From Rhizodiscina lignyota (lineage: Eukaryota; Ascomycota; Dothideomycetes; Aulographales; Rhizodiscinaceae), in assembly GCA_010015805.1 (NCBI GenBank), contig ML978141.1, forward strand, positions 124,001 to 188,000: DNA of 64,000 nt, written 5' to 3'. Positions 1-64,000 of this stretch are shown piece after piece (position 1 is the first letter of the stretch; every line of letters begins with the position of its first letter). Made by a program: the position numbers and the translations under genes. The notes beneath the pieces are model-generated. The model had not been told where the DNA came from. It was given only the letters and a program-made list of their open reading frames with translations, and made no database searches.

Positions 1-1349
1 CACCAAATGTGAAGGATAGTAATAAAGTTCCTTAGATGGAATGGCAGAATCCATAGCTATTGGAGCAATGTGAATTGTTTTAATTAAGAAGGAATGTATT
101 CAGTTTCAGCTACTGATATGATGATATGATACCAAAGGTTCGAGAATATATCAGAAATAATCAAAGTAACCCGAGAACCATATGTATCAGAGTTAAATTG
201 AGATCATACTTGTTTGCCAACTCGACAGTGTATAAATCCCATAGTCATACATCTCGGCATGCTCAATTGAGGTATCAACATTTAGTATCGATCCCACATG
301 ACCAAACCAACCGGTCCAAGGAGAAAGGATGTGGGATCACTACAATAACTCGCCGAATAAATGTGTAGCATTGACTCCGAGACAGTGATCAATGTTCTGG
401 ACGACATTTGATGAGTTGTTCAGAGTTGTTCAGATTTTCCCGAGTCTCCTTTTCGTGACTTGCAACCGGTATAAGCTTCTCACGAAGCTTATCCTTTTAG
501 TTCGCTCAACGTTTCCTCGAGCGCACTACCATTGGCTGCAAAAGCGGAGAACTGATGCACCTGATCTCAATGATGGTGGACTCTGCTGATGAACGGCTTG
601 AACATAATGCATGCGACGGAAGGGAGTGAACAATAGAGGGCTTGATATTCGACTCGCAAGAAAGAGAAAAATCGTGAAATTCTAATACTGGGCGTATCGG
701 CCTCAGCTCTTTTTCAATGTTTCGAGGAAGCTCATTTACGAGGCTGTTTAGACTCCTAGAGTATCAGACTATGTTCTGCCCATTGCAAGAGGCCGTATTC
801 CCGCTTGGGGGTGGCGCTTCTGGTCTTGCCAATAAAATGAACTTCTTAGCGAGAAAATGAAGAATCAGGAGAGGATTGGTTGATGCCTTAAAATTGATTG
901 TGTGTTCGAGGGAAGCCGGAAAGAAATGAGTGAAATTTCTGACCGGTGTAGAAAGGTCTCGGGTCTCTGACCGGTGTGGAAGAATGCGGCCGAAATCGGT
1001 CTAGTGCGCGTTTTGCAGCAGAAGTCCGATGCAACTTCTTCATCCGAGAGTGAGACGACAGATATTTTACTAACGTAATAAACAGGCCATTCAAGCCCCG
1101 GCGTTATTATCCACAAGCTGGACAGATTGCAGAGCTATGGAGGAAGGATTGACCTTGCAAAAATCAAGAATGGGATTACCAGCCTGACTACATGGCACTG
1201 GGAACTCAAAAATGCTTATTGAGGATTAGTATATGCTGGCACCTAAGTATATGGCATAATAATTTTTCTGTATAATCTGCGTGGAGCGGAATAGAATGTT
1301 ATAGGGAGGAGTGTCATTCAATCATGCGTCTCCTTGATTTCCTATTACC
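1..1349. other. Left-edge spacer, no gene recognised
   Basis: No open frame in this stretch resembles a known family and none joins into a multi-exon model. Short frames at 126-368, 392-589 and 865-1116 have no domain-like content. The right end is the 3' flank of the minus-strand regulator that stops at 1350. Confidence 0.5.
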
Positions 1350-3651
1350 TTAGACGTACTCCCGGAGAGGTACATCATTGATCGTTCCCTCGTCAAAATC
1401 AATCGCTATCTCTCTGGGCTGCCAATCGTCCTCATACATTTGGGATATGAAGTAGAGCTCGTGTTCGTACAGCCCAATGTCTTTCGCTATACGGAAATCG
1501 TCCCCTGTGCGGCGGAAGTTAGCCGTACATTATTGTCCTTGAATGGAAGGTACTTACTTTTCTGCTCAACAAGTTCTTTAGTTCGCATCAAGAACATAAC
1601 CTCCTTTTCACTCATCGCGGCAAATGGCGTGGCGTGACGTCTTCGCCAGTCAAGCTTGAACGGGTCGCATGGTTGCGTGCGGTAGTGGTAGTGAGAAAGA
1701 AAGACATTGGCGGCGTGATGGCGCTCTTGTACAAAAGCAGGCATTGCATAGCGACGCTGTTTGTAGAAGATCAGTCGATAATAGTAATCCTTCGGAGTAC
1801 TGAAACTTACTTTCAAGCCATGCTTCCTTGCATTTTTGTAATTTTCGTTTGATATTCTCGCACAACTGTGCATTGACATGAAGGTTATGAGGTAAACTGT
1901 CATCCAAGTGCTTGGCTTGTTCGACAGGATTAATTTCTGCAGATCTTCCAGGACCTTCTTCCGTAGAGGTTGCAAGACTCCCAGGGTGAGGATCATGTCG
2001 AGCTGTTGAATCATAACAGGAGGAAGAGGGACCTTGCCAAAAAGTGGAAAAGACTTATCCACAGTTTCAGGCCTCATGTCCAGTGTGTCGCCGCCGACGA
2101 TATGTTCTGTTGTGTGCGTACGTCGGACAGCAAACCATAGTCGCATGAAATTGCCCATCAGCAGACCCTCTTCATCATCCTGCAATCATTAGCGAGAATT
2201 CGATTGTTCATGGACGATTGAGATTTACTCGATGGCGTTCCATATGCTTGACTGCGAAATCGTATGTTTCTTTGACCAAGGTACCAGTGTCTTGAAGGAA
2301 ATACTTCATGCATCCAAGAACGTTCTTGTCAATATATTCTTTCATGTCCTTTACTGCTGATGCCATGTTGACGATCGCAAATGGCGTTGTGTCTTTGAAT
2401 TTCTTGATCTTGCCATCCATCCATCCCCGTTTTAGAGAGTCTTGGGCAATGGGAAGGAAGCGGCGAGCGCTGACTGTGAACGGAATCTCGCATACGTCAG
2501 ACTGGAGCTGAATTTCTCGAACTTCCGTGCCGGCCCATTTGTTAATGTCTTTTAACTTCATAACCGGCCATCGGAAGGTAAACTCAAGACCCGGAGCCTT
2601 GCCAGTCCGATACAATGTGCATTCCGTGATCTTGTACCGGGCACAAGGTAGCGTGTACAGTCTCTGGTTTGTGACGGTCTGGCATGTTTTGCATGTCCCT
2701 TCTGGGTCGTTTTCATCTATCTCACACTGTGACTGTTATCCCCGGTTCAGAAGTATTAGCAGGATGTTTTCGACTTACCCGAATCTTCTGCATTCGACAT
2801 CGTACGCAAGCTTTCAGTTTGCGTGTACGACTGGTCTCCGTTCGCAGAGTCTGATCTTGGAACTTGCCGCGGTTTTTCTGTTGCGTAGAAACGGCGGACC
2901 TCGAGCTCCTATCGGCACGGACCAATTGGGTAGAGCCGTTGGAAATATTAGGCTCAATTGGGTGCTGGGCAATGTTGGTGGTTTCCGAGTCTTCAATCCA
3001 AATGAATTCGGAGCCTGAGGAGTCTACGGAGGTCCCGAGAGGTTCAACTGAGGGTATTTGGCCACTTTCCCATGGCTGTGAGTCGACCACATCGGCATTT
3101 CTATCCGATGCCTCCGAACTTCTGTCAGAATCTTCACCAAATTGTCCAGTCATTCTCGTAGTTCCACTGAGTTGGGCACCAGGAACTACCCTTGCCGAAC
3201 TTGGGTCTGAATTCCAGCCTAATTGATGTACGTCAAACATATCCGGAGTGCTATCTGGAAGTACTCCAAATGCCGACCAGTCCTCTATACCAAAACTATT
3301 AAGCTGCACGACATGTTGTGTGACGGACCTATGGGTTGCGTGGCCGGTTGGAATTGGATAAGGATTCGAGGGCAGATTGCCTTGGGCTGCGAACTGAGGT
3401 CCTGGCACCCAGCTTTGGGAATCTGTAAGATCCACTGCCCCAGCTATTGGTGCCTGAAGTTTGGGGACGAAGAAAGATGATGCAGCATCGTCAATGTGAT
3501 TTTCGGTGCTTTCTTCGTCATGGCCACCAAGTAACTGTGATATACTCTTGTTGAGGAGGGCCGCCGTACGCGCCAACGCTTCCTGGTCCGTTAATGAGAG
3601 ACCTTGGATATTGATATTTGCCTTCGATCGCTTTCCAGAATTCGACACCAT
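1350..3651 (-). CDS. Zn2Cys6-type transcription regulator with internal zinc cluster
   Basis: Exons by my model (minus strand): 3651-2779, 2726-2229, 2179-1811, 1756-1558, 1504-1350; all junctions close in frame to about 697 aa. The first intron splits the zinc cluster: joining gives CVRCRMQKIR followed by CEIDENDPEGTCKTC, with cysteines near residues 282, 285, 292, 302, 305 and 318. This is the pattern of a fungal binuclear cluster, but placed about 280 residues in after a Ser/Pro/Asp-rich disordered N-terminus, as in one large Pezizomycotina subfamily. The C-terminal 400 residues are the conserved partner region, with motifs such as ANVFLSHYHY and the terminal YEHELYFISQMYEDDW. It is expected to be a nuclear DNA-binding regulator; its targets cannot be read from the sequence. 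The third intron (1757-1810) is 54 nt and stop-free, so retention would add 18 residues. Family call firm, exact function unknown. Confidence 0.85.
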
Positions 3652-4652
3652 GGTTTCAGGATCATTGGAAAAGGGGTATGCCCGTTTCTTGGACGATGGG
3701 ATAGACTGTCACAGTCAGAGAAAGATGTGCAAAGTCAAAGGCTCCACGTAAGGAAGATCAAGAAGACAAGGCACGAGATCACGAAGGTATCATCCTACCA
3801 TTCTGAACCATTAAAGTAGCTCAGTCCGATGGTCAGTGCGACTGAGCGTTCGACCTGATCCTGATCACTTCACAAACACGGCAGCTGCGAATGCCCGAGT
3901 GGCTGGTGTTTCGCGGCAATAATCATCCAGCGGTGTGCCAACAAGACAGGTCTCATTCCTTAAGTCGCATACATGTATGAAAGCAGCTCTCGAAAGTCTG
4001 TGAGTGACATCAGGGCGCCTGGGCGTCGGGCTTCCGCATGCTTCCTTACACCGGTCAGGCGTCAAGTTTTGGGCTTGGCCGTCCGCAAAACGAATGCGGG
4101 GGCAGGGCTCAGCTGGCTCCTCGAAGTTTGGGTGGGTGGCCCACCCACAACGGCCGGGCGGCGCCCCGGCCGGGAGCCATTTTAGTTGCCGCCCCTCCTT
4201 AAAACCACCACCTCTTGTATCGACTTGGGGTCCCCTTCTACCAGTTCATCCTCCGGCGCGCTTCAAAGCAATATTTCAGCCGTCGGAAATGATACTGCTT
4301 CAGCTAAGTGCACTTTATTCATTTCAAGCCTTCTGCTCGCTGAAAGCCATGTCTCTCGTTATTTCCTAAAGTCGACTGCACTGCATATCGTTGCCACTGA
4401 TTGCAGGCTACATGCGGAGAGGTCTCCAATCACCGCCTGACAACCCTCTACCATGCATAGCAACAGAAGAGTCAACCCGTTGTGGCGAGCCGTGCCAAGG
4501 GTTAATGCTGAGGGGACTGCAAGGTCGAACTCTACAGCCTGATCCCATCTTGTTGTCACGAGACTAAGAGCCTCATCAGCTGTTCCCAGCTATTCCCTTA
4601 CGTTTTGCTGCCTGAATTTTGTCCTTAAGATGATCTGTCAATCACTCGTATC
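3652..4652. other. Divergent intergenic region
   Basis: This about 1 kb gap separates the minus-strand regulator (start 3651) from the plus-strand hydroxylase-like gene (start 4653), so it carries both promoters. No convincing gene lies within it. Two adjacent perfect inverted repeats occur at 4132-4172 (listed separately). Confidence 0.5.
4132..4172. promoter_or_regulatory. Pair of adjacent inverted repeats
   Basis: GTGGGTGG (4132-4139) and CCACCCAC (4141-4148) form perfect 8-bp arms around one base. Two bases on, CGGCCGGG (4151-4158) and CCCGGCCG (4165-4172) form a second perfect 8-bp pair around a 6-base loop. They sit about 480 bp upstream of the hydroxylase-like gene. Dimeric regulator sites or a cruciform-prone element are both possible; the symmetry is seen, the role is inferred. 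Confidence 0.4.
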
Positions 4653-6084
4653 ATGGCACCAGTTCAGTGCTACGATCTTGTTTCTCAGCTTTCACATACC
4701 TTACAAGATAACGAGAGACAGGACGATAGTCTAACACAACCTTGGAGAGCGTTTTGGCCACCGAGCGGAGCTGCTGATCCTGGAATTTGGCGCAATTCGG
4801 AATTTCCAGAGGTTTCCATTTGGAAATTCGATCCAAGGCAGCCGTTTGATCGACCTTGGAGAAAATGGACCCGCACTCTGCGTGCAAAAGCTGAAGCAAA
4901 TCAATACTCGCCACAGAACATCGGGCATGAGATCACCTTTCCTGCGAACAATCGTCGTTGCTGCGAAGATCCCTATGATAGCAATCCCACACATTGTGCA
5001 GTAGCAGCCAAGGAACTGGATGTACAAGCCACGACTCAGGGCATGGGAATTGTTACTTCGTCTTTCGAATACTTGGCTCCATTTGCTGAATCCAGATCGG
5101 AGAAACCTTATCTTAGTCGCCTTCCATCCCTTCCTGGTTTCCGTCGGACCAACATTTCAGGCTGCGATCAGCCAACCCAGGTCTACGAAGTCTCTGGAAA
5201 TGAGCATCTCTTCGCGTTGGACACATCTGGCTTCGCATTCGTCAAGTTTTCCAACCCGATTCTAGACTTCGCAGACTCGACCGTTTGTGAGAGATACGTA
5301 CCCTGCCTTGCCAGTTGGCTAAAATCTTATCTCAATTGCCTCGATGTACACGTATACGCATACAATGTAAGTCTTGTAGCTTTCTAACTGGACTCTCCTC
5401 GGCCTAACCAGGGCACCAAGTTTCGAGGTAATCATTCTGGACAAAGCAAAGACAAGCCCTGGAAGACACCATTCTTTCGGGCTCACTGTGGTACGCTTAC
5501 TCCACCATTTGGGTGATCGAGGATTGGATAATCAACCTCGTCTTCTGACATATTATATTGGACAAGACGCAACACCAAAGTCTTGCTCGGAAAGGCTCCA
5601 AATTTACCTCCCAGGGAAAGCAGAAATACTCGGAAGCAAAAGAGTTCGCTTCCTGAAGTGCGTGTCTTGGTCTTTGAATCAGTGCATGTCGCTGAGCTTT
5701 CTCGCGCAGCATCTGGCGTCCTCTCACGACACCTCTGCAAAACTCCCCATTGGCTCTCTGTGACTTCCGTACAGTATCTCCCAGAGACCTCATCGCTGCC
5801 GATATTTTATTCCCACATTATCTCGACGAGGCCTACGAAGTCTTGCACAGTCCAGCGCATCGGTGGTTCTACAAGCAAGGGATGAAAGAAGAAGACATGA
5901 TCCTGTTCAAGCTGGACGACACCGCTGAGGATGTAGCGAAATGTACGTTTAGAAACAGATCATAAATGCCTCCACATTAACTCCTCAAGCAGTATGCCCA
6001 CATTCAGCATTTATGGACCCATCGGTACCAGCTGACACCCCCGAACGGATGAGCATTGAGGTTAGAGTGATCGCCATCGGCTAG
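4653..6084 (+). CDS. AsaB/CTB9-like hydroxylase/desaturase (GA4 desaturase/cephem-methoxylase-like family)
   Basis: Exons: 4653-5366, 5412-5490, 5567-5657, 5710-5942, 5993-6084; joined frames give 402 aa. Family landmarks appear in order: TSSFEYLAPF near residue 134, a Phe/Val block (DTSGFAFVKF), RAHCDATPKS formed across intron 2, FLNIWRP formed across intron 3, SPLALCDFRTV, HRWFYKQGMKEEDMILFKLDD, PHSAFMDP and the terminal Glu-Val-Arg. The His-x-Asp in AHCD is the likely iron-binding pair of this 2-oxoglutarate oxygenase-like fold. Fungal relatives tailor secondary metabolites by hydroxylation or desaturation. Family members usually begin near the TSSFEYL block, which would place the start at Met131 (5043); the frame is open 390 nt further upstream and I kept the longer model. 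Substrate unknown. Neighbours are a permease downstream and a regulator upstream. Confidence 0.8.
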
Positions 6085-7158
6085 ACGGCTGGAAGGTTTC
6101 TCAGCTGTGATACTAAGAGGTTCTGATGCCTTTGTGGAAAGACCGAAAATTGATTTCTTATTCGATACCAGTCTGGAGTTTCGGTTTCTTGGCTTTCAAT
6201 CGAAGTCCAAGGCTACATCCTGGTGTTTAATATACCCATCGAATGGTCCCCTTGAAGCAAAGATATTAGGATGTTATGAATGGGTCTCTCTGTATGCTCG
6301 GGCACATAAATTGGCACCTTGTGCAGGAATATGCCGACGAGGTAGAGCTTCCTTTCGTTACTTACGACGCAGAGCTTCATTCACAGATTATAATTCTCTA
6401 ATGAGTATTGATCGAATTAAAAAAACTAAAAACTGCTGCTATTGAGAGCTGTTTCTTCTCGAACTTCGCTGGAGTTCCTGCGATGTTTTTATGGCTACTC
6501 TACCAATGGTGAGACCTTCGCGAAATCGAAGGATTCAGCCACTTGCATGATCCCCACAAGCTGTTTGATGTTCATGCAAATAAGATCCAGTCGGTCAGCT
6601 CGTTCTCGTTAGTTATTGCTTTACGATTCTGCCTAACGTTGAGATCTGCAGTGTGGCGTTCGGGGAATACTAAAAGGGCCGCGGCTAAAACGCCAAACAA
6701 CCTGGCAATGTCTCTACAACTCCTTCCGCTGTTCCCTTTTCTAACTTTATTTTCGGAGACTTCGACGTAACCTAGCTTTGAAGATCCTCGTTTGTTTCGA
6801 AAAATCGGATCCAAAAGAGATTCGCCATGGTCCAGGCCAGTCGAAAAGGCCTGCACTGCACAATGCGCATTACGATTGGAGTATGACACTGCAGTTCCAG
6901 TACTCTGGTACACCGCAGCTCTTGAACGCGATTTAGGAAGCTGGCGCTTCTTTTCGCAGGGCCCCTTAGCCTTTTCTTGGAACCCAGAGACCACCACTAG
7001 CCCGCATAGGAGGATGCAGCATACCTATATCGGCATGTATGCAGAAACTCCGCATTTTGACTGATTACCTTGCATGCGCAAATAAGTATGCAGAAACTCC
7101 ACCATGCCTTTGTTTCTCCAGTATTTGAATCTCCAGTGTCAAAGACGCAGTCTCTTCC
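6085..7158. other. Spacer, no gene recognised
   Basis: About 1.07 kb between the hydroxylase-like gene and the permease. Open frames at 6107-6445 (+) and 6572-6997 (-) show no family likeness. The right end should hold the permease promoter. Confidence 0.45.
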
Positions 7159-9085
7159 ATGTCGAACGAAACGAAGGGGCAGATGCCTAGCGAGGAGGTC
7201 GGGGAGGTGGCGTTGACGGATCTTGAATCTTCTTCAGCTCAAAGTCCACAAAAGCTCGATGTTCGCAATCACTCGGCCAATCAAGACGATCATATGACTG
7301 ATACCCTCTACAGAGATATATCAGAAAGATCCCTTCATACTTCTTTGACACCATTGTTTTAGCTTCTTGGGAGACTGTCGCAGTCTCTTTCCAATTCGCA
7401 ATCTTCAATGGCGGACCGGTGGCGATGGTGTACGGTTCGATCATTGCCTCCATCGGAATGACCGCTGTAGCCGCATCACTGGCTGAATTGGCGTCTATGT
7501 GGGTATCATCTTGCTTGCAGATTGCCAGAAAATTCGTCAGATAGAGGATGCGGGACTCTAATTCGAGCGTAAAGAGATCCCACTGTCGGCGCGCAGTACC
7601 GCTGGTCTGCAGCGTATGCTCCATTCGCACCCAAGTTCTGGGGATTGATTCAAGGTACGAGAGGTAATGTGAATCTCGAACAGACTCGAACTAACGATTC
7701 CAGGATGGATCACTGTCTTTGCGTGGTGTGTCGGCGTTGGCGGACCGCCAGCTATCTGCGCTCAGATTCTGGTCAGTATAGCTTAGACCGTGCCACGATT
7801 TGATCCCCCTTGCTCACTGCGTACATTTAGACGTCACTTGCGAGTTTCACTCATGCGGACTATGACCCGAAGGCATGGCATACGATGATGATCATGTGGG
7901 GAATGATCATAATCGGACTCGTGGCCAACTTATGGTTCAGGCGAATCCTTAATGCCTTTGAAATCGTTGGCGGGACATTGCATGTTGTCTTCTTCTTCAT
8001 TTCTATCATCGTGCTTCTTGTAACTGCGCGGAAAAGCTCATCCGAGTTTGTTTGGACGACTGTGGTGACCGGCGTGAGTGGCTGGCAGAATTCTGGCGTG
8101 TGCGTGGGTTTGGGTCTCTTGACGACTGCTTTCTCAGTGTCAGGTACGAGATTTGCACACCCATGATTGAGAATCGAGGAACTGACAGCTGTGTAGGCGC
8201 CGATGCCGTGATACATATGGCTGACGAAGTCAACAACGTGAGAACACGCGTACCCCGGAGTATGATGATCGGAGTCATCAGTAACGGTGTGATGATGATC
8301 ATTTGGATCATCGTTTTGCTCTATTGTATCGGAAATCTGGACATAGTGACAGCAGCTTCAAATCCACTTGTCGAAGTGTATTTTGAAGCGACCGGCTCAA
8401 CAGGTGGAACGGTGGCCCTCGTCCTCATCTCCAGTGCAACGATCTTCTTTGCACTATTCAACGCAATGGCGTCGGTCTCTCGTCTCATTTGGGCATTCGC
8501 AAAAGATAACGGTGAGACTTACAGGATGATGCAACTCTGAATAGATATCTGCTAATGTGCGATTGCAGGCCTGCCATTCTCACCAGTGTTTGCACGGGTA
8601 AGTGCGAGTCTGCTCATGCGTGTGTTCGGTCAATGCTAATATATGATTGTGAACAGATTAACAGAAAGTTCGAAGTTCCGCTGAATGCTCTTTTCCTTAT
8701 TTCTGCCATCTGTGTCCTGCTCTCAATCATCTACGTCGCGTCCACCACAGCCTTCAATGCCATTCTCTCACTGCAAACGCTGGCTCTCAATGTATCGTAC
8801 GTTCTGCCGATCCTATTCACTTTTATCCGCAAACTCCAAGGGCGGGCTCCCGAACGCGGACCATTCAACCTCGGTCGATGCGGGATTCTGGTGAACGGTT
8901 TCGCACTCGCGTACTTGTTGTTCGAGATCGAATGGATGCCGTTCCCAACGGAGCTGCCGGTTACTGGGAGCAATATGAACTACGCGGGACCGATTCTGCT
9001 CGCAGTGATTCTGATTGCGTTAGCAGATTACGCCATTAGTGGTAGGAAGAGGTTCATCATCCCTGTTGCCCCAAAGGTGCAATAA
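7159..9085 (+). CDS. APC-superfamily permease (fungal amino-acid/choline/GABA type)
   Basis: Exons: 7159-7260, 7314-7498, 7575-7654, 7704-7771, 7831-8143, 8197-8511, 8569-8597, 8657-9085; total about 506 aa, the normal size for the family. After a charged N-terminus the protein is almost continuous membrane helices. Diagnostic fungal motifs are restored by splicing: ASIDPTVGAQYRWSAAYAP (exon 2/3), GWITVFAWCVG (exon 3/4), SGADAVIHMADEV (exon 5/6) and GLPFSPVFARINRKFEVPLNAL (exons 6-8). These match plasma-membrane permeases related to Hnm1 and Uga4 that import amino acids, choline or GABA by proton symport. The first intron uses an unusual GTTCGC donor at 7261 and is the least certain junction. 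Substrate cannot be told from sequence. Confidence 0.88.
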
Positions 9086-9290
9086 CCTTGGGAAAGCGTA
9101 TACCTTGAGATTCCAGAGAATTTGGACAGGTGACAGTTACGATAGTCATATGCATGAATGGCAGAACGGTGATTGCATTTGAGCGAGAGAGAAATTTAAT
9201 TTTGCTTTCAGCAATACCCTTGTCTCTCAAATAGCCGAATGAAGGTGCGGAACAGATTCAGTCAAGATCTCTGCTCACAAGCAACGTGTC
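9086..9290. other. Short 3' flank
   Basis: Tail-to-tail gap between the permease and the minus-strand relic/F-box locus. Nothing recognisable is present. Confidence 0.4.
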
Positions 9291-9700
9291 TTAAGACCCG
9301 ACCTTACTGATGATAGTAAGGATGGTTTGATAGCAGAGTCGCTCACACGTGCCAGCAGTCAGGACGAAACCCGCTACAGTGAATGCTGTCTGCGAATCAC
9401 CGCCAGTTGCCGTCCAGGCAATACCGCAAACGCTAGAGGCACCCAGGGAATAGACCCAATGATTGCGATGCGAAAGCGACTCCATCCTTCGACGAACTCC
9501 AAAGCGTGCCGATGATCTGGTTTCCTCAGGCGAAACACCCACTCAATCCAGCTGTCATCAGTAGCTATGGTTGAAGGATGGTTGTATGCGTAAAACACTT
9601 CTTGTAGAGTAAAATGATCCAATGGAACGATGACCGGCCGGATGATGGTGTCATTTGATGCAATTTTGTCAGATGGGCTTCTCGCACAAAGTTTCCGTCA
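9291..9700 (-). pseudogene. Relic of a fungal membrane protein
   Basis: On the minus strand, one frame (9622 down to about 9430, open upstream to about 9700) encodes text like IIRPVIVPLDHFTLQEVFYA and DSWIEWVFRLRKPDHRHALEFVEGW. This resembles the C-terminal end of small Pezizomycotina proteins that finish in two membrane helices. The match then jumps frame near 9430: IPWVPLAFA is followed, one frame over, by GIAWTATGGDSQTAFTVAGF and GFVLTAGT, down to a stop at 9291. The jump leaves no room for an intron and nothing like an N-terminal part is found, so I call a truncated, frameshifted relic. Its upstream end abuts the last codons of the F-box gene. Family likeness is from memory of recurring fungal sequences, not a search. 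Confidence 0.5.
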
Positions 9701-10534
9701 AGAAGCGCCATAATGCTCGCTCCAGAGCATCGCACTACTCATCGGAAGAAGACTCCTCGTCTTTGGCATCCCATCCATAGCATCCTTGAATACAGAATCA
9801 GCCTCCCTGCCTTTGGGTGGACGTCGTACGCTCTCGATGCGCACCCATTTGACATAATTGCTTGTCGTCTTCGCAAACAGTTCCGTCACTACGTCTACAA
9901 CATCGCCGAGTGTGATCCCAGCAGGCCGATGCTCGACGTATTTCTGCTCCCATTTTGGTTTTCCGGGTTGATAATCTAGGTATGTGACGAAGGGCGCTCT
10001 GCCGGATCCCATTTCGTAAAACGCGCGCGTACACCACATATCCATGAAGGGAGGGGATGCTAATAGCATGTCCCTCCAATTCCCAGGTGGAGGGAGGCGA
10101 TCAAACTGAGCTCTGCTGATCTCGAGCGCGAAGGTCCATAACTTTGGCTTCGATGGATCCAGGTTATATGCGCTGTATGTGTTATCGAAGGGATATGCTG
10201 TACCCCAGCTCCGTTGACGTAAGAGTAGAAATGTCGTCCATGGATTCGGCTGAGCGGGAGGGAATGCCGACTTCTCCAGCCAAGAAGCTGATTCTGTCTT
10301 ATCGGTCGCACATGGTAGATACAAACGGGCGCGTATGGGCGTTGATACATGCAGAAGCCGTTGCCATGTCCGTGAGACTGATTGAGATAGAATGATAAAG
10401 CGGCTGGAGTGTATCTCTTCGTATGGCCTGTCCCATGGTAGGTTTAACAGAATGAGCTCGAGGAGCTCAGGTATATTGAAGACTCTTGTTGCAGCATTTG
10501 CGATTGTGTCAGACATATCAGCGTCAATTGTCAC
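9698..10534 (-). CDS. F-box domain protein
   Basis: Single exon of 278 aa. Residues about 15-70 (RVFNIPELLELILLNLPW, then FIILSQSVSRTWQRLL) form an F-box, the Skp1-binding motif of SCF ubiquitin ligases. The remainder, including LWTFALEISRAQFDRLP and ITLGDVVDVVTELF, resembles the lineage-expanded F-box proteins common in Dothideomycetes, whose targets are unknown. Probably a cytoplasmic or nuclear substrate adaptor. The stop codon lies inside the upstream edge of the membrane-protein relic, so that relic has been fused onto its 3' end. Confidence 0.75.
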   Translation of the reverse strand: MTIDADMSDTIANAATRVFNIPELLELILLNLPWDRPYEEIHSSRFIILSQSVSRTWQRLLHVSTPIRARLYLPCATDKTESASWLEKSAFPPAQPNPWTTFLLLRQRSWGTAYPFDNTYSAYNLDPSKPKLWTFALEISRAQFDRLPPPGNWRDMLLASPPFMDMWCTRAFYEMGSGRAPFVTYLDYQPGKPKWEQKYVEHRPAGITLGDVVDVVTELFAKTTSNYVKWVRIESVRRPPKGREADSVFKDAMDGMPKTRSLLPMSSAMLWSEHYGAS

Positions 10535-11727
10535 CTTTATCAGCGTTCAAAGATGGTGGTGAGGTGAGTAGATACTCTTGTATCGGATTGTGAAATACCG
10601 ATGATCAGCGACCAACTGGGATTGGAATCGGGTGCTAGCCTACCGCTACCTACCGCTACCTAAGCGTAGGTACTCCAGCCAGCGAAATCTTTTCAGCTCA
10701 AAAGACATAGGTCACGTGATAAACCGTCGAAGTCACGTGCGAATTTTAAAACTGCCTCATCTGAAATTTTGGGCAGAGAAACTTCCTCAAGGAATCATCG
10801 ACTTTTGCGTCAGAACTGTACTCTTTTATGTCAAATCACTGAAAGAATGAAATGTCTCTAGGATGAGTCGAGAAAGAACCTACTTTGTCTGGAGGATCCA
10901 CTCTGCATATCCACGCCGCGTAGGTACCGTCCGAGCAATTAAAGGGAATTCCCTAGAACAGACGTGAGCACTTACGATTTTGCCAGCTTATTACATGCAC
11001 GAACAGCGCGATCACTTGAGCGGATCAAGGGGGAACGCAGCAGGGGATGATAAGTCAAAGTTCAACTGGATGCACTTGAAATTCAAGTCTCTAAGATGCA
11101 TATATGGAGATATCCATTTGGATACCCGATATCCAGTGTGTTATAAGAATGTAGGCTGGCAAACGACCGTAGAATGTTGTGTCAGCGCTGACTATTGTAC
11201 TTAGAATCCCTCGTGTATTTCCCTAAGCGCACTATCTTACCACGTTCGACCTCCGGCGATCTAGCTTCATCGGTGAACGGCCACGAAATCTTACTTCAGC
11301 CTTTACTGCAACAGAAACGCGACTAATTCAGTGTTTTACCTATTTGGCCTGGCATTACCCTTGCGCCGTCGGATGGAATGCCTTCAATTTTGATATTGGC
11401 GCCTCTTGTCGATCGCCATGCTACAGTGCGATCAAATCATCAAATCACATCCTAGTACAGCTGGTACAGTGTGATCAAATCATCAACGCATCTTAGTGCA
11501 GCAGGCAATGTCTACGCGTTCTCCAAATAGATGCGCAATTCCTAATAATAAAGAGGCTCTGGACTTATATCACACTCTGGGAACTTGTTTGAGCTTTGTA
11601 TTTGCGCAATTCATATCACCGACTGGCTCGTGTTTAGTCATTAATGTTATGTCTCTGATATCACAACCACCTGAAATTGCCTGACTAATAATCTAACAGT
11701 TTCAAATTGCTACGACGTTGTAAAAGC
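10535..11727. other. Divergent spacer with a short tandem duplication
   Basis: About 1.2 kb between the F-box gene (minus) and the MFS gene (plus). Open frames at 10632-10850, 10980-11204 and 11496-11684 look non-coding. A roughly 42-bp direct duplication lies at 11422-11505, about 220 bp before the MFS start. Confidence 0.45.
11422..11505. repeat. Roughly 42-bp tandem duplication
   Basis: TACAGTGCGATCAAATCATC (11422) recurs as TACAGTGTGATCAAATCATC (11465), and the similarity continues through CATCYTAGTRCAGCWGG in both copies with a 3-base gap. It lies in the promoter side of the downstream MFS gene and includes duplicated GATCAAATCATC cores. Confidence 0.6.
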
Positions 11728-13517
11728 ATGGCAAGCACCGACTCCGCCGAACAGAGTCTTTCTTCGGACTACAAATCCGCGGATGCGGACAAGAAAGCAA
11801 CAATTTCACCTACCACTTATATATCTACGAATGATCTCTCTCATGTTGACGCTGAAAAGCACCTCTCACCAACGGCCAATGATGACGACCCACTCTCACC
11901 TGAAGAGGAAAGAGTCATTAATGGATGGAGATGGGCTCTGGCCTGTATTGCTCTTTATATATCGGTGTTCCTCTTTGCGCTCGACAATACCATCGTTGCC
12001 GATGTGCAAGCTCCTGTCGTAGAGCGATTTGGCCAAGTGGAGAAAGTCGGTTGGCTTGGTATCGGGTTTCCGCTCGGCGGATGTATGGCTTGTCTTACAT
12101 TGGGGAAGCTCTTCGGCCTGTTCGAAAATAAGTGGCTGTATATTGCTAGCATTATCATGTTTGAGGCTGCTAGCGCTCTATGTGGTGGAGCGCCTACTAT
12201 GGACGCTCTTGTAGTCGGAAGAGTCTGGGCTGGCCTTGGCGGTGTGGGCATGTATTTGGGGTGAGTCTCGCGCGAGTCGCCATCATATCGGCTGAGAAGC
12301 ACCTGACATGATACAGCACGCTAAATCTTATATCATCCTATACTCGAACAGCGGAGCGACCACTATATATTGCGGGTACTGCTCCGGCATGGGGACTGGG
12401 CTGCATTCTCGGTCCTGTTTTCGGTGGCGCCTTTGCCGACTCAAGCGCGACATGGAGGTGGTCGTTCTATTTGAACCTTGTCCTCTTTGGCGCCACTGCT
12501 CCCGTGCTACTTTTCATCCTCAAGCCGGTTCGCCCCCAACCAAATACACCATTGCTGGAGAAACTCAAGAGCGTTGATTGGACAGGAGGGGCGCTTACTC
12601 TTGCTGCATACGCATTATTCGTTGTCCCTGTTACTTTCGGCGGCGCACAATGGTCATGGGGCTCTGGCGGTTCAATTATCCTGTTCGTTTTATTTGGTGT
12701 ATGTTTGATCGCGTTGGTTCTCCAGCAGGGCTTCTCCATCCTGACCACACCGGAGCGGCGCGTTTTCCCAGTCGACCTGCTCAAGAGCCGTACTCAGATT
12801 CTACTATACATCAGCACAGCCTGCGGCGCTTGCGCTCTCTTCACTGGAGTCTATTACATCCCGCTATTTTTCGCCTTCGTTCACAATACCAATGGGATCC
12901 ATTCTGCAGTCCACCTCCTGCCATTCATATGCGTCGCCATCACCGTTGCGTTTTTCGGAGGAATCCTGCTTCCAACGGCAGGTAGATATATGCCTTTCTA
13001 CCTGGTCTCCGGCTCATTCCAGTTGATTGCTGCATGTCTCTTCTTCACACAGATCAACACCGACACATCCAGTGCAAAGATCTACGGCTTCAGTGCACTG
13101 ATGGGGGTTGGCGCCGGTCTCACTCAGCAAGCCGCGTTCAGCATCTCACCAATGCTGGTACCGGCTGATCGCGCCTCTGATGCCCTTAACTTCATATCCC
13201 TCGCTCAAACCAGCGGAATTCTCCTTTCGTTGACGATCTCAAGTGCTGTGTTTCAGAACGTTGGGTTCAGAAACTTGCAGAATGCGCTGCGAGGGCTCGA
13301 TCTGCCGGCTGCGGATATACACGCCGCACTCGCGGGAGCTAAGAGTGACCTACTTACAACTCTGCCTCCGGCATTTAGAGAGAAGGCGATTGTGGCTATC
13401 GTAAATGCTCTCAGGGATGGTTATTTGCTCGTCGTCGCGGGCGGCAGTATAGCAATCGTATGCGCGTTGTTGATGAAGAGAGGGAGGATGACTTTTGCTC
13501 CCCCTACTGCTGGATAA
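11728..13517 (+). CDS. MFS multidrug transporter, DHA2-like
   Basis: Exons 11728-12260 and 12317-13517; 577 aa (an in-frame ATG at 11707 would add 7). A hydrophilic Ser/Asp-rich N-terminus of about 70 residues precedes the first helix (LACIALYISVFLFALDNTIV), which carries the LDNTIV element of 14-helix drug:H+ antiporters. The intron interrupts a Gly-rich helix; after splicing comes GCILGPVFGGAFADSSATWRWSFYLNL, containing the antiporter motif C. Helices continue to a short basic tail. Probably a plasma-membrane exporter. It is followed by a Zn2Cys6 regulator on the other strand, but no shared promoter links them. Confidence 0.88.
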
Positions 13518-14694
13518 TGTTCCTGCGTGTTATGAATAGCTCAGTTCTCCATGTCTTCTTGCGGATACTGCAACGCCTCCACCATCTCAGTTGGATTGGT
13601 ATATAGACAGAAACTGAGGGCTATCTTCACGCGGAACCTAGAAATCCCTTTCTTAATATCATGTTTGTGATGATGTCGTATTGAAATTGTACTGTAATTC
13701 GGAAATATAATCCCTTTGCATCCAGAGAGCGACCCAATCAAGTTAAGCCCAAAATCGTGTCCGGCTCATCCTCGGTTCAGCCACTGGACAAGCCAGGAAA
13801 GCCTCCGCTGCGGCTGAGATTCGACTTCCTCTTCTCCATTTCCATCTCACTCGCCCTCAGTGTCCGTTTCTCGGCCACGGCGTTGCTTACCACCTATTAA
13901 TTCACAATTACCTTTGTACCTCCGCATATCGTCGCTTCCAGCAGCTCGTATGAGCTGGCTCTAGGATCCCAGAAATGACTAAAGCTACCCCTAGATCCTT
14001 CATATTTCAGAGTATCATACACCGTATACAGTTCTCATACGGCGTTTGATTTAGAGCATAGCGCTTCAAGATGTTCATTTTATAGTCACTCTTCTTTTCC
14101 AGCCCTCGCCTTTCACCCATCAGAAGGTCGACTCCCTTTAATTCGTCTGAGTCCATTTTACTGAACTTCCTTCTTAATTTTTCCTTCATATGTTTTCTAT
14201 TAACTACCGCATTTGGTTGATTTCGACCGAGCCAGCTCTCGCCGTGATACCGTATTATAATCCCGAACCGATCTTTTAACTCTCTAGCCGCAGCCGAGAA
14301 CTAATACGCATATAGTGGATACATATATGGTACCGGTACGTTGTATCATATTCACGAAAAAGAATATCTCTGATGCAGCTCAGGAAACGGTTGAGGGAAG
14401 GAAACCTAGGATACTACAGGGCCATATTCGATCGAATCCGGTTCATGACACTCGACAGGGATCCACTCGCCTCCATCCTTTTCAGCATCGGTATGCTGCG
14501 GAGCCTGTGGAGCTCGATAATAAGATGGCGTTGTATCAAAACAATTCGACGTGGAGTTTCAGCCTTTCCAGGAAGCAAACAAATGTCGTTGTCCGCAGGA
14601 CTTTCAGGAGTCGGATCCAGGAAAGGAACACGCTTGCAACGGATGTTGACATACTGATATCTGCTACAAGAAGTCTCACAATGTGTGCAGGCCT
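13518..14694. other. Convergent spacer, AT-richer, no gene recognised
   Basis: This lies between the 3' ends of the MFS gene and a Zn2Cys6 regulator. It is AT-richer than its flanks from about 13870 to 14340. Small frames (13541-13741, 14007-14189, both minus) have no recognisable content. A decayed repeat copy is possible but not demonstrable from the window. Confidence 0.4.
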
Positions 14695-17084
14695 TCATCT
14701 CTGCCACGTAGTCCACGCTGCATCATTCTCTCCTTCATTCCCGGTGGTTCTCATCAGGCTCTCGAAGAAAGCCATATCGACGCCTTGGAACGCCCAGTCC
14801 TCCCCTCCAGCGATCAATCCAGGATACTCTCCAGGTTGTGAAAAAGGATCCGATAAACTGTTCTGGAGTTGTGGCGGGCAGTGCGTAGCGATATCTTTCG
14901 GGCCAGCGGCCGGGATTGAAGATTCTCCGGATTGTACCTGAGTTCCTGCATAAATATCTGGGCCCTCTTGGGACATCCTCGAGGGTGCCTCGAATTGGCA
15001 GTGACTAGTCGTGACCGGTGTCATCATCCTAACATCTGGAATTCCACCAGACTCCCCAAGCCCTGAGGGATGCTTCGGAGGATCTGTACTGGTTGTGCTG
15101 GATTTGTCCACCACCTGCAACTGAAGTGAGCGATTAGCTGTCGCAGTAGCTCGTGGTTTGGGGACCTCCTTGCTCATTCTATCACGGGCAATCTTGATTA
15201 TGCCAAAATAAGGAATATGTACGGTCACGACAGCATCACCATCCTGATTTTGTATCTCCGTCTCGGTCCCTGCTTCTTGCACGCTCACTCTTGCAGTACC
15301 AGATGAACAGCCATCCGCCGTCTCAACCTCGACAGTCAACAGTCGGCGTAGCAATTCGGCGCTCTGGGCACTGAGTGCATCTGAATTGAGACGATTAATC
15401 TCTTTCATATTCTCCTGCGTCTGCTCAATCATTGCGCGATCACTGAGATACTGGTGAGCGAGGATATTCTCCGTCTCTGAGTGATGACTATCAAGGTGGG
15501 CCAAGAGCAAGGTCATGGCGGCCATGAGGGCGAGGAAGTCAATGGTGCGACAACTAAAGGCGATCCGATTGAAGCTGCGTAGTGCGATGAAGCGGGAGAG
15601 CACCTCCCGCGAGGCGTTCACACAGGTGATTCGGGAATACTCGTATTGACGCTCGGCCGACGAAGAGCGAAGCATGTAAGGCAGATGGAGCTGGTTGAGG
15701 AGATTGTAATGGAGCACCTGCGCGAACAGCCGCCGAATTTCCCAGAACACGGCCTGCGAATCAGTTGAGGCAATACCCAGATTCAGTGCCAACCACCACT
15801 TGCTGGGGAGGCTCCTGGCTGCTCTCTGAAGCTCCATATCGAGGGTTCGCGTCAGGGCGAGGTCATGGGAGCTGGGGTTCGATTCGTTACGCTCCAGGAT
15901 CCGAGAGGCGAGAACGCAATGCATTCGCTCGAGGCATCCCATAGGAGTATCGTTTGCAAGCATTGCATCGGAGGCCATGCTGCGATCGAGACAGCCCTGT
16001 GGAAGGCCCAACATGAGACACAGATGGCGATCTAGAAAGACGATTCGAAACCACATGAGCTCCGGATCATATTTCGTCTTGGGGTCAAGTACCTGATGTC
16101 GTGTTTGACTATCTAATCGGTTGAGTCCCATCAGCTGTGCAATACCCATGGCTTTCCGGCACGCTACCCAGCTTCGTCGAAGATTCCCGACATTCATCTG
16201 ATACATGCTCTCAAGCATGACGCACTCCAGGCCTTCGATGCTGCCAAGAAGCTCGTCATTTGTCGTGATGAGACTATGAGCAAGACCTGCTAACCGTTCC
16301 TTCATGGCTCGTGGCGATTCCGACAGGCCTTTTATCTCCTTGTGAATATCAGGATGAAGATGCTGCAGGAAGCCGGCAAGCTGGAGCATATGCCTCGATA
16401 TCAGAACAGGATGCTGATTTGGTTTAGGAATCTCCAGCAAGGTTTCGGGCGTTTTCAGACCATTCTGGCCGAGGCTGGCATATGACATTGTCAATATTTC
16501 ATGGGCGAGGACAGAGGTGTGACGGCTGGCTTTGCATATCCTCTCCGTATCCTCTCGCGATGGCAGTGATTCATGCAAGAACCAAGACAGCCTCTGGTAC
16601 CCAGGAAGAGCATCATTGCTGGTTATATGATACTGGTGGAAGTGGTCAGAAGTCGTTACACGCTATCGGAAAGTCGGATACGAACATCGGAAGATTTGTA
16701 CAACGCCAGATATCGAGCAGGCTCTGAGCTCCTTGAGAGGGGAGTGAGAATGTCAAAGTCCGCCCTTCTACCTCCCTCACTGGGCGTCGTGGGTGTTCTT
16801 TCATCATGCGCAACCAGAGTTTCAAGTCTCACAACGTCGGCACCCATCCTATCGGTCTTGTCCTTGGAAAGGGAGATCTCCTCAGGGAACTCCTGGCTGA
16901 CACATTTGGAGCCCCGTCGCCGACAGCCGTTGCAGGTCGTACTAACGAGCGGGTTGAATATACACTTCATCTTCCGTCGCTTGCATTCCCAGCAGCTGTG
17001 GGTCCCCTTCCGGACCTTTCTACGCTTCGCGTCCGATTGGGCTTGATCTGAAGCCGCAGAACGTGGTGTAGATATTGTGTTCAT
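14695..17084 (-). CDS. Zn2Cys6 transcription factor with Fungal_trans-like region
   Basis: Exons 17084-16702 and 16618-14695, 768 aa. The zinc cluster is canonical, C31-x2-C34-x6-C41-x9-C51-x2-C54-x6-C61, preceded by a basic KRRKVRKGTH stretch. After an 83-nt intron (branch-like CTGAC) the frame continues with YQRLSWFLHESLPSREDTERICKAS and the long helical middle-homology region with MLQLAGFLQHL and GLPQGCLDRSM. The C-terminal 170 residues are polar and disordered. It is a nuclear regulator and starts about 600 bp from a divergently transcribed DHA2 transporter. The shared promoter contains two CGG/CCG palindromes (17109-17124 and 17248-17264), so direct control of the transporter and of itself is plausible. 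The intron borders are inferred from frame and motif continuity. Confidence 0.85.
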
Positions 17085-17108
17085 GCTTTCAACGGAGTTG
17101 GTCTACCG

Positions 17109-17124
17109 GCGGAAACGATTCCGC
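17109..17124. promoter_or_regulatory. CGG-N8-CCG palindrome, candidate Zn2Cys6 site
   Basis: GCGGAAACGATTCCGC has perfect 6-bp arms (GCGGAA/TTCCGC) around ACGA. It lies 25 bp upstream of the regulator's start codon. Zn2Cys6 dimers typically bind inverted CGG triplets, so this could be an autoregulatory site. Symmetry seen; binding inferred. Confidence 0.45.
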
Positions 17125-17247
17125 TTGCTGGTAGATCACGTACTCGACTCGCGAGTGCTGAAGACGAAAAGTCAAATGTCAGGAGGAGGCCGGCGGAGGA
17201 AGGAGTCCTGCCCTTTTTAACGACGATCTCCGGATGACTAAGCACGG

Positions 17248-17264
17248 CGGTCGAAATTCAACCG
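17248..17264. promoter_or_regulatory. CGG-N11-CCG palindrome, Gal4-like spacing
   Basis: CGGTCGAAATTCAACCG carries inverted CGG triplets 11 bases apart with partly symmetric TCGAA/TTCAA inner arms. It is in the divergent promoter between the Zn2Cys6 regulator and the second MFS gene. Candidate regulator site only. Confidence 0.4.
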
Positions 17265-17687
17265 GGAGCACGGCGGACGAATATGCCCATCAGCCAATAG
17301 CAACTCGCCATCATCGAGACGGCCAGGAGGTCGCGGCGGCCGAATCATGGAAAAGTCCAAGATTCTCACATGTGGATAACATGATACAGTGTTTATTCAT
17401 GTCGGCCGTGTCGTCAATATCTCTACGCGGCTGACAGAGAAAGGTGACAAATGTGCCCCCGACGCTTCCTGCGTTTCTCTGTTCTGTGAGCTGCTCATCT
17501 GCATAAATATCGACATTGTGTTATTTGTGCTTTTCCCAAGTGCCTACTCGTATGTACAGCCAGCTTGAATGCGCTGATTTGTACGCTCATACTTCGTAAT
17601 TTACTCGAGAATTGTCCTCCTGAGTCAATAGATCCTCATCCACTCAACAGCCCGACAAGGCATAGCGACGAGGATCAGCTAAGAAAC

Positions 17688-19530
17688 ATGTCTTCCCAGA
17701 GTTCAGACTTGGAGAGCAACAAGAAAGCCGAGATGGAAACAAGCAACCCGACAGTCTCGGTTCTCTCGACCAGCAACGGCGAGCACTCCATGGCCGACAA
17801 CACCCAAGAGAAGCAAGATAGCGCTGTCCCCTTGCCTGCTGGTGACGAAGAGCCCGAGTACGCGACAGGCTTGCGGCTTTTTCTCACCATGTTCACCATT
17901 CTCATGAGCTCTCTGCTCGCTGCCCTCGAGATTGGAATCATCGCCACCGCAATTCCCGGCATCACCGACGAGTTCCACCGACTTGAAGACGTCGGATGGT
18001 ATGGTAGCGCCACTTTCCTCGTCGCCGGTCCCTCTTCGCCAATGTGGGGCAAGCTGTACAAGTACTTCAATGTCAAGTACGCTTATCTTTCCTCTGTTGC
18101 ATTATATTTGCTTGGGAGCATTGTGGCTGCAGCGGCTCCAAATAGTGCTGCCGTCATAGTTGGCCGGGCCATTCAAGGTTTGGGAGGCTCAGGTACTCTC
18201 AGCGGCTCCCTCTCATCATCAATTACGTGGCCGAGCCCAAGAGACGTCCTATGCTGATCGGCATCTGGATGGGCGTCTTTATGATATCGACTATTCTCGG
18301 ACCTATCATTGGCGGCGCCTTCACAAGCGAAGTTTCTTGGCGATGGTGTTTCTGGATCAGCCTGCCGCTCGGAGCTCCCATCGTTGTCCTTAGTTTACTC
18401 TTCTTGCGGATGCCGAAACATATAAAACCAGTCCCGGCCACGTGGAAAGAGATCTTCGGACACCTTGATCTTCCGGGTTTCAGCTTGTTACTCGCCTCGC
18501 TTGTATGCTTCACCTTGGCACTGCAATGGGGTGGTCAGATCAAAGCATGGAATGACGGCTCTGTTATCACCACATTGGTCCTCTGGGTATCCTTTACCAT
18601 TATTTTCTTCATCGTCGAGGGGCTCCAGGGTGCCCGCGCCATGGTTCCGTTGAAGCTACTTAGACCACGAATAGTATGGACTAATGCATTGTACTGCTTC
18701 ACGTGAGTATCTAGTCCCCTATTATTCATGTTATTCCCAGTATCTGCAACAGAGATTGACCAGTCCAGCTCCAATTCGGCTTTATTCCAGGTTATATTCT
18801 ATCTCCCCATCTACTTCCAGTCCATCCACGGCAAGTCAGCAATCATGAGCGGCGTCGACAGCCTTCCTTTCTTGGCCTTCTTTGCTTTGGGAGCCGTGGT
18901 TAGTGGGGCGGCCATTGGGAAGACACTTCTCCTGCAGCCATACCAACTGACCAGCGCACTCTTGATGACTGCTGGCATGGCCTTGTTTTACACCATGGAT
19001 GTCGACTCATCTCAAGCTCGGTACATTGGCCCTGAGATCCTCTTTGGATTTGGTCTTGGCCTCAGTAATCAAATCCCAATGACCGCCGTGCAGGGTTTCT
19101 CTAAGCCTGCAGACGTGACAAGCTCTACTGGTATCATTTTCAGTGGGTGTCCAACAAGAATATGCATTCTGCTACATATTTACTATTTCCACTAATACCC
19201 TTACCAGTGTGCCAACCCCTCAGTGGCGCTTACTTCCTCGGGATAGCGCAGTCGATCTTCGCCAATCGAATGCTGCAGACACTTGAGACCACTCCATCCA
19301 ACGTCGACGCTGTCAAGGTCTTAAACACGGGCGCTTCCGAAATCCAGCACGTCTTCAGTGGTGGAGATCTGGCCGCTGTGGTCGGTGCTTATATGGTTGG
19401 GATCAAGGACGTATTTGCCTTTGCTCTGGCTGCCTCGGCATTCGCTGTCCTCCTTGCTTTTATGATTCCTTTCAAGAAGCTTCCTGATTATGACAGCAAG
19501 AAGACGGAGGAAAAAGTGGCGACTGTCTAG
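17688..19530 (+). CDS. MFS transporter, DHA2/AflT-like, apparently frameshifted
   Basis: Exons 17688-18702, 18769-19142, 19208-19530 (ATG chosen before MSSQSSDLESNKK; an open frame extends to 17565). The protein is a 14-helix drug:H+ antiporter-like protein: MSSLLAALEIGIIATAIPGI in helix 1, GRAIQGLGGSGTLSGS, then INYVAEPKRRPMLIGIWMGV, ILGPIIGGAFTSEVSWRWCF (motif C) and, across the last two introns, NALYCFT/SNSALFQVIFYLPIY and GIIF/MCQPLSGAYF. Within exon 1 the frame changes at about 18207-18216 (the run CTCCCTCTCATCATC): upstream and downstream halves both match the family but lie two bases apart, with no room for an intron. It is therefore either a recently disabled gene or an assembly/sequencing slip. 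Relatives export secondary metabolites or drugs. Divergent from a Zn2Cys6 gene. Confidence 0.75.
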
Positions 19531-20017
19531 GCCTAGCGAGGAACAACTTGATTATCGCGGCAGAAGCCTGATTTCCTTCGAAGTTACCATCATAAAAAGG
19601 ACTTTCCAGATATGTTGTTCACCCAGGCGCGCATTTGGATCCAAGTTGTGTGAGAGTAGCACTGTAACGGTTTAAACCACCTCGGCGGATATTCTCTCGT
19701 TACGGCGGGCACGCCCGTTTATCAACATGTTATGCAATGGTGCAGCTGCCATATTAATGTTGATACCGTTCCGGAGAACGTGTCGAAAGTTTTCTGCCAC
19801 CGATCCCATACATTTATATCAATGGAAACGATAGGATGTGTACGGACGAGGCTGAGCTTTGATCCATCAGGAATTTTTCTTGCAATAGTAAAGCTATGAA
19901 GTCTGTGGACTTCCAGTCCGGGTAATAATTTTGAACTTAGACAATTACGTGCATTGAACAGTAATGAGTAAACTCAGTGCCCTGTCGTTCTCTGCTTGAC
20001 GGCGGAGCTACTCGTAT
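19531..20017. other. Convergent spacer
   Basis: About 490 bp between the 3' ends of the second MFS gene and the NmrA-like gene. It holds a small inverted repeat CGGGC-AC-GCCCG near 19706. No coding content seen. Confidence 0.4.
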
Positions 20018-20803
20018 CTAATTGACTTTCTTCTCGCTCCCTGCTAGTCGACTCACGGCTGGCATCTTTCGTATCCACTCGTCCGCACCACCCTCGGCTG
20101 CGTCGACGAGCCATCGGGCCAGTGCTCCTCTCTTCTGTTGGATACTCCAACCAGGCGCGCCTATCCATCCCACGAACGTCTTGCCATCATTCCTGTCACT
20201 CTGCCAACTTGCCTCATCGTCACCCCCGGGGATATATGCGATGCGGTAGACGGTCCAGTCGAGACTCGCGGCTTCTCGCTCAAAAACATCGGCAATGGCT
20301 AGAACGTTGCTGTAGGCAACATTGTAGAATATTCGCACCACCAGCTTTAACACGGTTACCATAAAGGACCAGTGGTCTTCGGGCCGCGAGACCGAACCTG
20401 TACTCATGGCTAGGATACGTCGGACACCGTGCTCGTGCATCAACGGGAACACAGAGGATCGGTATATGTCCGCGTAAATGGTAGGAGGAATATTGAGATT
20501 TTGAATGGTGGGACCAAGAAGCGAGATTATGGCGCAGCTCTGGCTAATGGCAGTGGAAAGCAAGGTAAGGTTGTCCATCTCGCCCTTGATGACCTTAATG
20601 ATAAACGTTAGAACATTACACGTGGTCAAGATTTATGTTGAAATGATCACCTCGATGAACGGGCTTAACTTCAAGTCCTCAGGAATTTTAGAAGGGTTCC
20701 GGACATAGACGATGGTCGCACGCTTGCGGTAATTGAGCTCGCGCAGGACATTGATGCCAGTGGGTCCAGTGGCACCAAGAACAAGAATTTTGGAGCCCGC
20801 CAT
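20018..20803 (-). CDS. NmrA-like/atypical SDR NAD(P)-binding protein
   Basis: Exons 20803-20651 and 20593-20018, 242 aa. The N-terminus ILVLGATGPTGINVLREL is a Rossmann beta-alpha-beta with a GATGxxG dinucleotide motif; next comes a basic switch segment (VYVRNPSKIPE), then GEMDNLTLLSTAISQSCAII and RRILAMSTGSVSRPEDHWSF. This is the layout of NAD(P)H-binding atypical short-chain dehydrogenase/NmrA-like proteins, which act as oxidoreductases or redox sensors. The 57-nt intron joins SPFIE to VIKGEMD. Head-to-head with a Zn2Cys6 gene 244 bp away, which suggests co-regulation. Substrate unknown. Confidence 0.82.
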
Positions 20804-21047
20804 TGTGACTCGAGATATTTCAGAAAGAACATTATGGGCAAATGGAGTTGCAGTCAGTATATATGTACTGCGAGATGGGAAGAGTAAAGGAGTCGCAGGG
20901 ACTATTTCTAGCCAATCAAGACGCTCCATGGTGCCAAGGCTGGCCGCGCGCGAGAGACACCGCGCGGTCCTCCCAGCGCGCGCTGCCTGACTCCGGCAGA
21001 CACCACGATATCCAGCGAGCACAACAAGTCTAACTCTCCGATGCTCC
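20804..21047. promoter_or_regulatory. Compact bidirectional promoter
   Basis: Only 244 bp separate the start codons of the NmrA-like gene (minus) and the Zn2Cys6 gene (plus), so both must be driven from here. It contains a GC-rich block around 20941-20990 with repeated CGCGCG runs on both sides. Confidence 0.5.
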
Positions 21048-22898
21048 GTGATGACAGATCCGAAAACTTCAACCGGCTGCTGGACGTGCCGGATCCGCCG
21101 TAAGGGATGCGACAATGCGTTTCCAGTCTGTCGAGGGTGTGAGGCGCTAGAGATTAGGTGCTACCACGAAAAGAGCAAGCCAGAGTGGATGGACAGTGGG
21201 AGCAGGCAGCAGGAGATGGCTCAAAAGATTAAAGCTGAGATCAAGCGTAATGCGAGGCGTCGTCAAGGCAGGCAAAAAATCCAGACTATTGTGCGAGACA
21301 TTGACGAAGCCACTCCCCTAAGCTCGACTCACCTGGATTTTAATTTGCCATCCTCCGCCAACCCAATAGCTTCTTCCCGCCAAACTCCTTCGACTCTCGG
21401 CTCCGAGATAGAACATGATGGCATTCCGTCCTCAGCAACAAGCACAATGTATGAGCGGAGCGCCTCGCTGGATCTCTCCGACAGTAGACCCAACCAGCAG
21501 GATTCAGACGAATCGACTATACAAGATGCTCCAGTGCCAAGTCTTTCTCTTCCGAATAAGCTTGAATTGATATTTGTCATGGCATACTTGGACTATGTCT
21601 TCCCTGTCTCATTTCCATTCTATCGACCTACCATACTCGAGGGCGGTCGCGGCTGGCTACTCAGCTCCATCTTGGGGAACAAGTGCCTCCACCATACTGT
21701 TATTAGCCTGACTTCGTACTTCTTTTCTGTTGTTGAGGTCAATCCTCAGTCCGCCAACCTGATATGTGGATCATACACCTGGGAAGCCCTGCAAAGCCAG
21801 ACAGAGCTAGCTCTAAAGAAGGCACAGCGTGATCTGCATGAAATCAGCTGCAATGGAGTTCACCAAAACATTTTGGGCAGCGCAAACCTGATAGAAAGCA
21901 TTGTAAATCTGCTGAGTGTTGAAGTCATCCTCGGCTCGAACGAAAACTGGCAAATGCACCTTGATGCTGCAAGCTTCTTATTCCAGCGGCTCCTCGACTC
22001 TCACAGGAAGGACGATCCATACTCCGCATTCTCACATATTCTCGAGCTAGTTGACGCCTTATCCTTCCGAAGACCTCCCGATTCACCCCTATGGAGTCCT
22101 GAGCAAGCTGCCTTCCGCTTCTTTTCCGCGATGCTTATATTCAATGACATTGTCGCCAGTACATCCCTCGAGCAATCCCCAAAACTATGCGAATGCTACC
22201 CTCATTTGCTAGGAAATGACCCACATCCAGAGCCAGACCCGTCACTGCAGCTGGCCGACTTTATCGGCTGTCAAAACTGGGCGTTGATAGCAATAGGTGA
22301 GATTGCCGCGCTCGATGCATGGAAGAAGTCCATGAAACAAATCAATCAGCTCTCTGTACCGGAATTGGTACAGCGCGGCGCTGTAATCGACCAGCATTTA
22401 CGGGACGGCCTGGCAGTTCTTGACAAGCCTGAGTCGCAAAATAGAGAAAAGAAACGTGTACCTATTACACAGCTCGACACTCTACTCTCTCATACACCCT
22501 GTGCACCAGAAACTATCAACGCCATCACCCACATCTGGGCTCTTGCGGCGCGCTCTTATCTTCTCACCACAATTTCGGGATGGCAAGTCGCCAACGCTGA
22601 ACTCCGCTCCAACGTTGCGCAAACGATTGGCCTCCTCACCGACTTGGCAACATCTCCTACGTGGATGCGCACGCTTGCCTGGCCGTTGTGTATAACGGGA
22701 TGCTTAGCTGATGAGGGAGAAGAAGTATTGTTGCGCCAGCTGCTCACTGACATGGGAGGCTTGCAGGCATTCGGTACGCTGCGTCAGGCTCTGAGCATCA
22801 TGGAGCATGCGTGGCGCAATCGCACGCAGATTGATACAGAGAATTGGGACCTCGCGGCGTGCCTGAGATGTTTGGGTCATCGGGCTCTGTTGGTGTGA
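21048..22898 (+). CDS. Zn2Cys6 transcription factor, Fungal_trans_2-like
   Basis: Single exon of 616 aa; the start is ATGATG at 21048, either Met is usable. The zinc cluster is at the extreme N-terminus: C11-x2-C14-x6-C21-x6-C28-x2-C31-x6-C38, followed by KPEWMDSG and a basic, glutamine-rich helix (EIKRNARRRQGRQK). The long C-terminal half is helical with LDYVFPVSFPFYRPTILEGG and HMDAASFLFQRLLDS-type text, matching Fungal_trans_2 regulators. The last residues LAACLRCLGHRALLV are typical of the family's end. It may regulate its head-to-head NmrA-like neighbour. No intron was needed, unlike the other regulators here. Confidence 0.88.
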   Translation: MMTDPKTSTGCWTCRIRRKGCDNAFPVCRGCEALEIRCYHEKSKPEWMDSGSRQQEMAQKIKAEIKRNARRRQGRQKIQTIVRDIDEATPLSSTHLDFNLPSSANPIASSRQTPSTLGSEIEHDGIPSSATSTMYERSASLDLSDSRPNQQDSDESTIQDAPVPSLSLPNKLELIFVMAYLDYVFPVSFPFYRPTILEGGRGWLLSSILGNKCLHHTVISLTSYFFSVVEVNPQSANLICGSYTWEALQSQTELALKKAQRDLHEISCNGVHQNILGSANLIESIVNLLSVEVILGSNENWQMHLDAASFLFQRLLDSHRKDDPYSAFSHILELVDALSFRRPPDSPLWSPEQAAFRFFSAMLIFNDIVASTSLEQSPKLCECYPHLLGNDPHPEPDPSLQLADFIGCQNWALIAIGEIAALDAWKKSMKQINQLSVPELVQRGAVIDQHLRDGLAVLDKPESQNREKKRVPITQLDTLLSHTPCAPETINAITHIWALAARSYLLTTISGWQVANAELRSNVAQTIGLLTDLATSPTWMRTLAWPLCITGCLADEGEEVLLRQLLTDMGGLQAFGTLRQALSIMEHAWRNRTQIDTENWDLAACLRCLGHRALLV

Positions 22899-23581
22899 GC
22901 TAAGAGTCGTTCGTTGTAGCCAATTAAAGGCCTCGCCGGCATGGCGGGCAGAAGGGTTTGGGGCAGAGACAATACATTCATGCACCGAATCTCATCCTTG
23001 CTAAGCCCAGTAGGAGTCTGAATGATGGGGAGATCACGTCTCGCGACATGACTGGCGGGAGACTGTAGTCTTCACTGTTGTTGGAGAACATCTGATTGGG
23101 GCGGAAAGTCCGCCACAGCCTAGACGCTCCTTCACAGGATAACCAAATATCTAAACTCTAGACAGTCATCAGCCTAGGTGCGCCCTCCCGCCGATCAATC
23201 ATCAAGGCACGCAGGCCGAGGTGGACGCCACGTTTACTCACCGGCGACTCACACTTCGCTGTTGCGCCCCGTTTATCGGCTGAAGCTAAATTGGCTCGGT
23301 TTCGGAGAATTAATCTCAAGGGCAAGCGAAGCTGGGGTGTGTTAGACCGATTAGATTTGGAGGGAATGCCGCACAGCATTACAGGCGGCCACGCGGCCTC
23401 CATTGTTTGCAATAGCTTCGCCGGCGTATTATGTATCTCACATTGTAGAGCCTCAATAGCGCTCTGTCGAACAGGATGTGGTAAAAGAAGAATTTGGCAG
23501 TCGCGAGACACTTGGAATCTACATAATCAGGCACCAGTTCTGTAAAAAGTTCAACATAAGTTCCATTGTCCAGCTTGACCA
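22899..23581. other. Convergent spacer, no gene recognised
   Basis: This is the 683-bp gap between the 3' ends of two regulator genes. Minus-strand open frames (23158-23511, 23379-23582) have no family likeness; the second begins with an ATG overlapping the upstream gene's TGA, which is probably coincidence. Confidence 0.4.
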
Positions 23582-25786
23582 TCAGGAAATTTCCGGTCCC
23601 GGCGTTTGTACCGGTGGAGTCTGTATTCGTGCAGTCTGCGTCTTTGAGTTGTGCCTCTTCTCTTTAAACATTGCATTTAAGGAAGACGCGGATCTCTTTT
23701 CCAACGCCCCAAATGCCTCTCTGGGTTCGGCATCAATACCATTCGCGACATCCGGTCCCAATCCGGGTGCCTGATACATGTAGACTCGAGCGCGGGTCGT
23801 GGTAAGAGGCTGGTATTCTGGAGGCGGTGAGCCACCTTCCCAGACGTCTTCGACATATTTGTTCATGCGCGATGGAATCCACAGATAGTCGACTAGGACA
23901 TCGGTGAGATTGTCGAATGTCGAGATTGGCGGCTCGACTTCACGAGTGATCTCTGCGCATTGGGCGAGGAAGAAAGACTCTGCATCGGAACCCATCGCGC
24001 CCATTGTGCAGATGACAACAAGCCAGACGCCGAATGGTGAGCCACGCAATAAAGACGTGAGGTCGCCGTCTCGCCAGTGTCTTAGAAGCCGCGGAATGGC
24101 CTTGTCGTGAAGTGGTTCGTACACTGGGTCCCTGCCGCGCACCATGACGGCGAACAAGATCATCAGGCCAAGTGCGAGAGCTCCGTTGAGCGATTCGGAC
24201 GTCTCGACGCGTTCGAAATACCAGTGCAGAAGCTTCGTGCCGATGAGCGAGGTCAGGATTTGCATCTCGAGACCATCCCAGACGCTTTTCGAAGGAGACT
24301 CGAACCATACTTTCATATTCTACCTTCTTAGTCAGTCATTCTGTTGAGTTTCACGGAGGCATTATTGTTTATAGACAGCGCTTACCAATGCGTGGAAGTG
24401 CATTGAGCGTACTACTCGGATGAGATCGCTATCGATGGCAAAGTCTCTGCACGCAGATGCGATCAAGCATGGGGTGTCGTCCAGCTGAGTGTCCGTCGCG
24501 TATTTGAAGTCTTCGTACATCATCTCTTCCAGCATCTGGCGAGACAGGTATGGCATCTCGAAACTCGACATGGATTTGACAGTGCTGTACCTACTTCAGG
24601 TTAGATGCCGCTTGAGGAAATGGGTTACCGATTCTGCAATTGCCCACCTGACAATGAACGCTTGCAAGCAACGATTTCCAAGTTTTCGCACTCCACCACG
24701 CAGTTCTACCATGTGGATGAGGCCGCGCAAATGCACATCCCGATGTACTGGATCTTGCGAGAGCTCTCCTTCGCGTTGGAATGTCGGAAGAAACAAGGTT
24801 TCTTCGACGCAGAGAAGGTTGAATACCGCAGCCAGATTAGCATCGCTCAGAGCCTGCTCTGGATCTGAGATGTTCTCGTTCACCGCAGCAATCGCCGCTG
24901 AGCGATGGTACAAGACATCTTGAGGCGAGCTCTTAGGATGCGTCATGTAGAAATGCAAAGCACTGATGCAAAGAAGGCTGTGCATGAAAGCACTATTCGC
25001 GAGTGAAGGCGACACCCAGTTTGATTGCACGACTTCTGGCTGTCGGCCTAGTGTAATGGGCATGAAAGACGGAGCGAGCCGCGACATGACTACTATCCGT
25101 CAGCCTTGTCGATCATGTGTTTCCAGGCTGCTGGATAACGTACAATGGTCGAGCGGCCCGGGGACTCTGCCATCGATGGGTACAGCGACACTGTCAAATG
25201 GCCTGCGCCCTTCGCTCGGCTGGATCCAAGGGGGCGTCCCAACACCTGCCCCCAGCAGATCGCATTCGAGGCACAAGGCCTCCCCTTCCAAAAGTGGCCG
25301 CTGGCAGAATGTACAGCGACTTGGAACGGCATTCTCGATTGCTCGCTTGCGTTTATGATGCGGACCAAAGCTGGGGAACGGCTCCAGAGACAATCGAGGG
25401 TCAAGCGGGTCATTGGTTCCAGAAGTACCAACTGCTACCGGACAGCTTTTATCGGACTTCTTCAGTTTGTTACCGTTTGACTTGTTCTTCCTTTCAGGGC
25501 CGGCATTCTTCTTGGCCTTCGAACTAGGTTTCCTCCTGTTGGCGCTTTTAGTGGACCACGGGTGTTGCGTACGGATCTTGTGCATCAAGAACGACCTTGG
25601 CGTTCTCTCGGCCGACGTGGCTCCATCAAAGGAGGAATTAACAAAAAGGAAGTCGTTTGCCGACATTGTGTTCATTGGAGTGATGGTCTCGTGGGGCGCC
25701 GTAGACTGTCCTTTTGAGGCAGCAGTAGCTGTTTTAACAAAATCCGTTCTGGACATGAATGTTGGTGAGAACTGATGAGCCACCAT
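23582..25786 (-). CDS. Fungal_trans_2/DUF3468-type transcription factor-like protein
   Basis: Exons 25786-25144, 25092-24648, 24584-24386, 24319-23582, closing in frame to 674 aa. The N-terminal pattern DFLFVNSS followed by a basic stretch (SFLMHKIRTQHPWSTKSANRRKPS, given here only as its landmarks) is typical of regulator-like proteins that lack a Zn2Cys6 cluster. The middle begins after a 51-nt intron with MSRLAPSFMPITLG and has the helical FMHSLLCISALHFYM region; the end carries LLRHWRDGDLTSLLRGSPFG and a polar tail. In place of a zinc cluster there is an isolated CTFC...CLEC pair near residues 159-177 that could bind zinc. The start may instead be Met38 or Met41, just before the FVN motif. 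The exon 2/3 border (24648/24584) is the weakest. Nuclear regulator by analogy; targets unknown. Confidence 0.72.
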
Positions 25787-28564
25787 GGTCGCGGTTTTGC
25801 ATGAAGCGGAAATGGTAACTATAGTCTTCGCATGGATCTGCTGACTGCCAGGAAGAACCAGCCTTTCGAATGCTGCCGATATTGATATCTGCTCGTCACT
25901 TGTTGGACTCCTCTCAGCTTTAATTGATTTCAGACAATACTATGCACGAGGGTAACTGTCGTCCTGGAAATGCAGTGCCGCCTTTGGACTATCCCTGGTA
26001 GATATGAAGCGCGGAAGACGTCGAGTAGCAAACTATGTAAGATGCTATATGCGACATTAGGCGAAGTAGCGCCGCCTAAGGCCCTTATGAGGACCGCCCA
26101 CGAGAGACGACAAGACCATTGGGAACCGGTAAATCGCGTGCTCCTGCGTTGCAGCATCCATGTCCGTTCTGATTTAAGGTTAATTCCTGCTAACTCCGCG
26201 ACAAGAATGACGAGGGTGGGGACCAGTCAGATCTAGTTCGGTTCAGAAATGGCGTACACTTGCACCCTCCCAAGCATTGCTAGTTGATCGCTTGATCGGA
26301 GCTCCGCAGCTGCAAACATAACATCTTACTAAGACGGCACGGTGTGACACGCGTTTGCAGTTTGCGGAGGCGCAGGACTGGCATTGTTCGGCGCAAGCCG
26401 TACGGGAGGAGACTGGTCGAAGCATTCTGATAGAAGATCCCGGACGAGAATCCTCGGTGATGTTGGTGCTCGCCAATGATCATCTCATTCTCCTACGGCC
26501 GGAAATATTCCGAACACCCACGAGTTCACATGTCCTTGATATCGAGTCGCAGGATTCGATGCTGCCTTTCAATACTGAATTGGATAGCCTGTCTACTCGT
26601 TCTAGAAGCATGCTAGCTTCCACCAGAGCAGGTCCTCGCTCCATTCTGTGGAAAGTGGAAGGCCGCAACCCACGGAACTGGTCATTGCGGAAATAAACGA
26701 AAATATCTTCGAACACGCCTTGAATCAAGCGGCATATTACGCAGAGGCGTGCCGCACAGAGATTTTCTGGGATGCCGAGAGCGCCTGGTTACCTGCTCCT
26801 TCGATTGTATCGGGGACGGGATGAAGTGAAGTTGGAGGCCTGGTTCGCAAAGGTTCCGTGAAGGGAAGAGGGTCGCTATGTTGACTAATACATGAATCAG
26901 CGAGGTCGGCGAGCAACACTGTTTGTAGTATTAAATCTGGAAAAGTCTCAGATTTGGCAAGTGTCAAGCCAATTATAGTAAAATATGGAGCTGGCGACAA
27001 AATTGTCCCAGCGTTCTGAAAATTCCGAATTAGGGAATCGCCCCTTCTGGCAATCACAGCGATGTCGAGCGAACGTCTGACAACTCCAGGAACCACGACG
27101 ACGATGTCCATCTTTGAAACGCTAGGCTTGTGCGGCATCGGCATACTAGCCTCATCAGTAGCCAAGCATGCAAGTTGCTTGCAGGATCTCCCATCGCATC
27201 AAACGGCTGACATAAATACCAATGCTCCTACATAATCCTGTGAACACATGGATGGATCTCCCCAAAGTCATTATCTAACGCGGACCTGCTTCCTTGCGAA
27301 AGCATCGAATCGGCAGGCTTGGCTAGACACAGCCACGGGGAGTTTGCGGTAGCGTGAGACAAGGCGTTGAATCGATTCATACCCGCGGCTCGAATTACTC
27401 TTCATGTCTCCCAAGAACCATGTATCATCATGTGATGATTGAACGTTTGCGTCTTTGGCGAATTGATTTGAAATGCATCACGGTGCCTTAGCCATTCGTG
27501 ATTAAGATGCCATCATAAAAACAAGAGAAAGGTAAATGCCAAGGGTATCTGGAAAAACTAGAGACAGAAACACCTTTCCGCCATATATATCGCGCTTTGT
27601 CAGCGGCCTGAGGAACGCCGCGCTCAAAGATTGTCGAAGCTTTGTGCTCTTGCGGAGGAAAATTCCTTCTTGAAAGGATGTTAGGTAAGCGTTCGCTCCA
27701 TACATGTATTCGGTAGCCTGTAGCCATGCCATATGAATGGTGTGTCGGCATACGATAAAGCACACAGTATCCTTTCATCTTGAGACTTCGGCTCTGAGTG
27801 AACATGACAGCTCGGCTCGATATCGCAGTGGCCGAGAATATCCAGTTTCATTGCTGCGTTGGATCTGAAACTTATTCGAGAAGGAAAAGATACCCACAGC
27901 AAAAAGGTGCGCATATAAACATTAAGAGAATTGTAAAGCTCCAAATTCCACCAAAGGCTTCAAGCGAGCAAAACATTGCTGGACGATGCCGACAGATATT
28001 ACGGCCAGGCCCCCATTCCAGAGAGGAACGCCAAACGAAACTCCCAATGGCCGCGAGCAGTCGAGGGCGACGAGGCTCATCTTGCGAAGATACCCTCTAA
28101 TGACATTTACCCGCTGCGTCCTGAAAATAGTGGAATCATGACAGCGATTAGTTGTGTCCAAGAAATTAGTACATCTGTGATCCGGATTATAAAAGAAGTA
28201 GCCAGTAGCATCGACGTCTCCCAAATTCCCTAACAAATGTGGTGGAGTTAAGATGCGCCTAGCAACGTCGATATATGGTGCGTAAGCTCCGTGATTGCGT
28301 AATATCCATCCTGATCACTTCCAGCATGATCGTCATATCATTACGTCGGCGAATCGGACTGCCGGTGGAGTCGTATCTGATTGATAAGATCTCGTTAAGG
28401 TATCGTTACCAGCGTGAAGTTAGAAGTTGATCTTGCTGCTGACGACCATCTCGGTAAGCTTTCTCCAAGTTGGCAATATTCCAGTCGCCAACGCATCGGA
28501 CCGAATAGGATTTCCAAGGGTCCAAAAATGGGACTCCAGGTCAAGAATAGAAGTCCGATGCCAT
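25787..28564. other. Gene-poor stretch of 2.8 kb
   Basis: I found no recognisable gene. The largest frames are 26355-26696 (+, 113 codons), 26737-27165 (-, 142) and overlapping minus frames across 27490-28236 that contain hydrophobic runs but change frame repeatedly. Those minus frames could be the remains of a small membrane-protein gene; this is a guess. Confidence 0.35.
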
Positions 28565-31063
28565 TTACAGCACCGCATCCAAAACCTTATCCCTCAACCT
28601 CCTAACCTCCTCCTCCTTCGCCCTTAATTCCACCTGTGCCTTAACAAATTTATCTCGCCAATCCTCGGGCCGACCGTCAACATCATCCCTATGCCCCGTT
28701 GGTTCCTTTCCTCCTCTACCACCCCCCTCATCGCCTGAAATAACCAACCCCTTGAGCTGAAACTCACCAGACAACCCACCTAGCAGTAATGTCCAGCTCA
28801 CATCCCACGTCTCCCGGACCCTGCCTAGCGAGTCGACTTCTGAGACGTCGTCGTCCTCGTGCTCCTCGATTGGGCTGTCATATCCGTCTTCGCCGACCCG
28901 GAAACGGTGGCATACTATTTGCTTGCCGGGGCCTTGTACTTTGGCGGTTAGGCCTTCGGTGGTTAGCCCGCTGAGTTCGTGCGAGAGGCCCAGGAACATT
29001 GCTGCTTGGGAGATGCTGGGGTTGTCGATACGTGCGAGCATCGCGGCAGCGAGGCCTTTCGCTTCGTAGCCTCGCAGTCGCTTGCGTTTGCGGCCAGATA
29101 ATAGGGCACGGAGTAGTTCGTGTGCGAGAGCGCGCTTGAGGTCTTCAGGTGAGAATTGCAAAGTTGTTGGAGGTGGCAGAGGCCTCTGTACGGGTAAGCT
29201 TGGCTGGCGGAACGTCGTCGGTGGTGTCATGTGTGCAATCGGCGCGCCAATAATGATCTGCTGTTGGTCAAAGTCACCGACGCTGCTGCTGCTCTGGTGA
29301 CGGCGATGGTGCTGAGTAGCATGGCTAAGTGCACGCTGCTCATCGCCGCTAGAGTCGCCGAAGAATACCGAGCCACGAGGCGGTGGAGGAGAGTCACGAA
29401 GCGCAGGGACTTCCATAGGACCTCGTTCTGCTTCACCGTTTACCAGAACAGTTGGAGGAGCGCCGCCACTGGTTGTTGGTGGAGTGATGAGGTGTACTGG
29501 GCCAGAGACGCGTTGCGGAACCTGCAATTGCAGCCTCTCGCGTTTCGCAGAGGTGGGTGGCTGTGTGGAGGTCGTTGATTGTGGTACTGGGCTCTCAGTA
29601 CCTGGAATGGGCATCGGAATGTTCTGGGGTATCGAGAGGGGTGGGAATGCTGGCACCGTGGTGGAGATTGGTGTCTTACCCATCTCGACAGGCGTTGCTT
29701 CCTTGGCCTTCGGGTTGGCTGGGAATGTGGAAAATGGCCCATCGCGAACAGTGCGATTCGATGGCGGACGACCTCTCAATTTTCCATTTTGCGTACTCGC
29801 GCTGCTTGACCATGCTGATGACACGAGCGGTCCATGGCGCCGCCGAGACTTTGTACGAGGCGTCATAGCGGACTGAGGCTCCTCTGGCCAAGCAGAATCA
29901 GGGTGAGTTGACGCTGGAGTCACTGCAGAGAGTGGATGTGGTGTGATTGGCGTGTCCATAGTTCCATTCACCCGCCATCGAAATAGGCTATTTGGGTGGG
30001 CAGAGCTGGGCGTTAACCCTTTCATCGGATGAAGACTTGCAGGAGTCACTGCAGATGCTGCGGCCCATGGATCTGGGGGTGGCGCAAATTCATCCGGATA
30101 CGCAGAGTGTGGTGTTGCAAAGTGATGTGGGCTCGCGAATTCGATCGAACCATCGAGCTGCGGCCGCTTGGGCTCTGGTGTAACTGCTCGATCTGCATCA
30201 TCCTCAATGTCATCTGCTTTCCGTCGACCTCGCTTGGGTCTCATGCTAGGGTCTAATGCTCTGATAGCCAGATCTTCCTCAGCTGGGACACCGTCTCTTC
30301 CTCCATCCGGAGTGGGGTCGTGCAGTGGAGGAATCTGCGTATAGTACTCCTTTGGACTCCCGCGTAAAAAGTCGAAAAATGCATCGACATGCATCGCACG
30401 CATCCAGCGCTTTAGCCTAACAGAGTATTGCTGCACTTTTTGTGTGCTCTGGCCCTTATCAAGAGCTGGCTTTTCCACACCCAGTTCGAGCGCTAACTCG
30501 ACCCACGTCTTGATATCCTTCTCCTCATATCTCTTCACCAGCTCGTATAAATGCCATATGCTGAAGCTCTTGCCGTCACTCTTTGGCGGTTGCCGAAATA
30601 TCTTCCTCAATTCTGCCGTATCAGTTGTGAGCGAGAATGACGGATTGCAGTACAGTATGAACGCAGCGTAGGCATCATCAATTGACTCGTCCGATACGTC
30701 GCGCGATGGTAGCGATCGATCCGTAGGTGTGAAACTCGGAAGTGTCTGGCGCGACTGGCTGGGTGAGCGTATGGAGACTGAGTTGGAGGGCGTCGAGGGC
30801 GTTGCGGCAGTGCTACGCGGCGTGTCGCTGTACAGACCGCTGGGGATAACGGGATCGTGAGCGCTCAGGTGTGGTGACGCCGATATTGCATTCCCCGGAG
30901 GTCCTGCCGATCCTCCTGTCCCCAAGCTTGGATCTATGGGCTGCGCTCCTGGGTGCTTGAAGTGGACCTGCGGCGGGCTCTGCGCGCCCTGGAAGTGATG
31001 GGTGTGCGGCGCCAGGTGCACGCCCTCGCTCTCATTCTCTGGCCCGGGGATGTGGAAATTCAT
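28565..31063 (-). CDS. abp2: ARS-binding protein 2-like (Abp2)
   Basis: Single exon, 832 aa. Residues about 120-250 contain the signature of fungal ARS-binding protein 2: DAYAAFILYCNPSFSL, then RKIFRQPPKSDGKSFSIWHL, YELVKRYEEKDIKTWVELA, and RLKRWMRAMHVDAFFDFLRG. In fission yeast Abp2 binds AT-rich replication-origin sequences. Downstream are Pro/Ser/Thr-rich disordered tracts, a basic KRPKRGRRK-like patch near residue 280, a second conserved block (LKRALAHELLRALLSGRKRKRLRGYEAKGLA region), an acidic run, and a C-terminal coiled-coil helix. The name follows the fungal family; an origin-binding role in this organism is inferred. Nuclear. Confidence 0.82.
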   Translation of the reverse strand: MNFHIPGPENESEGVHLAPHTHHFQGAQSPPQVHFKHPGAQPIDPSLGTGGSAGPPGNAISASPHLSAHDPVIPSGLYSDTPRSTAATPSTPSNSVSIRSPSQSRQTLPSFTPTDRSLPSRDVSDESIDDAYAAFILYCNPSFSLTTDTAELRKIFRQPPKSDGKSFSIWHLYELVKRYEEKDIKTWVELALELGVEKPALDKGQSTQKVQQYSVRLKRWMRAMHVDAFFDFLRGSPKEYYTQIPPLHDPTPDGGRDGVPAEEDLAIRALDPSMRPKRGRRKADDIEDDADRAVTPEPKRPQLDGSIEFASPHHFATPHSAYPDEFAPPPDPWAAASAVTPASLHPMKGLTPSSAHPNSLFRWRVNGTMDTPITPHPLSAVTPASTHPDSAWPEEPQSAMTPRTKSRRRHGPLVSSAWSSSASTQNGKLRGRPPSNRTVRDGPFSTFPANPKAKEATPVEMGKTPISTTVPAFPPLSIPQNIPMPIPGTESPVPQSTTSTQPPTSAKRERLQLQVPQRVSGPVHLITPPTTSGGAPPTVLVNGEAERGPMEVPALRDSPPPPRGSVFFGDSSGDEQRALSHATQHHRRHQSSSSVGDFDQQQIIIGAPIAHMTPPTTFRQPSLPVQRPLPPPTTLQFSPEDLKRALAHELLRALLSGRKRKRLRGYEAKGLAAAMLARIDNPSISQAAMFLGLSHELSGLTTEGLTAKVQGPGKQIVCHRFRVGEDGYDSPIEEHEDDDVSEVDSLGRVRETWDVSWTLLLGGLSGEFQLKGLVISGDEGGGRGGKEPTGHRDDVDGRPEDWRDKFVKAQVELRAKEEEVRRLRDKVLDAVL

Positions 31064-32415
31064 GGTAACTGGACGGCGCGATTCACCGTATGCTGTTGCA
31101 ATTGCTGGAGCGGCGACATGAACGGGCGGCGTGGGAGAGAGTCAACGTATACAGGACAGGACCAAGAGGGTAAGTGATGGTGGACTGCGTGGGTTTTGCG
31201 CTAAATGACCTAAAATGACTTCGCGCCGAGGCCTGGCGATCAGCGCCCCGATATGCGCGAGTATGCAGTACGGCCTGGGTACGGGCAGAAAATGATATGA
31301 CTCGTATAAGCCTGGTAAATAGCCAGTAGACGTCGCGACAAGCTCTGTGGCTTCGAAAAAGCAAGCCCGGCCTGATGGTTATACAGAAAGAAAAGGAGTT
31401 ATTAGGCTATTTTTGGTATGGCTTAGCGATCCTGCTATGCACCAAACGGGTGGGTGATGATGGATGTGAGCGCACAGCGTTTCCGCCGACGTTTGACCAG
31501 AACTGAACGTTGCCTTTTAACTGGCCGTAAATTGCGTTAATGCGGGCGTCGCTCGTTTGACAGCAGACGATTTTGAGCTTGGAAAGTTGAATGGTCCACG
31601 GAAAAATGAGCCCGTTCGAGCGACGCCTTTCCTCCAACAGCTACTTAACCCCAATTTCGTCCGCATTGGCATTTGCAACGTCCAGGCTTGGCCAACTGAA
31701 AGAGACATGCTCGAAACCGGATGCTCTTCATGCTGTCACCAAATGGGAGCGGAGCGGGCCCTTCCCGAGATGACGAGACTTGTCAGATGTCACTCCTGTA
31801 CATCCTGTTCAATATAGAGAATCGCCGAGAAAATAGATCCAGTGCGGATGTTCGACGCTCTACTTGGCATCTGTTATATCCTGCCCGGTTTATCAGCTAG
31901 AGTCAATCAGTGGAAGCTGATTTGTGGTGTTGAAGCCGTTCCGTCTCCCCGAACGCAAGCACTTCTAATGGAAGATGTGAGCAATGCGCCCATGGTTCCT
32001 GGCCAGGGCTGAGTCGGGGATTTCGGGAACGCTAATGAGTGGAAGATGCGCTCAATGTTCCAGGCTTTAAATTAGACCTGTGAAGATACGAGAGTCTTCC
32101 AAGGGCTAAGATATCTTCATGAACATCACGTGAGTGCTGACCACATGAGGCATAGCGCATCTTATGACGTGGAGTTCAGGCCGAGGCAAAGCATCGCCGA
32201 CATCAACCGAGAGGAGCAAGTATGGGGAAGCAGGGAGCCATGTACACCTCATCCGACGACAGGAACGGATTGAGCATCTACTGGCTTCTGCCCTTTCTTT
32301 TCTCCTCTTCTCCCTCTTGCTTTTAGACCGCACAAGACCATATCGTCTGCACACTCTCTCACTCACCGTTCGACATCCGCGTCTTTTCTTTTGATTCCAA
32401 ATCTCACATTCCACC
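31064..32415. other. Divergent intergenic region
   Basis: A 1.35-kb promoter region between Abp2 (minus) and the carrier gene (plus). A CT-rich stretch at about 32280-32400 immediately precedes the carrier start, as is usual for strongly expressed fungal genes. No extra gene recognised. Confidence 0.45.
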
Positions 32416-33590
32416 ATGGCGCAATCCAAGGAAGCAGCAACTCAAAAGCTCGCGGATATCGGAGAGGGGACTAAGAAGGTTGCGGTGACCAGCACAGCTG
32501 TCCAGCAGAGCGACAATGTCGCGCACGCCCTTGCCGGAGCAGGCGGAGGACTGCTATCAATGGCCCTGACGTACGACGCCCACCCAATCTCCATCTCTCA
32601 CGATCATACTCAATATGTGCACCAGGTACCCCCTGATCACCCTCTCCACGCGCGCGCAGGTCGAGTCCAAACGTGCAGATACGTCCACACTCGATGCGGC
32701 CAGGCGAATAATTAAGCGGGAGGGGCTTGTTGGTTTATATGCGGGCTTGAACTCTGCGCTCTTCGGCATTAGCGTCACAAACTTCGTATACTACTACTGT
32801 ATGGATACATCCCGCGGCGCTTTATATCCATGCCGACTGATATGCGATCATGCTAGGGTACGAATGGACGCGCGCCTTCTTTGAGAAAGCTGCCATCAAG
32901 GCCGGTCGTGCCTCCAAGAGACTCACCACTATCGAATCCATGATTGCGGGTGCTATTGCCGGTGGCGCAACTGTACTCCTCACGAACCCCATTTGGGTCG
33001 TAAACACACGCATGACCGCACGCACGAAAGCTTCCGAAGACCAAGTACTTCCTGGCTCTAAGCCGGCGAAGTCGCCATCCACAATCGGGACTTTCCTGCA
33101 GATTATCAGGGAAGAAGGATTTTCGAGGCTGTTCGCAGGTGTCATGCCAGCGTTGGTACTGGTCATCAATCCAATCCTGCAGTACACGTTCTTTGAGCAG
33201 CTGAAGATTGTATTGGAGAGGAGGAGACGCGTGACCCCGACGGATTCCTTTTATCTTGGCGCCATCGGCAAGCTGGTCGCAACTACCATTACTTATCCAT
33301 ACATCACCGTGAAGAGTAGGATGCATGTCGCCGGTAAGGATGGTCCGAAAGAGGACATGTTCCAGAGCTTCAGCCGAATCGTGAAGGAAGAGGGTTGGAA
33401 AGGGTTGTATGGAGGTGAGCTTGATGACATTTGTTCTGATTTGCGTTGAATTGGTATTAACACACATGCGGCAGGCATCGGCCCAAAGGTTACGCAGAGT
33501 GTTCTGACTGCCGCATTTCTGTTCGCCTTCAAAGATGCTCTTTACGAAGCTACCATCAAGGCCAGACGGACCATCGCGTCGAGGAAATAA
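32416..33590 (+). CDS. Peroxisomal membrane carrier, PMP47/ANT1-like
   Basis: Exons 32416-32570, 32626-32798, 32857-33414, 33475-33590; 333 aa, the normal carrier length. Three carrier repeats are present, each with its Px[ST]xxx[RK] signature: YPLITLSTRAQ (formed across intron 1), NPIWVVNTRM and YPYITVKSRM. NFVYYYWYEWTRAFFEKAA, formed across intron 2, and the adenine-nucleotide-type sequence context match peroxisomal PMP47/Ant1 rather than inner-mitochondrial carriers. The expected role is exchange of ATP for AMP across the peroxisome membrane to support fatty-acid activation. The exact substrate is inferred. Confidence 0.9.
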
Positions 33591-34579
33591 GAGCAGCATC
33601 GTTGCGGCACGCGAAATGAGATCCAATGCGATGAAGATGTCATCACTGCGACATGACGGACCGAAACGGATGAACTCGGAGTCACCACGCGTCCTTCCGA
33701 GAGTTGGAAATTGAACAGCTTAGCCAAATATAAGAAAATGGTTCGCAAGTCGCAACACATTACTATATGGAAGTTCTGGTAGTACGATTGTCGAATGAGG
33801 TGAAAATTAACAAATGGACTATGATACCACCGCCACAATGGGCAAATGGAGGTTATTTGGAGTTATGATATTGGAAAACGTGTTGTGTAGATATTGCTGG
33901 TAAAGCAGACGAGATGTTTTGCAATATTTGCTTTGCAACTACAGACTGACCACATTCATCAACAAAACAGTCCGCGTGTTTGCATTTCTTGCGTCCAGTC
34001 GAGCCTCATGTGTGAGCCCGCACTGTTGAGCGAGAGTTAAACCTGAGCATATGTGAACATCCGCACTACATACATTATTGGTGGTCCCTACGTTCAGACA
34101 GACTGCTCTCCTCCCATCCAAAGCCACCGGAAATAATTGTATGGCAATAAAGGATTCAAGGGGTCGCCGCGCAGACAGCCACATGCAGCCTTATGCAGAC
34201 ATCCTTCGGCGCGATTTCTGAACAGACATTTAATGCACCTAATCTTCTTCAGTACTCAGCACTCGCTTTGAAGCTGAGCAATCTCCATTGTTGAACGTTG
34301 TTAAAGACGACATTGTTTTAATTCGCCGAAACAAAGGAAGCAATGTGGCACATGCCATTCGCCTGACACTCGACACGCGCATTGTTCGCTGTAACGCGCA
34401 ATATACCTCACCTTATGCCTACCCATCTTAATCCCAACATCCCCCGCCATGAGGCTTAGCAGAGTTCAGGCTCATTCCCGGACCTTTGTATGTCTACTCG
34501 CGACCCTGCGGATTAGTCTCGCGTCTCTAAACTAACTTTACCAACCTTACGAGCAGTGGACTCGACGTCATACCGCGCC
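33591..34579. other. Spacer, no gene recognised
   Basis: Roughly 1 kb between the carrier and HookA genes. It should include the carrier 3' UTR and the HookA promoter. Only short frames are seen. Confidence 0.45.
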
Positions 34580-37329
34580 ATGGATAGTACTTCATCCGCG
34601 TTAGCTTCCGCCCTCTTTCAGTGGATCAATACTTTCGCCCTTCCCTCACGCGTAGAATCATGGAGAGATTTGGAGGATGGGCAGATTCTGTGGCTGGTGC
34701 TGCAGAACATCGACCCGGGCTATTTTCAAGGCTCCTTGCCTGGGACGGATCGCAAGTCGACCGACAATTGGATACCGCGATGGCAGAACTTGAAGCATAT
34801 CGACCGGATGGCTACAACGTACATTCGGGACGAGTGTGGACAGTTACAATACCTTTCCAGGAATATGAATCCGGATCTCAAGGCTATAGCTATAGATGGC
34901 TCACCGGAGCAGAGCCTCAAGGTACGCCATATCTCACCTCGCCATCTGAGCGCTTCGCCCATGCTAACAGTTCCGATCATGTTGCAGTTACTGCAGTCTG
35001 TCCTGCTAGCTGCCATGTATTCCCCCGTATCGAACCAGCGCATGGTGAAAATAATGCAGGGGCTGGGTGGGAAAGTAGGAGCTCCCATAATGAACGCCAT
35101 ACAGGAGGCAGAAGCATTAGATGCTAGGCTTGAGGAATATGGCACGTCACAAGATGACAGTAATGATATTGACACTTCAGGGGAGTCAGATTCTGCGCCG
35201 CGGGGGGCTTCGTTCGATCGAGACCCAGAGCTGGAGCGAGAAGAGAAGCTCATCCAGGCCATGCAGAAGAATAAAGAGTTGGATGATCAGGTCACATTGT
35301 TGACGGAGGACAAGAAAGAAGGCGAGGAGACAATCGCGAAGCTCAAGCAGCGGCTTGCAGCTACTGAGGACGAGCTCGAGCGGCGGCAGCAGCACGGCAT
35401 AAGTGACCAAGATCTAGACGACTACAGATCCAAGTCGCAAAGTGAGCGAGACTACATCGCTGAGTTGGAGTCTGACCTTCAATTCAATAAATCCAAGGTC
35501 GAGGAGCAAGATCGACAGATCGAGCGACTCAAGGAAGATGCCACGACAAAGCAGCAACTACGCGACGAGTTACAATTGGCCAAGGCGGAATGCGACGAGC
35601 TCGCATCAAAAGCCAAAGCGACTGAGAATCTCAAGAAGAAGATCCAGGTCCTCCAGGACGACGCCAAAAGCGCTGCCTCGCTCCGTAGCCAGCTACAAGC
35701 TGCCAACGAGAAGTTGGAAGAGCTGGAGCCCCTCAGAGACGAAAACATAATGCTCCGGAAGGCAAACGAGGAGAGTGCCAAAGCAATCGCAAATGGTGAA
35801 CAGGCAGTGTTCGACCAGAAGACTGCTCGGCAACATAAGGAGCATGAATACAATGTCCTGTTGCAGAAGTACGACCAGCAGAAAGATATGAACGCTCGTC
35901 TTATGGAAACGATTCGTGAGCAAGAGGAGCATATACGCGACTCGGGCAACCAAGGAGGGGACGGTGAGCGCCTGGAAAGCCTTGATGATGAGTTGGAGGC
36001 CACAGAGAAGAGCCAACAAGTCTTGTCAGTCGCCCGCGCTGCTTTTATGTTTACAGGTGCATTAATGCGTCGATACAGATCAAAGGCAACCACCAAGGCC
36101 GCAGCCACAGATGCTGTCCTGCTCCAACAAAAGTTGGATGCTCAAAGCTATCGCGTCCACGACCTCGAAGAGAAGTATCTCAACGTTTACCAGGAAAACC
36201 TCGGTCTCAACGATGTTATCACGACTGGAGCTGGCTCTGACCAGCTGGAAGAGACGTCGTACTTTGTGCGACAGCGAGATCAGCTCCAAGCGACCTCAAA
36301 GGAGCTTGAAGGAACCAAGAGCAAATATATTGCGTCTACATCTGAACTTGCTGACCTCAAGCACCGTCTAGCTGCCGCAGAGACCGGCGACTCGAATGCC
36401 AACGTGGAAGCACTCAAGTTCAACAAGGAGCGCCAGGAGCATACCGAAAAGCTTGAGCTCGACAATCAAGAACTTCGAGATCTCGTTTGGCATGCTCTGA
36501 AGCGCGATAACGCCAACGTCCCCGATGATATCCGCGAGTCTAATGAATACAAGCTTATCCGCGAACAGCTAGTAGTGCTTCATGCCGCGTCTTCCGCAGA
36601 CGCTCCACAGACAATCGATCACACGGCAGCGCGACTCGCAGACAGAGCTATCAAGGCTGGAAAGGAGCTCCAAGATACGACAAAGGTAGGCGACCAGTTC
36701 ACTTACCATCACTCTGCATCAGGGGACATCAACCCCGCGCCAACTGCACCGCGTCCCGCGCTTCAACGTTCGTCATCCGGTACTCCCGCCCTGCAGTTCT
36801 CGAGCGAGAGTACAGGTGACAAGTTCCCTTGTTGGGCAGGCATGGGCTTCGAGGGTCCCTATCTTCACTCGGTCAAAAAGCCGTCTTGGTGGAGTAGTAT
36901 GTTTACCAAGAATCCTCGCTAATGTCGGTAAACAGCGCGCGGAAGAGCATGTTGCTCAGATCCAATCGCTACAGCGCGAGCTCGAGATGGCAAAGAAAGT
37001 CGGAGGCGACGGAGCCTTGGTATGTGTGACCGCGGATGTCATTGACATCGGCATTTTGGCAGTGCGCAAGAGTCCTTCTGACAAGCGACATACAGCCTGC
37101 GGCTTCGCAGCAGGAGCTCGTCAACCTGCGCCGGGAGAACAAACTCCTCACAAGCGCGTGGTACGATCTTACATCACGGCTGCAAAGCAACACAGTCGTC
37201 CTCCAGCGACGCAGCGAGCCGCCGAAGAGCTGGCTAGGCAGGCAACGGCTTGCGGTCGGGCAGGGTGGAGGAGGAGGATCCACGGTGCGTCGCATCTCGT
37301 CTCGTCCTTCTCCAGATCTTGCTTCCTAG
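34580..37329 (+). CDS. hookA: HOOK-family dynein adaptor (HookA-like)
   Basis: Exons: 34580-34921, 34988-36024, 36079-36896, 36946-37019, 37096-37329; about 834 aa. The N-terminal 160 residues are a Hook domain: LFQWINTFALPSRVESWRDL, then SLKLLQSVLLAAMYSP after the first intron. From about residue 190 to 700 the protein is heptad-rich coiled coil. The C-terminus ends in NKLLTSAWYDLTSRLQSNTV and PPKSWLGRQR, the fungal Hook cargo/FHIP-binding end. HookA links dynein to early endosomes for transport along microtubules. The ATG at 34580 fits the Hook start better than upstream frames. Introns 34922-34987 (66 nt) and 36025-36078 (54 nt) are stop-free multiples of three; the second removes a hydrophobic stretch from the coil. 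The 36897-36945 junction is the least certain. Confidence 0.85.
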
Positions 37330-39713
37330 TTCCTTGTTGCTTTAACCTTTTCCCTGGGTGGGCTCTCCCGCCTGGTCGATTTTCACATGGATGGATTGTG
37401 GGTCGGCGACTCTCGGGGTTATTTACTTTAGTCGGCAGTTTGATGTTCCATTTGTCGTCTACTTAATATTATCTCTGCTATTGCGTTGGCGTAGTTTTCG
37501 ATTTCGTCTGCTGATTGCAGATTCTCTTACACGTTCTTCTCATATGAAGGCTATGTGATGCTTTGTGTTTCCCACCTTTCCTATTCGAGCATGATCCCTG
37601 TGCAAATCCTGACACGCTGGCAACTGCAGAGACGATGACAGGCGCCTCAACGACGATGAAACAAGGCGGTGAACTGTGCCCGCTGCGATTCGATGACGAG
37701 TGCGCGAGCACGATTGGATTTTCCATGAATTCCTGAAATGCGGGAGGCGGGAAACCGCACGAATTGTTTCGACGTCGCTAGCAGCCGCGGCAGCACCTCG
37801 AAACACTGCGGGGGGCTTTGGGATGACTGCCGACTGCTGCGGTAGAGGATCGTTTATGCGTTGGCCGCGAAAAGACTCGGCGAATCGTTTGGTGCATTCC
37901 TCATCTTTGTACGTTTTCTATCAGCATGCGCGGCGTGCCGGTCACCTTTGTGTTTACTCATACCCCAGTGCGCGATTGAGAGGTGCGCGAGAGGCGAGGT
38001 CTTGGGACCGGTCACTGCATAGTACGAACGGCGTTCACGCATTGGTGGGGACGCTCTGCAATAGAAGTGGGCTACTTTCGACTTGCGCAGTATCGCGCTG
38101 CAGTCTCTCGCCAACGCGTTGGATTGGGCAGCACTGTAGATCCGCTTGCGCCTTTTCCGCGCAGCGCTTGTTGGAAATTGTATTTGCTTTTCCTCATGTA
38201 AAGGCTCGTGTTGTGCCTTTGCGCTGCCTCACCTTGAGGGATGTGCATCGCGCGTCGAACGCACACCACAACTCTGCGTGTCTCACTCTTATTTCGTTGC
38301 ACGTATTGCGTTCTAGACTACTGCTTTCTTATTCCCGGTCGTCGATCTCCAGCAGACTACAGTAGTTGGGCGCTTGGTCGGAGTTCGGCATCGCGCGCGG
38401 TGCGTTCGGGAGGCCCTCCGTGCGTGTGCTCTCCTCGTTTTGCCTTCTGACATGGCTGTCACTACTGCCCTTCTCTTCGCGCGCCCTCCGGCGGTTTTTC
38501 AGCAGCAACTGGTGTTGGGCAGCGGGCCGGTCAGGAAGGTCAATCAAGGCTGTCCCCTTCTGCCTGACTCGCTTCCCGGTTCTCGAGTCCTCGTTGCTCG
38601 ATGCTTTTGTTTCCTACGACTCGTGAACGAATACGATGGAGCGCTCCCTCGCGCACCCACCCGTCTCCAAAGCTGCTCCTGCAACTGTGCTCTAATTATC
38701 AAATCTTCACGCGCCGTTCCACACCCACTGCCGGTGGGAGGAGTGACGTTCCCTTTTCGGGAACCGGTACCCGCACGTTCGTCATCAGTCTCGTCGCCAT
38801 CAGCTGGATTGGGATGTAGCAGGCTGCTTATAGGTGACATGTAGGTGATATGCGTCCTGTTGCCTCACCATGGCGTGAGGCGGGATCAACCGCAAATCTT
38901 GTCTCAGTGCCTCATGCGTTGGTTCCGCCATAGAGGTAAGGGGATTCGGTATTTGATGCCTAATGTTTGAAATTTACGATACAACGTGAAAACGAGACAA
39001 GATATGAAGCAGAAAGTTGCAATGGCCTCTAACGCTCCGTTGACTTGGGTGTCGGTGACGCCCAAGCTATGTACTCTCTCATAGTCCTCGCAGAGTTCGG
39101 TGCAAAAGGAGGATAGTACATAGATACTGCTTTGCTAGCTAGCTACGAGTAATTACACAATGGCCACAGCTCGGTGAGAGCTCCGTGATGATCATCTATA
39201 CAATCTTTGTGCCCGCGGGGCTCTGGTGTTGGTCTACATATCAGTTTTTTCCACCTGCCTCCCAAGGTTGGTAGATCTGGGGAAAGGAGTACGTCAAGTA
39301 CATCGTGAGTTTTGCAGCCAGTGCTCATAATGGCCAGCTAGAATAAAACAGTAGAAGCATGTTCGTGAGGTCGTTGCGCTCAATCTCGGAGCCGTGCCAG
39401 AACGACAAAAGGAAAGGAAACAAAATTCGTCGCACACGTTTGTGGCTTTGAAAAAGTACAGATAGCAGAATTGCAAAGACAATAGAAGGACCGTTCCCAC
39501 ACCGCTATGCAAACGAGGTAACAAGATAACATAGAAGAAATGAAGGGCTCTTGTGTGGCCTTGAAATCAAAAACAATCGCTCAAAAGCAACGCTAGAACA
39601 ACTGAAGGAATAGAGCGCTCTGCCGACCCAATGAATGCAAACAAAAGAAATGGTTGTGGATATAATCGAGTCCTATCGTCCGTGTGCGAACCGTCGAACC
39701 TCCCTCCGCGTAA
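37330..39713. other. Convergent gap of 2.4 kb without recognised gene
   Basis: This lies between the 3' ends of HookA and a Myb-like gene. Long frames such as 37700-38365 (+) and 38544-38840 (-) are in GC-rich sequence where chance frames are long, and none resembles a protein family. CT- and CGC-rich tracts at 38100-38700 look promoter-like, so an unrecognised or non-coding transcript is possible. Confidence 0.35.
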
Positions 39714-41040
39714 TTAAGCCTTTGTGACTTCTTCGCCCCGGGAGCCAGTCTTCGCGATGGGCGAGTCCTGTTTCATCGCAGGATCGTGGTACCACTGCTC
39801 TCGATCCCTCTCTCTTTCTGCTTCCTTTTCCCTCTCTCTATCACCAACCAGTTCCATTTCTTCAACCTCGCTCTTCACATTCCTCCGATCATCTCCAGCT
39901 CCTTCGTTCAGAGGTGGGAGAAGAATACCGCTCGTGCCTCCAATACTGGTGCTCTGAGTCCGACTCCTCCTGCCTTGCGCACTGCTCCTCCTTCGCTTCC
40001 CAGGCCCTACTTCCTCGCCTGCCCTAGAAATCGTCGCGCCTGGAGTAGTAGGAGTTGGCGTTGGTCCTGTTGTGGCTGATGGTGGAGATCGACTTGTGCG
40101 AACGTTTTGCGGGTTGATGAGGAACGGTCCATGGTTTGCGCGCGAGGCGATCTCATCAGGTCCCATTGCCCAGATAGCATCCTCGACAGCACGAGAAGGA
40201 AGGCCCATCTCTTTACCAATGCAGTCCCATATCTCTTTTCGGAATCTGGTGGTTTAAATGTTAGGAAAAAGTGGCTTAGAGTCGTCTGCGTGGTTGGAGC
40301 AGTGATTGCGACAAAGACGGCAGAAACGATTGCAAAAACGACGGGTGCATTCAAGGGCAACTGCTGGAGAATAGGCGTTCATTGTGGGCAAAAGTTCACG
40401 CGCTGGCTTACCTCATGTATAGACGCGCAAGAGTGTTCTTCTTCTCCTCGTTCCACTCTTGCTTCTTCTCGCTATAGTTCTGGTACCGTAAGCGGCAGCT
40501 TGTCGAACTGCGCCCAGGTATGCGCTTCGCAATGTCCTCCCATTTCATGCCTGTGCGACGGAGCTCCACGTTCAACTGTGTCTCTTCGTCGTTCCATTTC
40601 GACGCCTTCTTGGCTGGCTCTCCTGGGAGCGGCGTCGGCGGCGCTGAGCGCTTGTTTAGGCTCGACGAGACGCTGGGCAAGGTCGTGATGGGATGGGGGC
40701 TGTAGGCTGAAGAAGTCGCTGGAGGATTAGCTGAGGGAAGAGGGTAGAGAGTCCGCTGCTGAGAGGAGCCATGGTGGGGATCTGCGAATTGCGCTGGCGA
40801 TGGGAGAACGGGGCTTCGCTGAAGAGGAGCATTGGATGGGGCTGGTAGAAGACTGTTGTAAGGTCCGATCGTCACTGGAGTTGGTGTAGAGCCATACGTG
40901 GAAGCTGGGGTGTAAGGAGACGGTTCTGCAATAAATGCCTTGGAACCACCAGTCGACGAGGTCGCAGAAGTGGTACTTCTGTTTCCTCTAGGAGGAGGAG
41001 ACTCTGAGTCTCTCGACTCGATGAGCCTCGAGATATCCAC
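39714..41040 (-). CDS. Myb/SANT-like DNA-binding protein
   Basis: Exons 41040-40412 and 40245-39714, 386 aa, with a 166-nt intron. After about 145 residues of Pro/Ser-rich sequence comes a Myb-like repeat: KASKWNDEETQLNVELRRTG, MKWEDIAKRIPGRSSTSCRLRYQNY, with the regularly spaced Trp residues. The following region (RLYMRFRKEIWDCIGKEMGLP, made across the intron) is a second helix-rich repeat seen in fungal homologues, then a disordered tail with an Arg/Glu-rich run. It is probably a nuclear transcription or chromatin factor. The N-terminus reads VDISRLIESRDSESPPPR from a GTG codon; an in-frame stop lies only 8 codons upstream (41064-41062) and no ATG precedes the Myb repeat, so the true start is either non-AUG or on an unseen upstream exon. 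Confidence 0.75.
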
Positions 41041-44000
41041 GACGAAGGTGTTGAGGCAGGCTTAACCAAAGTCTCGCCTGCTGAACTGGTCGAAGACTGG
41101 GAGTCGAGGTCGAACAACACCACATCCAGAGGAAGACGATCGAGTCACGGTTCCAGAGTCGTCCTATATGGCTTCTAGATGAGAACAGGACTGCTGTTTC
41201 CGAACTGTAGATGCTTCTTCTAGCCAAAACACCTGGAGCCCCGGCCGTTCCCAATCAGTCGATGGTCAAGGGTTCGTGATCCGCTTTTCGAGCAGGCGTT
41301 TGCTTCAGAGTATAGGAGGACTTCATCAAACAGATATTACCAGTGATTTCGCAAAGCGCTCCTGACAGTTCCTCTGGTGTTGTTGTACAGCAAAACGAAG
41401 TGATGACGCTTTCGTAAGTCGCCAGCGTCAAGCGGAAGTTTCGCGCTTTGACAGCAAAACGAAAGCGGCGGAGCCGGGAATCTTGTATGTCTACTAGACA
41501 GGGAGGATCTTCCAGATTAGAACGTGAATCGACGCCCAGCAGACTAAACAGGTTTGGTAATATTCGCAGCGCATGCGGCTCCGGAACACCTTGGCTCTTG
41601 CGAGAATGCGGAGGTATGCAAGTAAGTGCTACAAAAACAGCCACAGGGAAACGTGGTGGATAGCACGGACGCGTTAAGGGTGAGATGTGAAGAGGCGTTG
41701 GTAATAAACTGATGGGATGGAAAGACGTGCTGTCATTCGTGCTCTCAGATCGGGAGTCGAGCTGCCAGTCACGTCTGGCGTCTCAATGGTCGCCTCCACG
41801 AGCGCTTTTTTGGGCCGACCCAACGGCCACCGAACAGGGGATGAAACACACAATATCCAATCGAGTGTGGCAAAGGCTGCTAAGAATCTGAGCCACCCTG
41901 TCTACAAACGGATGGAGGAGGAATGTGGACAGTCAGTTCGAGCATGCAAAATGGCGAAATAGAAAATTTGCGGTGCATGACAGCTAGCTGTTTGGACGAC
42001 CACGGACTACTTAGCCAGGCCCTGTCAGATGCGCCACAAGATCCAGCGCCTGTCCCGGGATCAACCTCACAGTTCGAAAATGAAGACAGCTGATCACGGC
42101 CATCCATCAGAAAGCGTCGCCTCGTCTCAGCAGGCCCCAAGCAGCTCCAGAAAAGCACTGCCATTCTCATGGAGTGACGTGGCCACCCGTTAGGCGAAGG
42201 GAACGAGCGCAAGAATACAAGAACCTTGGCCCTCCCCAATCTTGCACTGCGGTTTATTCGAGCAAGATCTCGTCGCAGCACCTACCTGCCTACCTTCTGG
42301 GAACGGCGATTCAGTGCAAAGTCGGTGAGGACTCCCAGGGATATCTGGTCTTTGTAGGGCTAAGTCGGATCGAAGCGCGATGTGTTGGCGAACGATGATC
42401 TGCAGACCAGTTTAGGGGTGGGAAATACCATCTCCCGCCAGCCGCCCAAAAAATAAGCTTAGCTAAGTAGTGCCCATGGCCTAGAGGAGCAGGGGGGCAG
42501 GTGATGTATGTGATGTGCACTTGAAGCCGAGTAGCGCTTCAACGGTGCGCTATGGCGAAAGCTTCCTCTCTGGGAATTTGATACAGAATAGCGGTCAGTT
42601 GCCGGCTCGGGCAGCCGGAGAAATTTGTTTCAAAGGTCTCAAGAGGCGCAAGATACACGGTTTGCGGGTAGCAGCAACAGCGGAAGCGGCTGCCGTCGGG
42701 CGTGCTGGTGCAACGAAATCAATTTTTTCCACGTGAACAAAAGGTCTTCAAACGCCGGAGGCCATATTTGGCGCCTGAAGGAGGTGCCGGTGCATGACGA
42801 GAACCCGTGTTCGTGTAACCGAGGTGAGAGGGAGGGCAGAATGATGCAGCGAGCGGTGAAAAGGAGGCCGATTGCTGGAGCTGTTGGCGGGAGGTTCGAG
42901 ACGTCGATCGAGCATGTTGTACATCTGCAAATAGAGCAGATGGCGCCATCATGCCACACCAAGCCTGCATGCGGAAGACGCCTCAGAGCCTATAATACAG
43001 CCTTATATAACCCCGGGCGCTCTGCTACCAAGCAGCTGGGTCGAAGGAGGCCAAGGATCATGTTGACAGAACGTCATACTTGTTGACTGCAACAACCTCG
43101 AGTCAGATGCAGCGCTATTGGACTCCAAAAGCAAGCTGAGATAGAGCGAACAGGTGTTTGCCGGCTGAATGAGGGGCACGGTGCACGCGATCCTTGGGCG
43201 TACGGCACGGCCAAGGGTCCTCTGGTAAAGAAAAACCAATAGGGGAATACAGCGGTGCTGACCAGAGCGCGCTCGCATGCTCCACACTAGACAACGCAGC
43301 AGAGGAGTGGTAACGTGCCGGCAAAATATGCTCCTCTTCACTGCTTCAGACACTCCATCGACGTTGACACTGCCGTAAGAACGGCAAAAACCGCTCTACA
43401 CGGTGGTGCAGTAAGCCCTAGAGCCAGCTACCCAGCGTGCTGGAGACGGCGATGGATGATGGAGTTCTTGAGCCTCCTGGCACCCACCGAGCGTTCTCAT
43501 GCACGGTAGCTAGTTCGACGGCGCAGTCGGAGGCAATTCCTTTGCCGGGATCCATCGACTTGGCCGTTCTCGCCCTAAAAAGCACTGAGTTGGGACGAAA
43601 AAGAACAAAGAGCTGTGGCATCCCTTCCCTGCCGCATGATCGCACGTTTGCAGGGAGCGCAGGCTCGAGGAGATCGGAAACAGAGCCGCGCGAACCGACA
43701 AAGCAATTGTCGGCGGCGCTGGCAGAGCATTTCAGCGAGGACAGAGCAGCTGGAAAGGCGATGGTGGTTGGTGGAGGGCGGAGGGTGGCGTGGGGGCTTC
43801 CGGAAGTCGGTCACGTGCCACGTTTGCGCAGAACTGTGGCGAGTGACACGGCGAGCCTCACCTCTGCTGCCTCTGGGCTGGTGTTACATGAAGGAAATGC
43901 AATATCAACCATCCTGACACGCCCCTCTTCCCACCACTCGCTGTTTTCTCCACTCACCGCTTCCCGGCTGCTGGCCGCCGGCTTGCTTTGGCTTGGACTC

Positions 44001-44177
44001 CACGCCTTTGCGAACAGCCCTCTTCCCTGGCGTCGCCTTCCTTATCCAGCCCACTTTACCGCTGCATCATAACCTTCTGCTTGAGAGCACATTTCTGCAT
44101 CGCAAGACCCCCGACTGCCGGATATTTGCTGCTCCCGACTACCTAGTGCCATCCACAGACACCACCTCAGACACACG
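41041..44177. other. Gene-poor divergent region of 3.1 kb
   Basis: This separates the Myb-like gene (minus) from tubulin cofactor B (plus). A 129-codon minus frame at 41255-41644 and plus frames at 42625-43086 and 43437-44072 have no recognisable features. The Myb 5' leader or a missed first exon probably lies in the left part, and the cofactor B promoter in the right. Confidence 0.35.
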
Positions 44178-45766
44178 ATGCAGTCTGCGGCAGACGTTCC
44201 CATCATCGTCAACTCCTCAAACTCCTCCTCAGAGCGGCGCGTCAGCCCGTCATGGAGCATCGCCCAGTTCAAAACGCGTCTGGAGCCCATTACGGGTATT
44301 CCGGCATCATCACAGCGGCTGAGTCTCCGCGTTGGCTCTCGAGAAGTCGGGGACATCGAGGCACCAGCTGGAGGGAATGGCGAAGAGGGCACGCAATTGG
44401 CTTCGTTCCCGTTGCAGGCATACGCTGAGATATATGTGAGTGGCATTGCAAATCTCCCTGACGCTTTTGCTTTTCCATAAGCCTCAAATGTCCAACCTCT
44501 GGCGCGTCTGTTTAGGCAGGTTCAAGCCTGCCTTCATGTTTCCATTCGTTCTCATGCCCCGGTCCGCCCTCAGCAAAGCAACAAAGTTCCTCGTATGAAA
44601 CACTGCCACATAGTTCTCGGGCCCTGTCGCACAGCCGAGGCCTGGTCGACAGGTTCCGGACCCCTGTCGGAGATCTATCGAAATTCAACATAAACGGCTG
44701 CCTATTCTATGCCGGTCATCTCTGACATGCGCTGTATCTCGTTTTCTTTTCTGCTTTCAGCGCTGCAATCCGACATCCCGACCTCCGTTTTGGACATCTT
44801 CGCCCGCGCATCTCCGCGCTTTCAACTCCACGCAACGCCGAATATGCATGTGTTCCTGCCGCAGCTCTCACTGTGGCGCATTCGACCCTTGGAACTTGAT
44901 GAATAGGCTTGTTTCCGATGAAGCTGCTCCAGAAAAAGCCTGCCGTCGTCGCTCTTTCAAACGTTCCATTGAGAATGCTGTTCCAAATCGGGAAACCGCC
45001 GCGCAGCGCGTTGCTCCGTTGGGATCCTCCTTCACATTGCAGGGTCCCCAGTTGTTGACGTCCAACCATTGCTGGAATGACTTCAGCTGGCTGTGATGGC
45101 CAGTCATTGGAGGCTTCAGTCACGCAAAACACATCCTATATTTCTTCGTCTAATTTTGGTGCTGTTCATTTACTTCCCTGATTCGCATCATCAATATGAT
45201 GATTATTCGGCTGAGCGGACATGACACTCGGACCTGCTCCGCTCAGCAGTCAACAAAGCTGACCAACGTTCTTCTAGGTCCATGACACCCGTCCGGCCGC
45301 CGCACGTGTGGATTTCACGGATCCTTCCTCAGTCCCGAAGTACACGATGCCCACCAACACGTATGAGGCTCTGCCCAACTCAGTGTTGTCCTGGAAGAGG
45401 GCAAACAACCTGGGCCGCTTTGATCCCGCCGCACCCTCCATCGAAGAGCAAAAGGTTCTCGCTCTCGAGCGCGAGGTCTCTGAGCGTCATATCGAAGTCG
45501 GCAAGAGGTGTCAGTTGCTACCCGAGAGTGACGGCCGGAGAGGCGAGGTTGCGTTTGTCGGTGTTGTTGACCAGATTCCTGGAACCAAAGGACCATGGGT
45601 CGGCGTTAGGCTGGACGAACCCACCGGGAAGAACGATGGGTCAGTAAGTGGCTCAAGGTACTTTGAAGCGAAGGAAAAATGCGGTGTCTTCGTGCGACCG
45701 GAGCGTGTGGAAGTGGGCGACTTTCCGGTCTTGGATGAGCTAGGAGAAGAGATGGAGGAGATATGA
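44178..45766 (+). CDS. alp11: Tubulin-folding cofactor B (Alp11-like)
   Basis: Exons 44178-44435 and 45278-45766 give 248 aa. The N-terminal 85 residues are the ubiquitin-like domain (VPIIVNSSNSSSERRVSPSW, then SIAQFKTRLEPITGIP). The junction gives AYAEIY/VHDTRPAAARVDFTD, as in fungal orthologues, followed by KYTMPTNTYEALPNSVLSWK and a CAP-Gly domain (GKRCQLLP, GEVAFVGVV, GPWVGVRLDEPTGKNDGSV) ending in EEMEEI, the acidic tail that binds alpha-tubulin. With cofactor E it helps fold and dissociate alpha-tubulin in the cytoplasm. The single intron is 842 nt, more than ten times the local norm, yet its ends and the protein match are good. Confidence 0.88.
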
Positions 45767-46067
45767 AAGGCAGGACCAGGAGATTTGGCAGTGATACCTA
45801 ATGATATGGTAGGTCTTGAGGCATTAACAGCATCATCAGCGTCCAGTGTACATCGTTATACCAGCGATCAAGGAACACCACCTTGATCGCAGTCGCCAGA
45901 CAAAATGTTACCAACTACTGCAGAGGATCAAAACAATCGAAAGAGTTCATCCCAATTCCAAATGTAGTATTCATGAGAACAGCCGTCCCAAAGTCGTGTT
46001 CAAAGCACTACCGAGATTTGACCAACTCCCGCAAATGCGAATTCGTGTCCGACTGCCAGCCACCCGA

Positions 46068-48855
46068 TCAATGGCCCTCGATCTCGTCTCCAGCGACATG
46101 CTCGAAACCCTGCGAGAAGAAGATGCGCGCTGGCTTCGTATCCTTGTTCTCGATACTGTAAAAGTTCCCTAGAAAAATTCACTAACCGTTAGTAACCGCT
46201 CTACAAGATTGATCAAGATTTTTCGCGCTGTGCGCGATCCCGAACGCCCAGAAGATATGCGATCCAGAAATAGTGCTCCGCTGAGAAAGAAGCGGATACA
46301 GCACATAAAAGCGGTCCATCACCGCCATTGTGACAGCTGGCAACGACAATGTCGTCAGGCACCGGCCGTTACACAAAGTCAAGCCACAGCCTCGCTGTTC
46401 GCACGGTTGCCTCGCGCAGGACCCAAAACAATACCGCAAGTTCTGTGTAACGCGACACAGCGTCTCGTCTACACCAGGAACCGGGAAATCATTTTGATTT
46501 CTGCGCGGGTACCGCGCGTCATGCAGAGCGGGAATGTGCAGTGGGGGTGTCGTTGCCACCCTGCCACTTGGTCGGGGAAGCATAATGCGACGACTGTCGT
46601 ACAAGAGACAATAGATGTGTACAATGAGAAGTCGTAGGCGAAATAAAGGAGGGATGTGATATATTGATGTTCACCGACTGTTTGACATGGCGTTTGCGCG
46701 TGACGGAGCGAAGAGAAAGGTGCTGCAAGAGGGAGATTGAGACGAAAACGACTCTGGACGTCTGGGCACGCGCACTGAGGAGACTGAAGGAAACATTGAC
46801 TCACCTCTGGGGACCTGCCACACACCTCCTTTGCTGATCGAAAACTCCAAGTCTCCGACTGTGACTAGCACCTTGCCCTCATGCAAGAAGAATATCATCT
46901 GCATCTTGCGCGAGTTCTTCGTGCGTTTGAAGCCGCCAGGAGGAATATCCACAATGCCAGCGCCGAAAAAGGGTAGTGTGAGAATCTTTGCGTAGCTGAA
47001 GCTCGAGCCCATGACATCGCGCGTCTGGATAGCATTCGCTGCAAATGCAACCTCTGTGGAGAGGTTAGTGCCTCAATTCGCGCACATGTAGGGAATACAA
47101 ACTGGATACATACCCATTTCAACATCATCATCCTCAATCGTCATGTTGTACTCTGCGTCCCACGCGCTCACTAAGCCTGTCAAAATGCCGCCTTCCTCTT
47201 CCCACTCTTCCAGATCGCCTTCGTCCTCTTCTTCAATGTCTTCCATCATCTTCGGTTTTGATTTTCTGCCGCCACTGACCTTCCGCTTAGGAGGTTCCAC
47301 CGTTTCTGCCCGGACCACATCCTTGATGGTACCGTCATAGTCGCGGTTGATTCTCTCGCCGCACCACCATGCAACGGGTTGAATCGACGTGCGTCCAAAG
47401 CGCGTCGTAGTCGTCCCTTGCTCTTCCAATGGCGTGCCTTGACGTAGAATTTGGAGGCTACGGGGCTTGCTCCCTGCTCGAGCAGTCCTCGGTTTTGGGT
47501 CCACTTCGTCATCTGCCACGTCTTTGGTGCCGCTGCGCTTTTGAGGGGCTGGACGAGCATTTGGGTCGCGCTCTTTGGGCCCTTTGGAAGCATTCTTGGC
47601 AGATCGCCCCGGTTTGCGCTTTTGAGGCTTCGGTTGAACCGACGAGCCGCGGGCGCGCTTGGATGGTCTTACTTCCTCATCCTCTTCTGTCTCATCTCGA
47701 TGTACATCGAGCTTAGCCTTTCGTGACGATTGAGGCAGCTCCGTGGTCATCTCGCTGTGGTCGTTACTTGGTAATGCACCAGCCATGGTATCTTCCTGGA
47801 TCACAAGCAGAGAAGGGTCTACCGTCGACTCATCAGATGTCGCTTGAGCCACTTCCACCGGTTTTGCGGCACTCTTACGAGGTCTACCGCGTTTTCGTTT
47901 GACTGACTCTGTTGTAGCAGGCGTGCTATCTGTTGTTGGATTATTCTCGGCATTGGTTTTTGGGGCAGTTCGCGGTGTTGATTGAACAAGTAGATCCGGC
48001 AGATGTGTCGTTTCGTTCAAGTTCACCTCTGTAGCATCACCGCCGTCGAGAATTTGAATTGAATCGTCTTCACTCGGTGCGAGCTGTGCGCCTTCCTGTT
48101 CATTCTTGGTTTGTGGTTCCCCTGCATCCAACGGTTCCTGTACGGGAGATGGCTGGATGTCAACTACTTCCGGCGCCGTGTCTACCACAGTATCTTCTGC
48201 ACCAGTTGTGCTACTAATGCCGTACATCTTAGAAGGACTGGTCTCGACACTGGCCCTTGGAGCGTCCTCATCAAAATCCAACCTGCGCCTTACAGAAGCG
48301 ATTTGTTTGGTACGAATGGGTGATCCAAGAGAGCGGCGCGACTCTGAATGTGGCGCTAGAGACGGATGCCTTTGCGGAGAGGAATGAAGGGTTGTCTTGA
48401 TTGGGGATCGCGCCTTTGGGGGTGGCAGTGAAGTTCTTGCGCTACGCGTCAATCGTCGTGCAGATAGTACGTCTATCGGTTCTGGTGCGGAGCCTGTCAA
48501 ACATAGGATTGTCAGCACCTTCGCATACTCTCTTGGTCTGTCTGCAGCGCATAACACATACTCTGCGCAACTTCCATAGACTCAGAGGAAATCTGTTGTA
48601 TGTTCTGTATACTGCGCTTGGGCGGAGACTTTTCTGGAGAAGAGAAGATCGCATCGAGGGGCTCGAAGCCATGCTCATCGCGTCTCCCGGTATCCTTTAC
48701 GGTGATGCCGGTCTTTCTGTTAATTGCATAAGCACTGCTGGCCTGTCTCTGCAATGCGATGGTGAATTGTAAGCATACCTTCCCTGAACCCCAGGTTCGA
48801 AGTAGACGTTCTCGCGCTTCTTGCGCCCTGGTGTCGCGCCGGCGAGCGGCGCCAT
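46068..48855 (-). CDS. mif2: Kinetochore protein Mif2/CENP-C
   Basis: Exons 48855-48779, 48716-48562, 48493-47114, 47053-46805, 46168-46068; 653 aa. The N-terminus KRENVYFEPGVQGR/KTGITVKDTGRRDEHGFEPL with the IFSSPEKSPPK motif is the conserved Mif2 N-terminal region that contacts the Mis12/MIND complex. A KRKRGRPRK AT-hook lies near residue 275-285 and the CENP-C motif (RFGRTSIQPVAWWCGER) near 440-460, which binds the CENP-A nucleosome. The C-terminal cupin dimerisation domain starts with EVAFAANAIQTRDVMGSSFS, includes MIFFLHEGKVLVTVGD, and finishes NFYSIENKDTKPARIFFSQG in a small last exon. The last intron is 636 nt, so this exon is easily missed. Essential centromere scaffold, nuclear. Confidence 0.9.
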
Positions 48856-49451
48856 AGCTACGAGTGTTGCAGCCACTTTGAGGTCTGCTGCTTGGATAGC
48901 AATGCGCCAGTAGTTGCAAAGGAGGGTCAGTGGGTGCTGACTTTGCTGCCAGCGAGTATTTGTTGTGGTTTCCAACTGTATAACTCGAGGCGGCTGAGGT
49001 TTGTTTACTATCCATATATGCCAAGACTTTTCTTAGACGACGGACCAGCTAACCGTATGTAGCTAGCTCATTTTCATACGCCGCAAATTTGAGATGCTTG
49101 AGGCGGACAACCAGGGGAAATACACAACAGCTATATATCTGAGATTAATGCAGAAAACTAGCCTTATCCTCGCAATTGAACGCGTTCATTTCGACAGTGG
49201 GGAGACTGATCAAGAATCGGGATCCTTCCAGTCTCGTCTCGCACCCTTTACAACAGCGTGGCTATCTTGAGGTCATTGCAACGATCACATCAAGTCAATG
49301 AACAGCTCATGGTGGAAGTCAATCGACGCACTGAGAGTGTGCCAATTACGTTAATTCCTTCTAAGTTGAGCAAGTATGGTCCTCAGATGACTTCGTCTCA
49401 TCATCTTCTACGTTGAACCCGTTCTACTCATCAGCGAAGACTTTCAATCTT
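48856..49451. other. Spacer upstream of mif2
   Basis: About 600 bp holding the mif2 promoter and the 3' flank of the SnoaL-like gene. Nothing else recognised. Confidence 0.4.
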
Positions 49452-49928
49452 TCAATTGTATTTTTGAAGTGGCGTTTTATCAAAAAAGTTCCTTATCGCG
49501 CAAATCTGAAATCCGTCTGTTCCTTTACCCGGATCCGCCTTTCTGATAGTATAGATGAAGAACCTGGGAATGGTTGTTCCCTCAGTTTTACCATGCGGCA
49601 CAAACGTCGTCACATCCTCGATATACAGCGTGTACTTCTCCTCCTCCTTGTCCGTTATGAGCACAAACGATTTAGCGTCATGTGTATGTTGGAATGGTCC
49701 AAACAGCTCGTCGTAATGCTCCCATACTACCGCTCCACCATGAATGATTGTGCCATCGGTCTCGGTGAAAACAGTATCTGCAGAGTAAAAGTCATCGAAA
49801 GGCGCATCCCGGAATTCGTTCGGTTTGATAAAGTTGGCACCGTATTTGGCGTAAAAGCTCAGGACTGGGTGTTGAAGAAGGTCAGGTGTGGGAGGGCCGC
49901 TGTGGTAAAGGGTTTCGTATGGCGCCAT
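49452..49928 (-). CDS. SnoaL/NTF2-like small protein
   Basis: Single exon, 158 aa. Features of the SnoaL-like alpha+beta cone: an N-terminal helix (LLQHPVLSFYAKYGANFI), FRDAPFDDFYSADTVFTETDG, HGGAVVWEHYDELFGPF, and a C-terminal sheet with LYIEDVTTFVPHG and PRFFIYTIRKADPGKGTDG. Family members bind small hydrophobic ligands; some are cyclases or isomerases in secondary metabolism and many have no known activity. Length and single-domain layout are typical. No catalytic claim is made. Confidence 0.72.
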   Translation of the reverse strand: MAPYETLYHSGPPTPDLLQHPVLSFYAKYGANFIKPNEFRDAPFDDFYSADTVFTETDGTIIHGGAVVWEHYDELFGPFQHTHDAKSFVLITDKEEEKYTLYIEDVTTFVPHGKTEGTTIPRFFIYTIRKADPGKGTDGFQICAIRNFFDKTPLQKYN

Positions 49929-51679
49929 ATTGATTGCAAAGAAGCACGAAACTTGAATTCTGCTTTTGTCGATTTTCGTTCTGTTGGAATTGGATACTAT
50001 ATACCTACAACATCTCTTCTTATATGCTACAAACTTTCATATTGACTGCAATACAATCCCGAGGCGGCGATTAACTCGGCCGAGTTCGCTACAACGCTGT
50101 TACATGCATCCCGGCCGTGAATGCCTCGTACTAAGCTGAACAATGTATGGCAGTAAGTTGTTACTAAGCATTCAGACCGACGCTCTGCTCGAGTTTCGGC
50201 GTTGAGAGTGGGGCTGTCCGCCTCCAATATATACAAGTAGTTAAAGTCGACTGTCGTGCTTCTGCCCAGCGAGGATTCCAGCTTCACGGAAGCTCCGGAC
50301 TTCGTAAAACAAGATCCGTCGACATGTCTATGGTAGCATTGGCTTCATTAGTAATCTTTTACTTTGCATTCGGCTTCTCCGATACTTCAATGAGCGTTAA
50401 CCCAAAAACCCAAAGAGCCAACGATGGCTCTGCTCTTGGACTTCCAATATCCAGCCGGCCGATTTAAGGGAAGCGTTTCTTGCACCCTAGCGCTACCTCG
50501 GTCTCATTTCGAAATATTCTTCTAACGCAGTCAATACCTGCCCGCTGATTCATCACCAGAGGGTTGAGTTCTTCAAAGTCGTTAATAGTGGTGGAGAAGC
50601 GCCACACAATGCATCACGCCCATGATGGCACACTCTTTCGGTCGGGTTCACCATCGAGCTCTCAGCCCGGTTTCAACGTCGTACCGTGACTTCAGGGGCC
50701 ATTTGAGAGACTTCGGTGACATCGGACACAATGCTAAATCCCGCCAAGACGACTCCGCCCAATACCAAGGCATCCGCGCGAGACGTCACGCAAGCATTAA
50801 TGGCTAAGATTTGCTCTGTCTGGCTTGAATTATCTTGACTCTGATTGGCACTGTCTTACCAAGAGCCCCTAATGCCTCGAAATGTGATTAAATGTGATTA
50901 AAAGCGGTCAAAGGGGATGACATCGCGCTCATTTTGACTTTCCCGGGGCCAGACCATTAGTGGCTTTCTCCATACTCCGAAGACGGCCAAGAAGGCTATC
51001 ACGATGCTTATGACAACTAGCATTGATACTACTGCATTTTTCGTCTTCCCCGTGGGTGTTTACCGCACCCTTTCACATCATGATGGGCGAATGACATTGC
51101 TTCTCTCATTCACGAACCTGGGCTTTGTTACTTCTTCAGGAGAGCTAAGGCAGTGGATTTGCTAAGAGTAAGCAGGGCAACACCTATGGATATTTCCACG
51201 GCAGTGCCCAAGATGCGGAGTGTCGAGAGTTGATTGACGTGGAAGAGCTTGAAGGCATTGCGTTGCCCTTCTCCCCTGTTTTGGACCGAAGCCTTGATTG
51301 GCATCGCTTTCAGCGCTTTTATGGAAGCCAGGAGCATCTTTCCCACGTGGCTGCTCTAGAGTTTCAAGTGTGTAAGGCGTGATCGACTTGTCTTGGACTG
51401 ACGCGCGTTGTCTTCGTTGTCGGACATCAGGTCTTCAGGTAATTGCTGCGATGATGGTGACATCGCACGCCACGAAATTAATAGTAACAGGCGTTGAGGA
51501 GAAATCGACATCGAGGTTTCTGCAATACTCGTACATTCGATGTCAGGTATAAGAGGGACTAGGTCGCCAGAGCCTGGCCATCATAATCGAATAATTTCTG
51601 CATAGTCAATCAGTCAAATATATTCCTCAATTCAGGTTTATTGAAATTCATTTTGTGCGGAACGCCCACAGTGTCTACT
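49929..51679. other. Gene-poor stretch of 1.75 kb
   Basis: No family-level match was found. A 72-codon minus frame at 51128-51346 contains an amphipathic start and one hydrophobic helix (LGTAVEISIGVALLTLSKST); it could be a small membrane protein or a fragment of one, at low confidence. The right end contains the promoter of the repeat-protein gene. Confidence 0.35.
51128..51346 (-). CDS. Possible small single-helix membrane protein
   Basis: The 72-codon frame starts MGKMLLASIKALKAMPIKAS and ends with a hydrophobic segment LRILGTAVEISIGVALLTL and a lysine pair. The bias towards Lys, Leu and Ala looks more protein-like than nearby frames. It shows no recognised family and may be chance or a fragment. 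Confidence 0.2.
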   Translation of the reverse strand: MGKMLLASIKALKAMPIKASVQNRGEGQRNAFKLFHVNQLSTLRILGTAVEISIGVALLTLSKSTALALLKK

Positions 51680-52216
51680 ATGCGTTTTATTGCTCTTACA
51701 CTTCTTGCCGTCCCGGCTCTTAACGTCGTCGCCACTCCGGTCGCAAGTTCTGGAGTGCAAAATGCCGTTGAGCCTCGCTCCGCTGAGTATCCTGTATGTC
51801 TTAGCCTAACGGTTTTCATTCGACCGTTACCGCTCCGAAGCAAATGCTAACACATCATTAGACTTTGTCGAAGAAGAATCATGGGGCTGATCCTCTTCCA
51901 CACCATAGTGGTCTCGATGGGAGGTCGGCGAAGCATGGGGCGGATGACCAATCATAGTGGCCTTGATGGAAAGGTGAAGAGGAAACATGGAACCGATGAT
52001 CCTCTTCCACACCACTCTGGCTTGGATGGCCGATCTGCTAAACACGGTGCTGACGACCCTGTGCCACATCACAGTGGGCTCGACGGCCGTTCGCCCAAGC
52101 ACGGCCACGGTGCCGATGATAACCTCCCGCACCACTCTGGTCTTGATGGACGCTCAGCCAAGCATGGTCATGGTGCCGACGACAACCTTCCACATCACTC
52201 CGGTCTTGATGACTGA
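51680..52216 (+). CDS. Secreted tandem-repeat peptide precursor
   Basis: Exon 1 (51680-51793) encodes a clear signal peptide, MRFIALTLLAVPALNVVA, followed by TPVASSGVQNAVEPRSAEYP. After an intron beginning GTATGT at 51794 (default acceptor 51861) come six repeats of about 19-21 residues with the core HGADDPLPHHSGLDGRSAK (variants insert HG or replace P by N). Repeat 1 is in one frame while repeats 3-6, ending SGLDD and stop, are in another; repeat 2 is shorter. An alternative acceptor at 51973 would join the signal peptide in frame to VKRKHGTDD and four repeats. Dibasic KK/KR pairs occur before repeats 1 and 3, suitable for Kex2-type processing, but the inner repeat borders are RSAK/RSPK. It resembles a processed repeat peptide or a small cell-wall protein; no known family recognised. 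Confidence 0.6.
51868..52213 (+). repeat. Six 57-63 bp coding tandem repeats
   Basis: Copies begin near 51877, 51931, 51980, 52037, 52094 and 52157. Each carries a CAYCACWSYGGYYTBGAYGG core coding HHSGLDG. Nucleotide differences are mainly at third positions, which suggests selection on the peptide; the second copy is shorter than the rest. The last two copies share an extra His-Gly codon pair. Confidence 0.75.
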
Positions 52217-53614
52217 AGAAATATTGCTGCGGAGGTGTGGAGGACTTGCATCGAATGACTATGCAATGAGTTACGAAAATAAAGGAAATCAGTCGAGGGG
52301 GATAAGGAACACGACGTAAAATATGAAACGACATTCGGATAACAAGTACTGATTTCTTCCTACATGTACATACACTCTTTGAATGAGATATGACTTATGG
52401 AGTACAGGATAAGGACGTGTTACGCCGTGAATTGTTGCCGTCTTCGTGAAGATCATTGAGCCCTATGACAAGCTTGGATTTTCTAGCACGGGACACTGAA
52501 AGGAGTTTATAACCTGCTGATGTACTTCTGCATTTAAATTAGACACGGGACTCTGAATATATCTTGATTGACACGTACATTCTGAAGATTTATGTCTCCG
52601 CGCTCTCAAAGCTCTCGCCGCGCACAGTACACGTATCGCATATCCTAGCTTTCGCAATAGCTGATAGTATGGCTATGAGACTTATATATCAAGTTAATTA
52701 GGATAAAGGCAGTAATGTCCGATGCCAAACAGACGGGTCGTTTCGTTCTGCGGAACTTGGATAATAAAGGGTGTGAGTAAGACGGTTATCAGTGACATGG
52801 CAAAGAGTAGATATGAGATGAGGGCTAGTTGCATTGGTGGGTTCAGCTACCGAAGTTTAGGTACCCGCTAACCATGTGACTGGGTACTTAACCAGCCGGC
52901 TCGTCGTACTCCGGGTGCATCAAATCTACACGGCACTGCTGACCAACAGTTTACCTCCACTGCAGTTAAAAGCGCACGGGCACGAACAAGCTGTGCTATT
53001 TAGAATAATCCAACGAGAAAATTGGAGAAAGCGCGATATACTCTAAACCATTCTTGTTGGCCTTGTACAGATTCAACAAATATAAGTAGTCTCGAGTGAA
53101 GAGACTATGTACACCTTCACACACCGAGATATTGAATCTGTGGTACAACCTTTTGGCCCATGCAGGTTCTGTGGACATTATTCGATCCACACCACTATGC
53201 GACTGAAAGGGGAACGAATTTAGACTACTTTCCACATTGATTGTTCAGCTAAAGGGTATCTAAAACTTTTATTGTACAAACAAAGGAGATAGGCCATATC
53301 TTTACGCAAGATGTACTCGGCCACTTTGATTTCACCATACCTGTAGTGAAAGAAAAAAGTATCGAATGCCGCCGTGGGACATTTCAGTTCCACCGCATTT
53401 GTAACGAAAGAAAATCATCGAATACCACCGTGAGACACGCATCTGTCCACTATCCCAGGAAAACATCTCCTCGAATCTGCTCCGAAACCTTCAAGAAAGC
53501 TTCCTCAAACAATAGTCAGCTTCCTCATGCTGCGCACGCCCTCCTTGAAGTTTGCATCCCCCTGAAAGCCACTGTCCACTAGTAAGCAGTACCTGTTAGT
53601 TTCATAGGGAAGAA
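52217..53614. other. Spacer with short direct repeat
   Basis: This is the 1.4-kb gap between the repeat-protein gene and the 3' end of the chromodomain gene. It is AT-richer than the coding flanks. A roughly 34-bp direct repeat lies at 53347-53438. No gene recognised. Confidence 0.4.
53347..53438. repeat. Roughly 34-bp direct repeat pair
   Basis: TGAAAGAAAAAAGTATCGAA (53347) and CGAAAGAAAATCATCGAA (53405) begin two copies that continue TGCCGCCGTGGGACA and TACCACCGTGAGACA. Differences are mostly C/G to T/A changes in the second copy. Function unknown. Confidence 0.5.
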
Positions 53615-56600
53615 TCACTTGAACCTCTTCATGTACTTGTCCGCCGTAAGGAAGTCCAGCTCCATCCACTGCTTCTTCAACGCCATGTGCTGCTCCGTCA
53701 CCTCATGCACGATGACGACGGACCGACGGATCGTGCGTCTCGAGTAATACGCGTGCCGGTGAAACCACTCGATGATGCGCTCTGTAGCCGCATATGGATT
53801 CTCAAGGCCTTCGTAGTCTGGCATGTCGTGCGAGTCTAGGGACAACAATGCCGCGTTGTCACCAGGTCGGGGGACGTTCTCCACCCTCCACGTTTCCGAA
53901 GGGTTGAACTTGTGGTATACATGCCAAGTGATTTCATTGCGGGTGACGTGCTTGTCGTCCTTGGGGAAGCCATTGATCTTTCCATCGCGCAGATCTGCAA
54001 GCCACAACTGGAGGTCAGGGCGGCCGGCCAGTATCCATGTCTTCTTTCCCCACTCTTTGCCCTTGTTCTTCTCTGCCACATGCTTCACAACCGTGAGTGC
54101 GTCTTTGGGGTAGTGCGCGAAGACTTCGTCGGTGATGAAGACGATGCTTCCGCCAGGAAAGATCTTCTTGAAGATGAATTGATTCTCCGTTTGATACACC
54201 CAGCCATCTTCCTTAAGGAATTCATCATTGTTGATGGAGCCGAAAGTGAAGAAATTGCACTTCGAGTTGAGGAAGTACGACAGCTCCGGGATGGTGTAGT
54301 GTTTCCGGAGGGTCGGATGAGTGATGACAACTCCACCACGTTGATCATTCCGGAATAGCGCCTGCCAGCTCTTCCAAGAGCCCTTGACACCCATATGGTA
54401 CACCTTTGCGCCTTTGTCTTGCAGCATCCTTGTGAGGAGCTTGAGTTCGGCAGCGTGAGCCTCTGAGTCGAACATCAAGAAGAAGCGAGGAGCTAGGGGA
54501 GCATTTGGCCACTCGAGCAGCCTCTTAAAACCAACATCATCGATCCCATAAACAGTGTGCAAGACGCTCGCCATTTTGCCCTTGTCTGATCGCATCGATA
54601 TGTTACCTGCACTGAGGCCTCTGACGATTGATGTTTTGAGAGGGGCGCGAATATAGAATTGGAGCGCATGAATTGGGTCGTTCTTTGGTTTGAGGTAGGC
54701 CCATCGGTCTTGACGACTGGGGAACAGGAGAATCGCGAAGTCAGAATGCAAAATCAAGGCGCCGGAGTCGTTGATCTTGAGAGAGTCGCTGTAGACCTCG
54801 AGCGCTTCAGAAGAGGCGGGATCGTTCGGTTTGATTGTGCCAGAGGACAGGAGGTTAGTGGCATTGCCCTGTTCAAGTTAGTGGAAAGGTCCAGATGGTT
54901 GAAAGGTGGAATGGCGCATACCTCTTCCCAAAACACCCTGAAGTTTCCGGCAGTGCAGACCAACTTAACATCTAGCTTCGGCTGTTCGCCATAAGCGGCG
55001 AGAAGCAGAGATCGTGCTTCTTCGTTCAGTCCACCGAATTCCACCGGAATAGCTTGAAGTTGTCCAAAAATCTTCATGTCTGCGACAAACGGTTTTGTGA
55101 CAGGTCGATTTTTAGCTCTAGCCACATTTTCCGGAGAGAACATGTTCCTAAGCATTCGTTCCTCACTTGGCTTCAGGGCATCCGGCGTTCGGCGAGAGTC
55201 GTCAACATCGTGTTCCTTGTCGGGGTTGGTGGATGTGGCGCTCTCTTCAAGTCGGGCGCGGACTTTCCCGAGAGTCGGCACTGCCGCAGTGTTAGTAATT
55301 GGTAAATTCGTCAAGTGAAACATTTCCATGAAACTCACTTTCTCCGCCCCAGGGTCGGCAACTTAGAGGAGGTTCAGCAATCTCGTCGCAAACCACATGG
55401 TAGAACTGACACTGATCTTCTGGCATCTTGCATCCACGGATATTTTTATGTGTCTGGCATATACCAACAGCCCAGAAGAAGCAGGTTTTGTTCGCCTTAA
55501 AGCCGCCGGTGAAGGGATCTCGTGGAACGTGTGCGCTGTCTCGTTCGAAAAATATGCGTTGAGATGGAGCCATCAAGCCGGCCATCAGAAGACCAGTGTT
55601 CCAATGTGCACCATCGCACTCGTCGACAGATTTGTAACATCCTTTTCCGTAGTACCAGAACGCGCATGTAAATGTCCTTCGCCCGCCTGGGAGGGAAACC
55701 TTCAGTGAGTCGCCTCTATGCGCCTGAGCCTTGAGATTGAATGAGGCCGTATAAGGCGTGTCCTCGTGGAGGAAGGAGCACTCGTTATCCTCGTGATCTC
55801 GACACTTTCCTTCGGATCTCCAGGCTGGGCATGTCAGAGGTACTTTGTCGTCTGTTGTCAAATCCAGCCTCTCAGGTATCGGCAGAGTTTGTTCAGGAAC
55901 ATCGGCTCTTGACCATGGCCATCGTGGTTCATTGCGCTGGTTGGAGGTTGTTGCCGCCTCTGTTGTCAGGTCAAGTGGCATGAGAGCTGGTCGAAAGGCA
56001 CCAGTCTCTGGATCAAACGTCTCATGGTTTTCAGCTCCTCCTGGCGGGGGTTTCTCGTTCACTCTGGCGTTGTGAAACCTTGTCAGTTCTGTATGAGTTT
56101 TGGGGAGGGCGGGCCTGGAAGGCTCATGGTTGTCAGCAGTCCTCCTCCGCGGAGGCGCTGTACGCCTATTCGTAACTGGAAGTGGTTTATCCCAGTTTGA
56201 AAAGATATGCTCGCCGTCTTTTACACGCCGTCCCGCCATGTCTGTTGAGAGATCTGAAGTTTGTGCAGCAGGAGTGGTGGGTGTGTTGTTTTGTTGTAAG
56301 TTTTCTGGAGATGTTGTGGTGGGGGTTTGTTTTGGAGGGGTTCGTGTTGTTGTTGTTGCCTGGCCAGTTTTTGCCGCTGTGCTTGGAGCGTTGCTCAGTG
56401 CAGTCTGAGGGAGTTTCTTGGCAAGTGTTGGTGAGGGGGCAAATTTTTTGGCTGGACGCTCTTTCGGCTTGGGAGGGGGAGTGTTAGAGCGGTTTCTCTT
56501 CCTCCGCTTGTCCTTAACGCTGCTGGTTCTCAGCTCCTCCATGAGCGAGTCGTCGCTAAGAGCAGCCTCTTCTCTCAGAGGCCGGTTCGCGCTCTGCCTT

Positions 56601-57190
56601 GACATGTTCCGCTGTAGTGTAGCAAGCGGTACGTCATCCTCATCCTCACTCTCGGCAACAACAAAACCGCCTAGGTGGGGGTGGCCATCGAGCTTCTGTT
56701 TCTTTCGTCTGCTCAGTGGAATATCGTCGTCCGAATCCTCCTTGCCTGCACCATCCGCCCTCTCATCAGAATGGGTGACAAACAGCGCATCGGACGACTC
56801 TGATGGTAGCATGCCCAGTCGTTTCTGCTTAGCAACTCTACGCTTCTTCCGCTCACTCTTCCCAGCTTTGACCCTCTCCACATTGTCCAACCAAGCCTCA
56901 ACGTCAAAAGGCTGGTCGATGGTTTGCTTCACACGTAACTGCTTCTCGTGCCACAACAGAACATACTCCTCTGGAATGCCGTCTGCTGGTTCCCAGGTGG
57001 CACGTTCAACTCCGTAACCCTCCCATTGGATCAGGTATTCCAGCATACCATCTTCCTCGGTCACCCGTTGAGCAAGAATCTTGTCGACGATATAGTCTTT
57101 ACCTTCGCCATAGTTGCTTTTCTCTTCAGTCCAGGTCGAACTGTATAGCGAGATGCTATCTTCGTCCTCGTCTGGGAGTCTGGGCGGCAT
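53615..57190 (-). CDS. Chromodomain and CCCH zinc-finger protein
   Basis: Exons 57190-55339, 55280-54922, 54868-53615; 1154 aa. Residues about 31-85 are a chromodomain (YIVDKILAQRVTEEDG, LEYLIQWEGYGVERATWEP) with the aromatic residues that cage methyl-lysine. A 350-residue basic/Pro-rich linker follows. Three CCCH-type fingers lie at about 453-475 (CPAWRSEGKC...CSFLH), 505-527 (CAFWYYGKGC...CDGAH) and 567-597 (CFFWAVGIC...CQFYH). The last 500 residues are a folded region with APRFFLMFDSEAHAAELKLL, GGVVITHPTLRKHYTIPELS and SRRTIRRSVVIVHEVTEQHM, which I cannot place in a family. Introns carry textbook CTAAC branch sites. Likely a heterochromatin or RNA-linked silencing factor; similarity to Chp1-type proteins is inference from the chromodomain alone. 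Divergent from the Rab11 gene. Confidence 0.82.
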
Positions 57191-57769
57191 GGTTGAAAGG
57201 AGAAAGTTGACAGCAATTGGAGGTCAATAAAGGATTGAAGATGCAATGCCAGCGTCAAGTTTGTAGTACGGACAGCAGCGACGAGGGTATTTCCATCACT
57301 CGGTGTACTCAGCGTATTGGAGTTGGTCCGGCTCGTGACATGTATGTATGGAGTAGAGACGGCAAGTGAAGTGATTAAAGCCACACGAGTGAAAGCGTTC
57401 GGCGTCTCTTGAGAACGTCCGTCTACTCCACCAGGGAGAGACTACCGAGTGAAGGAAAGGAACGAAAGAAGACGAAAAGCGATCAGACGATTTCGAGTGC
57501 GTGATTAGAAGGCGCGCAGAGACGTATGCAGCGTCGGTCACGTGAGGCAGCCACTGATCGGCGTCGCGGCACCCAGGCTGGCACCAAGCCGAAGGCGGTC
57601 GAGCCGTGCATCAGAGGCCACCACCACCAGAGCTCAACTGCCTATTTTGACCCCAGAAAGTCGACCTACCTCGTGCTCTCTGAAAACACTCACGCAACTC
57701 TCTTGTGCCGCTACTCGTCGGTCGCCTTACTCTTTTGCCCCTTATACGCAAGTTCACGGCTGCGCAGTC
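57191..57769. promoter_or_regulatory. Bidirectional promoter region
   Basis: This is the 579-bp gap between the start codons of the chromodomain gene (minus) and the Rab11-like gene (plus). Plus-strand CT-rich stretches (57650-57760) precede the GTPase start, as in many housekeeping genes. Confidence 0.5.
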
Positions 57770-58672
57770 ATGGCGAACGACGAATATGATGTGAGCTATC
57801 CTTATGATGCCTGACATTCCACCACGACTGACATGTGCTGTTTTGTAGTTCTTGTTCAAAGGTAACACGCAGAAGCTCGCTCGAGCACGCAGATTCTAAC
57901 CTTCGATTCTCCCAGTGGTCCTCATCGGAGACTCCGGAGTAGGAAAGTCAAACCTGCTCAGCCGCTTCACCCGCAACGAGTTCAATCTCGATTCCAAGTC
58001 TACCATCGGTGTTGAGTTTGCTACGCGCAGTATCCAAGTCGACTCCAAGACGATCAAGGCTCAGATCTGGGACACGGCCGGCCAGGAGCGGTATCGTGCC
58101 ATCACATCGGCGTACTATCGAGGAGCGGTGGGGGCTCTTCTGGTGTACGATATCAGCAAGCAGCAGACGTTCTTAAACGTGAGGCGGTGGCTGGACGAGT
58201 TGAGGCAGCATGCGGACAGCAACATTGTGATCATGCTGGTGGGCAACAAGAGCGATTTGAAGCACCTGAGAGCAGTACCAACGGAGGAGGCCAAGAGCTT
58301 CGCCAGTACGTCTTCACGGTCTTTATTCACTGGTTGTCCAGTTCCTTTGAACGAAGTAGATCTATTGACACAAAGTGACTGCAGGCGAATTCAATCTCTC
58401 CTTCATCGAGACGTCCGCCTTGGACGCCAGCAATGTCGAACTTGCATTCCAGAACATCCTCACCGGTAAGACCTATTCTCTCCTGTGCGGTGCTGTTAAG
58501 TGCCACGCTTGTCTCGGCTCGCTGCTGACACTACGTCACAGAAATCTACCGCATCGTTTCCAGCAAAGCCCTCGATCAAGGCGACGCCACACAGAACCCA
58601 ATCGGCGAGCGCAAAGTCCTCGAGATCAGCAAGAGCGCAGACACAGATTCGAAGAAGGGCGGCTGCTGTTAA
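57770..58672 (+). CDS. Rab11/Ypt31-type small GTPase
   Basis: Exons 57770-57790, 57849-57861, 57916-58305, 58385-58465, 58542-58672; 211 aa. Exon 2 is only 13 nt (encoding FLFK plus one base) and exon 1 only 21 nt. All GTPase motifs are present: P-loop GDSGVGKS (16-23), the switch I region [15 protein letters not shown] with its effector threonine, [20 protein letters not shown] and ETSALD. The C-terminus ends KKGGCC, a double-cysteine geranylgeranylation site. [20 protein letters not shown] and the overall sequence match the Rab11/Ypt31 group, which acts in trans-Golgi and recycling-endosome traffic to hyphal tips. Highly conserved; no oddities apart from the microexon. Confidence 0.93.
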
Positions 58673-59543
58673 GTGGGCCTGACAATACTGCTTCAGAGCG
58701 ACATGATTATGGATGTTTCAGATTGAGGGCATAATGGAGGTATGATGGGGACGCGGACAAACATGCTCGCCTTCCCGGAGAATGCGAGCTCATCACTCGC
58801 TGGCTTGCACTTTATACTGATTCCTGCAAATGTCTCATACAAGGCGTCTTGAGGTGCTTTCCTTTGTCTCCATCTGCAAGGTTTGGTTTGGTTGCATTGC
58901 CGTCTTCGTGTTATTGGTGGGAGCGCATGATGCTGTCTTCTAGACGTGAATGGGACACATGAGGTTCACGATTTGAAGTAGAACAGAAAATCCACGTCAA
59001 TCTTAAAATCACACCTTTCCGTCTCAATTAGCAGAGTCATAGCATAGGCACGAGACCCATATCCGCCACTGAAGTACGAGCAGCTCTTGTGCTCCCATCC
59101 TCTTGTGACGTATGGCTTCAATCCAGCGATGGATCCATGGATGTATAATGAATGGGAGTGAATGATATGTATTAGAACGCGGGCTGTTTCGGTTGATGTT
59201 GCAACTGACGGTAAGGACGAGTTTTCATCGGGAGATTCCCTCCACTGGTCCAGCTTCAGTGCCATGCTTTCTCTCGAGCGTCTAGCAGCGGAAGAATGAG
59301 GTAGACAAAGCCATAAAGACATCTCTAAACCCCGACAATATTAGACGCTCTTGAATGAGTTGTCTTCTCCAAAGCCTATCGGAGCGAGAGAATTTATAAC
59401 CCAGAGACGCACAAACGTTGCCTCTAGCTCTTTGCGGCTTAGCGGCGAGCAACACCCGAGCTCTCCAAATCGAACATCATCGATGCACAACAGCTCTACG
59501 GCAAAGACTCTCCAACCTGTACCAGCGATTGCGACCTCCCGTC
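58673..59543. other. Spacer, no gene recognised
   Basis: This holds the 3' flank of the GTPase and the promoter of the complex I gene. A 118-codon minus frame (58966-59322) shows no family likeness. Confidence 0.4.
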
Positions 59544-62010
59544 ATGTTGAGACGACAGTTGTTGCGGCAGCTGCGGCGGCCGAACAGGCTGACGAGTCTC
59601 AATGCCGCGAGGGCTTTCTCTGCGACATCGCAGCGCCCTGCGGAAGTGGAGCTCACCATTGGTATGTTGTGTGCTCATCTAGCTGGGAGAATTGTGTGCT
59701 AATGAGACCTCAGATGGCAAGAAAGTGTCAATAGAGGGTATATTGACCTAATCCTGTTCCTCATGATGCAATCGCAGAACTAACCGTCCCCGCAGCCGGC
59801 TCTGCCCTTATCCAAGCATGCGAGAAAGCAGGCGTAACCATCCCACGATACTGCTACCACGAGAAACTCCTCATTGCCGGAAACTGTCGTATGTGCCTCG
59901 TCGAGGTCGAGCGCGCTCCAAAACCCGTTGCATCATGCGCGTGGCCGGTGCAGCCAGGGATGGTGGTCAAGACAAACTCTCCAATGGTCCACAAGGCGCG
60001 GGAAGGTATCATGGAGTTCCTGCTTGCAAACCATCCGTTGGACTGCCCTATTTGTGATCAGGGCGGCGAGTGTGACTTGCAGGATCAATCCATGCGGTAT
60101 GGCGCAGATAGAGGGCGATTCCATGAAGTTGGTGGGAAGCGTGCTGTGGAAGACAAGAATATTGGACCCCTCATCAAGGTACGACAAGAAAAACGATGAA
60201 ATCGATCTTGCTATTGACAGCACCAGACCTCGATGAACAGATGTATTCACTGCACACGTTGTATCCGTTTCGCTAACGACGTTGCCGGTGCTCCTGAACT
60301 TGGATCCACTGGGCGTGGCAACGACCTCCAGATCGGCACCTACCTCGAGAAGAACCTTGATTCTGAAATGTCCGGAAACGTAATCGATCTCTGCCCCGTT
60401 GGTGCTCTCACATCGAAGCCGTATGCCTTCAAAGCAAGACCCTGGGAACTATACCACTCTGAATCAATAGATGTTCTGGATGGGCTTGGATCGAACATCA
60501 GGGTCGACACAAGGGGCATGCTGGTCATGCGGATACTCCCGCGACTAAATGATGACATTAATGAGGAGTGGATCAACGACAAGTCTCGGTTCGCATGCGA
60601 CGGCCTCAATACCCAACGCCTTACTGTTCCTCTAGTCCGACAAGACGACACATTCCAGCCAGCTTCATGGGAGCAAGCACTCGTAGAAATTGGTAGCGCA
60701 TACAAGCGTATTGCTCCTAAAGGTGATGAGTTCCAAGTCGTTGCTGGACACCTTGTCGAAACCGAGTCTCTCGTCGCGATGAAGGATCTGGCCAATCGTC
60801 TTGGCTCTGAGAACCTTGCTCTCGATCAACCGGGTGGAAATGCACCTGTTGCACATGGCATTGATGTCCGATCAAATTACGCATTCAACAGCAAGATCTA
60901 CGGCGTCGAAGAGGCAGATGTGATCCTCCTAGTTGGCACGAACCCAAGATGGGAGGCCGCTGGTCTGAACGCTCGCATCAGGAAGCAGTGGCTCCGCTCT
61001 GACCTCGAGGTTGGTCTTGTCGGAGAAGACTTCGAGTCAACCTTTGACTACGAGAACCTTGGCGCAGATGCCAACTCGCTGAAGAAAGCATTCTCCGGCC
61101 CCTTCGGCAAGAAACTCGCCGCAGCTCAGAAGCCCATGATCATTGTTGGCAGTGGCTGCGTCGAGCACGCAGATGCGAAGAACATTTTCGAGACAGTCGG
61201 CAATTTCGTCGAGAAGAACAAGGCCAATTTCCAGACCCCCGAATGGAACGGCTACAACGTCCTTCAACGCGCAGCCAGCCGTGCCGGCGCTTACGAAGTC
61301 GGCTTCACCGTTCCATCGCCCAAGGTCGCGGAGACGAAACCGAAGTTCGTCTGGCTCCTCGGAGCCGATGAGATTGACGAGTCCCAAATCCCCAAGGACG
61401 CCTTTGTCGTGTATCAGGGCCACCACGGCGACCGCGGCGCGCAAATCGCAGACGTTGTACTTCCTGGCGCAAGCTACGTAGAGAAGGCGGGCACATACCT
61501 CAACACCGAAGGCAGGGTGCAGATGACGCGTCCTGCGACAAGCCATGTTGGTGCGAGCAGGGAGGACTGGAAAATCATCCGCGCGGTGAGCGAGTACCTC
61601 GGCACGCCGCTGCCGTATGACGATATCGAGGCGCTGAGGGACCGTATGGAAGAGATCAGCCCGGCGATGAGGAGGTATGATGTTGTCGAGGGAACAGGGT
61701 TGGCGGCTTTGAGCAAGGTGCAGTTGGCGGATCAGAATAAGGGCGCGAAGGTGTTGGGTGAGCCGTTGAAGAAGGTGATTGAGGACTTTTACTTCACGGA
61801 TGTCATTTCGAGAAGGCGAGTGCCAGTTTCTTCCCATCCGTACGATTTCAGATACTAACATTTGTGTGTAGTTCACCGACAATGGCACGTTGCTCCGCAG
61901 CAAAGGCAACCAAGAACCCGCTGACGAACTTCATGGCACCCGGCGAGCCAGATCCTCAAGTCGAATATGGCCCAAAGGATTCACCAAGCGCATTGCAAGC
62001 GGGCGGCTGA
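59544..62010 (+). CDS. nuo78: NADH:ubiquinone oxidoreductase 78 kDa subunit (NDUFS1/NuoG)
   Basis: Exons 59544-59661, 59714-59737, 59796-60178, 60227-61815, 61872-62010; 750 aa, the usual length. An Arg-rich mitochondrial presequence ([20 protein letters not shown]) ends near FSATSQ. Iron-sulphur ligands are all visible: [17 protein letters not shown] for the 2Fe-2S cluster, [14 protein letters not shown] for the His/Cys 4Fe-4S cluster, and CIHCTRC with DLCPVG for the next. A molybdopterin-oxidoreductase-like domain without cofactor follows. It carries electrons from FMN through complex I in the mitochondrial matrix arm. Exon 2 is only 24 nt. The last intron begins GC (AG/GCGAGT at 61816); only this junction gives the conserved ending [20 protein letters not shown] and NFMAPGEP. 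Confidence 0.95.
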
Positions 62011-62259
62011 TGGAAGAAGGAAACGAACAAGCAAATCAGTGCGTCTGCTCGCTTTTTGTACATATGGATCCACTCGTGTATCATCGGCGTTTTCCGTTTG
62101 TAAATGCCCGAATAGTAGAGGATAGAGCTCGAACTCGAACTTGGTTCTCTTTCGTTCACTTTTACACCTTCTTTTTTTTCACTGTCATAAATCGTGATGA
62201 GTGCCACGGGTTGTATGCTGTGTTTGCAGCGCGTTCAATTATTAGCGGAGGCCAGTCGA

Positions 62260-63110
62260 CTCCCACAATACTTACTCTAAAAGCTTGCCTAGAAAGGAGA
62301 TGCTCGAAACTGACGACTCGCGTATCTGTGTGTTTACGGAGCGTTCGGGCATACGTGGAGTCTGTCGGACCTGTGCGATATTAACGTCGAAAGCTTCCTT
62401 TGGAAGAGAGAGCCTTCTAGTTGACAACCATCATCTCTGCACTCGCAGATGATTTGGGTCTAAGTGGGCTCTATTGAGCTGGGGCTCCATAACATTGACA
62501 ACTTCCTTTCGAGAGAAGATAGCCGAAGTTGCCGACCAGCGCATCTATGTGCACGCATACCTTTTGAGCATACTCGGAATGTGTTGAACTTATATGGCAT
62601 TTAACGTTGAAGGCTTCTTTCAAGCGAAGGTAGTCAAGGTACTCCAAGTTGACAGTCCTCACGTCTGTGCTCTTGCAGCTGGTTTGGGGATGCGCGGGAT
62701 CTATTGAGTTGACGTGGTACGAATATCGAAGAGTGTTGGAAAATGCAGGTCGTCCAAGAGAGCTTCTTCAGCAGCTGTCCGCTTGCGCCATGTTTGATCA
62801 TACGTTGCGTCCACTAGACTGTGATGGCTGTAGCATTGAAAGAGTTCTTTGTCGTCCCTTGCATTTTCTAAGCTGTTGTGCCTCTTTCTTGCTCATCTTC
62901 TTCCTCCGTGAACGCGAGAAAGCTCTCGAAATCTTTGAGCTGGCTAATGTCCAGAGTGATGGAAATATATATCTTTAAATTGAGTCCTAATAACGCAGCC
63001 ACCATTGTCGTTTTCGATTGCTTTCGTTGCATCAGATGCCGAATTGAGAGGCAGCACATCTCCGCGCTCGCAGACTGTTTGAACATGCACGGGGGCTCCC
63101 GCCAACTCTG
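62260..63110. repeat. Degenerate tandem repeat, unit about 110 bp
   Basis: Downstream of the complex I gene a core like GCATCTCTGCACTCGCAGAT recurs near 62320, 62430, 62540 and 62657, and weakly near 62770 and 63052, each followed by GTTTG-x-GCATG and a TCTATTGAGYTG-like end. Between the cores a second block (AACGTYGAAGGCTTCYTTC) recurs near 62380, 62490 and 62600. Spacing of 110-119 bp fits diverged tandem copies. No coding frame runs through it. Confidence 0.6.
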
Positions 63111-63851
63111 ATTCTTCTATCACACTTACAACCTTAGACGAATTAGATCCTGCTCACTCGACTTTGGCGGGTTCTCTAGCATGCGATCATGCGATAACAC
63201 GCACTTTCTTAAGGTAACCACACTCATAACACGAGCAACCACAACGATGAAGAAGAGCAGGAGCTCGGATGTTATACGGCACTGGAAACACTCCAAAATA
63301 CATTTAACTCAATGAGTTACCTCCTTGGTACTTGATTTCAGGGGAGCATCCCAAGCCTCTTCTCGGGTATTTGTGTCCATTGCTCGGCCGCAATTTAAGA
63401 AGAATGAAACGAACTTTACGAACGCTTGGAAGGAGAACACTGGCAAGGAAAAGAAATATCAGCATGGAGACATTCCGTGCAATCGTCGAAGCCTCTCACA
63501 GAAATGATCAGGAGAGGTCGAGGTCCCGCAGGTAAATTGACATGAGAGTGAGGCCTCGTATTATCGCCGTTTCGACCCTCGACATATCTGACATACTATG
63601 GATATAAGGGATCTTATGTACAACCTTGTTCGAATAACTTTCAATGACACTAACAGTCGACTCCCTTTGCCTGTCGCCGTCTTGACTCCTACTGCTAATT
63701 CACTCAAGTGTGAGACTAGCAGAGACAAATCGAATTTGCTATATACTCTATTGTTAGACGCAGTTTTTAAAGGTATGCGTCCAACTCTAAGGAACGTGAT
63801 CTTTTCTTTTATACATCATATCCATAGTCATTACACATCATTTATACATAA
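63111..63851. other. Right-hand spacer
   Basis: No gene recognised; small plus frames at 63325-63535 and 63598-63939 look like chance. The sequence becomes AT-rich around 63740-63850, consistent with the 3' flank of the gene entering from the right. Confidence 0.4.
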
Positions 63852-64000
63852 TCAAGTCCTCGCGCGCGACCGTCGTCCAAACATGGCCCAGCTCGGCCGC
63901 CGAGTCTGCTCTTTCAATTCGCCCGGTCCCTCTTGCTGACCTTCAGCATCACCCTCTGTCTCTGGAACGCCAGCCAATCGAGGCTGCTCGCTGCGTCTCC
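63852..64000 (-). CDS. Possible 3' end of a gene running off the window
   Basis: A minus-strand frame is open from the window edge to a TGA at 63852-63854, ending KEQTRRPSWAMFGRRSRART. It is polar and Glu/Gly/Gln-rich with a basic finish, plausible as a disordered C-terminus. Only about 49 codons are visible, so no identity can be given and chance is not excluded. Confidence 0.25.
   Translation of the reverse strand, partial: RRSEQPRLAGVPETEGDAEGQQEGPGELKEQTRRPSWAMFGRRSRART

Follow-up and report, generated by a model that had tools for sequence, protein, structure and literature searches.

A candidate gene for secreted His/Asp-rich repeat peptides in a filamentous ascomycete, with a frame interruption in the assembled sequence

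Relation to KEPs and other repeat precursors

Kex2-processed repeat proteins (KEPs) are a published and very diverse class (PMC6339444; PMC7329392). As defined in PMC7329392, a KEP has an ER signal peptide and three or more tandem repeats, each 8 aa or longer, of which at least three lie between dibasic pairs (KR, KK, RK, or RR). The pipeline outlined in PMC6339444 requires that cleavage at KR/RR or at KK yield three or more similar fragments. The gene considered here lies at positions 51680-52216 of the window, the 64,000-nucleotide stretch analysed, which corresponds to C21:124001-188000 in a genome of 33.4 Mb and 29 contigs (Table 1). It resembles KEPs in its signal-peptide-like start, short pro-segment, and near-identical tandem peptides of 17-21 aa whose codons drift while the peptide is kept, as well as in having a leader in common with a KR-spaced repeat protein. 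It differs in that copies 3-6 are joined by G-R-S-A/P-K instead of dibasic pairs and in that the frame is broken within copy 2. Copies 3-6 provide at least three repeats of at least 8 aa in one open frame, but splicing at the best acceptor does not join this frame to exon 1. Fewer than three repeats lie between dibasic sites, and the one KK and one KR (within K-R-K) in the repeat region would give too few fragments for the pipeline as outlined in PMC6339444; by the dibasic criterion given in PMC7329392, the gene is not a KEP. The initial annotation held that the repeat fits no family, which is half true in view of this published class. The strings HHSGLDG, PHHSGLD, HHSGLD, GADDPLPH, and GADDNLPH were absent from the literature text searched, and KEP survey tables may list the unit.

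From its introns, its Mif2/CENP-C gene, its STE2-type receptor, and its many UstYa-domain matches, we infer that the host is a filamentous ascomycete. The neighbours of the repeat gene resemble core genes (Mif2/CENP-C, a CAP-Gly protein, a chromodomain protein, a Ras-family small GTPase, and a complex I subunit), and the gene lies outside any obvious metabolite cluster. Other features in the window include an amino acid permease exon, two MFS transporter pieces, and a Fungal_trans_2 regulator (7962-22898), the Mif2/CENP-C kinetochore gene (46671-48581, minus strand), and the chromodomain protein gene (55292-57223, minus strand). By eye, the frame of the last may run on through exons 54754-55362 and 53615-54877, and a Pfam search of the latter (E up to 0.01) found no family. 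When the locus was used as a DNA query, its own position was the sole match. A pattern search for a bacterial relative matched 163 stretches, with one confirmed (L043, from a Caldilineaceae MAG) over PPPHHSGLDGRTPG; this match was judged to be chance because its frame has stops on both sides. The search for a relative on viral contigs matched 23 stretches by pattern, and none was confirmed.

Two better known precursor types have a comparable organization. Ascomycete alpha-pheromone precursors (MFalpha/ppg) also combine a signal peptide with repeats, and the initial annotation had likened the layout of the gene to that of fungal pheromone or repeat-peptide precursors. A gene for a STE2-type receptor is present in the genome (matches at C2:3034415-3035306). 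Pezizomycotina alpha-pheromones, however, are usually rich in Cys and Trp, whereas neither residue occurs in exon 1, the front of exon 2, or copies 3-6 of the window gene. The PYGxPxG motif is likewise absent, and the core is acidic, His-rich, and 17-21 residues long. PMC6339444 bears this out in part and also describes a PYGxPxG group in Pleosporales. Neither of its two Dothideomycete core types, which are relevant if the host belongs to that class, is present in the repeats. The genome's own alpha-pheromone, sought by pattern, gave one match against one in the reversed control, i.e., chance level. We regard an alpha-type mating pheromone precursor as very improbable, and the likeness proposed initially does not extend beyond layout.

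A repeat precursor with a signal-peptide-like start is also found in dikaritin precursors (ustiloxin, phomopsin, and asperipin). Moreover, among the KEP types described in PMC7329392, G-3 and G-8 combine a di-His motif with neighbouring UstYa (DUF3328) genes, which favours a dikaritin/ustiloxin-type cyclic peptide (RiPP) precursor. In contrast to such systems, contig C21 has none of the 76 exon-level UstYa (PF11807) matches in the genome, such that a cyclised dikaritin is unlikely, and copy 1 and copies 3-6 have no Tyr or Trp to cyclise. Taken as a whole, we consider the RiPP identity extremely improbable. Several of the 76 matches are grouped on C2, C3, C7, C13, and C24, and the genome may have many dikaritin-type clusters.

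Table 1. Positions of features of the repeat gene and of two genes compared with it. Unprefixed positions refer to the window.
Feature	Position	Strand	Remark
TATA-like box TATAAGAG	51548..51555	+	By eye; 132 bases upstream of ATG
Exon 1 MRFIALTLLAVPALNVVATPVASSGVQNAVEPRSAEYP: start codon, signal-peptide-like stretch, pro-segment	51680..51793	+	Similar leader at C14
Phase-0 intron, 68 bases, GTATGT...GCTAAC...TTAG	51794..51861	+	C14 relative: phase-0 intron after leader (by eye)
TLSKKN, pro-segment with KK dibasic site	51862..51879	+	
Copy 1 HGADPLPHHSGLDGRSAK	51880..51933	+	Frame 2 relative to ATG
Copy 2: HGADD start in one frame, NHSGLDGKVKRK end in another	51934..51985	+	
Copy 3 HGTDDPLPHHSGLDGRSAK	51986..52042	+	
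Copy 4 HGADDPVPHHSGLDGRSPK	52043..52099	+	
Copy 5 HGHGADDNLPHHSGLDGRSAK	52100..52162	+	
Copy 6 HGHGADDNLPHHSGLDD and stop codon	52163..52216	+	Stop 52214-52216
AATAAA	52278..52283	+	By eye; 62 bases downstream of stop
C14 gene (L038), KEP-like	C14:635399 down to ~634.5 kb	-	Signal-peptide-like start; exons by eye
Intact canonical KEP, eight copies of NVDSTSQAEWDGGGDFAPD[KR]R	C3 ~336.4-337.1 kb (L005 1482-2129)	-	

Gene structure and the break in copy 2

The signal-peptide-like start at 51680, as annotated initially, can be recognized by eye: MRF is followed by a hydrophobic stretch and a VVA↓TP-like site. The intron looks canonical, with a GTATGT donor, a branch-like GCTAAC, and a TTAG ending at 51861. 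No Pfam family was matched by exon 1 or by the repeat piece. The initial annotation overlooked both this intron and a frame break. Its six repeats can be followed to the final stop codon, but one is broken and the lengths vary more than the 19-21 residues given (18, broken, 19, 19, 21, and 17 aa for copies 1-6). Copy 1 and copies 3-6 are in different frames: the frame of copy 1 meets a stop inside copy 2, and the remainder of copy 2 together with copies 3-6 is open in another frame. The single six-copy open frame described earlier is absent from the assembled sequence.

The outcome of splicing was listed for 11 AG sites (51840 to 51981) paired with the exon 1 donor. With the best, canonical acceptor (51861), the product has 69 aa and a single intact repeat, and only the AAG acceptors at 51973 (118 aa) and 51979 (116 aa) reach the long array. 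Based on the predicted splice site, the present product in this assembly is probably the 69-aa form. Since the copies appear to have long been held to one peptide (see below), the break must have arisen recently, be an artefact, or be bypassed by splicing. These explanations are not mutually exclusive.

An error in sequencing or assembly is possible, if somewhat doubtful. The gene would then be intact in the organism with all six copies translated, which is compatible with a repeat-peptide precursor. Consistent with such an error, no other decay is seen, copies 3-6 are free of stops, and the peptide sequence is conserved before as well as after the break. However, long neighbouring frames are open (e.g., 60218-61858 and 55292-57223), and the assembly here is therefore not generally error-ridden. 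Recent inactivation, with the gene now a pseudogene or null allele and its one-repeat remnant functionless, is somewhat unlikely. The break itself and the short product of the canonical acceptor point to inactivation, but past constraint was strong and further decay is not visible, and any loss would therefore be recent.

The break may also be bypassed by splicing, either at a distal AAG acceptor or through a tiny 34-base intron. Use of 51973 (a 180-base intron) would place copies 3-6 behind V-K-R-K in the longer precursor, with a KR site immediately before the intact array. Acceptor 51979 likewise keeps the frame, and a 34-base intron at 51924-51957 (worked out by hand) would remove the break. 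However, fungi seldom use AAG acceptors or introns of 34 bases, the branch-site-like GCTAAC accompanies the 51861 acceptor, and the C14 relative seems, by eye, to have introns of ordinary length. A bypass of this kind is improbable.

Conservation and junctions of the repeats

The copies have a conserved core of HG-x-DD-x-x-P-HH-SGLD, and the changes among them are concentrated at third codon positions. Pairwise differences at codon positions 1/2/3 number 51/32/150. Of the 19 columns represented in four or more copies, all 19 vary at the third position, nine at the first, and six at the second (Fisher p 5e-6 for position 3 vs. the others, with columns and copies not being independent). The initial annotation had proposed comparing synonymous with non-synonymous change, and this comparison gave pS 0.87 and pN 0.15 over 15 copy pairs, which include copy 2 with its two parts placed by hand. 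Synonymous sites among the copies are saturated while the amino acids are kept; selection on the repeat peptide is therefore supported, in agreement with the earlier view that the peptide itself matters. Changes between copies are mostly synonymous, as had been stated, but are not confined to an HG insertion. Further variants are A/T, P/N, L/V, A/P, and the presence or absence of one D, and copy 2 ends with GKVKRK where other copies have GRSAK.

This codon-position bias matches the pattern of the intact canonical KEP on contig C3, all eight copies of which were retrieved by the NVDSTSQAEWDGGGDFAPD[KR]R peptide pattern. The differences among the eight copies at codon positions 1/2/3 number 7/16/328, each of 588. 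In both arrays the copies appear to be old and constrained to a single peptide, which speaks strongly against a tandem duplication that is recent and meaningless. Within copies 3-6, the longest word to recur has 17 residues, compared to a maximum of nine in 20,000 residue shuffles. Tandem Repeats Finder at its default score of 50 reported nothing in the window, presumably because the copies have diverged at the DNA level.

The C3 locus has adjoining UstYa matches (C3:338264-338911, 339070-339850, and 341979-342269) and is therefore probably a dikaritin-type cluster. Two strings of the C3 KEP core had no occurrence in the literature text searched. Three weak matches of the window repeats on C3 (E 0.02-0.08) are an antisense artefact, being on the strand opposite to the intact KEP.

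Among the 76 residues of copies 3-6, 14 are His and 13 are Asp. Copies 3-6 had no PDB match at E up to 10, and the repeat piece is short, repetitive, and probably disordered. The only dibasic sites of the gene are the KK before copy 1 and the K-R-K before copy 3, the latter holding the only KR of the repeats, at the end of copy 2. Thus, the dibasic pairs noted initially are found toward the front, but copies 3-6 contain no KR, RR, KK, or RK, and Kex2 release of 18-21-residue peptides is not supported in the form proposed. Four of the five inter-copy junctions read G-R-S-A/P-K↓H, and the junction after copy 2 reads G-K-V-K-R-K↓H (arrow: copy boundary). The genome has one match to the kexin-type P_proprotein domain (C5:221382-221642, E 1e-26). 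According to PMC9769878, KEP products obtained by heterologous expression were seemingly cut after a single Arg or ended in Lys; by analogy, release of the units by monobasic cleavage at the repeat junctions is possible.

The leader relative on C14 and the predicted products

A search of the whole 33.4-Mb genome with exon 1 (E up to 10) found two places, namely, exon 1 itself and C14:635289-635399 on the minus strand (49% identity, E 0.002). The reverse search with the C14 leader found the same two places, with the window gene at E 5.5e-4. In an ungapped comparison, 18 of 37 leader residues are identical, a level reached by none of 200,000 shuffles. Past the hydrophobic stretch, 8 of 19 pro-segment residues are identical, which was reached by 29 of 200,000 shuffles. 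However, the stretch of leader matched is short, and a shared composition makes signal peptides look alike; both points count against the explanation preferred below.

The two genes are also alike in the phase-0 intron that follows the leader (by eye for C14) and in having His/Asp-rich repeats. The C14 repeats are rich in His, Asp, and Lys (e.g., DFKKEHHFRPEKHHDDKKKFKDHKDHFKR) and separated by KR, and two of the KR sites lead into EAEP or EAEAEP, which resemble Ste13 spacers. Kexin-plus-Ste13 processing of this style is described for alpha-pheromones in PMC6339444. His and Asp account for 33 and 30 of the 140 residues of the C14 piece, and neither this piece nor copies 3-6 contain Cys, Trp, or Tyr. 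The first repeat block of the C14 gene appears to be duplicated together with its intron. The C14 gene differs from the window gene in its KR sites, its Ste13-like spacers, its Lys/Glu-rich units, and its additional introns, and the repeats of the two genes do not align. Searches of the genome with the repeats gave no C14 match for the window query (E up to 10) and no window match for the C14 query (E up to 0.001). One leader thus heads two unlike His/Asp-rich arrays. No third member of the leader/repeat family was found in the genome by exon-by-exon searches, which give lower bounds.

The C14 leader, intron phase, and KR-spaced repeats support the window gene as a putative offshoot of a KEP family. 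The secreted repeat-precursor layout given in the initial annotation is also supported because the sole leader relative heads a repeat protein with KR sites. The same relative, with its KR sites and Ste13-like spacers, points to cutting and argues against an uncut, secreted His/Asp-rich concatemer that would serve as a metal buffer or a zincophore-like or histatin-like polypeptide. Such a concatemer would fit the lack of dibasic sites in copies 3-6, their His and Asp content, and the GRSxK linker kept at four of the five junctions, and we regard it as unlikely, though worth serious consideration. Zinc binders secreted by fungi, for example Candida Pra1, compared here by description only, have secretion in common with the predicted window product, and Pra1 is likewise His-rich. 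The window product differs in being a short repeat protein without a Pfam match.

Our preferred explanation, which we put at about even, is a gene that contains an intron and encodes a secreted precursor of His/Asp-rich repeat peptides, with a leader shared with a KR-spaced KEP-like gene and inter-copy dibasic sites mostly lost or never present. The repeat-peptide gene is real and has been under selection, and its product is probably secreted; its monobasic junctions are unusual, and its frame is interrupted. Its predicted signal peptide would route the precursor into the secretory pathway, and kexin, judging from the motifs, would cut at the KK before copy 1 and the KR before copy 3. The repeats would then be freed singly at the monobasic G-R-S-A/P-K↓H junctions by kexin or a yapsin-type protease, as proposed on the basis of yapsin-type specificity, or else be secreted as short His/Asp concatemers. 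Speculatively, the HG-x-DD-x-x-P-HH-SGLD core would bind divalent metal ions or act as an extracellular linear signal. Judged by composition only, metal binding is predicted in preference to a pheromone or cyclic toxin. Our best guess is a precursor of linear secreted His/Asp peptides, maybe metal-binding, that is broken in this strain or assembly. More broadly, a family of secreted His/Asp repeat precursors, in which one leader heads two very different arrays and the window member has swapped Kex2 dibasic sites for a conserved monobasic R-S-x-K↓H to release small linear metal-binding or signalling peptides, is rather unlikely.

Fungal repeat-peptide precursors are common, and their function is largely unknown. 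A leader-sharing pair with unlike His/Asp arrays would show how such precursors change cargo, and the window and C14 genes would supply two His-rich peptides as metal-binding candidates. If the monobasic junction is real, surveys based on dibasic sites would miss such genes.
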